In this document: positions 1-44,488 of the stretch, piece after piece
How positions within the stretch are numbered: the first letter of the stretch is position 1
Layout: each line of letters starts with the position of its first letter
Origin: Melioribacteraceae bacterium
GTDB lineage: Bacteria; Bacteroidota; Ignavibacteria; Ignavibacteriales; Melioribacteraceae
Reading direction: 5' to 3'
Length of the DNA: 44,488 nt
Assembly: GCA_021740785.1 (NCBI GenBank)
Contig: JAIOZI010000045.1
Coordinates: 1 to 44,488, forward strand
Notes under the pieces: generated by a model
Databases searched by the model: none
Told to the model about the DNA's origin: nothing
What the model saw: the letters and a program-made list of their open reading frames with translations, nothing else
Made by a program: the position numbers and the translations under genes

Positions 1-222
1 AACCCAGATTTTCCATTGGAAAATCTGCCCTTCGGGCCGACAATTTGTAAGTTGAGAAATATCAAATACTTAGCCATATAGAAATTTTGGAATTCGTTAT
101 TTGAATAAAATATTTTTCTTACAAATTGTCGGGGTTAATCCCGCAACATAAAATGTTTTAATAAAACATTTTATGAGCGGTCTCCGGCAATAATTCGTTT
201 CCAATGAATTTTTTGGGTTCAA
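1..222. mobile_element. MITE-like element, copy 1
   Basis: The element spans 3-217 (215 bp). It starts CCCAGATTTTCCATTGG and ends CCAATGAATTTTTTGGG, an imperfect terminal inverted repeat. Inside are a 19-nt palindrome at the left end, a GCCC-TTC-GGGC hairpin, a perfect 15-bp inverted repeat (37-51 with 118-132) and an AAAATGTTTTA/TAAAACATTTT hairpin. The right flank is TTCAA and the window starts with AA, as expected if TTCAA is a 5-bp target duplication cut by the window edge. The sequence is nearly identical to the copy at 40167-40382 and more diverged from the copy at 18474-18687. It encodes no protein of its own. Confidence 0.85.
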
Positions 223-403
223 TCTTCTCAATAATTTTTTCAATTTCTTCCCCGGTAAACTCGTGGTCAAACTCTTGTTCTGCAACAGTTTTGATATCTT
301 GAACAGTTAGCTGGTAGATTATGTCGTCATCGTTGTATTTTTTATCATGATTAAAGAACCGCGAATAATCTTTGTGCTCTATTTTCATTATATGTCGCAT
401 CAT
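158..403 (-). CDS. Small hypothetical protein, C-terminus formed by the mobile repeat
   Basis: This 81-residue protein has no recognised domain. The start is uncertain: ATGs lie at 403, 400 and 388, all overlapping the 3' end of the restriction endonuclease gene, so translational coupling is likely. Residues about 30-60 (Y-x-L-T-x-x-D-I-x-x-x-A, then E-x-x-x-x-E-x-x-x-x-x-x-K) resemble the small protein at 2526-2720, so the two look like distant paralogues flanking the nuclease genes. The last ~20 codons and the stop lie inside the MITE-like element at 3-217. The present C-terminus was therefore probably created by insertion, replacing the original end. Function unknown. Confidence 0.55.
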   Translation of the reverse strand: MMRHIMKIEHKDYSRFFNHDKKYNDDDIIYQLTVQDIKTVAEQEFDHEFTGEEIEKIIEKIEPKKFIGNELLPETAHKMFY

Positions 404-1379
404 TTTTAAATGGCGTTTGATTCAGATATCTTAATAACTTTGTATCGCGCGCTCCTAATTCTTCAATTTTCGGATAATTTTCTACAATGTTTTTTTCTCT
501 AAACAAAAACCATTTATGCAATAATTCCAAATATTTTTCACCATGTTTACTTGCATTTTCTTTTTGACCGCATATAAACTCATAATTAGCCATAAATTCT
601 GTTGTTGCAATACTATTTATAACATCTAAAATTACATGCATTGTATTTTGAGAATCTGATAAAAAGTCCCACAATTCTCCTGCAAGCAAGAATTCATTTT
701 CATCAACATATTTCTTAAAATCGACTGAATAACTGTGATATCTACCCTTATCATAACCTGTTGGAAAGTCAGATAATGGATCGAATGGAAATCCAATAAA
801 ATATTTTATCTCTTTATCAGGATAAAGTCTTTTTAAGGCTGTTTTTGCCTCGAGGATTTTTGTTTTTTCGGCTTTAAAAATACTGCTGTTTGGTTTCACC
901 GTTTTTAGTTCAATTGCAGTAATGCTATGGCTATCTTCAAAATAAACATCTGCCGTAAAATTAGAAATTTCTTTGTCTGCTTTGTCTTTATTGTTAAATA
1001 ATTCAGAATTTTCTTGTTCCAAATCAGGTTCACGATTGGTGTTTTTTAATTCAGCAATTATATCTGAAATTTTAGTTTGTTGGAAAGTTGAGATTTTAAG
1101 ACCTCTAAATTCTCTTTTTTCACCGTCACATAAAATTTGCCCTACTTTTTCAAAAAACGATTGCCCCAATGATGTATTTAAGCCGTGCAGCCAGCTGCTT
1201 AAACTAATTGCAGTAGGAATATCATGAACTTTACCTTCAAGTTTATCACTAAAAGCCTTTAAAAACGCTTCATGGAAAGTGAAGTATTTTTGAATGTCAT
1301 TTTTTTTGAGAAACAAAAAATTTTCATATAAGACACTAATTACTTCTAATGCAATTCGCTCTTTCTTGTAATTTTCCAT
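351..1379 (-). CDS. TdeIII-like type II restriction endonuclease
   Basis: A 342-residue protein read from the ATG at 1379. A TTG-initiated extension to 1439 is open but has no ribosome site. The core has a PD-(D/E)XK nuclease arrangement: Asp144 (ADVYF), then Glu157-Leu-Lys159 (IELKTVKPN), followed by a KILEAKTAL helix and a YFIGFPFDPLSD segment. Family knowledge: this block and the overall length match the TdeIII family, whose founding enzyme recognises GGNCC; specificity here is not determinable by eye. It lies downstream of another nuclease-like gene (1508-2437) and overlaps the following small gene, suggesting one minus-strand operon. No cognate DNA methyltransferase lies in the window, so it is either beyond the left edge or missing. 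Confidence 0.7.
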   Translation of the reverse strand: MENYKKERIALEVISVLYENFLFLKKNDIQKYFTFHEAFLKAFSDKLEGKVHDIPTAISLSSWLHGLNTSLGQSFFEKVGQILCDGEKREFRGLKISTFQQTKISDIIAELKNTNREPDLEQENSELFNNKDKADKEISNFTADVYFEDSHSITAIELKTVKPNSSIFKAEKTKILEAKTALKRLYPDKEIKYFIGFPFDPLSDFPTGYDKGRYHSYSVDFKKYVDENEFLLAGELWDFLSDSQNTMHVILDVINSIATTEFMANYEFICGQKENASKHGEKYLELLHKWFLFREKNIVENYPKIEELGARDTKLLRYLNQTPFKNDATYNENRAQRLFAVL

Positions 1380-1507
1380 AAAAGATTCTCTAATTAATTT
1401 ATTTTCTTTTTGAATTCGGACTAATGGGAAAAATAGCAAGAGTTATGAGGTAGAGTATCGCACTTTGTGCCCTCTTTTTTCATTATTCTAGCGATATTGT
1501 TTACACC

Positions 1508-2437
1508 TTAAAGCCCTATCTGATAACGCAATTCTTTTAATTGCAACTCTGCAGAATAAAGATCACCAATCAAATCAGTAGAGAGATGTTTATATCTATC
1601 TTTAATAACAGGGAAAGCATTGATGACCTGGGAATATTTTTTCTTGTCCTGTGATATTACATAAAGTTTTGTATTCGCATAATCCATCAATGTAGCCATA
1701 CGACCAACACCAGACCAAGTGCCGGTTGATATTTCAACTTCGAAAGCATACTCAGGAATAAGTTTAGGTCCATGTTCACCAAACCATAAAACATCGATTT
1801 GCCGCAACAAATTATAATCAGAAAATTGTAATTCAGGACAACTTTCTAAAGTGGTTATCTCTGATAAGTGTTTACCATTAAACTTTTTTGATTTATTAGG
1901 AGAGAAAGTTCTAAATCCTCTAATATTTCCGATTTCAATTAATCTACCTTGTAAGACAGAATGCAAACTTTCTTCTATACTCCTGTTAGTGGTTTCACCG
2001 TATAACTGCTCCAAAGAATTCCAAGAATTAACAAACTCGTTGCAATATAAACGATTATTTCTACCTTTGAGAATAATATTAAGGTCTTTATCAAGACTTA
2101 TTTTATATTCTCCATTTCTGTCATGACTAATTTTTGTTAAATTTTTAAATAGAATATGAGCAGGTAATATTAAGGTATTATCGACTGAACCACATATAAA
2201 AGCAATAAATGGATTGTCGAGATTTGCCATTTCTTCAACTGTAATGTAATTGATTCCGAAAAAATAACGATTGTTACCCGTAGTTTTTGAAGCAGCCCGG
2301 ATCAGAACATTTGCTTTAGCTATTTTATAAACCCTAGCACGTAAAATTTGCTCTAAATTTATATCCGGATAAAATGAATTAGCAAGACCAAGAAATTCTT
2401 CAACTAATACTTTTGTTGGATGGAAATGGTCGGACAT
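1508..2437 (-). CDS. Hypothetical protein with PD-(D/E)XK-like C-terminal region
   Basis: A 309-residue protein with no N-terminal signal, so probably cytoplasmic. The C-terminal third contains Asp215 (QIDVLWFG), Glu233 and Glu235 (AFEVEIST), then a hydrophobic KLYVIS strand. This ID...EVE-S/T arrangement occurs in restriction-nuclease-like proteins and resembles a PD-(D/E)XK core in which the usual Lys is replaced by Glu235. The N-terminal half (residues ~57-150) has mixed alpha/beta character and no motif I can name. It is co-directional with the TdeIII-like gene 128 bp downstream. It could be a second nuclease, a specificity partner or an accessory DNA-binding protein; this is inference from motif and context only. 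Confidence 0.55.
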   Translation of the reverse strand: MSDHFHPTKVLVEEFLGLANSFYPDINLEQILRARVYKIAKANVLIRAASKTTGNNRYFFGINYITVEEMANLDNPFIAFICGSVDNTLILPAHILFKNLTKISHDRNGEYKISLDKDLNIILKGRNNRLYCNEFVNSWNSLEQLYGETTNRSIEESLHSVLQGRLIEIGNIRGFRTFSPNKSKKFNGKHLSEITTLESCPELQFSDYNLLRQIDVLWFGEHGPKLIPEYAFEVEISTGTWSGVGRMATLMDYANTKLYVISQDKKKYSQVINAFPVIKDRYKHLSTDLIGDLYSAELQLKELRYQIGL

Positions 2438-2525
2438 TGTTATTAATCCATAATTTGTGTTCGTCTAATTTAGTTATAATGATTTCAACCAACAAAATAT
2501 CAAATTTTTGGATTTTCCGCATTAT

Positions 2526-2720
2526 CTATTTATTAGTATGTTTGCCTATTTCCTCAAAAATGGCTCCGTAAACAATATCTATTCCTGTCAAGAGCCCACC
2601 TTCTAAACCTTTTTTAACTAAATGAAATTCCTTTTCACTTATTTCCCTTCCGATTCTGCGCATCGCCTCATACTGAATATCTTCTTTTGTAATATAAAAA
2701 ACTAAATTTTCTTTTCCCAT
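2526..2720 (-). CDS. Small hypothetical protein
   Basis: A 64-residue soluble protein starting at ATG 2720, with the upstream sequence CGAGGTTCGAAG giving a weak GAGG ribosome site. It has a short beta strand (LVFYIT), a KEDIQYEAMRRIGRE helix and a second helix with E-x-x-x-x-K-K-G-L-E. The pattern matches the small gene at 158-403 at the other end of the nuclease pair. It is the first gene of the probable minus-strand operon running down to position 158. No function can be assigned. Such small proteins beside nuclease genes might be regulators or antidotes, but nothing in the sequence proves that. Confidence 0.5.
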   Translation of the reverse strand: MGKENLVFYITKEDIQYEAMRRIGREISEKEFHLVKKGLEGGLLTGIDIVYGAIFEEIGKHTNK

Positions 2721-2814
2721 CTTCGAACCTCGCTAAAATTAAACAATCATTCATCAATAATCACTAATCAATTGATCGCGCGCACCTTCGGCTGGTGAGT
2801 CACATACATACGAT

Positions 2815-2915
2815 TTAGAGTAAGGATATGATCAGGATCGAGATTAAGAGTATGGTTAAGAGTAAGAATAAGAGTAAGATCAAGATTAAGAGTAAGATTA
2901 AGAAAAAAATAAAAA
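2815..2915. repeat. Degenerate purine-rich hexanucleotide tract
   Basis: About 100 bp built from drifting units such as AAGAGT, AAGATT and AAGATC on the plus strand, almost free of C. Long open frames through it are low-complexity artefacts. It separates the nuclease patch from the DUF2062 gene. Confidence 0.7.
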
Positions 2916-2931
2916 GGATTTTTTCTAAATA

Positions 2932-2947
2932 CCATACATATGTATGG
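2932..2947. repeat. 16-bp perfect palindrome CCATACATATGTATGG
   Basis: A self-complementary 16-mer ~140 bp upstream of the DUF2062 start. A related CATACATACG lies at ~2803. It could be a dimeric regulator site or only part of the simple-sequence region; no regulator is known. Confidence 0.35.
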
Positions 2948-3087
2948 CAAATTTATATAAGTGAGTGTAGTTTGTCAAGATAAAAAATCAGCCGGATGGT
3001 AAATCATTATTAACAAATAATTTATGAAATAGTAGCCGGCTAAATTGTTAAATTTGCAATGTGAAAAACGAAAGGAACCTGGATCCG

Positions 3088-3615
3088 ATGAATGATTTCA
3101 AGAAATTAGCACGGTGGTCAACATATAAGAAACTGACAAGCAAGAAAGATATAAAGAAATTTTTAAAAAAGATCGTTTCATTGAATGCGAAACCATCACA
3201 TATTGCTTTTAGTATTGCGTTGGGAATTTTTATCGGGATGTTGATTCCAATTGGTCTTCAGACAGTAATTGCACTACCTTTTGCGCTGATGCTTGAATGC
3301 AATTTATTTCTAACGATGGGAGCAACTTTGATTAGTAATCCCGTTACAGTCGTGCCGATGTATTATTCTGCAATAAGAATAGGAGAATATCTAACATCGA
3401 GTGAAATTTCGTGGGATAAGGTCAACAGGATATTCGAATATCCAACATTTCAAAACTTTGCCGATTTAGGTAAAGAGGGATTGATAATCTTTTTCACCGG
3501 GTCATTTATTCAAGGAATTATAGCGGCACTAATTATTTATTTAATCACGAATCAATTTGTAGTATATGCACGAAAAAGGAAAGACATTCAAGTTGAAGAT
3601 CTGCCGATTAGCTGA
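3088..3615 (+). CDS. DUF2062 family membrane protein
   Basis: A 175-residue protein from ATG 3088, preceded by AAAGGA at 3071-3076. An upstream in-frame GTG at 3061 lacks a ribosome site. It has a basic cytoplasmic N-terminus (KKFLKKIVSL), then the DUF2062 hallmark: a Gly-rich hydrophobic segment (ALGIFIGMLIPIG), the TLISNPVTVVP loop, and a last membrane helix (FTGSFIQGIIAALIIYLI) with a basic tail. Family knowledge: DUF2062 proteins are small inner-membrane proteins of unknown function, sometimes beside glycosyltransferase genes. The stop codon overlaps the 3' end of the convergent kinase gene by 8 nt, with no terminator between them. Confidence 0.85.
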   Translation: MNDFKKLARWSTYKKLTSKKDIKKFLKKIVSLNAKPSHIAFSIALGIFIGMLIPIGLQTVIALPFALMLECNLFLTMGATLISNPVTVVPMYYSAIRIGEYLTSSEISWDKVNRIFEYPTFQNFADLGKEGLIIFFTGSFIQGIIAALIIYLITNQFVVYARKRKDIQVEDLPIS

Positions 3616-5722
3616 ATATCAATTTTAAAACATCCGTGAGCTTATCTCTTAAAATCGGTTTTGAAATAAAATCCCTAAAACCGGCAGCAATAAATTTTTC
3701 CCTATCCCCCGGTAATACATAAGCCGTAACAGCAATAATAGGTGTATTCTCATAACCCGGAAGTTTTTGAATAAATCTCAGTGCATCAAGTCCATTATAT
3801 TCACCTTGCAGATTCATATCCATTACAATAAAATCGAACTGCTTGCTTTTGATAATGGGAAGAGCATTTTCAAAACTAGTTGCAAATTCAATCTGCTTAA
3901 GATCTTTCATCTGCACTTTGAAAAGTATCTGGGAATCAAGTTGATCTTCCACATATAAGCATGATAATTGCGAAAAATTCAATTCCTTCTTCTCACCGGC
4001 AGTCTGCTTCGAAGGTTTTGATTCAGTTTTGGAAACGGGCTTTTGATCCGCAGTTGATTTATCGTCATCTTCTTCTGCACCTTGAGAAACAAATTGATCC
4101 ATCCCTGGTCGTGATGCAGGCGGCATTTCAATTCGCGGTTGATAATCTTCTTCATTCTCCGGCACTTCAGGTTTCGTTTCTTCTTTTGGCGGCGCTTCTT
4201 TTTTAACTTTTTTTACTTTTTGAGGCGCTTCTTTTTCTTCAGTTTGTGCCGGTTCGGCTTGTGATGGTTTTATAGGAATGAGAACACCAAACTCATAATC
4301 TTCTTCTCCTTTGACCACTGTTTCAACTCTCCCGTTGAAAAGCTGTATAATTTTGCGCGCCAATCTCAATGTAAATCTGGAAATACCATAATTTCTTCTC
4401 ACTGTGTTTTCATCTTCCGTAAAAATTTCACTAAGCCTGGTATTAAGTTCCGGGGTAATTTGATCGCGCATGTCCCGCAGACTTATAATCGCATACTCAT
4501 CATCATATTCTTTAGCGGAAATAAATAAATTTCTTTCTTTTGCAACCCGAACGGCAAATTCGACGAAAAGCGAGATTAATGTGATCAGTCTTTGTTTATC
4601 AATTTCCAGTGATAAAGAAGATGAAATTTTCCCGTACCCGATTTCAATTTTATTACTCTGCGCAAGTTTCTTCGTATTCTCAATTATCTGATCCAGTGAA
4701 TCAACAAATGTAATTTTTTCATTATTTATTATAACTTTACTATTCTCAAGCGCTGCGTATTCGCTTGCTACATCCATTAAATAGCGGAGAAGTTTCTGAT
4801 TCTCTCTAATAATTTCAACCGATTCAATCTGTTCTTCCGTAGGTTCTTCGATACTGTCGCCCAGTTCTTGAGCAAAACCGATAATTACATTTATCGGCGT
4901 CAATAATTCGTGAAATAAATGTCCTAAAAATTCGGCATCCATCGCACTTGAAGAACCTTCTGCCGCACCCGGGGCGCCCTCTTCTTTTTCAACTCCAGTT
5001 GATTTAGGCTTAAGTGTAATATTATAAGAATCAATTTCATTTGAGTAATCTAAAATTGGATTTGCAGACAACTCAACTTTAACAATACTTCCTGATGATT
5101 TTTTTACCTCGGCATCAAAATTAACTTTTTCTTTTGCTTTCTTCTGGAATACTTCACTGTTAACTTTTCCCCTATCACCATCAGCAACAATTGAAATAAA
5201 GGGTTTCTTTTCCAGTTCTGATTTTGAATACCCCAATGATTTCATCGCTGTGGAATTGGCATAGGTAAGGAATCCATCACGGTCTGTAAGAAATACATAA
5301 TTATTTGTTGATTCAAAAGTTGCTTTAAAAATTTGTATCTTTTTTTCTAATTCAACATGTTCCGTAACATCTCTAACAATATTTAGGTGTGCACGGTTAT
5401 CTTCAAAATCCATTGTTGTTTTGCTGATTTCAACTAAAACAGAATTACCGTCACTTTTTTTATGGCGCCATGGACCCGTAAAAACACCTTCTACTGCTTG
5501 GTTTGTTGAGGATTCGATAAGTGTTTGAATATCTTCGGGTGCGTACAGGTCGGTTAAATCCATTTGAAGAAAATCTTCTCTACTGTAACCATAAAGTTTA
5601 AGCGCCGCATCGTTCACCTCTAAAAATCTCAGATCTTCAATGTTGTAAATAAACATCGGCTCCGGACTTGTATGTAAAATTAAATCGTACATTTTATCAT
5701 TCTTGTTTTTATTATCGTTCAT
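3608..5722 (-). CDS. PAS-PAS hybrid histidine kinase/receiver, ATP-binding domain degenerate
   Basis: A 704-residue cytoplasmic protein with no membrane segment. Order: PAS ~10-125, PAS ~130-240, HisKA with His271 (FHELLTPIN), an ATPase-like region ~375-485, a Pro/Glu/Lys-rich linker ~490-580, and a receiver ~586-704. The receiver looks intact: Glu592/Asp593, phosphoacceptor Asp635, Thr666, Lys688. The ATPase region is eroded: where an N box should be it reads LISLFVEFAVRVA with no Asn, the DxGxG box reads RDMRDQI, and the GxGLGL box reads NYGISRFTLRL. It may not bind ATP normally, acting as a phosphatase, a sensor scaffold or a partner of another kinase. It is the last gene of the exopolysaccharide-type locus, 33 nt after the lipoprotein gene, suggesting it senses or controls that process. 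Confidence 0.85.
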   Translation of the reverse strand: MNDNKNKNDKMYDLILHTSPEPMFIYNIEDLRFLEVNDAALKLYGYSREDFLQMDLTDLYAPEDIQTLIESSTNQAVEGVFTGPWRHKKSDGNSVLVEISKTTMDFEDNRAHLNIVRDVTEHVELEKKIQIFKATFESTNNYVFLTDRDGFLTYANSTAMKSLGYSKSELEKKPFISIVADGDRGKVNSEVFQKKAKEKVNFDAEVKKSSGSIVKVELSANPILDYSNEIDSYNITLKPKSTGVEKEEGAPGAAEGSSSAMDAEFLGHLFHELLTPINVIIGFAQELGDSIEEPTEEQIESVEIIRENQKLLRYLMDVASEYAALENSKVIINNEKITFVDSLDQIIENTKKLAQSNKIEIGYGKISSSLSLEIDKQRLITLISLFVEFAVRVAKERNLFISAKEYDDEYAIISLRDMRDQITPELNTRLSEIFTEDENTVRRNYGISRFTLRLARKIIQLFNGRVETVVKGEEDYEFGVLIPIKPSQAEPAQTEEKEAPQKVKKVKKEAPPKEETKPEVPENEEDYQPRIEMPPASRPGMDQFVSQGAEEDDDKSTADQKPVSKTESKPSKQTAGEKKELNFSQLSCLYVEDQLDSQILFKVQMKDLKQIEFATSFENALPIIKSKQFDFIVMDMNLQGEYNGLDALRFIQKLPGYENTPIIAVTAYVLPGDREKFIAAGFRDFISKPILRDKLTDVLKLIFS

Positions 5723-5755
5723 TTATGCTTTATTAATAATTATTATACTCAAAAA

Positions 5756-7552
5756 TTAATACGGAATAGTTACAGGAACAATAGCAGAATACTCGGAATC
5801 AACTTCATCATTCGAAGCTCTTAGTCTATACTCATAGGAAGTACCGCGGTACAATCCTGAAGTCTGATCCGTATATGTTTCTATGTTTTCACCAACAACA
5901 GCAATCCTTGTAAAACTACTTGTACCAGAAATTCTTCGTTCTATCTCATACCTAGTTTCAAGAGTTGAGTTATCGGTCCAAGTTAAATAGACTTTAACAT
6001 TTCCCGAAGTATCCGGTACTGCAGTAAAATTTGTTGGCTTCAATAAAGGAGTTACCACTTCATTCGTAAAATCAGAATAAAGCGTTCCCTTAAAAGCGCG
6101 CACTGAAAAATAGAATATGCTATCTCTGCTTACATCGCTTATAGTAATATCATCAACATTTCTTGCTGTTGTTTTAAATAGCTCAAAAGTACTGGCAGAA
6201 CTAACCTTTCGCCATATTTCAAATCCATCTTCATCATTTGAGTTATCAGTCCAACTCAACAAAAATCTATTTGTACCGGTCTCGTTAATCAATAGATTTG
6301 AAGGAGCTAAAGGTGCAACCAGCGGGGCACGTGCTGTATCAATATTCGAATAATTTGTATATGTACCTTCCGAAGTTACATGTCTAGCGCGGTAATAATA
6401 AACAACCTCAGCCTGAAAATTTTGATCATAGAAAATACTAATATCATTATCGGTTGAACCAATCTCGGAATATCTTGTATCCGATGCAAGTTTTCTCTCA
6501 ATTTTTGTACCGTATTCCTGGTCGGTATTATCGCTCCATGTAATTTTTATTGCCCGTGATTCAAAATCAAAATCTGCAACTAAATTCGAAGGGGCTGCAA
6601 CATCTTGGCTGCCGGTTTCTACTTCAGTTGTATTTGAGTAAGCAATGGTAGTGGTTAATAATGCACCTACACGATAGCCATAAAGATTACGCGAGAGCAA
6701 TCCTTCATCAAGATATTCAACCGAGTTGGGTGCAACAACTCCAACTTGTTTAAATTCTTCATCTCCGGCAGAATAATTTAATCTTTCAATCACATATCCG
6801 TTTTCATTATCGGAATTATCATTCCAAGTTAAAATAACCCTTGATGCACCGATAGCAGAGGCAATTAAATTTGTTGGAATATCGCTGCCAGAGGCTCCGC
6901 CTGTATTCAATTCATTACTAAATTCCGATGCGCCGTTTTCGTTTACCGCTCTTACTTTGTAAAAATAATCAACGAATTCACTAAGCCCGATATCGGTTGT
7001 ATTCGTTGCATCCTGCGGTAATCTTTTATAATATGTTCCGCCATAACTGCCATTATTTCCTTTGCTTCGCCAAACTTCATAATTAGTTTCATTAATAGCA
7101 TTATCTTCCCATTGCAATAAGACCTGGTTGCTATTAAAGATACTTAAAGTAAGATTTGATGGAGCTGCAGGCAGGTTTGAAACATATAGGTTATTTATAA
7201 CACTACTGATTTTCATACCGCCTTCAAGATTATAAACAATCACGTAATAACTAATCCGGTTTCCGATTAAAGACTCGGAGATAGTCATAAATAAAGTATC
7301 ACCTTGATCAAATCTTTCCTGAAATTCATCATTAACAAAAACTTCGTAATGAGAGATTCCTTGTCCGCCGGCATAATCCGAGGCGCTGACCTTAATTATA
7401 TTTTTACCGATTTGCACCGTATCCCCTTCTACCGGTGAAGTGATTGTAATCGTTGGAACAGCATTAGGATTTTCAGCTGATGATTGGACACAACCGATAA
7501 AAAGCAATGAAACCGAAAATAAAATAGTTAAACAGCCGAGTAATTTTTTCAT
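5756..7552 (-). CDS. Multi-fibronectin type III lipoprotein
   Basis: A 598-residue protein with a lipoprotein signal peptide (LLFIGC, lipid-acceptor Cys21). An Ig-like segment (~30-125, ITSPVEGDTVQIG) is followed by about five FN3 modules beginning near residues 128, 222, 320, 415 and 508. Each has the PxAPSNL...L.W.DN....Y.I.R pattern. It probably sits on the periplasmic or outer face as a binding or scaffold protein. Its ATG overlaps the stop of the upstream NodB-like gene by 4 nt (ATGA), so the two are translationally coupled and probably act together. FN3 arrays often bind polysaccharides or enzymes, so a role in handling the exported polymer is reasonable but inferred. Confidence 0.85.
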   Translation of the reverse strand: MKKLLGCLTILFSVSLLFIGCVQSSAENPNAVPTITITSPVEGDTVQIGKNIIKVSASDYAGGQGISHYEVFVNDEFQERFDQGDTLFMTISESLIGNRISYYVIVYNLEGGMKISSVINNLYVSNLPAAPSNLTLSIFNSNQVLLQWEDNAINETNYEVWRSKGNNGSYGGTYYKRLPQDATNTTDIGLSEFVDYFYKVRAVNENGASEFSNELNTGGASGSDIPTNLIASAIGASRVILTWNDNSDNENGYVIERLNYSAGDEEFKQVGVVAPNSVEYLDEGLLSRNLYGYRVGALLTTTIAYSNTTEVETGSQDVAAPSNLVADFDFESRAIKITWSDNTDQEYGTKIERKLASDTRYSEIGSTDNDISIFYDQNFQAEVVYYYRARHVTSEGTYTNYSNIDTARAPLVAPLAPSNLLINETGTNRFLLSWTDNSNDEDGFEIWRKVSSASTFELFKTTARNVDDITISDVSRDSIFYFSVRAFKGTLYSDFTNEVVTPLLKPTNFTAVPDTSGNVKVYLTWTDNSTLETRYEIERRISGTSSFTRIAVVGENIETYTDQTSGLYRGTSYEYRLRASNDEVDSEYSAIVPVTIPY

Positions 7553-9480
7553 AATTTCGATGTGATTACCTTATTATCACTTTCAACATTTTCAAAATCT
7601 ATAAGCAGCGATCTTGATTCCCCGGATTCAAGATTTTCAACGTCCAGTAAAATTGTATTGGATGATTCATCAAAAGTAAAATCCGGAATTTCTGTGTTAA
7701 TAATATCAGATGATATTTTGATATCTTTTATTTTTTTGTTTACATAAACCTGCACAACAAAATCTTCCGTATTTTGATTACCTGGATTTGTTATTTCAAG
7801 CGCCAACCTTCTTTTACTTCGAGTAGTATATTGAATTTCTATACCGCCGCGCCTCAACCACCACTGATACAATTGATCGATAGTAGGAAGCCAGAAATTT
7901 TTCTCAACAATATACTTCATCATTTCACCAACCACCGGGGCGTACTGAGAACGGAGCTGTGAATCGGTGTGAACGCGGAATAGATAAAGCCCGCCTTCAA
8001 ATAAAATTCTATCCACATCCTCTTCATAAGTATATTTTTGAAAATCCAAATCCCTCAGACCATAGTCATCAATAATTTTGTAATCATCACGTGCAGTTTT
8101 TGTTAAAATAAGTATCGGAATTTCATTTCTATATTCAATCTTCGGAACAGACCGATCGGTAAGTGAATCGAGTACCATAAAATTGTAACCGGTAAGAGAC
8201 ATAGCCTGTAATGAATTTTCGTCACTAAATCCATACAGTGGTGAAAAACCTTTAATAGGTGGATTGATAATAGTACTGTCAATAATATCACGGGTTTTCA
8301 TCATTACTTCAACTTGAGTTGGGCGATCAAATAATTTATTAACCGTATCCTCAACTGATTCAAGAAAACCGACATCCGATAATCCGCCAAATTCACCGTA
8401 CTGAGAAGTTTCTCTCATTAAGCTTGGATTTTCCAATGCTATATAGGGGTCAACGAAGAAAACAGCCGGATACCTGTAATTCCTCATGACGCCAAAAAGA
8501 TTTGATATGTTTGCCGGTTCATTAGTAATTGTTGGTATTAGTACTGCTGCAGCGTCGTATGGTGAAGGCCAATCCCTAATATATGAAACCGGTTGATACG
8601 TCAACCAATTCATACAATTTTTAAACATTCTATCGAAATAAATATAATCTTCCTGTTCACCGATTACGGAATTAATTTCAAATCCGAACCAGACAAATCT
8701 CCCCTTGCCGTAAGAACCATAAGCAATACCGGCGCTATTTTCAATTTGTTCTCTAACTAATCCAGCTTCTTTTCTAAAATCAAACCAGAAACTAACTTGA
8801 GTAGTTCGCGGTTCTAAAACTTTAGCATAAATCGGTCGATCCCATGTGGCAATTTTCAATGTATAACCGGTCGGTATTCCTGCGGTAATCGGAAGGTTTC
8901 CTCTGAGTGTGTGAATTTTATAAGTTTCTTCCGGATCCATTTCTCGAGTGAAATTCATACCAAAAACTTCCGTAAAAAATTCCCAGCCTCTCCATTTGGC
9001 ATCCTGGGATACGGTTGCAGTTCCACCTGTAGCAAATATGCTGCCGCCATTATTTATATATTTTTTCAATTGAGATAGCTCTCTATCACTAAGAGAACTA
9101 GAACCAGGCAGGATAATTACTTTATACCCCATATGATTGCCGAGTTCAATTGTCTGATCAGAGATTATGTCATAGGCAAATTTATTGGCGCTCAGGAAAC
9201 TTTCCCAGGTGCTTACATTATCGCTTAGCCATGTATCACCGTCCTCAAGTCTATTCTCTGTATATTTAGAATAGAGAACCGCTACTTTATTTTTCTCAGC
9301 AGTGAGCAATGAGAGATTTGCCTTAGTAGGAGTTATCTCATCAATTTCATATCTCCCGTAAACACCTTTCAGTACCAAAAGAAATACCAGAATGGCTGCA
9401 ATAATAAGGACCAAACCACCGATAAATATAATTAAATAATTTACAGTGAAGCCCGTATTTTTAGCACTCTTTACCGCCAT
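7549..9480 (-). CDS. Membrane-anchored GATase-like/NodB-like protein, catalytic residues apparently lost
   Basis: A 643-residue protein: one N-terminal membrane anchor (~15-37), then an extracytoplasmic region. Residues ~64-290 look like a class I glutamine amidotransferase-fold domain (KVIILPGSSSLSDREL...GGSIFATGG). Residues ~305-560 follow the layout of a NodB polysaccharide deacetylase (YPAVFFVDP, then GFSPLYGFSDENSL). The usual TFDDG motif is IPTITN at 315-320, and no HxxxH zinc motif is seen where GEFGGLSDVGFL stands (362-373). A beta-sandwich-like tail follows. It overlaps the upstream gene by 10 nt and the downstream one by 4 nt. By position it corresponds to PgaB/IcaB, but it more likely binds glycan than deacetylates it. 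Confidence 0.7.
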   Translation of the reverse strand: MAVKSAKNTGFTVNYLIIFIGGLVLIIAAILVFLLVLKGVYGRYEIDEITPTKANLSLLTAEKNKVAVLYSKYTENRLEDGDTWLSDNVSTWESFLSANKFAYDIISDQTIELGNHMGYKVIILPGSSSLSDRELSQLKKYINNGGSIFATGGTATVSQDAKWRGWEFFTEVFGMNFTREMDPEETYKIHTLRGNLPITAGIPTGYTLKIATWDRPIYAKVLEPRTTQVSFWFDFRKEAGLVREQIENSAGIAYGSYGKGRFVWFGFEINSVIGEQEDYIYFDRMFKNCMNWLTYQPVSYIRDWPSPYDAAAVLIPTITNEPANISNLFGVMRNYRYPAVFFVDPYIALENPSLMRETSQYGEFGGLSDVGFLESVEDTVNKLFDRPTQVEVMMKTRDIIDSTIINPPIKGFSPLYGFSDENSLQAMSLTGYNFMVLDSLTDRSVPKIEYRNEIPILILTKTARDDYKIIDDYGLRDLDFQKYTYEEDVDRILFEGGLYLFRVHTDSQLRSQYAPVVGEMMKYIVEKNFWLPTIDQLYQWWLRRGGIEIQYTTRSKRRLALEITNPGNQNTEDFVVQVYVNKKIKDIKISSDIINTEIPDFTFDESSNTILLDVENLESGESRSLLIDFENVESDNKVITSKL

Positions 9481-9992
9481 CTAAGAGTTTCCTCTTTTTT
9501 AGATTCTTCTTTTTTCTTACTTTTTTGCTTTTCAGGTTCTACATAACCTTCTTCAGTATATCTCATAAAACGAGATTTACCGGTGAATTTTTCCGCTTCA
9601 ACCGTTGGTTTTGGTCTGGCAACCGGTTTCTTAAATTGCTGTTCCTCTGCATAAGTTGGAGGATTAACAAAAGTAGGTCGAAGCTGCGGTCCGGTTTCCC
9701 TTTCCTGAGTAGTAGCAAACATCGGTTGACGTTGAGATTCAGCACCGGTTTCCCGTGTTACATATTGCTCATCCACATAAGTCCGCCGCGTACCGGTTTG
9801 AGTTAACTTCTGTTCGGTCATCAATGGTGCCGGTGTAATTAGTTCAGCAGGCAGAGCGCTGGGTTGTGCAGCTTTTTGCGTTCGCCCTTTACGTTCTCTT
9901 ACTTTATATAATACATATGCACCAACGGCTAATATGAACGTAGATATTGTTGCAACAAGAATAATAAGTGATAAAATTGGAATTAATTCCAT
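9471..9992 (-). CDS. Small single-pass membrane protein
   Basis: A 173-residue protein with one N-terminal membrane helix (~5-28, PILSLIILVATISTFILAVG), then a basic stop-transfer (KVRERKGR). The tail is low-complexity, rich in Pro, Gln, Thr and Lys, ending in Lys/Glu-rich sequence. No known family is recognised. It starts 27 nt after the GT2 gene and overlaps the NodB-like gene by 10 nt. By position and topology it could be the functional counterpart of PgaD-like small partners of processive synthases, but sequence similarity is not visible. The disordered cytoplasmic tail may recruit other locus proteins. Confidence 0.65.
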   Translation of the reverse strand: MELIPILSLIILVATISTFILAVGAYVLYKVRERKGRTQKAAQPSALPAELITPAPLMTEQKLTQTGTRRTYVDEQYVTRETGAESQRQPMFATTQERETGPQLRPTFVNPPTYAEEQQFKKPVARPKPTVEAEKFTGKSRFMRYTEEGYVEPEKQKSKKKEESKKEETLRWR

Positions 9993-10019
9993 TTTATACC
10001 TCTAAATAATTTTCAAACT

Positions 10020-11438
10020 TTACTTTTTTACAGTACCAGTGGCTGCTGCTCCAACACGTTCTAATTTTCCCCAGTCCATTTCAATACCGAGGAATTCTTC
10101 AATTGTCGCCATCCACTTGGTTATATCAATCAATAAAATAAATACAATTCTATATACGAATGAATAAGGGACTAACCTAGCCTCCTCTTTTTCAGCGGCT
10201 ACGCAATAAATTCCAGCCATTAAATCAAGTATTGCAATACCGAGCCACCAAAAGACGATAAGACTTGTCATACCATAGACAAGAGCCACAACAATGAAAA
10301 AGATGTTGGCAAAAATATTCATTGCAGGCCAGATTAATGCTTCAAAAAACATTGATCCCAAAACTAAAGTATTATTAAAGTTCAATGTGGGATTATATAT
10401 ATATTTTTTATGCTTTCTGATTGCTTGTAAAATCCCGCGAGTCCATCTGTAACGCTGTTTAAGAAGCTGCTGTAATTTTTCCGGAGCCTCAGTCCACGCT
10501 TGCGATTCGGGCTCATATTCAATTTTCCAACCTTTTGCTAAAATCTTTAAAGTAACATCGGCATCTTCGGCAAAAGTATCGCTCGAATAATAACCTGCGT
10601 CCTGCATTGCTCTTTTTCTAAATATTCCAATTGGACCCGGGATAATATTTACCATTTTCAAAAATCCCTGGGCGCTTCTTGCCATGTTCAAACCTTCAAT
10701 GTATTCTAGTGCCTGAAGGTCGGTAAAAAACTTTTTCCTGTTTGTGACTTTAACGTTACCTGCAACAGCCCCAACAGCCGGATCTATAAAATGTCTTATA
10801 CCTTTTATCAATGTATCGGGCGCTAGTGTAGAATCACCATCCATGCAGACTACAAAATCCGCTTCAGAATATTGAATACCTGCATTTAACGCTTTAGCTT
10901 TTCCGCCATTCGGTTTGTTTATAAGTGATACTTTAATTTTCTTAGGACCTATTCCGTCATGATGCCCTACTAACTGTTCGGCAACAACTGCTGTATCGTC
11001 ACTTGAACCGTCATTTATTATAATTATTTCATAATTCGGGTAATTCAATTTTAGAAGTGATTCAATCGATTCCTTTATTACCTTACCTTCATTAAACACA
11101 GGGACCAATATTGATATGAATGGAGTATAACCTTCTTTTTCCTGAACAGTATATTTTGTAATATATAGATATGCCAACACAATTATCGAAAAATATCTAA
11201 AAAGCAGTTGGAAGAGAAATAATGCTAGAGATACAATGGATGCATACACAAGCAAACCGGCAAATGATAATACAGTATACGGAAGAGTAATTAAAATAAT
11301 TATCAGAAGAATGACAGAAGCAGTACCGGAGAGAATCATGGTTCTTAATTTCTCACGTTTCTCATTTCTCTTAGGCGGTTCAACTTCCCTATTATCAAGA
11401 ATTATCTGATGTTTTTCTTTTTTCTTTTCGTCTTCCAT
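10020..11438 (-). CDS. Processive family 2 glycosyltransferase (exopolysaccharide synthase)
   Basis: A 472-residue inner-membrane protein with two N-terminal membrane helices (~33-95), a cytoplasmic GT2 domain (~104-340) and about two to four C-terminal helices. The catalytic set is complete: VPVFNEG at ~112, INDGSSDDT at 141-149, DGD at 200-202 (UDP-sugar/metal), the ED pair at 291-292 and QRYRW at 328-332. This is the synthase class of PgaC/IcaA, cellulose and hyaluronan synthases, which polymerise a sugar and push the chain through the membrane. The sugar cannot be predicted here. It is preceded by a 264-bp gap after the TPR-barrel gene, so a second internal promoter is possible. Confidence 0.92.
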   Translation of the reverse strand: MEDEKKKEKHQIILDNREVEPPKRNEKREKLRTMILSGTASVILLIIILITLPYTVLSFAGLLVYASIVSLALFLFQLLFRYFSIIVLAYLYITKYTVQEKEGYTPFISILVPVFNEGKVIKESIESLLKLNYPNYEIIIINDGSSDDTAVVAEQLVGHHDGIGPKKIKVSLINKPNGGKAKALNAGIQYSEADFVVCMDGDSTLAPDTLIKGIRHFIDPAVGAVAGNVKVTNRKKFFTDLQALEYIEGLNMARSAQGFLKMVNIIPGPIGIFRKRAMQDAGYYSSDTFAEDADVTLKILAKGWKIEYEPESQAWTEAPEKLQQLLKQRYRWTRGILQAIRKHKKYIYNPTLNFNNTLVLGSMFFEALIWPAMNIFANIFFIVVALVYGMTSLIVFWWLGIAILDLMAGIYCVAAEKEEARLVPYSFVYRIVFILLIDITKWMATIEEFLGIEMDWGKLERVGAAATGTVKK

Positions 11439-11702
11439 AGCTTCAAATATAGTTATTATTATTTACAATAGCTCAATATCTATGCCACTAAAAAGTTCTG
11501 AAAACGCTCACCAATAATCATTAAATTTAGTTCCCTTGAATCAAACCAATAATATGTATTTATATGATCCAAATTGCAGATAAATTTGACTTAAATATAA
11601 TATAATAATTAAGGTGTTGCAATAAAATAAGTTATGTATGATCATTAAAGTAAATTAATAAAAATAACGAGGTAAACTATTAGTTCTAACTAAATAGTAT
11701 TT

Positions 11703-14600
11703 CTATCTGATTGACCAAAATGCGGTAAAAAAGATAGCCCTTGAATCATAGCCATAACTTTCCCTAACGGTACTGCCAATAAAGGCGTTTAAGCCAAGTG
11801 TAAGGTGTTCAATTGGTTTATAAAATATTTGTGTGTAAAGCTGTCGTATTATAAAATCACTCTCCGGAACATAACCCAATTTACCCCCGATCAAAACATC
11901 AACTTTATTATCTTTATAAACTTGCCATTCACCCCAAAGACTGTGAGAAACAAAATCAGTGGGAGAATAATATAGATTGGTAAGATTATATCTAAAGTCA
12001 CTAAAGAAGTACTCATACCCTAATTCGAGATTCGGTATAAATTTTTTGCCAAGTCTGAATTCAATATTATTGCCTTCATTCCCGGTTGTATAACTTTCTT
12101 CTTCAGTGATCAGGAATTTGTAATACCCTAAGACTCTCAAATCATTTCTAAATCTATAGTCGCCTTTAAACGTAAAAGCATGTGCAGTTAACCGTGTTGT
12201 AACTAAAGTTGGCGAGTACAAAATGAAAGCAGCGTCATTCTGTAAATACGAGAGTTCGAATTCATAGTGATCTTCAACTTCATGTTGAATTCGCGCATCC
12301 CATATTGGATGGTCCAGTCTTCCGGGAGAAAAGCTTCTTCCATATCCTAGAATAATCATCCAATTTTCATGAGGTTTAATATTGATAGACCCGGTATAAG
12401 CAGTATAATTAACATAATTATATAGTGAACTTACATATCCCCTAACAAAGTTAATACCGATGGTGAGATAAGAAGTAACACCGGTTTCCAATCCTATTCC
12501 ACCGTATGAGTAATTGAAATCAAGGTTATCATCAAAGTAATAATATACCGGCGAAACCAAAAGGTATGATAGAAAATTATATCTCAAATCATACATTGTG
12601 CTTCTCCACAGATTGCCTTCAAAAGCTTCAGGCGGAAGCCAGCCAATTCTTTCATCTATCTTATATTCTTCGGGAGCAATATCTTCAACCGATTCATACA
12701 TTGCCAAAGCTTCTTTCGGTCTGCCGACTGCCGAGTAACAATCGCCCAAATAAATCTTCGTTTCATAATCAGTAGAATCCTCTTCTTCAACAAGGCGTTC
12801 AAATTCATATAACGCCGTAACAGAATCACCCTTCCAGAAATAAACTTTTGCTCTCTGCTTATCAAGCTCATAATTATAACCTTCTGATAATGCGCGGTCA
12901 AGAATGTTGACGGCATTATCATAATCCTCAACAGCAATGTATGCATCCGAAATGTCCTTATACACCAGTGGGTCTACATATTGATTCGTATCGGCAATAT
13001 ATTCTTCATATAAAGGAATAGCATACTCTAAATCACCTGCCTTATGAAATTTGCGTGCATCATCTAACTTCTGCATATGTCTTATTTGCTCTTCACGAAG
13101 TTCATGAAGATAAATCATATTATCGAGTTGAATTAATTCCGTGTTATCCGGATTAACATTTCTCGCGAGTTCAGCATAATATTTTGCATTTTCTATATCT
13201 TCATTTGCAAAATAAAGAGAACCCAATGTTATAAGAGCGGAGATATTAGTTGAATCATCTTCTACCACTGACAGCAAATACTCCTCGGCAATTTCTTGAT
13301 CTTCTCTCAGCCATGTCGCTAACTGTCCGAGAAGCAATTTTTGTGGAGTTGAAAGTTCATCTGTGTTTTCCATGATGGTTTTCATCTCTGCATATGATTC
13401 TTCATATCGTCTATCCCAGGCTAGATTCTGAGCGTAAATAAACCTCAGCTCATCATCATCAGGATTTAGCTGAAGATATTCACTTAGTATTTCCAATGCC
13501 TCAGAATAGTTTTCTAAACTTGAATATTTTTGCGCAACTAATTTCGTTGCTTCGCGATCGGATGGATTGGTTTTAATGGCTGCCAGCCCGGAGTCTATTT
13601 TCGCTGTATAAAAAGCTTCTCTCTCTTCAACAACACGATTATAAAGATCGGCATAGCGCTGAGTGCTGCCATATTCTTCTTCCAAGATCAATACTTGTTC
13701 AAAAGCTTCTTCGTACCTTTTCTTTGCAATCAATTCATCAATCAACCTGAATCTTATTTCATCATTATCAGGATTGCTTTTCAGCACCTTAAAATAATAA
13801 TCGATTGTGTACTCTCTCTCAAATGATCTGGGTCTGAATAAAGTTAGATAACCCTTTTGTGTCGCGAGGTCCAAACCATCTTGTGCTTCTTTGAAAAAAG
13901 GTTTAAACGACAAAGCATTTCTGAATGCCTGCTCCGCATTCCTGTAATTACCCAACCACATAGTAAAATATCCATAACGGCTCCATAACCTCCAGTCCTC
14001 AGGATAACGTTCAACATATTTTTTTAATATAATTTCACCCTTCTTTATATGTTTCGTATGGCTGAGTATTTCCGTGTACCTAATAATATCATCCGGGGGC
14101 GCATCATCGTAGCGCGCTAAGTATTGATCATACCATTCTTCTGCAATCAACCATTCTTCCAGCCACCTATAGGCTTTACCGATTTCCAGGTAATTGAAAG
14201 GATTAGTAGGATCAATAGCTATTTCTCTTTTGTAACCGTCTATCTGCTTATAAAGTAATTCGTGCCAGTCTCTTAAAGCTCTATCCAGGTTTTCTTTAAT
14301 TTCTATATTCTGCGGTTCAAGCCTGTGCGCTCTTCGAAAATCTAATACAGCGTATTGATACTGAGATCGTTTTTCATAAGATAGACCGCGAAGATTATAA
14401 CCTTCAGCAAGTTGAGGATTAGCTGTGACAAATTTATGAAATAAATCTATCGCTTCGCCGTATCTTCCGGCTTGCATGTGTGCAATTGCCTGTCTTTTCA
14501 ATCCTTCATCGGATCTGCTTAACTTTTGACTGTAATTTTGTGAAGTGAAAATAAATAAACAGACAATCACAAATAATATTGTAATTGTATTTTGCCTCAT
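11703..14600 (-). CDS. TPR-repeat outer-membrane beta-barrel protein (PgaA/YaiO-like export channel)
   Basis: A 965-residue protein with a Sec signal peptide (~1-24, ending QNYSQ). Many TPR repeats fill ~30-680 (A-x-x-x-G-x-x-x-x-A and N-P repeats). The last ~280 residues are rich in Tyr/Phe and alternate hydrophobic positions, ending in FFTAFWSIR, as expected for an outer-membrane barrel. Family knowledge: a periplasmic TPR domain fused to a barrel is the design of PgaA, BcsC and related exopolysaccharide exporters; YaiO-type barrels look similar. Its ATG overlaps the stop of the KaiC-like gene by 4 nt (ATGA), giving translational coupling. It is the likely export channel for the polymer made by the GT2 enzyme. 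Confidence 0.8.
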   Translation of the reverse strand: MRQNTITILFVIVCLFIFTSQNYSQKLSRSDEGLKRQAIAHMQAGRYGEAIDLFHKFVTANPQLAEGYNLRGLSYEKRSQYQYAVLDFRRAHRLEPQNIEIKENLDRALRDWHELLYKQIDGYKREIAIDPTNPFNYLEIGKAYRWLEEWLIAEEWYDQYLARYDDAPPDDIIRYTEILSHTKHIKKGEIILKKYVERYPEDWRLWSRYGYFTMWLGNYRNAEQAFRNALSFKPFFKEAQDGLDLATQKGYLTLFRPRSFEREYTIDYYFKVLKSNPDNDEIRFRLIDELIAKKRYEEAFEQVLILEEEYGSTQRYADLYNRVVEEREAFYTAKIDSGLAAIKTNPSDREATKLVAQKYSSLENYSEALEILSEYLQLNPDDDELRFIYAQNLAWDRRYEESYAEMKTIMENTDELSTPQKLLLGQLATWLREDQEIAEEYLLSVVEDDSTNISALITLGSLYFANEDIENAKYYAELARNVNPDNTELIQLDNMIYLHELREEQIRHMQKLDDARKFHKAGDLEYAIPLYEEYIADTNQYVDPLVYKDISDAYIAVEDYDNAVNILDRALSEGYNYELDKQRAKVYFWKGDSVTALYEFERLVEEEDSTDYETKIYLGDCYSAVGRPKEALAMYESVEDIAPEEYKIDERIGWLPPEAFEGNLWRSTMYDLRYNFLSYLLVSPVYYYFDDNLDFNYSYGGIGLETGVTSYLTIGINFVRGYVSSLYNYVNYTAYTGSINIKPHENWMIILGYGRSFSPGRLDHPIWDARIQHEVEDHYEFELSYLQNDAAFILYSPTLVTTRLTAHAFTFKGDYRFRNDLRVLGYYKFLITEEESYTTGNEGNNIEFRLGKKFIPNLELGYEYFFSDFRYNLTNLYYSPTDFVSHSLWGEWQVYKDNKVDVLIGGKLGYVPESDFIIRQLYTQIFYKPIEHLTLGLNAFIGSTVRESYGYDSRAIFFTAFWSIR

Positions 14601-15865
14601 TTTATAAATGCACTAAAGGGTCGGTATCCCGATCCGCTTTCATCTGCTGATTCTAAATATTCTATCATTGCATCAGCATTTTCAACACTTTCATTTACTT
14701 CAGCATTGAAGATTGAGATGAATTCAACTACTGCCCTTAAATAGTTTCTATCCTGACTTGGTAATGAATGTAATAAATTTTGCATCAAGTTTGTTATTTT
14801 TTGACGGTCGCTTCTTACAACAAGAACCATAACCTTGTTATCAACTACACAGATTTTATCTTTTTTATCTGTAGACGATTTCACCGATGATTTCAATTGG
14901 TTCAACGATAATAATCCTTTCACCTGTGCAGCCGGGTCAAGTTTAAATGAAATTAAATTGAATTTCTGTCCGGTACTTCTGTACAAAGCAATCTGATTAT
15001 TGAGAATCAATTGAAAATCGGTATAACTGTACACATTTGAAAAAGTATATGATTCAGAAGTAACATCCATACGGGTAAGCCGAATGTTACCAGGTTCTTG
15101 AAAATCACTATCTTCACTTCCGTTGGAATCTTCTTCCTCAACCTTAGTCTCCTCTCCGGAATCTATACTAATTCCCTTGTAGGGCTCAATTTTATATTCG
15201 GCTGAAAATTGACCTTCGGCATGACCTACGTTTGGAGTAATTACAACAGTCCCGCCGTGAAATTTGCTATCAAATTTACTCTGACTCTTTTTCAAATAGA
15301 TAACACCAGTTACAGTATTGGTTATTGTCTCAACCAATTCTTGTGCGCGCTGTGTAGCCGGTTCAGAGATAATAAACATACTCGTAATATCGTGATCTTC
15401 AATTCTTTCAATTGTATGCAGGAATGAATCTCGGAGTCGATTGATATGATTAAAACCTATGTACGGTGTTAGTTCATCAAAAATAATTCTGTCCGGATGG
15501 TACTGGTTAACAACAGTCACAATATCATTCAAGTATTCAACTAAATAATCATCCGGGTTATGCATTTCATAAATATCATTCGGCGGTGCCACTCTTACGA
15601 CGATAATCAAATTTTGATTCATATAAGACTGGATATCAAAATTTAGTGATGCAGCTTGAATCATTAAATCTTTTGGACGCATATTCGTAAAGAACAAACA
15701 TACCTCTTGAGACTTTGCTGTTTCGAGTGCAAATTGAAGACCCAATAATGTTCTGCCAGATTTTCGAGGTCCGATAATCACATAACTTCCACCTCTATAA
15801 ACTCCGCCCCAATTTTTATCAATAAGCTTGAAGCCGGACGATATTAATCTTACTGTGGTTCCCAT
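14597..15865 (-). CDS. KaiC/RecA-like ATPase with atypical Walker A and extra C-terminal domain
   Basis: A 422-residue cytoplasmic protein. Residues ~1-230 follow the KaiC/RadA-like RecA fold: ISSGFKLIDKNWGGVYRGGSYVI before the P-loop, Walker B RIIFDE (Asp130). The P-loop reads GPRKSGRT (32-39), with Arg where the invariant Lys should be. The paired catalytic Glu typical of KaiC (FEE) is replaced by TNMRPKD (60-66). After an acidic linker (~235-260), residues ~275-410 form an alpha/beta region whose strand order vaguely resembles a degenerate GGDEF domain; this is only an impression. It is the first gene of the locus and coupled to the TPR-barrel gene. Such an ATPase is not a standard part of Pga-type systems. 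Confidence 0.75.
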   Translation of the reverse strand: MGTTVRLISSGFKLIDKNWGGVYRGGSYVIIGPRKSGRTLLGLQFALETAKSQEVCLFFTNMRPKDLMIQAASLNFDIQSYMNQNLIIVVRVAPPNDIYEMHNPDDYLVEYLNDIVTVVNQYHPDRIIFDELTPYIGFNHINRLRDSFLHTIERIEDHDITSMFIISEPATQRAQELVETITNTVTGVIYLKKSQSKFDSKFHGGTVVITPNVGHAEGQFSAEYKIEPYKGISIDSGEETKVEEEDSNGSEDSDFQEPGNIRLTRMDVTSESYTFSNVYSYTDFQLILNNQIALYRSTGQKFNLISFKLDPAAQVKGLLSLNQLKSSVKSSTDKKDKICVVDNKVMVLVVRSDRQKITNLMQNLLHSLPSQDRNYLRAVVEFISIFNAEVNESVENADAMIEYLESADESGSGYRPFSAFIK

Positions 15866-15943
15866 TTAAATTCCTAATTTTAATACAAACATGCATCAAT
15901 CACTGTGCCACCAATAAAGCTTAAATATATACTCTATTCAAAG

Positions 15944-15973
15944 CTATTAAAAGTAAGATATGTATTATTTCAA
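15944..15973 (-). promoter_or_regulatory. Possible promoter of the exopolysaccharide locus
   Basis: Minus strand: TTGAAA (15968-15973), 18 nt, TAATAG (15944-15949). It lies ~80 bp upstream of the KaiC-like ATG, in the 176-bp gap after the GH9 gene. This is a match to sigma-70-like boxes only; no mapping data exist. Confidence 0.35.
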
Positions 15974-16041
15974 AACATTATCTCAGAATGAGTCAACTTT
16001 TCTTAAGGTACTGATAAAAATTATAATAATAGCATTATCTA

Positions 16042-17754
16042 TTATTTGAAACTTGCAAAAGCAAATATGGCAGTTGCGTTTGCAACAATAGTAGGTTCGT
16101 TTGTCAAATAATCGTTACGATCATCAAAATAAATGGCTTCATCAGTCTGAAAATCTTTAAGCCAATCTTCATTTTCCAGATTAATTTCGTATTTTTCAAA
16201 TATTTCCCGCGTTACTGGTCCGGCAGCAAACCCGCCCGGCAGCTCGATATTTTTCAGAAACGATATTTGGTGATGAAAACTCTTTGAATAATTGCTTCCG
16301 GTCTTTTGTATGAATGAAATTCCCCAAGGATTATTTCCAAGAAGAAAATCTCTTTGTTTGATACTGAGTGTATCAAATTTAGACGAATTTGTTAAATCCT
16401 TATAGAGAATATTATTGAGGATAATTCCAACTAATGTATGGTTAGTGCCCCAACTTGATACATTACCTTTCCCGAATGTATTGGAATATGATGTTTTATT
16501 ATAATGAGTCAAATTATTTTCGATATAAGATTTAAATCTCGGCTCAATTTTCGCCAATTTATAATGCGCTAAAGTGTTAACATCTCCCCAGCTCCACCAA
16601 TAATCGGGACCTGCAGCATCAGCAAGTCTTTTTGCTTCTTCAAGTATTTCGTCCCGGTTCGTTGATAAATACAATTCAACCGCTCCTAATGCAAGTTTAC
16701 CTCTATAATATTTATCAAAGTACATACCGCTGCCGGTACTATCGACATCGGGGACTTCATCTCTAACCGAGAAGACATTCTCTGCAGCTTTTAGACACTC
16801 TTCTGCAAATACAGGGTAACTCAGCACATCATTCCAAATTCTATAAGCCAAAGACATCGCTGCGACGTATATTCCAACAATGTTTTTCCCATTCCCGAGA
16901 TATCCCGGTCTATCAAATTTTAACTCATCATCTTCCGGCATTCTCCATCCCACATCATGATCACGTAAATCTTGCACCTGGATAACCAATTTTTTCATGT
17001 CATATCTACATCTCAACATCCAGTCAAGTCCGACCTTTGCTTCTTCCAAAATATCCGGCACACTGTTATTATTATTATCAAAACCAAATTTAACCGGATC
17101 AAATTCGTACGAAAAGAGAAGCATATAAGTTGCAAAAGCAGTTGTGTTTAGGAACTTAACATAATCACCGGCATCGTGCCATCCACCGGTTACATCAAAA
17201 GATTCTGAAATTACTTCACCATTATTATTATTTAGAGATGTTGCATCGGCGATGTGACATACATCGTGCAATTCGGGATTTGTATAACCGCACCGCTGAA
17301 TCTTAAAGAAATCAAGTAAATGTGAAGAGATCGGATAGAATAGTCCTTCGTTAATCTCAAATACAAACGATTTACTGCTACCGATTCGAATAAAATAATT
17401 GCCTTTTTCTTTAAATTCGCTAAGATCGAAATTATATACAAACGGGAAATTTCCATAACCTGAATCGATCTTCGTCAGTTCGCCCTTATGAACTACCAAT
17501 TTGTTTTTATCATCAACCAATTCAAAGTAGGATTCATTAACGGAGTACTTTGATAGGACAACACCCGATTTTATATCATCAGGATGGAACCCAACTTGAT
17601 TTATCCTGATATGCAGACTCGGCGAAGCTGTAAATGTTGCTGAACAGCCAAGTAAAACTGGTAATGTAAATGCCAAAATAAATTTTAGGAAAACAAGTAT
17701 ATTTCGTTTTACGTGAAGCGCTGACTTCTTCTTAGACCGGGTTTTATTTTTCAC
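16042..17754 (-). CDS. GH9 family glycoside hydrolase lipoprotein (endoglucanase-like)
   Basis: A 570-residue protein if started at GTG 17754, preceded by AGAGAAG. The longer open frame to 17865 would overlap the upstream gene by 77 nt. A basic N-region leads to the lipobox PVLLGC (Cys37), so it should be membrane-anchored. Next comes the N-terminal Ig-like domain typical of GH9 (IRINQVGFHPDDIKSGVV), then the (alpha/alpha)6 catalytic domain. It has GGWHDAGDY with catalytic Asp194/Asp197, FLLGNNPWG and the C-terminal acid Glu553 (YLTNEPTIVANA). GH9 enzymes cut beta-1,4-glucans such as cellulose or act on related glycans. It lies directly upstream of the exopolysaccharide locus on the same strand, so polymer trimming is conceivable, but nutrition is equally possible. 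Confidence 0.88.
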   Translation of the reverse strand: MKNKTRSKKKSALHVKRNILVFLKFILAFTLPVLLGCSATFTASPSLHIRINQVGFHPDDIKSGVVLSKYSVNESYFELVDDKNKLVVHKGELTKIDSGYGNFPFVYNFDLSEFKEKGNYFIRIGSSKSFVFEINEGLFYPISSHLLDFFKIQRCGYTNPELHDVCHIADATSLNNNNGEVISESFDVTGGWHDAGDYVKFLNTTAFATYMLLFSYEFDPVKFGFDNNNNSVPDILEEAKVGLDWMLRCRYDMKKLVIQVQDLRDHDVGWRMPEDDELKFDRPGYLGNGKNIVGIYVAAMSLAYRIWNDVLSYPVFAEECLKAAENVFSVRDEVPDVDSTGSGMYFDKYYRGKLALGAVELYLSTNRDEILEEAKRLADAAGPDYWWSWGDVNTLAHYKLAKIEPRFKSYIENNLTHYNKTSYSNTFGKGNVSSWGTNHTLVGIILNNILYKDLTNSSKFDTLSIKQRDFLLGNNPWGISFIQKTGSNYSKSFHHQISFLKNIELPGGFAAGPVTREIFEKYEINLENEDWLKDFQTDEAIYFDDRNDYLTNEPTIVANATAIFAFASFK

Positions 17755-17788
17755 AAAATCTTCTCTTATTGAGTAATTAATTTTAGTG

Positions 17789-18412
17789 TTACTCTTTTTC
17801 AGTAAATGTAGTTCCAAAAACATGATCCCATGTTGGCTGACTGACTCCAAATCCCTTATTTGCATCTTTGTAATGATGCAACATATGATGTTTTTTTATA
17901 AAAAGCCAAAATCTACTTTTCATATTATAATGATGTATTGCATAGTGGGTGATATCATAAAAAAGGTAACCGATTAAAAATCCGGAAAAGAACGGATAAA
18001 CATTTTCCGGTCCGAGTAACCAAAGATAAAAAAAGTAAAACATCGATGCGAGAGGAAGACTTACCGATGGAGGCATCACCAATCTCCTTGAATCATTTGG
18101 ATAATCATGATGTACGCCGTGAAACATAAAATGAATCTTTTTTCCGAATTTACTTTTAAATTCAAAATGGAAAACAAATCTATGAAGTACATATTCAGTA
18201 AGAGTCCAAATCACCAAACCACCGGCAAGAAGCAAAAAATAATTCGAAATCGATACAGAAAATTCTGCAAATGATATATATGTCATGTAGGAAATAATCG
18301 GGATAAAAATCCATAACGGAACCGACCAATGCACCTTGGAGATAAATTCCAATATATCGTTTTCAAACATTCGAACGGTTTCATCACTATTGGATATGTA
18401 ATTCTTCGCCAT
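17789..18412 (-). CDS. Fatty acid hydroxylase superfamily membrane protein
   Basis: A 207-residue protein with about four membrane helices and the histidine clusters of di-iron membrane hydroxylases: HRFVFH, HGVHHDYPND, HYAIHHYN and HHMLHHYKD. Length and the GVHHDYPND signature fit the FA2H-like group (fatty acid 2-hydroxylases and sterol desaturase relatives). These use O2 to hydroxylate acyl chains, often of sphingolipids or lipid A-like lipids. The stop lies 34 nt before the probable GTG of the GH9 gene, suggesting co-transcription. The substrate cannot be told from the sequence. Confidence 0.88.
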   Translation of the reverse strand: MAKNYISNSDETVRMFENDILEFISKVHWSVPLWIFIPIISYMTYISFAEFSVSISNYFLLLAGGLVIWTLTEYVLHRFVFHFEFKSKFGKKIHFMFHGVHHDYPNDSRRLVMPPSVSLPLASMFYFFYLWLLGPENVYPFFSGFLIGYLFYDITHYAIHHYNMKSRFWLFIKKHHMLHHYKDANKGFGVSQPTWDHVFGTTFTEKE

Positions 18413-18468
18413 TATTTCTTTTCTTTTATTGAATTAATTCAGCAAAGATAATTATTTGCCGTTAAAAA

Positions 18469-18692
18469 TTAAACCCGGATTTTCCATTGGAAAATCTGCC
18501 CTTCGGGGCGACAATTTGCAAGTTAATAAAGGTCAGATACTTAGCTATATAAAAATTTCGAAATTAGTCATTTGAGTAATATTTTTTTCTTACAAATTGT
18601 CGGGGTTAACCCATCAACATAAAATGTTTTATTAAAATATTTTATCAGCGGCTTCCGGCAAAAATTCATTCCAATGAATTTATTGGGTTAAA
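18469..18692. mobile_element. MITE-like element, copy 2, with TTAAA target duplication
   Basis: The element is 18474-18687 (214 bp), flanked by TTAAA at 18469-18473 and 18688-18692. It shares the whole layout of the other copies but has more substitutions, including changes in the internal 15-bp inverted repeat, so it is older. It sits between the epimerase stop and the hydroxylase start, in a 301-bp gap that otherwise holds nothing visible. Confidence 0.9.
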
Positions 18693-18713
18693 TACTCATT
18701 ATCATATTTAATT

Positions 18714-19739
18714 TCAGATGTACAAATGATTCGGTGAAACTCCCACCCCATCCCCTTCCGGTAAAAATATTTCCCCGGAATTATTAACAGCCCCGTTAAA
18801 TGGATCATTGGAAATTAACATATTTCCATCCAAATCTAAATAAGAAGCATGGCGGGCAAGATAGGATGCGGCAGTTACAGCCAGTGATGATTCAACCATG
18901 CATCCGATCATAATCTGCATTTTGGTTTTTGCTTTGTCAATAATTTTCGCAGCGTTTGTCAATCCGCCGCACTTCATCAGTTTGATATTTATACCGTGAA
19001 ACTGTTCACTAACAGATTCCAAATTTTGAATGGACTGAAAAGATTCGTCTGCAATAATTGGTAAAGCCGATCTTGTTTTAAGCCATATCATTTCATCAGT
19101 AAATTCTTTCGGAAGCGGTTGTTCGATCAGCGCCACATTTCTTTTCGACAGCCAATCAATCATTTTAACAGCTTGTGATTTGCTTTTCCATCCTTCGTTT
19201 ACATCAACAAATATCGGGTTACCGGAAATCTTATTAACGGTTTCAATTATTGCCTTGTCGTAATCCGTACCAAGTTTTACCTTGAAAATTTGTTGATCAA
19301 TTGCCGCTCTGATTTTATCTTCAATCTTATTTAAGTCGTCTATTCCAATTGTATATGCGCTGATTAATTTTTTATCATTTGAACGCCCAAAATATTCTGA
19401 TAAATTTTTCCTTTCAATTTTACCTTTAAGATCATTTAGAGCAATGTCAACAGCAGCCTTGGCAGCCATGTTATTTTTGCCGCCGTTTGCAAAATCATTC
19501 CACTTCGTAATTATATCATCAATCGAGCCTTTAAATTCAGACAGCCCTGAATTAATCACATAATCAGTTACCGAGTTTTGAGTCTCAGTTAAATAAGGAG
19601 GCAGCGATGCTTCACCGTAACCGGTAAATCCATCGTGATGTAATTCAACAAATATAACAGGAGTTGAAGTTCGTGAATTTTTTGAAATCCGGAATTTATC
19701 TTTTAGATGCAGTGCATATTTTTTTGTAACTATCTTCAT
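18714..19739 (-). CDS. Dipeptide epimerase (L-Ala-D/L-Glu epimerase-like, enolase superfamily)
   Basis: A 341-residue cytoplasmic enzyme. All expected active-site residues are visible: catalytic Lys153-x-Lys155 (KVKLG), metal ligands Asp179 (VDVNEGW), Glu206 (IEQPL) and Asp231 (IADES), and the opposite-face base Lys253 (NIKLMKCGG). The MLE/dipeptide epimerase subgroup is indicated by KxK plus the K-CGG strand and GCMVESS. These enzymes interconvert L-Ala-D-Glu and L-Ala-L-Glu during murein peptide recycling, though related members have other dipeptide preferences. Transcribed away from the Grx-GroES pair; the MITE copy at 18474 follows it. Confidence 0.88.
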   Translation of the reverse strand: MKIVTKKYALHLKDKFRISKNSRTSTPVIFVELHHDGFTGYGEASLPPYLTETQNSVTDYVINSGLSEFKGSIDDIITKWNDFANGGKNNMAAKAAVDIALNDLKGKIERKNLSEYFGRSNDKKLISAYTIGIDDLNKIEDKIRAAIDQQIFKVKLGTDYDKAIIETVNKISGNPIFVDVNEGWKSKSQAVKMIDWLSKRNVALIEQPLPKEFTDEMIWLKTRSALPIIADESFQSIQNLESVSEQFHGINIKLMKCGGLTNAAKIIDKAKTKMQIMIGCMVESSLAVTAASYLARHASYLDLDGNMLISNDPFNGAVNNSGEIFLPEGDGVGVSPNHLYI

Positions 19740-19757
19740 TTAATTATCCGGCGTAAT

Positions 19758-19788
19758 TTTTCAAAGCTTTGTAAAAATTTTATATTTG
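19758..19788 (+). promoter_or_regulatory. Possible promoter of the glutaredoxin-groES pair
   Basis: TTTTCA (19758-19763), 17 nt, TATATT (19781-19786), within TATATTTG, which also matches the Bacteroidetes TAnnTTTG -7 element. It lies ~85 bp before the glutaredoxin ATG at 19870. Confidence 0.35.
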
Positions 19789-19869
19789 GGATCAATAAAT
19801 TTACCTTTTTTAAAGAAACCTTTTGATAAATACTTCATCAAATTTATGTTAAAAAAAGATGGAGTTATT

Positions 19870-20106
19870 ATGCAGCCGAAAGTAATTGTTTTTTCTACCC
19901 CGACATGCAGTCATTGCAACAATGCTAAACGCTATTTTAGAGAAAATAAAATTCGATTTACTGATGTTGATGTATCGAGAGATATGAAAGCTGCGCAGGA
20001 TATGCAGCGAAGAACAGGTCAGACGGGAGTACCGGTAATATTGATTAACAACCGTCCGATTGTTGGATTTGACAGAGCAAAAATAAACAGATTATTAAAT
20101 ATCTAA
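19870..20106 (+). CDS. Glutaredoxin-like protein
   Basis: A 78-residue protein started at ATG 19870, with GGAG at 19861-19864. An upstream in-frame ATG at 19786 lies inside the probable promoter and adds a non-homologous basic tail. Redox centre Cys-Ser-His-Cys (STPTCSHCNNAK), the cis-Pro loop TGVPVILIN and the GFD motif place it in the small glutaredoxin/NrdH/YruB group, which reduces disulfides or serves as an electron donor. The stop lies 12 nt before groES, an unusual two-gene operon. Confidence 0.88.
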   Translation: MQPKVIVFSTPTCSHCNNAKRYFRENKIRFTDVDVSRDMKAAQDMQRRTGQTGVPVILINNRPIVGFDRAKINRLLNI

Positions 20107-20118
20107 AACGGAGGAAAA

Positions 20119-20388
20119 ATGAAAGTAAAACCGATGGATGACAGGGTGCTGGTTGAACCGATGCAGGAAGAAACCAAAACTTCAACCGGGATTATAATTC
20201 CCGATACCGCAAAAGAAAAACCGCGCATGGGTACTGTTATTGCTGTAGGAAATGATGAAGACCTTCAGGAAAAAATAAAAGAGGGTGATAAAATATTATT
20301 TGCCAAATACGGCGGTGAAGAAATTACTGTTGACGGTAAAGAATATAAAATCGTGCAAAGAGCAGACATTCTTGCAGTAGTTGAATAA
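20119..20388 (+). CDS. groES: Co-chaperonin GroES (Cpn10)
   Basis: An 89-residue protein, full length for Cpn10. It has the N-terminal VKPMDDRVLVEP strand, the mobile loop EETKTSTGIIIP that contacts GroEL, and the dome/core residues KEGDKILFAKYGGEEI...ILAVVE. Strong ribosome site GGAGG at 20110-20114. It caps the GroEL ring during protein folding. No groEL follows; a terminator and an oppositely oriented gene come next, so groEL must be elsewhere or another groES copy exists. Its partner here is the glutaredoxin-like gene. Confidence 0.95.
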   Translation: MKVKPMDDRVLVEPMQEETKTSTGIIIPDTAKEKPRMGTVIAVGNDEDLQEKIKEGDKILFAKYGGEEITVDGKEYKIVQRADILAVVE

Positions 20389-20392
20389 AAAT

Positions 20393-20425
20393 AAAGCCAA
20401 GCCCCAACCGGGACTTGGCTTTTCA
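20393..20425 (+). terminator. Rho-independent terminator after groES
   Basis: Stem AAAGCCAAG-CCCC / GGGACTTGGCTTTT with a short loop and a T-run, starting 5 nt after the groES stop. The A-rich left arm lets it also work for the convergent small gene at 20445. Confidence 0.9.
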
Positions 20426-20444
20426 ATTCATTTATAAAATCATT

Positions 20445-20603
20445 CTATAAAAAATAAGCTTTACACGCTACCAATGATAAAACCGATACGGCAAAAAAGA
20501 TAAATAAGAAGGCGCTGTAAAATATTTTATCACCGACACTCGCCTCGCTTTTATCACTCAAGCGGTAAGATAAATTTCTGCTTCTATCATGACGGTTACT
20601 CAT
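20445..20603 (-). CDS. Small single-TM protein A (T9SS-cargo-associated)
   Basis: A 52-residue protein, ATG 20603, ribosome site AAGGA 8 nt upstream. A polar charged N-terminus (~1-26) is followed by one membrane helix (FYSAFLFIFFAVSVLSLVAC) and the short tail KAYFL. The SLVAC-[KR]-x-[FY]-x-L end is shared with the gene at 24910-25044, and the layout with 27699-27827. It sits directly downstream of the 1332-residue T9SS cargo gene. No family is recognised. The repeated placement suggests a function tied to the cargo or its export, but this is inference. Confidence 0.7.
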   Translation of the reverse strand: MSNRHDRSRNLSYRLSDKSEASVGDKIFYSAFLFIFFAVSVLSLVACKAYFL

Positions 20604-20686
20604 TTCTATATTCCTTATTTATTAATTATCGATTTAGTTGCTTAAGAAAATATTATGATGCCGGCAATTTAACCGGCACCATCAAA

Positions 20687-23600
20687 TTATTTGAGTAAGA
20701 TCATCTTCTTAGTTGCAACAAAATCTCCTGCAGTAATTCTATAGAAATAAATACCGCTTGTTACTCTTTCTCCAACATTATTTGTTCCGCTCCAAACTGC
20801 GTTGTAATTTCCGGCATCAACTTCATTATTAACCAGAGTTTTAACTTCGTTACCAAGTATGTCGTAAATTTTAAGCATAACGAAAGATGCTTCAGGCACC
20901 GAATATGAAATCTGAGTGCTCGGGTTGAATGGGTTCGGATAGTTTTGAGCAAGTTTATATTCAACAGGAATAACATCTTCCTCTTTTACTTCAGTAACCG
21001 ATCCAATATTGAAGTTAGCCGTATTTGAATAGTAAGAAATTTCATCACCTGTTTTACTCTTCACTCTCCAGAAATATTCTCCGTCAATTAATTCAGATAC
21101 TTGAGCATTTAATTGTGATATATCATCATAAACCGTCGGATCGTTAAACTCAGCATTATCGGCAATCTCAACTTCATAAGAAAGAGATGTTTCGGTTTGA
21201 GTCGGTAAGTACCACGATAATACCGGGTTACTTGTATTAATCGATACACCGTGTGCAGGTGAACCGACAAACGGCACAACAGTTCCACTTCCCGACTGAA
21301 CCGTAAATTTCCATGTAGATGACGCAATCTCGTAAGTTGCACCGTCATAGGATACATAGACTCTCCACCAGTATGTTGCGCCTGCTACTAAATCTGAAGT
21401 AACTTCGGCATAGGTGGTTGATACCGGTCCGAGTAAGGTTGTAGTGCTCGGATCAAATCCTTCCGAATAACTGTATTCTACTTTATAAGAATCAATTCCA
21501 AGAAGCGACCCGGTTACATACCAGTAGAATGTCGGATCGGTAGTAGTAATCACACTGTTATTTTCAGGCTGAGTTAGAACTAATACAGCATCGCCGCCAG
21601 CAGTTGTAAATGAACCTTCTGCGACATCAGAATAGTCAGCGCCGTCAAAAGCGGCAACAGCCCAGTAATATTGTGTTCCATAATCTAATGCGCTTGTCAT
21701 TGTAAAATATGTTTCATTCATATCCGCAGTCGAGTATGTATCAGTTCCGCCTCCCATCTGAGTTTTCCAATCGGCTGCTGTCTTATCCGTGGTTGACCAA
21801 GCTACAACAAAATTATCCCATCCTAAAGTTGAACCTTCCATGTACCAACCTAAGGTTGGCGTGTTTGTGTAAACTGTAGGATTACTTACGGGATAAGTCG
21901 CTACCGGGTAACTGCTTGTTCCCCCTATTACGGTAAACTCTTCAGTATCCGATGGGACACTGGAAGAGCCGTCAGTAGAAACAACCTTCCAATCATAAGT
22001 TTCACCGGGAGTTAAACCGCTAATCTGTAAATATGTATCTTGAGTTGTACCTTTGGATACAAAACCGGAACCGCTACCGTCATCAACAAATACTTCAAAA
22101 GTAAGCGTGCCGCTGTTATATCCTTCAATGTACCAATACATTGTGGGTGATGTTGAATAGATTGTTACTCCATCGGTAGGATAACTTAAAGTGGGTTCGG
22201 TCGGAGCGATACCGGGTGCATCGTAAGTCGTGAATGTTGCTATTGAGGAATAGTTTGTTTCCGAACCGTATGTTGTTTTAACCTGCCATAAATAAACGGT
22301 AGATGCATCTAGTGTTTCAGTTTCAGCAACATAAATATTTGTACCGGCATCCAAAGTGGATACTAAAGATGCTACTTCGTCATCGAGGAAACCGTCAGCG
22401 TTGGCATCTTCTGTAGCAACATAAACAGTATATGTTGCGCCTGCTTCATATTGCATTGTGTACCAGTAGTAAGTCGGAGATAAATTATAAATCGTATTTG
22501 CACCGATAGGCCATGAAGGATAGGCTTTTACTGCGCCGCCTTGAGTTTCGAATTCGAAGACAGTAGAATATTTCACTACTCTATCTTCCCAATCGAATTC
22601 ATCATCAACTGCGCCGTCGTCGTAGTAGGCAATAACTCGCCATGAATAATTAGCGCCGCCGTCTATTCCATTGATACTTCTATAGGTTGTTGCAATATGA
22701 TCATAAAAATGTTCTTGAACAGTAGTGCCATCTATATGCTCTTCGAAAGCCGTTGCCCATTCGCCTTCTGTAGGCGCACCTTCAAGTACTTGTAAAAAGA
22801 ATTTTAATGAGCCTTGTGCTTGGTTTATATACCAAGAAAACTGTAAAGGATCATATGCATAAACAGCCATTCCGTCCGATGGATTGGAAAGACTAATCGA
22901 AATATCGGCTACTGTGTAAAAATATTGTATTTGCGATGAGAACAGTGTTGCATCTGATCCATCTACAGCAATAACCTGCCAATAATATTGAGTGTTATTA
23001 TTAAGCGGTAAATTTGTTACTGTTTCATCAAGAGTCATCGTTAAAACATCACCGACGTTCTCATCATAAAGAGGCGATGTCATATCGCTGTTCACACTTA
23101 CGATTAATCTATAAGTAGAGGCAGTTGATAAAGCACCCCAAGTAAATGTAGGTGTAATAGAAACACCTGAAACGCTAGGCACCGGTGAGATTTGGGCTGC
23201 CCAAAATGGATCATAATCTACATAATCTGTTACCACAGCACCAGTTCCGCCAGCGTTACCAGAATGGGTAGGGCCTGAGTAATGTCCCCAATAATTATTT
23301 TTGGCATCCACTGTGTAAGTACCTGAATTTGCATTATCAATACCGTTATCAACTAAAAAGTGGGAGTATTCTATGCTGATGTTATTATAATCTCCATCAA
23401 CTTCTATTGCATAATCTGTAGTTCCAAAATCAAAAGTGAGATATGATAGAGTAACATTACCTGACGTAATTGTTATTGCCGGAGAACCATTTTTTATTTT
23501 TGTTATTTCCGTTCCGGTAATTGTCAGTTCTTTATCTATAGTAATAGCATCATATTCACCGGCTTCAACTTCTATAACATCATTGGCTGAAGCCGCATCA

Positions 23601-24685
23601 ATTGCATCTTGGATATCATCATCAGTATGGTATGACATAGGGATAGTTCCAGGAGTAGCTCCTAGCCAGGGTGAATAATCAACATCGCCGGAAACATCAT
23701 CTGAAGGATCAGTATCTCCCCACCAGTTGAATTCAGCGTCTACTGATCCGTTCGAAACATCGCTTGCGTTCATTTGCAAGGATGTATTACCTGCAAAACT
23801 ATTATTATTTACAACAAAATTTGAACCTACAGCACCGTCAACGTTTACCCCATCATCAAAATCCGAGACGGAATTTCCCGTAACTGTGATGGCATTCAAT
23901 GTGCCGGAACCAGCATCTAAATCCAAATTTATTCCGACGTGAGCGGCATGAGAAGCTGCTTGCGTGTTCGATAAAGTATTATTCGTTATATCAACATCTT
24001 CCCTAACAGTTGTAATACCTCTGAATAAGATTCCGCCAAAAGTATTATTATCAATAGTTACTGTTCCGGTACCGCCGGGATTGATATAAATTGCTTCATA
24101 ACCGTAAGTATTGCTTCCTTCACTAGTAAATGTATTGTCGTGTAAATTTAAACCGGAAATATCAACAGTATTATAAGTTTGAAAACACTGAGAAATGTCA
24201 CTCAGATCATCTGATACTGAGCCAACGAAGGTTACGTTGTAAATTTCAACATTCTGTGCACCGACAATCATACCACTGGAATAAGTCCCGTCATCCCAAG
24301 CCGGATTTTTAAATGTGAAATCATGGAACTTTACGTCATCTGCTAGAATTTCAATATTAACAAATGCAGTAGGCCACGGTCCGCCACCATTGTTAACACC
24401 TTGTATAATACTTGATGCCCCGTCGCCATAAATCTCAAGATTTGTGTGTGTAGCAGGTATGGAAATATCTTCCGTGTAAGTTCCTGCTGCAACCTCAATT
24501 ATGTCGCCAGGATCTGAATTATCAACAGCAAACTGAATAGTGGCCCAAGGATTGATAGAACTTCCGTCACCTGTGTCATCATTTCCTGTTGTAGCTACAT
24601 AATGGGTTGTCTGCGCTATTAACCCTGAGGTTAATGAAAAGATTAATACGACTAAAAAAGAATAAAAGGAAAAGACTTTCTTCAT
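20687..24685 (-). CDS. T9SS-sorted surface protein with beta-helix and FN3-like modules
   Basis: A 1332-residue protein with a Sec signal peptide (~1-25, ending GLIAQ). Residues ~26-500 are a right-handed beta-helix/DUF1565-like region (HYVATTGNDDTGDGSSINPW, then N-N and D-N-N-x-F ladder repeats). Residues ~500-1240 hold about seven FN3-like modules carrying a Y-x-x-[ST]-P-T-x-x-W-Y motif. The last ~80 residues are a type A T9SS sorting domain (YPNPFNPSTQISY ... SGIYFYRITAGDF ... KKMILLK). It should be secreted and surface-attached or released. Starts with AAGAGAGGGC 4 nt before ATG and has its own TTGACA-N17-TAATAT promoter. Beta-helix folds often bind or cut glycans, but no catalytic site is evident. 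Confidence 0.9.
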   Translation of the reverse strand: MKKVFSFYSFLVVLIFSLTSGLIAQTTHYVATTGNDDTGDGSSINPWATIQFAVDNSDPGDIIEVAAGTYTEDISIPATHTNLEIYGDGASSIIQGVNNGGGPWPTAFVNIEILADDVKFHDFTFKNPAWDDGTYSSGMIVGAQNVEIYNVTFVGSVSDDLSDISQCFQTYNTVDISGLNLHDNTFTSEGSNTYGYEAIYINPGGTGTVTIDNNTFGGILFRGITTVREDVDITNNTLSNTQAASHAAHVGINLDLDAGSGTLNAITVTGNSVSDFDDGVNVDGAVGSNFVVNNNSFAGNTSLQMNASDVSNGSVDAEFNWWGDTDPSDDVSGDVDYSPWLGATPGTIPMSYHTDDDIQDAIDAASANDVIEVEAGEYDAITIDKELTITGTEITKIKNGSPAITITSGNVTLSYLTFDFGTTDYAIEVDGDYNNISIEYSHFLVDNGIDNANSGTYTVDAKNNYWGHYSGPTHSGNAGGTGAVVTDYVDYDPFWAAQISPVPSVSGVSITPTFTWGALSTASTYRLIVSVNSDMTSPLYDENVGDVLTMTLDETVTNLPLNNNTQYYWQVIAVDGSDATLFSSQIQYFYTVADISISLSNPSDGMAVYAYDPLQFSWYINQAQGSLKFFLQVLEGAPTEGEWATAFEEHIDGTTVQEHFYDHIATTYRSINGIDGGANYSWRVIAYYDDGAVDDEFDWEDRVVKYSTVFEFETQGGAVKAYPSWPIGANTIYNLSPTYYWYTMQYEAGATYTVYVATEDANADGFLDDEVASLVSTLDAGTNIYVAETETLDASTVYLWQVKTTYGSETNYSSIATFTTYDAPGIAPTEPTLSYPTDGVTIYSTSPTMYWYIEGYNSGTLTFEVFVDDGSGSGFVSKGTTQDTYLQISGLTPGETYDWKVVSTDGSSSVPSDTEEFTVIGGTSSYPVATYPVSNPTVYTNTPTLGWYMEGSTLGWDNFVVAWSTTDKTAADWKTQMGGGTDTYSTADMNETYFTMTSALDYGTQYYWAVAAFDGADYSDVAEGSFTTAGGDAVLVLTQPENNSVITTTDPTFYWYVTGSLLGIDSYKVEYSYSEGFDPSTTTLLGPVSTTYAEVTSDLVAGATYWWRVYVSYDGATYEIASSTWKFTVQSGSGTVVPFVGSPAHGVSINTSNPVLSWYLPTQTETSLSYEVEIADNAEFNDPTVYDDISQLNAQVSELIDGEYFWRVKSKTGDEISYYSNTANFNIGSVTEVKEEDVIPVEYKLAQNYPNPFNPSTQISYSVPEASFVMLKIYDILGNEVKTLVNNEVDAGNYNAVWSGTNNVGERVTSGIYFYRITAGDFVATKKMILLK

Positions 24686-24689
24686 AAGA

Positions 24690-24699
24690 GCCCTCTCTT
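24690..24699 (-). promoter_or_regulatory. AAGAGAGGGC start-site box
   Basis: Minus-strand AAGAGAGGGC, 4 nt before ATG 24685. The same 10-mer stands before 25044, 27635 and 32449. It could pair with the 16S tail through G-U pairs as a variant ribosome site, or be a regulator/sRNA target. Confidence 0.6.
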
Positions 24700-24741
24700 A
24701 TTTGTTAGTGAAAGTATTATTTATTGGTAAAAGTTGTCTCG

Positions 24742-24770
24742 ATATTAAACAAATTCTCATTTTATGTCAA
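24742..24770 (-). promoter_or_regulatory. Promoter TTGACA-N17-TAATAT for the 1332-residue cargo gene
   Basis: Minus strand: TTGACA at 24765-24770, exactly 17 nt, TAATAT at 24742-24747. It predicts a leader of ~50 nt to ATG 24685. It lies downstream of the terminator at 24858, so this gene pair can be transcribed independently. Confidence 0.7.
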
Positions 24771-24857
24771 GTTTTAAATTAAAAAATATCTTATTAGCAG
24801 ATATGATGTCTTTTATATTTTAAGATACGGCATCCTCTTTTGTTATTTTCAGACATA

Positions 24858-24885
24858 AAAAAACCCGTCAAACGACGGGTTTTAA
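24858..24885. terminator. Bidirectional-looking terminator
   Basis: AAAACCCGTC / GACGGGTTTT stem with a 4-nt loop and A/T tracts on both sides, 25 nt after the stop of the small gene at 24910. It ends the 32449-24910 transcript. Confidence 0.85.
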
Positions 24886-24909
24886 TCTTATATAAAATGT
24901 GATTATCTT

Positions 24910-25044
24910 CTAAAGCAAAAAGCTCCTACAAGCCACTAATGACAGGAGTAAAACGATGAAAGCCATTGAAGTAAATAATATACCGAACACAGGTTTATCT
25001 TCCTTTTTTACCGGCTTGCCGTAATACTTATTTTGTTTATTCAT
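24910..25044 (-). CDS. Small single-TM protein B (T9SS-cargo-associated)
   Basis: A 44-residue protein, ATG 25044, with the AAGAGAGGGC box 3 nt upstream. N-terminus NKYYGKPVKKEDK, one membrane helix (~19-39), tail CRSFLL. It shares Y-[YF]-G-K, an acidic pair, G-I-x-x-T-S and FL-[LF] with the gene at 27699-27827, and SLVAC with the one at 20445-20603. It lies 71 nt after the 839-residue T9SS cargo gene, the same spacing as at the next locus up. No known family is recognised. Confidence 0.75.
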   Translation of the reverse strand: MNKQNKYYGKPVKKEDKPVFGILFTSMAFIVLLLSLVACRSFLL

Positions 25045-25047
25045 TCA

Positions 25048-25057
25048 GCCCTCTCTT
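25048..25057 (-). promoter_or_regulatory. AAGAGAGGGC start-site box
   Basis: Minus-strand AAGAGAGGGC, 3 nt before ATG 25044 of the small single-TM gene. Confidence 0.6.
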
Positions 25058-25115
25058 GCTAAAAATGAAATTGTAAAATAGAGGGATGAAAAATATTTCA
25101 CCCCTCGTAAAAAAA

Positions 25116-27635
25116 TTATTTTATCAGCAGCATCTTCTTAGTTGCTGAATAATCATTAGCTTGAATTTTGTACAGGTAAATTCCTGTTGAAACAGAATTT
25201 CCATGATCATCCTTTCCGTTCCAAGTTACTTGGTATGAACCTGATTCTTTAACATCACTAACAAGAGTTCTTATTTCCTGCCCGAGTATGTTAAATATTT
25301 TCAGTGAAACTAATCCCGCTTCCGGTATTGAGAATTTTATGTTAGTCGTTGGGTTAAACGGATTAGGAAAATTCTGACTCAAAACATACTTCTCGGCAAC
25401 AGCATCTTCTCGTTTAACGCTTGTAACTTCACCAACGCCGAATGATGTGACATCCGAATATAATGAGTAATCACCATCACTATTTTTTGATCTGACTCTC
25501 CAATAGTAGGTTTTACCGTCTTCGAGTCCGTCAATCATTTGAACGGGAGAAGAAATATCTGAGTAAGATTGTGCGTCAGTCAATTCTGCATTATCGGCAA
25601 ATTCCAATTCATAAGTTAATGCAGATTCACTTTGTGTCGGTAGAATCCATGAAAGTTCTGCTGAATTGCTTAAGATATTAATTCCGTTTGCAGGGCTGCC
25701 GGGCATAACCATAACCGGTGCTGAACCGGGATCAACAACAAACGAACCTTCCGAACTGTAACTAGAAGCAACTCCGCTGCCGTTGTAAGCTCGTACATGC
25801 CATCTGTATGTTGCGCCTGCTGTGAGTCCGCTAACCTCATAATACTGGTCGGTGATATTATTTTGCGATCCGCCGTATGGTGAGGTTGTATTCCAGCCGC
25901 TTGCAACTGCAGTCCATTCAACTTCGTAATGATCAATACCGGTTGTTGATCCGTTAACGAACCAGTACAAACTAACTGTTGTTGAATTCACTGTTACTCC
26001 ACCAACCGGGTAAGAAACTTCTGGAACAATGCTGGAAGCAGAGCCAACAACACTGAAAGTTTCGGTTGACCAAGCTGAATTAGTTGCAGCATCAAATGAA
26101 GCTACACGCCATAGATAACTTCCACCGAAACTTAACACTTGACCGGAAGTTAATGTATAGGAACGATCATTTGCATCACTGGAAGTATAAACATTAGTAA
26201 ATCCGCTGCCATAATCGACCTCAACTTCAAAGTGATCTATCCCCAATGTTGATCCTTCAACATACCACGAAAGAGTCGGAGTAGTAGTATAAACAGTTGC
26301 TCCGCCTGTAGGCCAGGAAGCAATTGGATAACCATCGCCGATTCCGCCGGCAACGGTGAATGTAATCACATCTGAATAGTAAGCCGGATCATAAGTCAAT
26401 CCTCCGTCATTAGTCACTTTGACCCGCAGGTCATATGTTGCACCTGCATCAACAATAATTTGATCATAAAGATCAGAAGTTAAAGCTGCACCGGTTGCTG
26501 TAACCCAGCCGCCGCCATCATCAATTTCAACTAAAAATTGTAACCCTGCAGTACTACCGTCTTCTACATACCAATAAATATACGGTGAAGTTGTGTAAAT
26601 TGTTGAAACATCAGAAGGATATGAAATTGTTGGTTTTCGTAAAGTTCCATCTCCTTCAACTGTAAAATGCTCAACCGAAGACCAAGCATATTCTGACCCA
26701 TTATATGTTGTTTTAACCTGCCACCAAACATCGCTGCCGGCATCTAACGCCGATGGGAATTCAAAATACAGATTAGTAGTAGAACTTAAGGTTACTGCTC
26801 CATCGTTTAATTCGCCAGTTACTCCGTCAACAGATGAAGAATTAGTTGAGTAAATAACTTCGTATGTTAAACCGCTGCCGAAAAGATCCAAATACCAGTA
26901 AACGGTTGGTGTGTTGGTATAAACAACAGCATCATCTACGGGCCACGAAAGATTAACGGCAACCGCTCCGCCTGATGTTGAAAATTCATTATAACCTGAG
27001 TAATTAACAACTTCATTCGGCGTAACTTTTTCAACAACCACTCTCCATGCATAATCTTCACCTAATAAGATTCCTGCGGGACTGTCATAATATAAATCAG
27101 TGGTTGTTTCATCAACATCCAAAACAGTCCAGTTAGGATCAACACCGGAAAAAGTTGATGTAACTTGCAGATTGAACTGCAAATTATTTGTCGGCTGACC
27201 AGCATACCAGGTGAACATTATGTCATCAGTATAAACTGTTTCGCCGTCCCCGGGATTTGATAGAGAAATACTTACTTCCGGAATTGTGTAGAAAGTGAAC
27301 GGACCATAATCCGCTGTTTCACCTGTATAAACATCGTCAGCGTCAAGCGTCCACCAATATTGAGTATTATTATCAAGTGTATCTAATAAAGAATAACCTG
27401 ATGAAACAGCAGCTCCTGAGTTTTCTAAAGGAGTCGCTGTCGTCAAAGCTCCTGTTGGATCGGAACTATAAACTCGAACATAGAAATCAGTTGTGGCACC
27501 AGTTCCAGACCAGGTGAATGTCGGTCTGATTGTAACGCCGGTTAATCCGTCAACCGGTGAAAATGACTGTGCATTAACGCTTGATAAAAATACCAGCGCC
27601 AGTAATATGTAAAAATACTTAGTTAAGGACTTCAT
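25116..27635 (-). CDS. T9SS-sorted surface protein of FN3-like modules
   Basis: An 839-residue protein from ATG 27635, chosen because it follows the AAGAGAGGGC box and begins a clean signal peptide (MKSLTKYFYILLALVFLSSV, cleavage near VNAQ). A longer frame to 27683 adds a charged non-signal stretch. The body has about seven FN3-like modules (~100 residues each), with repeated VYTxTPTxxWY and DxATYxWRV patterns. The last ~80 residues are a T9SS type A sorting domain (FPNPFNPTTNIKFS ... STGIYLYKIQANDY ... KKMLLIK). The C-terminal third is clearly paralogous to that of the 1516-residue protein. No catalytic motif is visible; a binding, adhesion or scaffold role is most likely. Confidence 0.9.
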   Translation of the reverse strand: MKSLTKYFYILLALVFLSSVNAQSFSPVDGLTGVTIRPTFTWSGTGATTDFYVRVYSSDPTGALTTATPLENSGAAVSSGYSLLDTLDNNTQYWWTLDADDVYTGETADYGPFTFYTIPEVSISLSNPGDGETVYTDDIMFTWYAGQPTNNLQFNLQVTSTFSGVDPNWTVLDVDETTTDLYYDSPAGILLGEDYAWRVVVEKVTPNEVVNYSGYNEFSTSGGAVAVNLSWPVDDAVVYTNTPTVYWYLDLFGSGLTYEVIYSTNSSSVDGVTGELNDGAVTLSSTTNLYFEFPSALDAGSDVWWQVKTTYNGSEYAWSSVEHFTVEGDGTLRKPTISYPSDVSTIYTTSPYIYWYVEDGSTAGLQFLVEIDDGGGWVTATGAALTSDLYDQIIVDAGATYDLRVKVTNDGGLTYDPAYYSDVITFTVAGGIGDGYPIASWPTGGATVYTTTPTLSWYVEGSTLGIDHFEVEVDYGSGFTNVYTSSDANDRSYTLTSGQVLSFGGSYLWRVASFDAATNSAWSTETFSVVGSASSIVPEVSYPVGGVTVNSTTVSLYWFVNGSTTGIDHYEVEWTAVASGWNTTSPYGGSQNNITDQYYEVSGLTAGATYRWHVRAYNGSGVASSYSSEGSFVVDPGSAPVMVMPGSPANGINILSNSAELSWILPTQSESALTYELEFADNAELTDAQSYSDISSPVQMIDGLEDGKTYYWRVRSKNSDGDYSLYSDVTSFGVGEVTSVKREDAVAEKYVLSQNFPNPFNPTTNIKFSIPEAGLVSLKIFNILGQEIRTLVSDVKESGSYQVTWNGKDDHGNSVSTGIYLYKIQANDYSATKKMLLIK

Positions 27636-27639
27636 TGTT

Positions 27640-27649
27640 GCCCTCTCTT
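27640..27649 (-). promoter_or_regulatory. AAGAGAGGGC start-site box
   Basis: Minus-strand AAGAGAGGGC, 4 nt before ATG 27635. It supports that start over the upstream in-frame ATG at 27683. Confidence 0.6.
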
Positions 27650-27698
27650 CTTGTTTAAAAATATTTAACTTTTCTAAAATCATAGTATGTCGAAGAAT

Positions 27699-27827
27699 TT
27701 AAAATAAAAATCCGTTAATAGCAATAATTGATACAACAAAAACAACCGCTGAAACAGAGGTAATTATAATACCGGTGACACTCTCTTCTCTGGGGTTATG
27801 CGCTTTACCAAAATACTGATGGTTCAT
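27699..27827 (-). CDS. Small single-TM protein C (T9SS-cargo-associated)
   Basis: A 42-residue protein, ATG 27827, ribosome site AAGGAAAAG just upstream instead of the AAGAGAGGGC box. N-terminus MNHQYFGKAHNPREE, one membrane helix (~18-37), tail NGFLF. Layout and the Y-F-G-K, E-E, G-I-x-x-T-S and F-L residues match the gene at 24910-25044. It lies 71 nt after the 1516-residue cargo gene and 63 nt before the next one. Confidence 0.7.
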   Translation of the reverse strand: MNHQYFGKAHNPREESVTGIIITSVSAVVFVVSIIAINGFLF

Positions 27828-27898
27828 TTTCTTTTCCTTTTTAATTGAAAATTGAGATAAATGAATCCGGCTGAACTTTTCAGCCGGATTTAAGAATA

Positions 27899-30800
27899 TT
27901 ATTTTAGTAAAATCATTTTCTTAGTCTGTACAAAGTCTCCTGCGGTAATTCTGTAGATATAGACACCGCTGGTCACTTTATTTCCAAAATTATCTGTTCC
28001 ATTCCATGCCACATTATAAGTTCCCACTTCTTTATAACCGCTTATTAGTGTAGTAACTTCCTGTCCAAGCATGTTGTAAATCTTCAGACTGACCAAACCT
28101 GCATCAGGAATCGCAAATCTTAACTGTGTGGTTGGATTGAACGGGTTAGGATAATTTTGATCCAGAGAATATTCGGTTGGTATTGCATCCTCCACTTTTT
28201 CTTCAATCGCGGTTAATTCATCTGCCGTATTGAATGATGTAGTTTGTGAATAGAATGAATAATCTCCTTCACTATTTTTCGAACGCACTCTCCAGAAATA
28301 TTCTTTATTCGGCTCAAGATCATCTATAGAAAATAAAGGTGAGTTTATATCATCAATCACCGATGCATCCGTCATTTCAGCATTATCAGAGATTTCTAAT
28401 TCGTAACTTAGCGGTGAATCAGAAAGTGTCGGAAGTATCCATGAAATAGTTGTATTTGGAGTAGTCAGTTGAATTCCGTTTGCAGGACTTCCGGGCAGTG
28501 CCATTACAGGCGCTGAACCCGCCTTCACCGTGAATTCACCAATAGGATTCGACCAACTTGAATAATCCGTTCCGTTATAAGATCGGACTCTCCATTGGTA
28601 AGAAGCACCGGCAATCAAGTCCGTTACCTGGTAACTTTGATTTGCAGTTGTTGCAGATCCGCCGTATGGTGCGGTTGTATTCCAAACGGTTGTTGCGCTC
28701 CATTCAACTTCGTAGCTCACAATACCTGAAGTTGATCCGTTAACGTACCAATAAAGAGTAGTTGTTGTATTTGTAATTTCAGTACCGCCTGTTGGTGTTG
28801 ACACTACAGGTATTATACTGCCGCTTTCACCTACTACCGTAAATGTACCTTCAGACCATGAAGAGTATCCGCTGCCATCGTAAGCGGCGACTGCCCAATA
28901 ATAAGTCTGACCGTAATTTAATTCTTCTGTTCCGCTTAGTGTATATGATAATGTATTATTATCGGATGTAGTATGATAAAAATCAGCGTCACTAATTGCT
29001 TCCCAACCGGCAGCGTTTAAGTCCGAAGTTGACCAAGCAACTTTATAATTCGTTATACCAAGTCTTGATCCCATAACATACCATGAGAGAGTTGGGAGTT
29101 TAGTATAAATTGTAGGTCCGCCTGTCGGCCATGAAGCAGTTGGATAACCGGCGCCTAAACCGCCCGCTACTGTAAATTCAACAGTTGTTGAATTATAAGC
29201 CGTAGGATAAGTCGATCCTGCATCATTTGTTACCTCAACAGTAACTTGATAAGTTTTACCGCCTTCAAGCGAGAGTTGTACATAATTATTTGTTGTAAGA
29301 CCGGTATTGGTTGTTGAATTATCAGTCACATTATAGACTTTCACACGAGCTTCAATCCCGCTGACTGCCGTACCGTAATACCAATACACATAAGGAGATT
29401 CAGTATAAACAGTTGTTGCGGCACCCGGGTAAGAAATAGTCGGTTTTACTAAAGTCCCGGCGCCGTTAGTTTCGAATGAGAACCAAGCCGATGGAGCAGA
29501 ATCGGTTCCCCCGGCGATGTAAGTTGAATAAATTCTCCAATAGTAAACTGTACCTGGATCTAGGCTGGTTGTTAAAGTATGATAAAGAGAAGTCAATCCG
29601 CTGACTTCGATATCACCGTTAACTCCGTCACCGTCCCATGTTTGATCCAGACTTATTTGAAGTGTGTACTCAAGTCCTGTGCTTCCGCTCATCAAATACC
29701 AGTAGAATGTCGGAGTATTCGTGTAAGTTAAAGCACCGCCTACAGGCCAGCTTGGTATAGGAGTAACTGCGGCTGCTTCTGTTTGAAACTGAGTAACAGG
29801 TGAATAGCTTAACACTTCGCTGTTGCTGGTTCTTTTAACTATTACTCGCCAATAATATGTTTTTCCTTTCAGCAAAGTAAACGTAGCGTTTGTATTTGAG
29901 GTGGTTGTTTGAAAATCAGGGGCAACCGACCAATCCGGATTTCCGCCCGAGGTACTTGAAGTTACTTGAATATTAAAATCCAACCCGTTATTTAATTGTG
30001 AAGTATACCATGAAAACAATGTCGTTGTAGTGTAAACAGTTGTTCCGGCAGTTGGATGAGAAGGAGTAACTACAACTTGGGGTAAAGTTTTGAAACTCCA
30101 TTCAGGCGATGTTTGAGTGTAACTTACTCCGTCATCTGCTGTAACTCTCCACCAGTACCAAGTATTATTTTGGAGCGGTACACCAGCCATAAATTCGTCT
30201 AATTGAATTTGATCAGTATCCGCAGCAAGCGTAGTATCAAGAACTACACCTGTGAAAGTAGAGTTTGTTGAAATTTCCAATTGATAAGTTGCTTCCCAGT
30301 TTGCATCTTCCCATGTTAATAAAGGTTCAATGGCAACACCAGTTAAAGTATTAACAGGGGTAAGTAATTGGAGAGGAGTATAAAAATCCTCAACTGAACT
30401 GCTCTTCGGATCATTCATTCCGGGACCATCGTCTGCAGTTACATACCATTCATAATGTCTTGCACTATTTAAGGTAAGGCTGCTGTATGAAGTTGATGAG
30501 ATACCAGTTACATCAGTATAAGAGCCTGCTCCAACTTCTTTGTAATGTAATGTGTATGTTACATTAGATGTATTACCTTCCATCGTCCAAGTAAACGTTG
30601 GGGAAAGTGAACTTACTTGCGTGCCGCCGATTGGCGCTGTAAGAACCGGTGTTGCTAATAATGTAGTGAAAGAGTACTCCGTTGAAGTCTCAATTGCGTC
30701 ATCGCCGCCGTCATTTTTTAAAGGAGCGGGACCACCATTCTCCGATTGGACAACCCAATAATATGCCGTGTTATATACGAATGCATCTGTTAATGTGGTT

Positions 30801-32449
30801 GAGGTTCCGGATACTGTTGTATTTGCAAACCCGTAACTTCCTGTTGATGTACCTACCGACAAATTATAATCTGTTGCACCTGCAATAGCATCCCATACAA
30901 AATTCACATCAAAATCAGAAGCATTTGGTGTCATTAAAACATTATATGCGCCGTTTGCAGGAATTGTAATTGTTTGTTGATCTGTTGTAAATGTATAATA
31001 ACCTGAATATGCACTATTAACTGGAACGGATGTATTTTTTCCTGCTACTCTCCAATGATAGGTAGTATTGTCTAAAATCGGAGAATCAGGATCATTTAAT
31101 GTTAACGACTGTGTCCCAGCTCCGGCATCAACAACAGTATTATTTGTATAAACAGATGCTCCGGGATTTCCACTGTTATCAACGTAAACTTCTAAAATAT
31201 ATTGATCAGCGCCGGGCATGTCATTCCAGGTTAACGTTGGAGCTAAGGTCAAAACAGTCCCGCCGTCTGCCGGCGATACCAAACTCGCTTGTTCATCATC
31301 TGTAATAGTTGTTGATGCAGTCGATGTACCTATTTGCCCTGCACCATAATTCAGGCCAGCAATTTCACCATTAATAGTCTCATCACCTTCAAGCTCAGAA
31401 TCAGCAGTTGAAGTTAATAAAACAGTTCCGGAAGTAGTACTGTTTGTAATAGTTATATTACCTGCCCCTGTAAAATCAGTTCCTGATGTGGCGCTGCCTG
31501 TAAAAAGCATTGTAACAGTCAAATCTCCATTAACAACATCTCCGCCGCCATCAACGGAAGCTGTATATGTCACAGTACTGACGCCGTCTTCAGCAATAAC
31601 AGCATTATCCCTGCTGATTGAAATTGTTTCGTCATCCGTTATTGTTGATGAAGCCGAAGTTGTTCCGAGTTGTCCGGCTCCATAATCCAATGCTGTAATT
31701 TCACCAGTGATTGTTTCATCACCTTCAAAATCTCCATCTGAAGTGGATGTTAATATTACAGTCCCGGAATTTGAATTATTGTTAATTGTAATATTACCTG
31801 CCCCTGTAAAATCAGTTCCTGATGTAGCGCTGCCTGTAAAAAGCATTGTAACTGTCAAATCTCCATTAACAACATCTCCGCCGCCATCAACGGAAGCTGT
31901 ATATGTCACAGTACTGACGCCGTCTTCAGCAATAACAGCATTATCCCTGCTGATTGAAATTGTTTCGTCATCAAGTATATTAATCGATACTTGCTGAGCT
32001 CCGTTTTCTGTATAACCTACACCGCCGTCATCAGAGACTGCGGTAATATCAATTACGACCGATTCCGTTCCTTCAAAATTACCATCATTTTTTCCAGCTC
32101 CGGCTACATCTATAGTTGCTGTACCAGTAGAATTTCCACCAGCATCTCCAACAATTAGAATACTAGTTGAACTCAATGTGTAGTCACTACCCACAGCGGT
32201 TCCCGGTGCAATAGCATCCGAAATTGTAACGGTAATTGTTACACCGTCTGCCGGTGCCGGATTAGCTGTTGCCGTTATAGTTGCAGTTCCGGCTGTTTCG
32301 CTTACTGATGGATCAGCGCTAAGTGATACGGTCTGAGAATAAATGTTGGAATTTATCAGGATGAAAAAAAATAGGAAAAGATTCATCATGAATAAGAGTT
32401 GAAATTTTGATGAAAAAGTTTGAAAAAACAGTTTAATTATTTGTTTCAT
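27899..32449 (-). CDS. Giant T9SS-sorted protein with Calx-beta and FN3-like modules
   Basis: A 1516-residue protein. The start at 32449 is supported by the AAGAGAGGGC box 3 nt upstream; its signal region is long (~39 residues, ending NIYSQ). Residues ~40-380 hold three Calx-beta-like domains (E-x-x-G-x-x-T-x-T ... SGTDF ... DDE). Domains two and three are almost identical because of a DNA duplication. About nine FN3-like modules follow, with the [TV]-Y-T-x-[TS]-P-x-x-x-W-Y signature. The C-terminal T9SS sorting domain reads YPNPFNPTTQLRF ... SGVYIYRITAGDF ... KKMILLK. Calx-beta domains usually bind Ca2+, suggesting a calcium-stiffened surface adhesin or filament. It is the first gene of the operon that includes 27699-27827, 25116-27635 and 24910-25044. 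Confidence 0.9.
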   Translation of the reverse strand: MKQIIKLFFQTFSSKFQLLFMMNLFLFFFILINSNIYSQTVSLSADPSVSETAGTATITATANPAPADGVTITVTISDAIAPGTAVGSDYTLSSTSILIVGDAGGNSTGTATIDVAGAGKNDGNFEGTESVVIDITAVSDDGGVGYTENGAQQVSINILDDETISISRDNAVIAEDGVSTVTYTASVDGGGDVVNGDLTVTMLFTGSATSGTDFTGAGNITINNNSNSGTVILTSTSDGDFEGDETITGEITALDYGAGQLGTTSASSTITDDETISISRDNAVIAEDGVSTVTYTASVDGGGDVVNGDLTVTMLFTGSATSGTDFTGAGNITITNSTTSGTVLLTSTADSELEGDETINGEIAGLNYGAGQIGTSTASTTITDDEQASLVSPADGGTVLTLAPTLTWNDMPGADQYILEVYVDNSGNPGASVYTNNTVVDAGAGTQSLTLNDPDSPILDNTTYHWRVAGKNTSVPVNSAYSGYYTFTTDQQTITIPANGAYNVLMTPNASDFDVNFVWDAIAGATDYNLSVGTSTGSYGFANTTVSGTSTTLTDAFVYNTAYYWVVQSENGGPAPLKNDGGDDAIETSTEYSFTTLLATPVLTAPIGGTQVSSLSPTFTWTMEGNTSNVTYTLHYKEVGAGSYTDVTGISSTSYSSLTLNSARHYEWYVTADDGPGMNDPKSSSVEDFYTPLQLLTPVNTLTGVAIEPLLTWEDANWEATYQLEISTNSTFTGVVLDTTLAADTDQIQLDEFMAGVPLQNNTWYWWRVTADDGVSYTQTSPEWSFKTLPQVVVTPSHPTAGTTVYTTTTLFSWYTSQLNNGLDFNIQVTSSTSGGNPDWSVAPDFQTTTSNTNATFTLLKGKTYYWRVIVKRTSNSEVLSYSPVTQFQTEAAAVTPIPSWPVGGALTYTNTPTFYWYLMSGSTGLEYTLQISLDQTWDGDGVNGDIEVSGLTSLYHTLTTSLDPGTVYYWRIYSTYIAGGTDSAPSAWFSFETNGAGTLVKPTISYPGAATTVYTESPYVYWYYGTAVSGIEARVKVYNVTDNSTTNTGLTTNNYVQLSLEGGKTYQVTVEVTNDAGSTYPTAYNSTTVEFTVAGGLGAGYPTASWPTGGPTIYTKLPTLSWYVMGSRLGITNYKVAWSTSDLNAAGWEAISDADFYHTTSDNNTLSYTLSGTEELNYGQTYYWAVAAYDGSGYSSWSEGTFTVVGESGSIIPVVSTPTGGTEITNTTTTLYWYVNGSTSGIVSYEVEWSATTVWNTTAPYGGSATTANQSYQVTDLIAGASYQWRVRSYNGTDYSSWSNPIGEFTVKAGSAPVMALPGSPANGIQLTTPNTTISWILPTLSDSPLSYELEISDNAEMTDASVIDDINSPLFSIDDLEPNKEYFWRVRSKNSEGDYSFYSQTTSFNTADELTAIEEKVEDAIPTEYSLDQNYPNPFNPTTQLRFAIPDAGLVSLKIYNMLGQEVTTLISGYKEVGTYNVAWNGTDNFGNKVTSGVYIYRITAGDFVQTKKMILLK
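31455..31636. repeat. 182-bp direct repeat, copy 1 (Calx-beta coding)
   Basis: Near-identical to 31791-31972 at an offset of 336 bp (112 codons); I see only two or three mismatches (for example GTGGCG/GTAGCG). In frame inside the 1516-residue gene. Confidence 0.9.
31791..31972. repeat. 182-bp direct repeat, copy 2 (Calx-beta coding)
   Basis: Partner of 31455-31636. The sequence between and around the copies is more diverged, so only part of each domain has been kept identical. Confidence 0.9.
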
Positions 32450-32452
32450 TAG

Positions 32453-32462
32453 GCCCTCTCTT
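32453..32462 (-). promoter_or_regulatory. AAGAGAGGGC start-site box
   Basis: Minus-strand AAGAGAGGGC, 3 nt before ATG 32449. Confidence 0.6.
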
Positions 32463-32531
32463 TTTTGTTTTAGAGATAATTAGTGTATCAAATTAATGCA
32501 AAATTGACTTCGTGTCTTAATAGTGGACAAA

Positions 32532-32560
32532 AATATAAGTCAACTTATCTTGTTTGTCAA
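32532..32560 (-). promoter_or_regulatory. Promoter TTGACA-N17-TATATT of the T9SS cargo operon
   Basis: Minus strand: TTGACA (32555-32560), 17 nt, TATATT (32532-32537). It predicts a leader of ~75 nt to ATG 32449. It lies in the 303-bp divergent gap 32450-32752, which otherwise holds a possible plus-strand promoter and no gene. Confidence 0.7.
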
Positions 32561-32685
32561 GTAAATAATTAGACATGCTATCCGCCAATCATTTTATAGT
32601 GTAAAATTTTATTAAATTGAATAACATTGTGATATAACTCACATATTCCCTCAAAAATATCTGTTGTATCATTTTGAAATATCAC

Positions 32686-32714
32686 TTGATATTAAAATAT
32701 GATTATGCAATATT
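32686..32714 (+). promoter_or_regulatory. Possible promoter of the symporter genes
   Basis: TTGATA (32686-32691), 17 nt, AATATT (32709-32714), ~40 bp upstream of ATG 32753. A TGTGAG at 32714-32719 pairs with CTCACA near 32638. Weak evidence by eye. Confidence 0.3.
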
Positions 32715-32752
32715 GTGAGCTATTTAACTGAGAACTAACATTAGGAGTAAAA

Positions 32753-34120
32753 ATGCTCACCGAGTCACCTCGAGAACAATGGGGTTCAAAGCTTGGGTTT
32801 ATCCTTGCCGCTGCCGGTTCTGCAATTGGGTTAGGAAATATTTGGAAATTCCCCTATATAGCAGGTGAAAATGGCGGTTCATCGTTTATTATTATTTATT
32901 TAATCTGTATTGCCGTAATTGGTTTACCGGTTTTAGTCGGTGAAATTCTTTTGGGAAGAACTACACAGCGAAACCCGGTTGGTGCTTTTAAAGCGCTTAA
33001 CGGTTCAAAATTTTGGGCCGGTGTTGGCGGAATGGGTGTAGTTGCAGGTTTTCTTATTCTTTCATTCTACGCAGTCATTGCCGGTTGGTCAATCGGTTAT
33101 ATTTATCAATCTATTTCCGGAGATTTCTTTCAATATGCGGATCCGGCAAAAGCCGCTGATCATTTTGTTGCTCTTACCAAAGATGTTGTTTGGATAGTAA
33201 GTTATTTTGCATTGTTTATGATAATTACAATGTCCGTTGTTTATGCCGGAGTTCAAAAAGGAATTGAACGTGGTAGTAAAATAATGATGCCGCTTTTACT
33301 GCTACTACTAATATTTGTGATGATAAGAGGTATCACGCTTCCCGGTTCAGGCGAAGGTCTAAAATTTATTTTTAATCCTGATTGGTCGCACGTAAACGGA
33401 CAAACAATTTTAATTGCATTGGGACATGCATTCTTCACTTTAAGTATGGGAATGGGTGCAATGCTTACCTACGGCAGTTATATGTCCAAAAAAGACAGCG
33501 TGCTTTCATCAGCTATACAGATTGTAATATTAGATACATTTATTGCACTGATTGCAGGCGTGGCGATTTTCACATCGGTATTTGCAGTCGGTCTTGATGC
33601 AAGCGGTGGACCGGGATTAATATTCCATACTCTGCCTGCAGTGTTTACTATAATGCCCGGTGGGCAAATTATTGGAACCATATTTTTCATTCTCCTTACT
33701 ATTGCTGCTCTTACATCTGCTATTTCCTTGTTAGAAGTTATTACCGCATATTTTATAGATGAAAAAGGTTGGAGCCGTCATAAAGCTGTAATTGTATTTG
33801 GAACAGTTACATTTATAATTGGGCTGCCGTCTGCTTTATCATTTAATGTGCTGGCTGATTTCAATATTTTCGGTAAGAACTTTTTTGACTTAGTCGATTA
33901 TCTTGCTTCAAACATTCTTCTGCCTTTAGGCGGCTTATTCATAGCTATTTTCATAGCCTACGTTTGGAAATTTGACAAAGCATTAATTGCATTAAAAGAC
34001 GGTTCAGAAAAAATATTTAATAAGAATCCACTTATCATAACATTGTGGCAAATTTTCATTAAGTATTTTGCCCCGGTGCTGATTTTTTTAGTATTGTTAA
34101 GTTCAATAGGAGTTTTGTAG
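32753..34120 (+). CDS. Sodium-dependent NSS/SNF family transporter
   Basis: A 455-residue inner-membrane protein with about 11-12 helices, ribosome site AGGAG 6 nt upstream. The NSS signature is at the N-terminus: REQWGSKLGFILAAAGSAIGLGNIWKFPY, followed by AGENGGSSF, the conserved TM1 with its unwound substrate and Na+ site. Later helices are ordinary for the family (FFTLSMGMGAMLTYGSYM near TM6). Bacterial members import amino acids (Trp, Leu, Ala, Tyr) with Na+. The substrate is not predictable. An AGCS symporter follows after 51 nt, so the pair likely supplies amino acids together. Confidence 0.93.
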   Translation: MLTESPREQWGSKLGFILAAAGSAIGLGNIWKFPYIAGENGGSSFIIIYLICIAVIGLPVLVGEILLGRTTQRNPVGAFKALNGSKFWAGVGGMGVVAGFLILSFYAVIAGWSIGYIYQSISGDFFQYADPAKAADHFVALTKDVVWIVSYFALFMIITMSVVYAGVQKGIERGSKIMMPLLLLLLIFVMIRGITLPGSGEGLKFIFNPDWSHVNGQTILIALGHAFFTLSMGMGAMLTYGSYMSKKDSVLSSAIQIVILDTFIALIAGVAIFTSVFAVGLDASGGPGLIFHTLPAVFTIMPGGQIIGTIFFILLTIAALTSAISLLEVITAYFIDEKGWSRHKAVIVFGTVTFIIGLPSALSFNVLADFNIFGKNFFDLVDYLASNILLPLGGLFIAIFIAYVWKFDKALIALKDGSEKIFNKNPLIITLWQIFIKYFAPVLIFLVLLSSIGVL

Positions 34121-34171
34121 TAAATCAGACTCAGTCAGTTTCTCTTTTTCACAAATTAAATTAAGAGGATA

Positions 34172-35809
34172 ATGAAAAAATCAATTGCTGCTATCGTAAC
34201 CTACTCAATAATCTTTTTCATATTGATTATTTGGGGGGTATCTTTCTTTGAAACTGTTTGGGTTTTTCCCGGCAATTTTGATTTTATCGGCAACTTCCCT
34301 TCCAAAGATGTTCCGCTCGGTTCTATCCCTTTTATGGTTATTGCGCTTTTGGGAGCTGGTATTTTTGCAACAATAAAACTCGGCTTTCCGCAAATACGTT
34401 ACTTTTGGCACGGAATTAAAGTAACTGCCGGTGTTTATGATGATCCAAATGATGAGGGAGATTTAAATCACTTCCGTGCTTTAACTACTGCACTGTCAGC
34501 AACTGTGGGAATCGGAAATATTGCCGGTGTTGCAACCGCTATTTATTACGGCGGACCGGGTGCACTATTTTGGATGTGGGTTACTGCATTCTTCGGCACA
34601 ACATTAAAATTTGCCGAAAGTACTCTCGCTCTTCACTTCAGGAGTTTTGACAGCTCAGGTCATACTCAAGGCGGACCGATGTATACAATTGAAAAAGGGC
34701 TGGGAGCAAATTGGAGATGGCTTGCAATTGCATTCGCTAGTTTTGCGGTTATTTGTTCGTTTGCCACAGGTAATGCTATTCAGTCATTTACGGCATCGGA
34801 TCAAATTTATTCTGAAGTCGTGCAAATTGTCGGAGCTAATCATTTCCTTACAAGTAAATTTGTCCTATTGCAAGGATTTGAAGTTTCGATTCAACAAATA
34901 ATTAACGGACTTCTTCTAGTTGGTCTTATCGGTGCGGTTATTATTGGAGGTATTGGAAGAATTGGGAAAGTAACCGGTCTACTGGCGCCGATAATGGCTT
35001 TAGTATATGTGATTGCTGCTCTATTAATTTTATTCTCTAATTTTGATTCACTAGCGCACAGTATAAACTTAGTATTTGGAATGGCATTAAACCCCCCGGC
35101 GCAAGTTGCCGGAGTAGCCGGTGGAATGTTTCTATTTATTCTTAATACAATGATGTGGGGAATTAAACGCGGACTTTATTCAAACGAAGCCGGGCAAGGC
35201 AGTGCTGCTATAGCTCACTCGACGGCAAAAACCAAATACTCTGTCCGCGAAGGTTCAGTAGCAATGTTAGGACCTTTTATTGATACAATTATGATCTGTT
35301 CATTAACCGGCTTAGTTATTTTATCAACCGATTCGTGGTTCCACACAGAATTTTATGTGAAGTTTATCGATCCGAATTTTACCGGTGAGATGATGAACAG
35401 CAGTATTCTAACTTCACATGCGTTTAAGGTTGGGCTCAGTTGGCTATTTAATTACGGTGATAAAATAATTACGGTATCAGTCTTGCTTTTTGCGATTTCT
35501 ACTGCAATAAGCTGGTCCTTTTACGGCGACCGTGCCGCTGATTATTTGTTCGGTTCAAAATCAATCATAATTTACAAGTGGGTGTTCCTGCTTTTTGTAT
35601 TCATCGGCGCAATTGCTGAATTGGAAGCTGTTTGGGGATTTGGTGACGCTGCTCTTGGGTTTATGACTTTTCCAAACCTGATTTCCATTGTATTGCTCTC
35701 GGGTTATTTGAAAAAAATAACAAAGGATTATTTTTCTTACAAGCATTTGACGTATAAAGAATATCTTGCACAGGGTGAAACTTCGAAGAAAAATGAGCTG
35801 GAGCCATAA
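34172..35809 (+). CDS. Sodium:alanine/glycine symporter (AGCS family)
   Basis: A 545-residue protein with about 10-11 membrane helices. AGCS motifs: RALTTALSATVGIGNIAGVA, then GGPGALFWMWVTAF with KFAESTLALHF (family signature), GGPMYTIEKGLG, and GLYSNEAGQGSAAIAHSTAKT (substrate/Na+ region). Ribosome site AAGAGGA upstream. It imports alanine or glycine with Na+, and is somewhat longer than typical (~450-500) because of inserts near residues 225-245 and 405-425. A hairpin terminator follows at 35857. Likely co-transcribed with the NSS transporter. Confidence 0.95.
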   Translation: MKKSIAAIVTYSIIFFILIIWGVSFFETVWVFPGNFDFIGNFPSKDVPLGSIPFMVIALLGAGIFATIKLGFPQIRYFWHGIKVTAGVYDDPNDEGDLNHFRALTTALSATVGIGNIAGVATAIYYGGPGALFWMWVTAFFGTTLKFAESTLALHFRSFDSSGHTQGGPMYTIEKGLGANWRWLAIAFASFAVICSFATGNAIQSFTASDQIYSEVVQIVGANHFLTSKFVLLQGFEVSIQQIINGLLLVGLIGAVIIGGIGRIGKVTGLLAPIMALVYVIAALLILFSNFDSLAHSINLVFGMALNPPAQVAGVAGGMFLFILNTMMWGIKRGLYSNEAGQGSAAIAHSTAKTKYSVREGSVAMLGPFIDTIMICSLTGLVILSTDSWFHTEFYVKFIDPNFTGEMMNSSILTSHAFKVGLSWLFNYGDKIITVSVLLFAISTAISWSFYGDRAADYLFGSKSIIIYKWVFLLFVFIGAIAELEAVWGFGDAALGFMTFPNLISIVLLSGYLKKITKDYFSYKHLTYKEYLAQGETSKKNELEP

Positions 35810-35856
35810 AATAATTTTAAATTAAATTTACTGTTATAGAATAACTCGATAAACTT

Positions 35857-35886
35857 GATAAGCGGTCTTATGATCGCTTATTTTTT
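35857..35886 (+). terminator. Terminator after the symporter genes
   Basis: GATAAGCG / CGCTTATT stem with a ~10-nt loop and a T6 run, 48 nt after the AGCS stop. Confidence 0.8.
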
Positions 35887-35973
35887 AATTTGTCATGATT
35901 ATCCTTTTATTTAACCGGATCACTTGATATATTTGCCGAGATTAATTTGACGAGTAACAAATGGAGAAGATGA

Positions 35974-37176
35974 ATGAGCAACGTTAACACAAAAAAAGGA
36001 AGAATCGGAATACTAACAGGAGGTGGTGATGTACCTGGTTTAAATCCTGCAATTAGAGCCGTAACGATTAGAGCACTGCGCGAAGGTTATGAGGTTATTG
36101 GTATTAGAAGAGGCTGGGCTGGATTAATTGAAATGATACGCGATCCCAAACATGATAACAGTCGTAACTTTATTATGTTGACAGAAGAAACGGTAAACAA
36201 GATAGGTAGAACCGGTGGAACTTTTCTCCACTCTTCAAGAACACGGGCAAGCCATGTTCCAAAAGTAAATGTGCCCCCCCATCTTAAAGATCAATACCAG
36301 GATGATATAAATGATCTAACTCCCGAAATTCTAAAAAATCTAGATTATCTTGGGATCGATTATATGATTCCAATCGGCGGTGACGATACTTTAAGTTACG
36401 GAGTAAGACTTCACCAAGAAGGTTTTAAAGTTGTGGCAATCCCCAAAACTATGGATAACGATGTTCCGGGTACCGATTATTGCATCGGTTTCAGCACTTG
36501 CGTTACCCGTACAATTGAGATGACTCACATGCTGAGAACTTCAGCAGGCTCACATGAAAGGTTCCTAGTGATCGAGGTATTCGGAAGGTATGCAGGCTTT
36601 ACTGCTTTACTGCCTACGATGGCAGGCGCTGCCAATAGATGCGTTATACCGGAACATAAATTTGATGTCGACAGGTTAACCGAATTAATGGTTGCCGATA
36701 GATTGACGAATCCAAGTAACTATTCGGTTGTATTAGTATCCGAAGGCTCAATGTTTGACGGCGGTGAGATGATTTTTGAAAATCAAGAAGCCGATATGTT
36801 CGGACATAAAAAACTGGGTGGTATTGGTGATATACTCTCAACCAAATTAAAAGAGATTTCACCCAAGTATAATAATGGTCAGAGAATTAATGTAATCAAC
36901 CAGCGTTTGGGATATTTAGTACGATGCGGTGACCCTGATGCAATAGATTCAATTGTTCCGATGGCATTCGGTAATCTTGCTCTTGATCTCTTACTCGAAG
37001 GTACTTCAGGCAGACTGGTAACTTTAAAGAACGGAAGATACGATAATGAACATTTGGAAGTAGTTACAAGCTATAAAAAGAAAGTTGATGTGGAAAAATA
37101 TTATAACACGGATAGATACAGACCATTCTATAAAAGTTTTGAATCGAAACCTTTGTTTATTATGGCGAGTGATTAA
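35974..37176 (+). CDS. pfp: Phosphofructokinase, pyrophosphate-type signature
   Basis: A 400-residue glycolytic enzyme phosphorylating fructose 6-phosphate. Motifs: GILTGGGDVPGLNPAIR (12-28), IPIGGDDT (132-139), PKTMDND (157-163, catalytic Asp), FGRYAGFTA, and SEGSMFDGGE. Two positions that decide the phosphoryl donor are the pyrophosphate type: Asp138 in GGDD, where ATP enzymes have Gly (E. coli Gly104), and Lys158 in PKTMDND (E. coli Gly124). So PPi is the likely donor, making the step reversible; this is inferred from family knowledge. Ribosome site GGAGAAG upstream; a TATATTTG element (35928-35935) may be its promoter. A terminator follows. Confidence 0.88.
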   Translation: MSNVNTKKGRIGILTGGGDVPGLNPAIRAVTIRALREGYEVIGIRRGWAGLIEMIRDPKHDNSRNFIMLTEETVNKIGRTGGTFLHSSRTRASHVPKVNVPPHLKDQYQDDINDLTPEILKNLDYLGIDYMIPIGGDDTLSYGVRLHQEGFKVVAIPKTMDNDVPGTDYCIGFSTCVTRTIEMTHMLRTSAGSHERFLVIEVFGRYAGFTALLPTMAGAANRCVIPEHKFDVDRLTELMVADRLTNPSNYSVVLVSEGSMFDGGEMIFENQEADMFGHKKLGGIGDILSTKLKEISPKYNNGQRINVINQRLGYLVRCGDPDAIDSIVPMAFGNLALDLLLEGTSGRLVTLKNGRYDNEHLEVVTSYKKKVDVEKYYNTDRYRPFYKSFESKPLFIMASD

Positions 37177-37193
37177 CAGGTGTTTGCTTAATA

Positions 37194-37223
37194 AAAAAAC
37201 CCGGCTCAGTGCCGGGTTTTTAG
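37194..37223. terminator. Bidirectional terminator between phosphofructokinase and helicase
   Basis: AAAAAACCCGGC / GCCGGGTTTTT stem, 5-nt loop, 17 nt after the phosphofructokinase stop and 20 nt from the helicase stop on the other strand. Confidence 0.92.
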
Positions 37224-37242
37224 TTTTAAAGACTAATGCTGC

Positions 37243-39417
37243 TTATATAAGTTTTAGATTGGCAAATTTCACCAGCAAGGTTTTTACGCCTTGTTCCTCA
37301 AAATTGATCGATACTTTCTGCATATCGCCCTGACCAGCAATCTGCAGTATTTTTCCCTGACCGAACATCTCATGAGTTACCCTGCTTCCTACTCGAAGCG
37401 ATCGTCGTTCCTGGTCGAAATCATCGTAACTTTCCTGGTACATTTCATCATAATATGCTTTTCTGCGGCGGCCTGATTTTCTGCCTGTTCCGCCATTTAA
37501 TTCGGTGAAAGTGGCAGGATCCAATTCCTCTAAAAATCTTGATTTACTTTGATAAGCAACCTCGCCAAATCTGTAACGCGACCGGGCATAAGTAATAAAT
37601 ACTTTCTGCTGAGCCCTGGTTATTGCTACATAGAAAAGTCTTCTTTCTTCATCAATGTTCGCATCCGGATCAAATCTATTATTCAATGGAAAAATATCTT
37701 CTTCGCATCCGGTAATGAATACAACAGGAAATTCGAGTCCTTTTGCGCTGTGTATAGTCATCATTGTAATTTTATTCGATTCTTCATCATATTGATCAAT
37801 ACCGCTTATCAACGAAACCTCTGCTAAGAAATCCTCTATTGTAGCATCAGGTTTTTCTTTCGTAAATTCTTGAATTGCTTTCAACAGTTCTTGAACATTC
37901 TCGTACCGCTGCCTTGAATCCTGGCTGTTCTCTTCTTTGTATAATCGAAGTATTCCGAGTTCATCTACCAATGCAGAAGTTAATTCAGCTAATGAAAGTT
38001 CTGATTTGAGATCAATATATTTATCCAAAAGCAGTTTGAATTGCTTTACATTCTTTTGAATTCTTTCCTTCACCTCAATTACTTCAAATACCCTTGCCAT
38101 TGTTTCGAACAAGGAGATTTCCAGTTTGCGGGAGAAATCTATCATCTTGCTTACCGATGTATTTCCAATTCCTCTTTGGGGAAAATTCATTATTCTCAGT
38201 AAGCTCTCCTCATCATTCTGATTTGCAAAAACTCTTAAGTATGCAACGATATCTTTTACTTCTTTTCTTCTGTAAAATTCAACACCGCCCACAATCTTAT
38301 ATGGAATTTTTTCCCTTCGCATAGCATCTTCCAAAACTCGGGACTGTGCATTAATCCTGTAAAGAATTGCTATATCATTTAGGCTTAGCTTTTTGCTTGA
38401 AACTTCTTTTTTAATTTTCTTCGAAATCTGAAATGCTTCATCTTTTTCATCGGCACATTTCAAAATTGTTAACTGTTCACCGTCGTTGTTTTCAGTCCAA
38501 AGAGTTTTTTGAATTTGTTTCTTATTCTGTTTTATTACCGAATCTGCCGCATTCAAAATCATTTTAGTCGAACGATAATTCTGCTCCAGCCTGAAAACTC
38601 GAACCTTGTTAAAATCCTTTTCAAAATCGAACATGTTTTGAACTTCTGCCCCGCGCCATCCATAGATAGACTGAGCATCATCACCAACAACACATATTTT
38701 TATTCGTGAAGTTACAATTAACTTTATTAATTCATACTGAGCTTTGTTCGTATCCTGGTATTCATCAACCAGAATATATTTGAACATCCCTCTATACTTA
38801 GTTAGTACTCGTTGATTCTTATTGAAAAGTTCGATCGGTTTTAATAACAAATCATCGAAATCCATCGAGTTATTTTCGAACAACCGAATGTTATAATTCT
38901 TATATATTTCAAAAATCTTTTTTTCCGGGAGAGTTTTAGCAAACTGCTTTTCATACTCTTCGGGTGTTATCATTCGATTTTTTAAATTGGATATTTTATG
39001 ATGGATTGCGTTAGCATTAAAATTATCCAACGAAATATTCAGCTCTTGGATAATATTGCTGACCAAAGAAACCGAATCCTCTTTGTCATAAATGCTGAAG
39101 TTTGGTTCATAATTTAATTTTTTTGCTTCAACTCTCAATATCCTCGCGAATATCGAGTGGAATGTACCCATCCAAATTTTATCAGCATTTTTACCTACCA
39201 ATTCCTTAATTCTGCTTTTCATTTCATTCGCAGCTTTATTGGTAAATGTTAACGCTAATATGTTAGATGGATCAAAACCTTTTTCAATAAGGTAAGCAAT
39301 TTTGTATGTAAGAACCTTTGTTTTGCCGGAACCTGCGCCGGCGACTATTAAATGCGGCCCGGAATTATATTCGACCGCTGCTTTCTGCGCTTTGTTTAAT
39401 GTTTCTAGTAGTTTCAT
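37243..39417 (-). CDS. pcrA: UvrD/PcrA superfamily 1 DNA helicase
   Basis: A 724-residue protein, standard length. All SF1A motifs are visible: Q motif LNKAQKAAVEYNSGP, Walker A AGAGSGKT (26-33), GTFHSIFARILR (Ia/Ib region), DEYQDTN (Walker B), GDDAQSIYGWRGA (III), EQNYRST (IV), TIHSAKGLEFPVVF (V) and VAITRAQQKVFITYA (VI). The C-terminal SH3-like RNA-polymerase-binding tail of PcrA is present (GSRVTHEMFGQGKILQI). It unwinds DNA 3'-5' in excision and mismatch repair and removes RecA or stalled polymerase. It stands alone, with its own terminator. Confidence 0.95.
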   Translation of the reverse strand: MKLLETLNKAQKAAVEYNSGPHLIVAGAGSGKTKVLTYKIAYLIEKGFDPSNILALTFTNKAANEMKSRIKELVGKNADKIWMGTFHSIFARILRVEAKKLNYEPNFSIYDKEDSVSLVSNIIQELNISLDNFNANAIHHKISNLKNRMITPEEYEKQFAKTLPEKKIFEIYKNYNIRLFENNSMDFDDLLLKPIELFNKNQRVLTKYRGMFKYILVDEYQDTNKAQYELIKLIVTSRIKICVVGDDAQSIYGWRGAEVQNMFDFEKDFNKVRVFRLEQNYRSTKMILNAADSVIKQNKKQIQKTLWTENNDGEQLTILKCADEKDEAFQISKKIKKEVSSKKLSLNDIAILYRINAQSRVLEDAMRREKIPYKIVGGVEFYRRKEVKDIVAYLRVFANQNDEESLLRIMNFPQRGIGNTSVSKMIDFSRKLEISLFETMARVFEVIEVKERIQKNVKQFKLLLDKYIDLKSELSLAELTSALVDELGILRLYKEENSQDSRQRYENVQELLKAIQEFTKEKPDATIEDFLAEVSLISGIDQYDEESNKITMMTIHSAKGLEFPVVFITGCEEDIFPLNNRFDPDANIDEERRLFYVAITRAQQKVFITYARSRYRFGEVAYQSKSRFLEELDPATFTELNGGTGRKSGRRRKAYYDEMYQESYDDFDQERRSLRVGSRVTHEMFGQGKILQIAGQGDMQKVSINFEEQGVKTLLVKFANLKLI

Positions 39418-40161
39418 AAGTAAAAGAACACACGTTTAATCATTATTAAAAAATTAGAGTCTGCAAATCTACGAAATTTTTAACCGAAAAGCCATTATTG
39501 TTTTAAAACGCAGTGATACAGGGAGCAAATAAAAATAACTCGAGGGGGAAAAGTCGGAAAAACGATAAACGTAGCTCTGCCCCTATCAAACAGCCTTCCC
39601 ATTTGATTTTTTCTCTACTTCTATGTCTGTCTTGTTCTTTCGTTCCAATTTTGTTTTTATTTTTGGGTTAGTCCCATTTCTAAAAGTTTTTCACATTAGC
39701 TGTAATTCTCATCATTCCAACCGAATTTGGATTCTTGTATTGAGTGCTCTTGAAATTCTCTCTCTGTCAATTTCTCCATAAAGCAGAAAAGCAAGCATTC
39801 TTTTCCATTAATGTTTTATAGTAATTTTTTCTTCTAGTACCTTATCACTCAACTTAGTGTAATATTTGGCAGAATATTAATGAGTGACCTTACGCAAAAT
39901 AATTTTTTGAATAGCTACAGCCTTCAGAGGCTGGGTTAAAATGTTTTTGAACCCCGGTAGGGGTTCAATGTGAATAGCCTATATTGAAAAGGGAAACATC
40001 AACCACGGAGTGGTTGAATATGAAAGGATATGTTCAACCCCGCTGGGGTTGTTAAAATTAATTTATATACATTATCTATTCACGTTCAGTCCCTCCGGGA
40101 TTGTATGTCGAGAAGAAGTTTTGTTAAATAGCTAAATGTTTCATCACCGAATAAGGTTTTT
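39418..40161. other. Gene-free stretch with hairpin array and decayed sequence
   Basis: About 740 bp upstream of the helicase gene with no convincing gene. Part of it (~39600-39900) has a composition that suggests decayed coding sequence on the minus strand, interrupted by stops; I cannot identify it. The right part holds the short hairpin array (39918-40103), and it ends at the third MITE-like element. Confidence 0.6.
39918..40103. repeat. Array of five short palindromes
   Basis: Hairpins CAGCCTTCAGAGGCTG (39918-39933), GAACCCCGGTAGGGGTTC (39949-39966), CAACCACGGAGTGGTTG (40000-40016), CAACCCCGCTGGGGTTG (40035-40051) and the imperfect CAGTCCCTCCGGGATTG (40087-40103). They share a CAACCCCG-GGGGTTG-like core and TTCAA/TTGAATATG-type edges. 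Spacing is irregular (~31-52 nt start to start) and arms vary, so this is not a CRISPR. Confidence 0.75.
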
Positions 40162-40387
40162 ATTAGCCCAGATTTTCCATTGGAAAATCTGCCCTTCGGG
40201 CCGACAATTTGTAAGTTGAGAAATATCAAATACTTAGCCATATAGAAATTTTGAAATTCGTTATTTGAGTAAAATTTTTTTCTTACAAATTGTCGGGGTT
40301 AATCCCGCAACATAAAATGTTTTAATAAAACATTTTATGAGCTGCCAACGGCAAAAAATTTATTTCCAATGAATTTTTTGGGATTAG
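40162..40387. mobile_element. MITE-like element, copy 3, with ATTAG target duplication
   Basis: The element is 40167-40382 (216 bp), flanked by ATTAG at 40162-40166 and 40383-40387. This copy fixes the ends at CCC...GGG. It is nearly identical to copy 1, differing mainly near its right end (GAGCTGCCAACGGC). The 15-bp internal inverted repeat (CCGACAATTTGTAAG) is perfect. It sits ~60 bp left of the istB remnant. Confidence 0.92.
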
Positions 40388-40442
40388 TATGATATTGTTG
40401 TAGACTTCGACCCTAGCCGAGCTGCTCAGTTCAATTCTTAAG

Positions 40443-40862
40443 TTGACAACATTGATCCTCGAGGCAGACGAGATTCATCTCGCTAAGGCGGTTCTGGCAA
40501 GAAAGAGAGTTTTATTTTACACTGCCGAACAGCTAACTATACTGCTTGCTTCCGCTGAAGTATCTGGCAGCCTGAATAAAACGCTTGAGAGTCTTTCAAG
40601 GGTTTACTTAATAATTATCGATGAACTCGGTTATCTTACTCTTACAAATTATACTGCAAAGCTATTTTTTCAGCTTTTCTCAAAGCGGTATGAGACAGGA
40701 TCTGTAATTATTACGACGAATAAACCATTTGAAGAATGGGGTGAAGTCTTTAATGACGATGTAGTTGCTACTGCCGTACTTGATAGATTATTACATCACT
40801 CTTATCCGTTTTTGATAAACGGCAAGAGCTTTAGATTGAAAAATATAGTGAAAAATAATTAA
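40443..40862 (+). pseudogene. istB: Truncated IstB-like ATPase of an IS21-family element
   Basis: 139 codons matching the C-terminal half of IstB, the helper ATPase of IS21 transposition: HLAKAVLARKRVLFYTAEQL, LIIIDELGYLTL (Walker B), RYETGSVIITTNKPFEEWGEVF, AVLDRLLHHSYPFLINGKSFRLK. Normal IstB is ~240-250 residues. The N-terminal half, including Walker A (GPPGVGKTH), is gone, and the sequence before DEIHLA is unrelated. No istA is present. Terminal-type repeats follow at 40871. A dead element remnant. Confidence 0.9.
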
Positions 40863-40870
40863 CTTTGGCT

Positions 40871-40903
40871 GGTCAGTTTTCACCGGAATTTTGGTCAGTT
40901 TTT
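40871..40903. repeat. IS21-type terminal repeats
   Basis: GGTCAGTTTT occurs at 40871-40880 and again at 40893-40902, separated by CACCGGAATTTT and followed by AAACGGAATTAACA. Short repeated boxes directly after istB are typical of IS21-family ends. Confidence 0.7.
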
Positions 40904-40989
40904 AAACGGAATTAACAGGTAAGTATACTGCACAACCAAATGCGGCAGATAAATATTCGGCAGTAATTCTATATTCATTATTTTCAGAC

Positions 40990-42087
40990 TTAGTTAAATA
41001 CCAATTCAACTTTTATTTTTTTGATCACTGGGATACCATCAACCGAATCTCTCATATAAATGGCTCCTTTTGAATCTTGAGTAAATATTTTCCTATGTCT
41101 TATTGGCAGGGGTTTCTTTTTACGAGTTTCGAGTACTTTAGAAGCTGCTATATTCCCATTTTTGTCAAATAATTCCAATAAATAAATATAATCATCATTC
41201 TCAATTTCAGCTATTAAAAAATGACCGAAATAATCTCCAATTCGTACAATACCAACACTTTGGTTATGTCTAATACCTCTGAATTTACCTTCTGGTCCAC
41301 TAATAAATTCTACAATTTTTTTTAATTTTGGAGCATCACTGTAATCTAAATTCTCCATAATTTCTAAAGAAGGATATTTCGCTTGATATCCTTTAATCTT
41401 AGTCATCTTATCTGAGTTCATATCATAAAAATAAATGTAGTTATCATAATAATCCTTTACAATAACAATGGTGTTTTGATAATACAAAAAATGAATATCC
41501 TCACTGATTCTATTTGTCCAATCAAATCTGTCGTTTTCATTATATACTTCGTCCCACTCTATGAACTCCTTAAATATTGTTGTCAATTCCGTATTATAAA
41601 TTTTGAATATTTTTTTCGATTCATATGTACGAAATGGCTCAAAAAAAAGGAACTTGCTATTATCCATTAAAGTTATTTTTGCCGGTGTAACAAATCTTGC
41701 TTCATTAACATTTTGCGATTTCTTAAGTTTTCCATTCAAATCAAAATAAGAATATCTTTGTTGAAGAACATCGTATACAATTATATTATCATCTTCCACT
41801 GTAATACAAGTAATATCTCTGAATTCACCTGGTCCTTCTCCAACATTACCGAATTTTAATAAATACTGCCCATCATCCGAAAATTTTCTAATTTCAAAAT
41901 CATCTTTATCAACTACATAAAAATTATCACTGCTATCTATTATTATCTTCATGGGATTTTTAAATATATATTCTTGAGAAGCATATTCATCATTACCTAG
42001 AACAAATTCTTCGGATATATGAATATCTACTATTTGAGCTTTTGAGATTGTATATGTAATTAAAAATAATAATATTATGTTTTTCAT
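40990..42087 (-). CDS. 6-bladed beta-propeller secreted protein
   Basis: A 365-residue protein started at ATG 42087 (AAGGA 5 nt upstream); ATG 42093 adds two residues. Signal peptide ~1-18 (LLFLITYTISKAQ). Propeller motifs: MKIIIDSSDNFYVVDKDDFEIRKFS then KFGNVGEGPGEFRDITCI (the NHL/BF3164-like GxGPGEF blade signature), and repeated D-x-x-x-x-Y-x-[YF] blades. These proteins are abundant in Bacteroidota, extracytoplasmic, of unknown function. A second such gene lies upstream at 42235, so the two are tandem paralogues. Confidence 0.85.
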   Translation of the reverse strand: MKNIILLFLITYTISKAQIVDIHISEEFVLGNDEYASQEYIFKNPMKIIIDSSDNFYVVDKDDFEIRKFSDDGQYLLKFGNVGEGPGEFRDITCITVEDDNIIVYDVLQQRYSYFDLNGKLKKSQNVNEARFVTPAKITLMDNSKFLFFEPFRTYESKKIFKIYNTELTTIFKEFIEWDEVYNENDRFDWTNRISEDIHFLYYQNTIVIVKDYYDNYIYFYDMNSDKMTKIKGYQAKYPSLEIMENLDYSDAPKLKKIVEFISGPEGKFRGIRHNQSVGIVRIGDYFGHFLIAEIENDDYIYLLELFDKNGNIAASKVLETRKKKPLPIRHRKIFTQDSKGAIYMRDSVDGIPVIKKIKVELVFN

Positions 42088-42103
42088 TATCATCCTTAAA
42101 TTT

Positions 42104-42132
42104 AATACCCCGAAAAATAGTATCGGGGTATT
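42104..42132. terminator. Hairpin AATACCCCGA/TCGGGGTATT
   Basis: A 10-bp perfect stem between the two beta-propeller genes, with a T7 run on the plus strand side. On the minus strand only a weak T-tract follows, so it may attenuate rather than stop transcription between the propeller genes. Confidence 0.55.
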
Positions 42133-42234
42133 TTTTTAATTTAGTGAACTGCTCCACAACGTCCATCTGAAACTGAGCAACCAAGAATTAGAAAATTACA
42201 CAATTACAATAAATTGCATTTACTTCTTATCATT

Positions 42235-43209
42235 TTATTGGATATTGTATTCAAATACTTGAGCATCCCAATCTATACCGATTACCTTATTGTTCATAAC
42301 AACCAGCTTTTCAATTTTTATTGATCCGTCTAAGACATCAATATAGCCAGAGAATTTTCCTTCTGACAAGTCAATTTTAATAATATCATGATTAGATTTT
42401 TTTTGACAAACGGGATGGATATAGAGAAACTTGTTGTCAATACTCACATCTTTCAATAAACCGAAAAGGGCAAATGGTTCTTTTTTTATTTTTTCAAGAT
42501 TCATCAAATATGCATCATAAATTTCGTCTAAAATTTTTAAATCTGTTTCCCAAACCAACTTTTTATCTCGATTATATTTTCTGATTACTGGATAATCAAA
42601 AAATATCACATAAATATTATCACTTTTATCGATAAGAATGTTTGAGTAATTGTGGTTGGTAGTCATATTTTCATTTTCAAATTCTAGTTTTTCTGCAAAG
42701 TTTGAGAGTAAATTCCCATTCCAATCATACTCACTTAATAAGAATTTCTCATCAACATTAGGTATAAAAATTGAATTGTGACTATTAACTGCAAAATTCA
42801 GGAATACCCTTTGGTTTATAGCATTAATATAATTTCCTTCCGAATCGAAAATACTTAATCTTCTTGCAACACGATCTGCAATAAAAATGTATGAATTACG
42901 AATTACAACAGCATTGGGATCAACAAACTCCCCCGGTCCTCTACCTTTTTGTCCGAAAACTAGGGGTTGCGGTTCTTTCCCAATCGGAAAATCCATAATA
43001 ATTACTCTTTGATTGCCTGCATCACATATAGCCAATTTATCGTCTGCAATAAAAATATCTTCGACATTATACATATAATTTGGTGTTATACCTTTGATAA
43101 CATTTATACTGTCAACTAATATAGTAGTCTGAACATTAGCTCCATGTTTATTGCAATTTGTAATCAAGACTGCCACAAATACAATTACGATTGTATTAAT
43201 TTTCTTCAT
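42235..43209 (-). CDS. 6-bladed beta-propeller lipoprotein
   Basis: A 324-residue protein with lipobox LITNC (Cys19), so lipid-anchored. The blade signature FGQKGRGPGEFVDPNAVVI is followed by IFIADRVARRLSIFDSEGNYI and DKSDNIYVIFFD blades. It is a paralogue of the protein at 40990-42087, with the same GxGPGEF position but a different anchor. It follows the MauE-like fragment by 69 nt. In Bacteroidota such lipoproteins often sit near small secreted-peptide and redox genes; whether that applies here is open. Confidence 0.85.
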   Translation of the reverse strand: MKKINTIVIVFVAVLITNCNKHGANVQTTILVDSINVIKGITPNYMYNVEDIFIADDKLAICDAGNQRVIIMDFPIGKEPQPLVFGQKGRGPGEFVDPNAVVIRNSYIFIADRVARRLSIFDSEGNYINAINQRVFLNFAVNSHNSIFIPNVDEKFLLSEYDWNGNLLSNFAEKLEFENENMTTNHNYSNILIDKSDNIYVIFFDYPVIRKYNRDKKLVWETDLKILDEIYDAYLMNLEKIKKEPFALFGLLKDVSIDNKFLYIHPVCQKKSNHDIIKIDLSEGKFSGYIDVLDGSIKIEKLVVMNNKVIGIDWDAQVFEYNIQ

Positions 43210-43278
43210 TTCTTGTTAATTGATTTAGCCAACTATTTTGAATTTTAAATGCACTATACTTTACGACAATATTCATGA

Positions 43279-43596
43279 CTAGATACCGTAAATACTGAAT
43301 AGAAAGAACAATAGGAATAGCACAAATGAAAATTTTATTGCAAGGTGCTCCTTTATTTTTAACATCAGCATTGCTCCCAATCCAATCGGCAGAGTGGCAG
43401 AAGTAAAGATTGTGATTTCATCAGAAAGTAATTGTAGAGACTTAAGTGTTTCAATTAGCGGTTTGGGATCAATTAGTTTTGTTGTGCCGGTGAATAGCAG
43501 AATTAATGCAATGAGGTAATAAGAAACTGTAAAAAATAATTTCCCTATTTCCTCTTTATCAATTTTATTTATTAATTCAATTTTATGTGTGTTCAT
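43279..43596 (-). CDS. MauE/DoxX-like membrane protein, probably truncated
   Basis: A 105-residue protein with three hydrophobic helices (YYLIALILLFTGTTKL; TSATLPIGLGAML; FSFVLFLLFFLFSIYGI). The TG-x-x-K-L-x-x-P start and the spacing fit the MauE/DoxX family of quinone- or thiol-linked membrane redox proteins. Normal MauE has four helices and a CxC motif after the third; here the frame stops right after FSIYGI, so the redox part is missing. A thioredoxin-like fragment lies upstream, the usual MauE partner type. Likely a decaying gene. Confidence 0.5.
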   Translation of the reverse strand: MNTHKIELINKIDKEEIGKLFFTVSYYLIALILLFTGTTKLIDPKPLIETLKSLQLLSDEITIFTSATLPIGLGAMLMLKIKEHLAIKFSFVLFLLFFLFSIYGI

Positions 43597-43655
43597 CTCG
43601 GTGATTGATTTTCGCTTCCAATTTAATCAGTCATTTTCTTTATGTCAAATACTCA

Positions 43656-43703
43656 AAGGGGGATTTTTTATCCCCTTTTTGGGGGATTTTTATTCCCTTT
43701 TTA
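43656..43703. terminator. Two tandem GGGGGATTTTT hairpins
   Basis: GGGGATTTTTTATCCCC (43660-43676) followed by TTTTT, then GGGGGATTTTTATTCCC (43681-43697) followed by T5. Both can fold and end in T-runs on the plus strand; with A-runs on the other side they may work both ways. Confidence 0.6.
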
Positions 43704-43732
43704 ACTGAAACGCTAAATCACTTTTTGATGTT

Positions 43733-43769
43733 GGGAATAAAGTGGGCCGACCACTGGGGAATAATGTGG
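43733..43769. repeat. Possible IS-end repeats GGGAATAAAGTGG / GGGAATAATGTGG
   Basis: Two 13-mers differing at one base, 24 nt apart (43733-43745 and 43757-43769), the second followed by ACACT. The GGAATAA-GTGGACA pattern is seen at IS21-family ends. No transposase is attached; a remnant of an element different from the one at 40443. Confidence 0.45.
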
Positions 43770-43811
43770 ACACTCTGACAATTATCGTAACTTATTATTT
43801 AATAATGTATA

Positions 43812-44357
43812 TTATTTTTTTATGGTACTGAACAATTTATTCATATTATAATAAAATAATTTTGATTTTATTGATGCCCCCGTTTCTATTTTATGTATAG
43901 AAAAAATAATATTTTCAGGATTTACTAGAAAGACAAACGGCACATTCCATGCAACTTCGAAATTGTTTTCAAATATATTTGATAAATTTTGGATTTTAAT
44001 ATAATTAAATTTTGCACCAAGATCTTTAAGATACTCAATATCTTCTCCTAAATAGTGAACTGTCAAATAGGATGGAAATAAGTGATAAAATTCATTTAGA
44101 TACTGTATCTCTTTTTGGGTACATTCAATGCAGCTTTTTTCGTCAAGAAATGCGAATAGATGGAATTGTTTATTATTGATATAATCATTATTCATTTTAA
44201 TAAATTTATACTTGTGATGTGTGGGATTAAGTATTGAATTTTCAGCTAGATTTTCATGAAACTCTAAAAACAATTCATTATTTCTTTTATTTAGTGTATT
44301 AATCTTTTTATCTAAGTAATACTGCTTATAAAGCAATAACGCATTAAACAAGAACAA
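43812..44357 (-). pseudogene. Thioredoxin-like protein, N-terminus lost
   Basis: The open frame of 181 codons can start only at TTG (44357), next to an upstream TGA, with no ribosome site; no ATG occurs before residue ~54. A hydrophobic stretch (FNALLLYKQYYL) and charged helix are followed by a thioredoxin-like core: FAFLDEKSCIECTQKEI has a Cys-Ile-Glu-Cys pair, then VHYLGEDIEYL and VPFVFLVNPENIIF (cis-Pro strand). This resembles membrane-anchored redoxins paired with MauE. The missing start suggests a frameshift or 5' loss. Confidence 0.5.
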
Positions 44358-44488
44358 AAGTCAAACTTAGTTGAAATTATGAGACCCCAAAATAATCATG
44401 CAACTTTAGATTGCTCTAATTTCAATTCTTTTTTAATAGCAATTCTTAATAAATCTAGTTTTTGGTAATTGTTTATTTTTCTCATTCG

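Follow-up and report, generated by a model that had tools for sequence, protein, structure and literature searches.

Synthase-dependent secretion of polysaccharides is best known from the PNAG, cellulose, Pel and alginate systems, which have been studied mostly in c-di-GMP-using proteobacteria, and control of the synthase by a c-di-GMP receptor is usual, but not universal, among such systems. The locus described here lies in a window of 44,488 nucleotides (the whole stretch of DNA that was analysed) from a Melioribacteraceae bacterium, and it raises the question of which kind of secretion machine its genes encode and how that machine could be controlled in a lineage in which almost no c-di-GMP machinery was found. 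A preliminary description had recognized the PgaABCD parts list in it, joined by a KaiC-like ATPase, an FN3 lipoprotein and a signalling protein, and had proposed a distinct, signal-gated machine. Our results show that the locus is a synthase-dependent polysaccharide secretion system, because of its conserved gene order, its barrel of the PgaA/PelB/BcsC type and the GT2 motifs retained in 33/33 members. Taken as a whole, it is rather probable that we are looking at an exopolysaccharide secretion machine with BcsE/BcsF-like control that is free of c-di-GMP.

The seven ORFs are all encoded on the minus strand, each exactly where it had been placed. The first gene codes for the KaiC-like protein (14597..15865, 422 aa) and is followed by a TPR-barrel exporter with a signal peptide (11703..14600, 965 aa, Pfam TPR), a processive inner-membrane GT2 synthase resembling PgaC/HAS/BcsA (10020..11438, 472 aa), a small membrane protein recognized by hydropathy and alignment (SMP; 9471..9992, 173 aa), a NodB-like protein (7549..9480, 643 aa), an FN3 lipoprotein with Big_7 (bacterial Ig) and FN3 domains (5756..7552, 598 aa) and a predicted soluble PAS-PAS-HisKA-HATPase-REC protein with a degenerate HATPase domain (HK; 3608..5722, 704 aa). 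The KaiC-like and exporter genes overlap by 4 nt, as do the NodB-like and FN3 genes, and the SMP and NodB-like genes by 10 nt; gaps of 264, 27 and 33 nt separate exporter from GT2, GT2 from SMP and FN3 from HK. Matches above the Pfam cut-offs were obtained for KaiC (77 bits), GT2 (112 bits), TPR, fn3, PAS, HisKA and REC, while the NodB-like protein matched ThuA, GH42M and polysaccharide deacetylase, and HK matched HATPase_c, below these cut-offs. Upstream of the KaiC-like gene, outside the coordinates of the preliminary description, a further minus-strand ORF (16042..17865) codes for a GH9 glucanase-type lipoprotein (Pfam GH9, 231 bits), whose true start is probably internal. Rfam gave no match in the window at gathering scores, promoter and terminator scans returned shuffle-level counts (66 vs 64.5 and 7 vs 9.5, respectively), and neither SMP nor the NodB-like protein had a match in PHROGs.

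Co-conservation of the seven families was examined by the gene-neighbourhood survey that had been suggested, in 80 named relatives retrieved via the NodB-like protein. Order was counted in the 42 loci with at least 8.5 kb of upstream and at least 6.5 kb of downstream sequence, the 38 of 80 without full flanks being omitted. The KaiC-like, exporter, GT2, SMP, NodB-like and HK genes lie on one strand and in the same order in 39 of these 42 loci, mostly from Ignavibacteria, and the FN3 gene is also present with the six-gene order in 35 of the 42. The GH9 gene is found upstream of the KaiC-like gene in 37/39 ordered loci and therefore belongs to the conserved block, so that the original member list was right in its seven genes and missed both this one and the GGDEF-type domain of the KaiC-like protein. 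With each gene taken to start at the first start codon of its frame, the 10-nt type of overlap between SMP and NodB-like genes recurs in 76/78 loci and that between KaiC-like and exporter genes in 29/55. Among 296 genomes of the phylum, 36 match the NodB-like protein strongly (E<=1e-20), all of which are included in the 38 that match the KaiC-like protein strongly, and the same core order also appears in distant families. A neighbourhood of chance or history, with no common function, could find some footing in G152, where two contigs share the block with the break between exporter and GT2, and in three of the 42 fully flanked loci, two lacking the KaiC-exporter half beside the remainder (L132 and L141) and one lacking the KaiC-like gene (L172). 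Nonetheless, the order kept in 39/42 loci, the recurrent overlap, the matched presence across the phylum and the shared order in distant families make this explanation extremely improbable, and we rejected it on gene-order conservation. Outside the class, G030 and G179 carry a KaiC-like gene with no other core genes adjoining. Seven or eight adjacent genes are thus kept together as a block across one bacterial order, and the proposal of a distinct, lineage-wide secretion locus with a KaiC-like protein is borne out by this co-conservation and by the family of its barrel. Among the titles and abstract openings listed by searches of the open-licence literature, none describes the locus; the retrieved main text of PMC7112194 contains no Bacteroidetes, KaiC, Ignavibacter or Chlorobi, and that of the Melioribacter roseus genome paper (PMC3534657) neither "KaiC" nor "exopolysaccharide".

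The features of a synthase-dependent system present here are an intact GT2, TPR repeats with an exporter barrel and an adjoining GH9 gene whose product is predicted to be exported. The D, DxD, ED and QxxRW motifs are intact in all GT2 members, TM stretches are seen by hydropathy, and hhalign relates the enzyme to K-12 PgaC (99.9%) and BcsA (98%). The exporter ends in a 16-strand beta-barrel (residues 685-963, 11712..12548, minus strand; AF2 pLDDT 89.8) that, far from being unrelated to polysaccharide exporters, is structurally closest to PgaA, PelB and BcsC: the five top matches by Z are PgaA (4y25, Z 26.1, rmsd 2.7, 271 aligned), PelB (9h80, Z 24.3) and three BcsC entries, together spanning 24.1-26.1, and the sixth drops to 17.1. 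Likeness to PgaABCD of E. coli thus includes a PgaC-type processive GT2, TPR repeats with a 16-strand barrel closest to PgaA, a periplasmic NodB-type domain and a small membrane protein beside the GT2. Of the proposed PgaABCD parts list, the deacetylase motifs of PgaB and the two helices of PgaD are lacking and the GT2 falls short of the PgaC cut-off, and canonical Pga membership was rejected on these three failed features. The locus also differs in adding the KaiC-GGDEF-type protein, GH9, the FN3 lipoprotein and the PAS/REC protein.

The NodB-like protein, predicted to be membrane-anchored and periplasmic, joins a ThuA/GH42M-like domain to a degenerate NodB-like domain; TFDDG-type or HxxxH deacetylase motifs are absent from 31/32 members, a single HxxxH occurring in L063, and K-12 PgaB has no hhalign match (0.1-0.3%). 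The FN3 lipoprotein has the lipobox FIGC, read from its sequence. In GH9 the catalytic Asp is kept in 24/24 members and the Glu in 23/24, the remaining one being a gap. HK has the PAS-PAS-HK-REC architecture that had been proposed for it, but its ATP-binding domain is degenerate: the first G1-box Gly is lost in 23/23 members, all of which retain the phospho-acceptor His and the REC Asp, and the protein is probably kinase-dead. SMP has one predicted N-terminal TM helix, unlike the two of K-12 PgaD by hydropathy, and a long tail, hydrophilic and presumably cytosolic, that ends in a conserved stretch (9474..9590, minus strand; F..YT.EGYV, ending L.W, in 10 aligned rows), a candidate docking peptide. 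It has no hhalign match to PgaD and, although the single-helix topology is common to SMP and E. coli BcsF, whose cytosolic tail contributes a strand to the NTPase* sheet of BcsE, no sequence similarity to BcsF (0.7%).

What polymer the system would make can be weighed from these proteins. A divergent Pga system producing partly deacetylated PNAG, with the extra genes as local additions, would account for PgaC/IcaA being the best-scoring named GT2 family, for PgaA being the best structural match of the barrel and for the weak match of the NodB-like half to deacetylases (2j13, E 2.6e-6). We consider it unlikely, since scores lie far below the equivalog cut-offs (215.4 bits vs 422.3 for PgaC; 30.7 vs 366.65 for the PgaA model), deacetylase motifs and a PgaB match are missing, SMP has one helix and, among solved GH9 structures, endoglucanases come nearest. 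The latter finding and the near-constant GH9 gene would instead suit a beta-1,4-glucan or similar, cellulose-like polymer, GH9 being the counterpart of BcsZ, as would the BcsE/BcsF-like cytosolic plan and the match of the TPR half to BcsC (hhalign, 94.9%). This alternative has a better chance than PNAG and is still on the doubtful side, in that the genome shows no PilZ, K-12 BcsB has no hhalign match among the eight profiles tested (<=1.0%), the GT2 scores 215 bits to PgaC vs 76 to CelA, and GH9 enzymes may act on other beta-1,4 polymers too.

A third alternative concerns control rather than product: polymer secretion could be powered or timed by the KaiC-like protein acting as a functional ATPase. 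Its N-terminal domain (residues 1-235, 15161..15865, minus strand) does have the KaiC fold, with a Z of 27.2 over residues 3-236 in an AF2 model of pLDDT 85.6, and the KaiC Pfam family is assigned to 36/36 members (26 from the own order plus 10 distant ones, the alignment omitting L058 and L064 from the 12 distant members). The P-loop glycines are likewise retained in 36/36, the Walker A Lys in 4/36 and the Walker B Asp in 26/26 own-order members. However, the window protein reads GPRKSGRT at Walker A, this Lys is replaced by Arg in 32/36 members, the catalytic Glu pair of KaiC occurs in 0/36 (a Glu at the second position in 3/36), and the genome's other KaiC-type protein (L070) retains both GK and FEE. 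The label of ATPase is therefore not supported, and a working ATPase appears improbable. Unlike KaiC and the archaeal KaiC-like ATPases, with which it shares the fold and Pfam family of the N-terminal domain, the protein has a single degenerate P-loop domain with replaced active-site residues, followed by a low-confidence linker (residues 237-275) and a degenerate GGDEF-type fold (residues 281-411, 14633..15025, minus strand).

The assignment of this C-terminal domain (CTD) rests on profile and topology, that is, on hhalign and the helix/strand order in the model; the best 50 structure matches of the whole model cover the N-terminal domain only. By hhalign the CTD matches GGDEF at 92% with two canonical sequences, 81% with all pieces together and 31% with DgcT alone, against 11 controls all at <=1.1%; towards the canonical pair, distant members alone give 85.5% and own-order members alone 3.2%. 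The CTD scores 0.5% against the degenerate GGDEF proteins of the order itself and 0.2% against BcsE. PelD_GGDEF is matched in 1/36 members (E 0.0069). Judged from sequence and model, the "KaiC" is predicted to join a degenerate P-loop domain to a GGDEF-type domain that is likewise degenerate, which is the plan of BcsE. BcsE itself has the architecture NTPase*-REC*-GGDEF*, and the tail of single-pass BcsF recruits it, according to the retrieved text of PMC7439463 and PMC11470070. The locus resembles type II Bcs of E. coli in this cytosolic protein, in a small, long-tailed protein that spans the membrane once, in a TPR-barrel exporter and in a glucanase-type enzyme (BcsZ there, GH9 here). It differs in that no REC* domain lies between the two domains of the window protein in the AF2 model, the KaiC-like protein has no sequence similarity to BcsE (hhalign, 0.2-0.6%), CBP_BcsE (PF10995) is not matched anywhere in the genome at E<=0.1 and matches 2/36 KaiC-like members (best E 0.043), PilZ is missing and the GT2 is nearer PgaC than BcsA. 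Pel is alike in its PelB barrel and in a degenerate GGDEF regulator, the plan of PelD.

The usual c-di-GMP receptor features were not found: the I-site RxxD is seen in 0/26 own-order CTDs vs 7/10 in distant families, and the genome, in a further difference from the PgaABCD system of E. coli, gave no PilZ or EAL match at E<=0.01. Its sole GGDEF match is degenerate, with GRLSDKIF at the motif position. On these grounds, c-di-GMP probably plays no part in control. That the window protein senses c-di-GMP had been suspected from RxxD in the distant relatives, but was then disfavoured by a GGDEF survey of 35 genomes (G290 and 34 of the 38 with a strong KaiC match, those other than G051, G062, G082 and G172), in which 11/12 distant genomes have no GGDEF at E<=0.001. 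Each of the 23 order members has exactly one, with a degenerate motif in 22/23, the remaining piece (L076) being cut short. G183 is a counter-case, with an RxxD-bearing KaiC-like protein (L063) and a canonical GGDEF protein (L072).

The scheme that we infer from this gene set, in every interaction, every activity or its lack, the polymer and the control step, is as follows. GT2 would polymerise a nucleotide-sugar and export the chain across the inner membrane, from where, guided by the TPR domain, the chain would cross the periplasm to the outer-membrane barrel, and GH9 would trim or clear chains in the periplasm, as BcsZ does, with the ThuA/NodB-like protein and the FN3 lipoprotein as putative non-catalytic polymer-handling or scaffold parts. 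The SMP tail may recruit the cytosolic KaiC-like/GGDEF-type protein to the synthase, as BcsF does with BcsE, and the recruited protein may assemble the synthase or hold its active state, in this lineage without c-di-GMP. Secretion could be signal-gated, as had been proposed, if the PAS/REC protein passes on to the complex either a small-molecule signal or the phosphorylation input of another kinase. Control is apparently exerted by enzyme-like proteins that lack key catalytic residues and not by the usual messenger molecule.

More tentatively, and at somewhat less than even odds, the locus may represent a separate secretion class freed from c-di-GMP, in which an SMP-tethered pseudo-KaiC/GGDEF hub gates the synthase by protein contacts and a kinase-dead PAS/REC relay, and the uneven distribution of the I-site is a trace of ancestral c-di-GMP sensing. 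In that case, BcsE-like regulators would either have two separate origins or be older than the divergence of these phyla.

Our results suggest that a GT2 and TPR-barrel core operates in a lineage in which the searches turned up hardly any c-di-GMP machinery, and that its regulator follows the BcsE plan minus the ligand motif of BcsE. The locus is a direct test case for the role of BcsE/BcsF-type modules apart from c-di-GMP sensing. Melioribacter roseus is cellulose-digesting, according to the retrieved text of PMC3534657, and for the group that contains this species the block provides a gene marker for a matrix polymer.

The block of seven genes is a real, conserved polymer-secretion locus. 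The preliminary description had proposed such a locus, and its core idea stands, but its parts list needs correction. Our ORF reading of the window confirmed the seven genes (KaiC-like protein, TPR-barrel exporter, GT2 synthase, small membrane protein [SMP], NodB-like protein, FN3 lipoprotein and a PAS-PAS-HK-REC protein [HK]), their coordinates and their overlaps; all seven lie on the minus strand. Each broad family assignment has Pfam support, with the weak matches below cut-off, namely those of the NodB-like protein (Polysacc_deac_1, 15.1 bits; ThuA, 27.9; GH42M, 19.5) and the HATPase_c domain of HK (22.4 bits against a cut-off of 26.4). Two further minus-strand ORFs precede the block: at 16042-17865 a GH9 ORF that begins with a lipobox-like stretch, and beside it an ORF of the fatty-acid-hydroxylase type (17789-18412).

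A genome scan with the NodB-like protein found 136 relatives, and 80 were kept as named loci. The labels of 58 of these were Ignavibacteria/Ignavibacteriales, Melioribacter(aceae), Ignavibacteriaceae or the cultured Stygiobacter electus; 19 others were labelled only Bacteroidetes/Bacteroidota, and the rest "bacterium", Chlorobiota and Chlorobiaceae (one each). Strong KaiC-like matches (E<=1e-20) occurred in 38 of 296 genomes of the phylum, 26 of the 27 from the order itself (Ignavibacteriales) plus 12 from outside the class, counts that are not independent because the genomes are related. Weaker matches were seen in 30 further genomes. Every one of the 36 genomes with a NodB-like match at E<=1e-20 belongs to these 38, and two more had weak NodB-like matches; genome G290 had neither protein in this search.

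Gene order is also conserved. The KaiC-like, TPR-barrel, GT2, SMP, NodB-like and HK genes occur together in 22 of 25 own-order stretches (L032-L056), and the full six-gene order is present in 39 of the 42 named loci that extend 8.5 kb or more upstream and 6.5 kb or more downstream, the two sets having some genomes in common. The exceptions are L132, L141 and L172 among the named loci, and in the own-order set L036 and L037, which stop short of HK, and L047 of genome G152, which holds GH9, KaiC and TPR-barrel alone, the GT2-SMP-NodB-FN3-HK portion lying on another contig of that genome (L177). GH9 was found in 23 of the 25 own-order stretches and upstream in 37 of the 39 fully ordered named loci; 35 of those 39 carry FN3. 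A gene of the fatty-acid-hydroxylase family is present in 21 of the 80 named loci. A weakly GDSL-hydrolase-like gene (27.5 bits, below cut-off), absent from the window, lies between TPR-barrel and GT2 in 21 of the 80.

As far as the contigs permit, distant families share the core order KaiC, TPR-barrel, GT2, SMP, NodB-like, with SMP weak or unseen in family f26, and a second NodB-like gene is frequent beside the core. For these families, no match to the GH9, FN3 or HK profile turned up next to the core within the fetched stretches, and in genomes G030 and G179 the KaiC-like gene is not adjoined by the other core genes. A second, more diverged NodB/ThuA-like gene was seen after the NodB-like gene in L049 (11188-12873), L055 (7109-8689, with no Pfam family named), L063, L065, L066 and L183. 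Two distant-family loci carry a lipoprotein divergent to the KaiC-like gene (L066, 7137-9005; L062, 10519-12390); the one in L066 has Big_7 and PQQ-type beta-propeller repeats, and by eye it begins in a similar way to the FN3 lipoprotein.

The exporter barrel was modelled from an alignment of 28 sequences restricted to the barrel; the model has a pLDDT of 89.8 and, by our own count of DSSP strands of at least 7 residues, 16 strands. Its best structural match was PgaA (4y25; Z 26.1, rmsd 2.7, 271 aligned; VIA-align 2), which Foldseek also ranked first, followed by PelB (9h80; Z 24.3, rmsd 3.6, 279 aligned), by BcsC in ranks three to five (6tzk, 9b8h, 9b8a; Z 24.1-24.2, rmsd 3.6-4.4) and in sixth place by CymA (Z 17.1). 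The barrels of PgaA and BcsC are both described as 16-stranded (PMC9384988). By hhalign, BcsC (10.7%) and PgaA (4.6%) were the two best of 16 targets for the barrel profile, which is too diverged to be assigned by sequence. None of the GT2 motifs varies across the 33 sequences compared. Among named families PgaC/IcaA scores highest for GT2, at 215.4 bits where the cut-off is 422.3, and hyaluronan and cellulose synthases are among its matches to solved structures. In GH9, whose closest solved structures are endoglucanases, the two active-site Asp are kept in 24 of 24 sequences and the acid Glu in 23, the remaining one being a gap.

Judged by their motifs, the KaiC-like protein, the NodB-like protein and HK appear to be degenerate members of the locus. 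The NodB-like profile, aligned to a solved deacetylase, spans the place of HxxxH, which is not kept; of 32 members searched by exact pattern, 1 has a motif of the TFDDG or HxxxH type. In HK the phospho-acceptor His is present in 23 of 23, as are the Asp and Lys of REC; the first Gly of the G1 box is missing in all 23 and the next in 17, Asn occupies the N-box positions in 2 and 1 of 23, and the changed ATP-binding boxes are visible in the alignment to a solved kinase. Residues 3-236 of the KaiC-like protein adopt a KaiC fold in the predicted model (Z 27.2, rmsd 2.6, 216 aligned). The Walker A Lys is replaced by Arg in 32 of 36 members, and the catalytic Glu pair occurs in none (Glu at the second position in 3). 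All 26 own-order members have the Walker B Asp, as do 3 of the 10 distant ones. The genome's other KaiC-type protein retains GK and FEE.

The C-terminal domain (CTD) of the KaiC-like protein has, in the predicted model, the helix and strand order of a GGDEF domain. By hhalign, its 36-sequence profile matched the canonical pair of K-12 DgcT and the protein L072 at 92% (E 6.6e-7, 127 columns). The value was 31% for DgcT alone, 81% for all GGDEF pieces combined and 0.5% for the degenerate pieces of the order by themselves; 11 controls (nine other locus profiles, FAH and BcsE) all remained at or below 1.1%. Against the canonical pair, own-order members alone reached 3.2% and distant members alone 85.5%, so it is the distant members that carry the signal. 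Of the 10 distant members, 7 have RxxD at the I-site position; none of the 26 own-order members does. Weak Pfam matches among the 36 members were to GGDEF_2 (8), GGDEF (2), CBP_BcsE (2) and PelD_GGDEF (1), their position within the protein not being displayed.

Elsewhere in the window, three minus-strand genes (20687-32449) encode very long secreted proteins of 1332, 855 and 1516 aa, which have repeated Ig/FN3-like stretches and an NYPNPFNP-type C-terminal region, presumably marking type IX secretion cargo. On reading, the ORF at 40443-40862 resembles a fragment of an IstB-type transposase helper, and two adjacent minus-strand ORFs (362 and 309 aa; 351-2437) give us the impression of a restriction-type pair.

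In E. coli, the NTPase domain of BcsE is described as catalytically incompetent and as bound, through beta-sheet complementation, by the single-pass protein BcsF, which in this way brings the regulatory complex to cellulose synthase; BcsE has degenerate REC and GGDEF domains in addition (PMC7439463, PMC11470070). The KaiC-like protein resembles BcsE in pairing a degenerate NTPase with a degenerate GGDEF-type domain, and SMP resembles BcsF in its one predicted helix, followed by a long tail with a conserved stretch at its end. No sequence homology to BcsE/BcsF was found by hhalign, so the likeness is a claim on possible mechanism, not on membership. PilZ and EAL had no match in the source genome at E<=0.01, and its single GGDEF match, a GAF-GGDEF protein (L071, 94-1983), has the degenerate motif GRLSDKIF; in a set of 35 genomes, the 23 from the order had exactly one GGDEF match apiece, and a single one of the 12 distant genomes had any. 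Because searches for PilZ, EAL and GGDEF found so little c-di-GMP machinery, the signal would be expected to be carried by protein contacts and the PAS/REC protein. It is this control module that makes the locus interesting.
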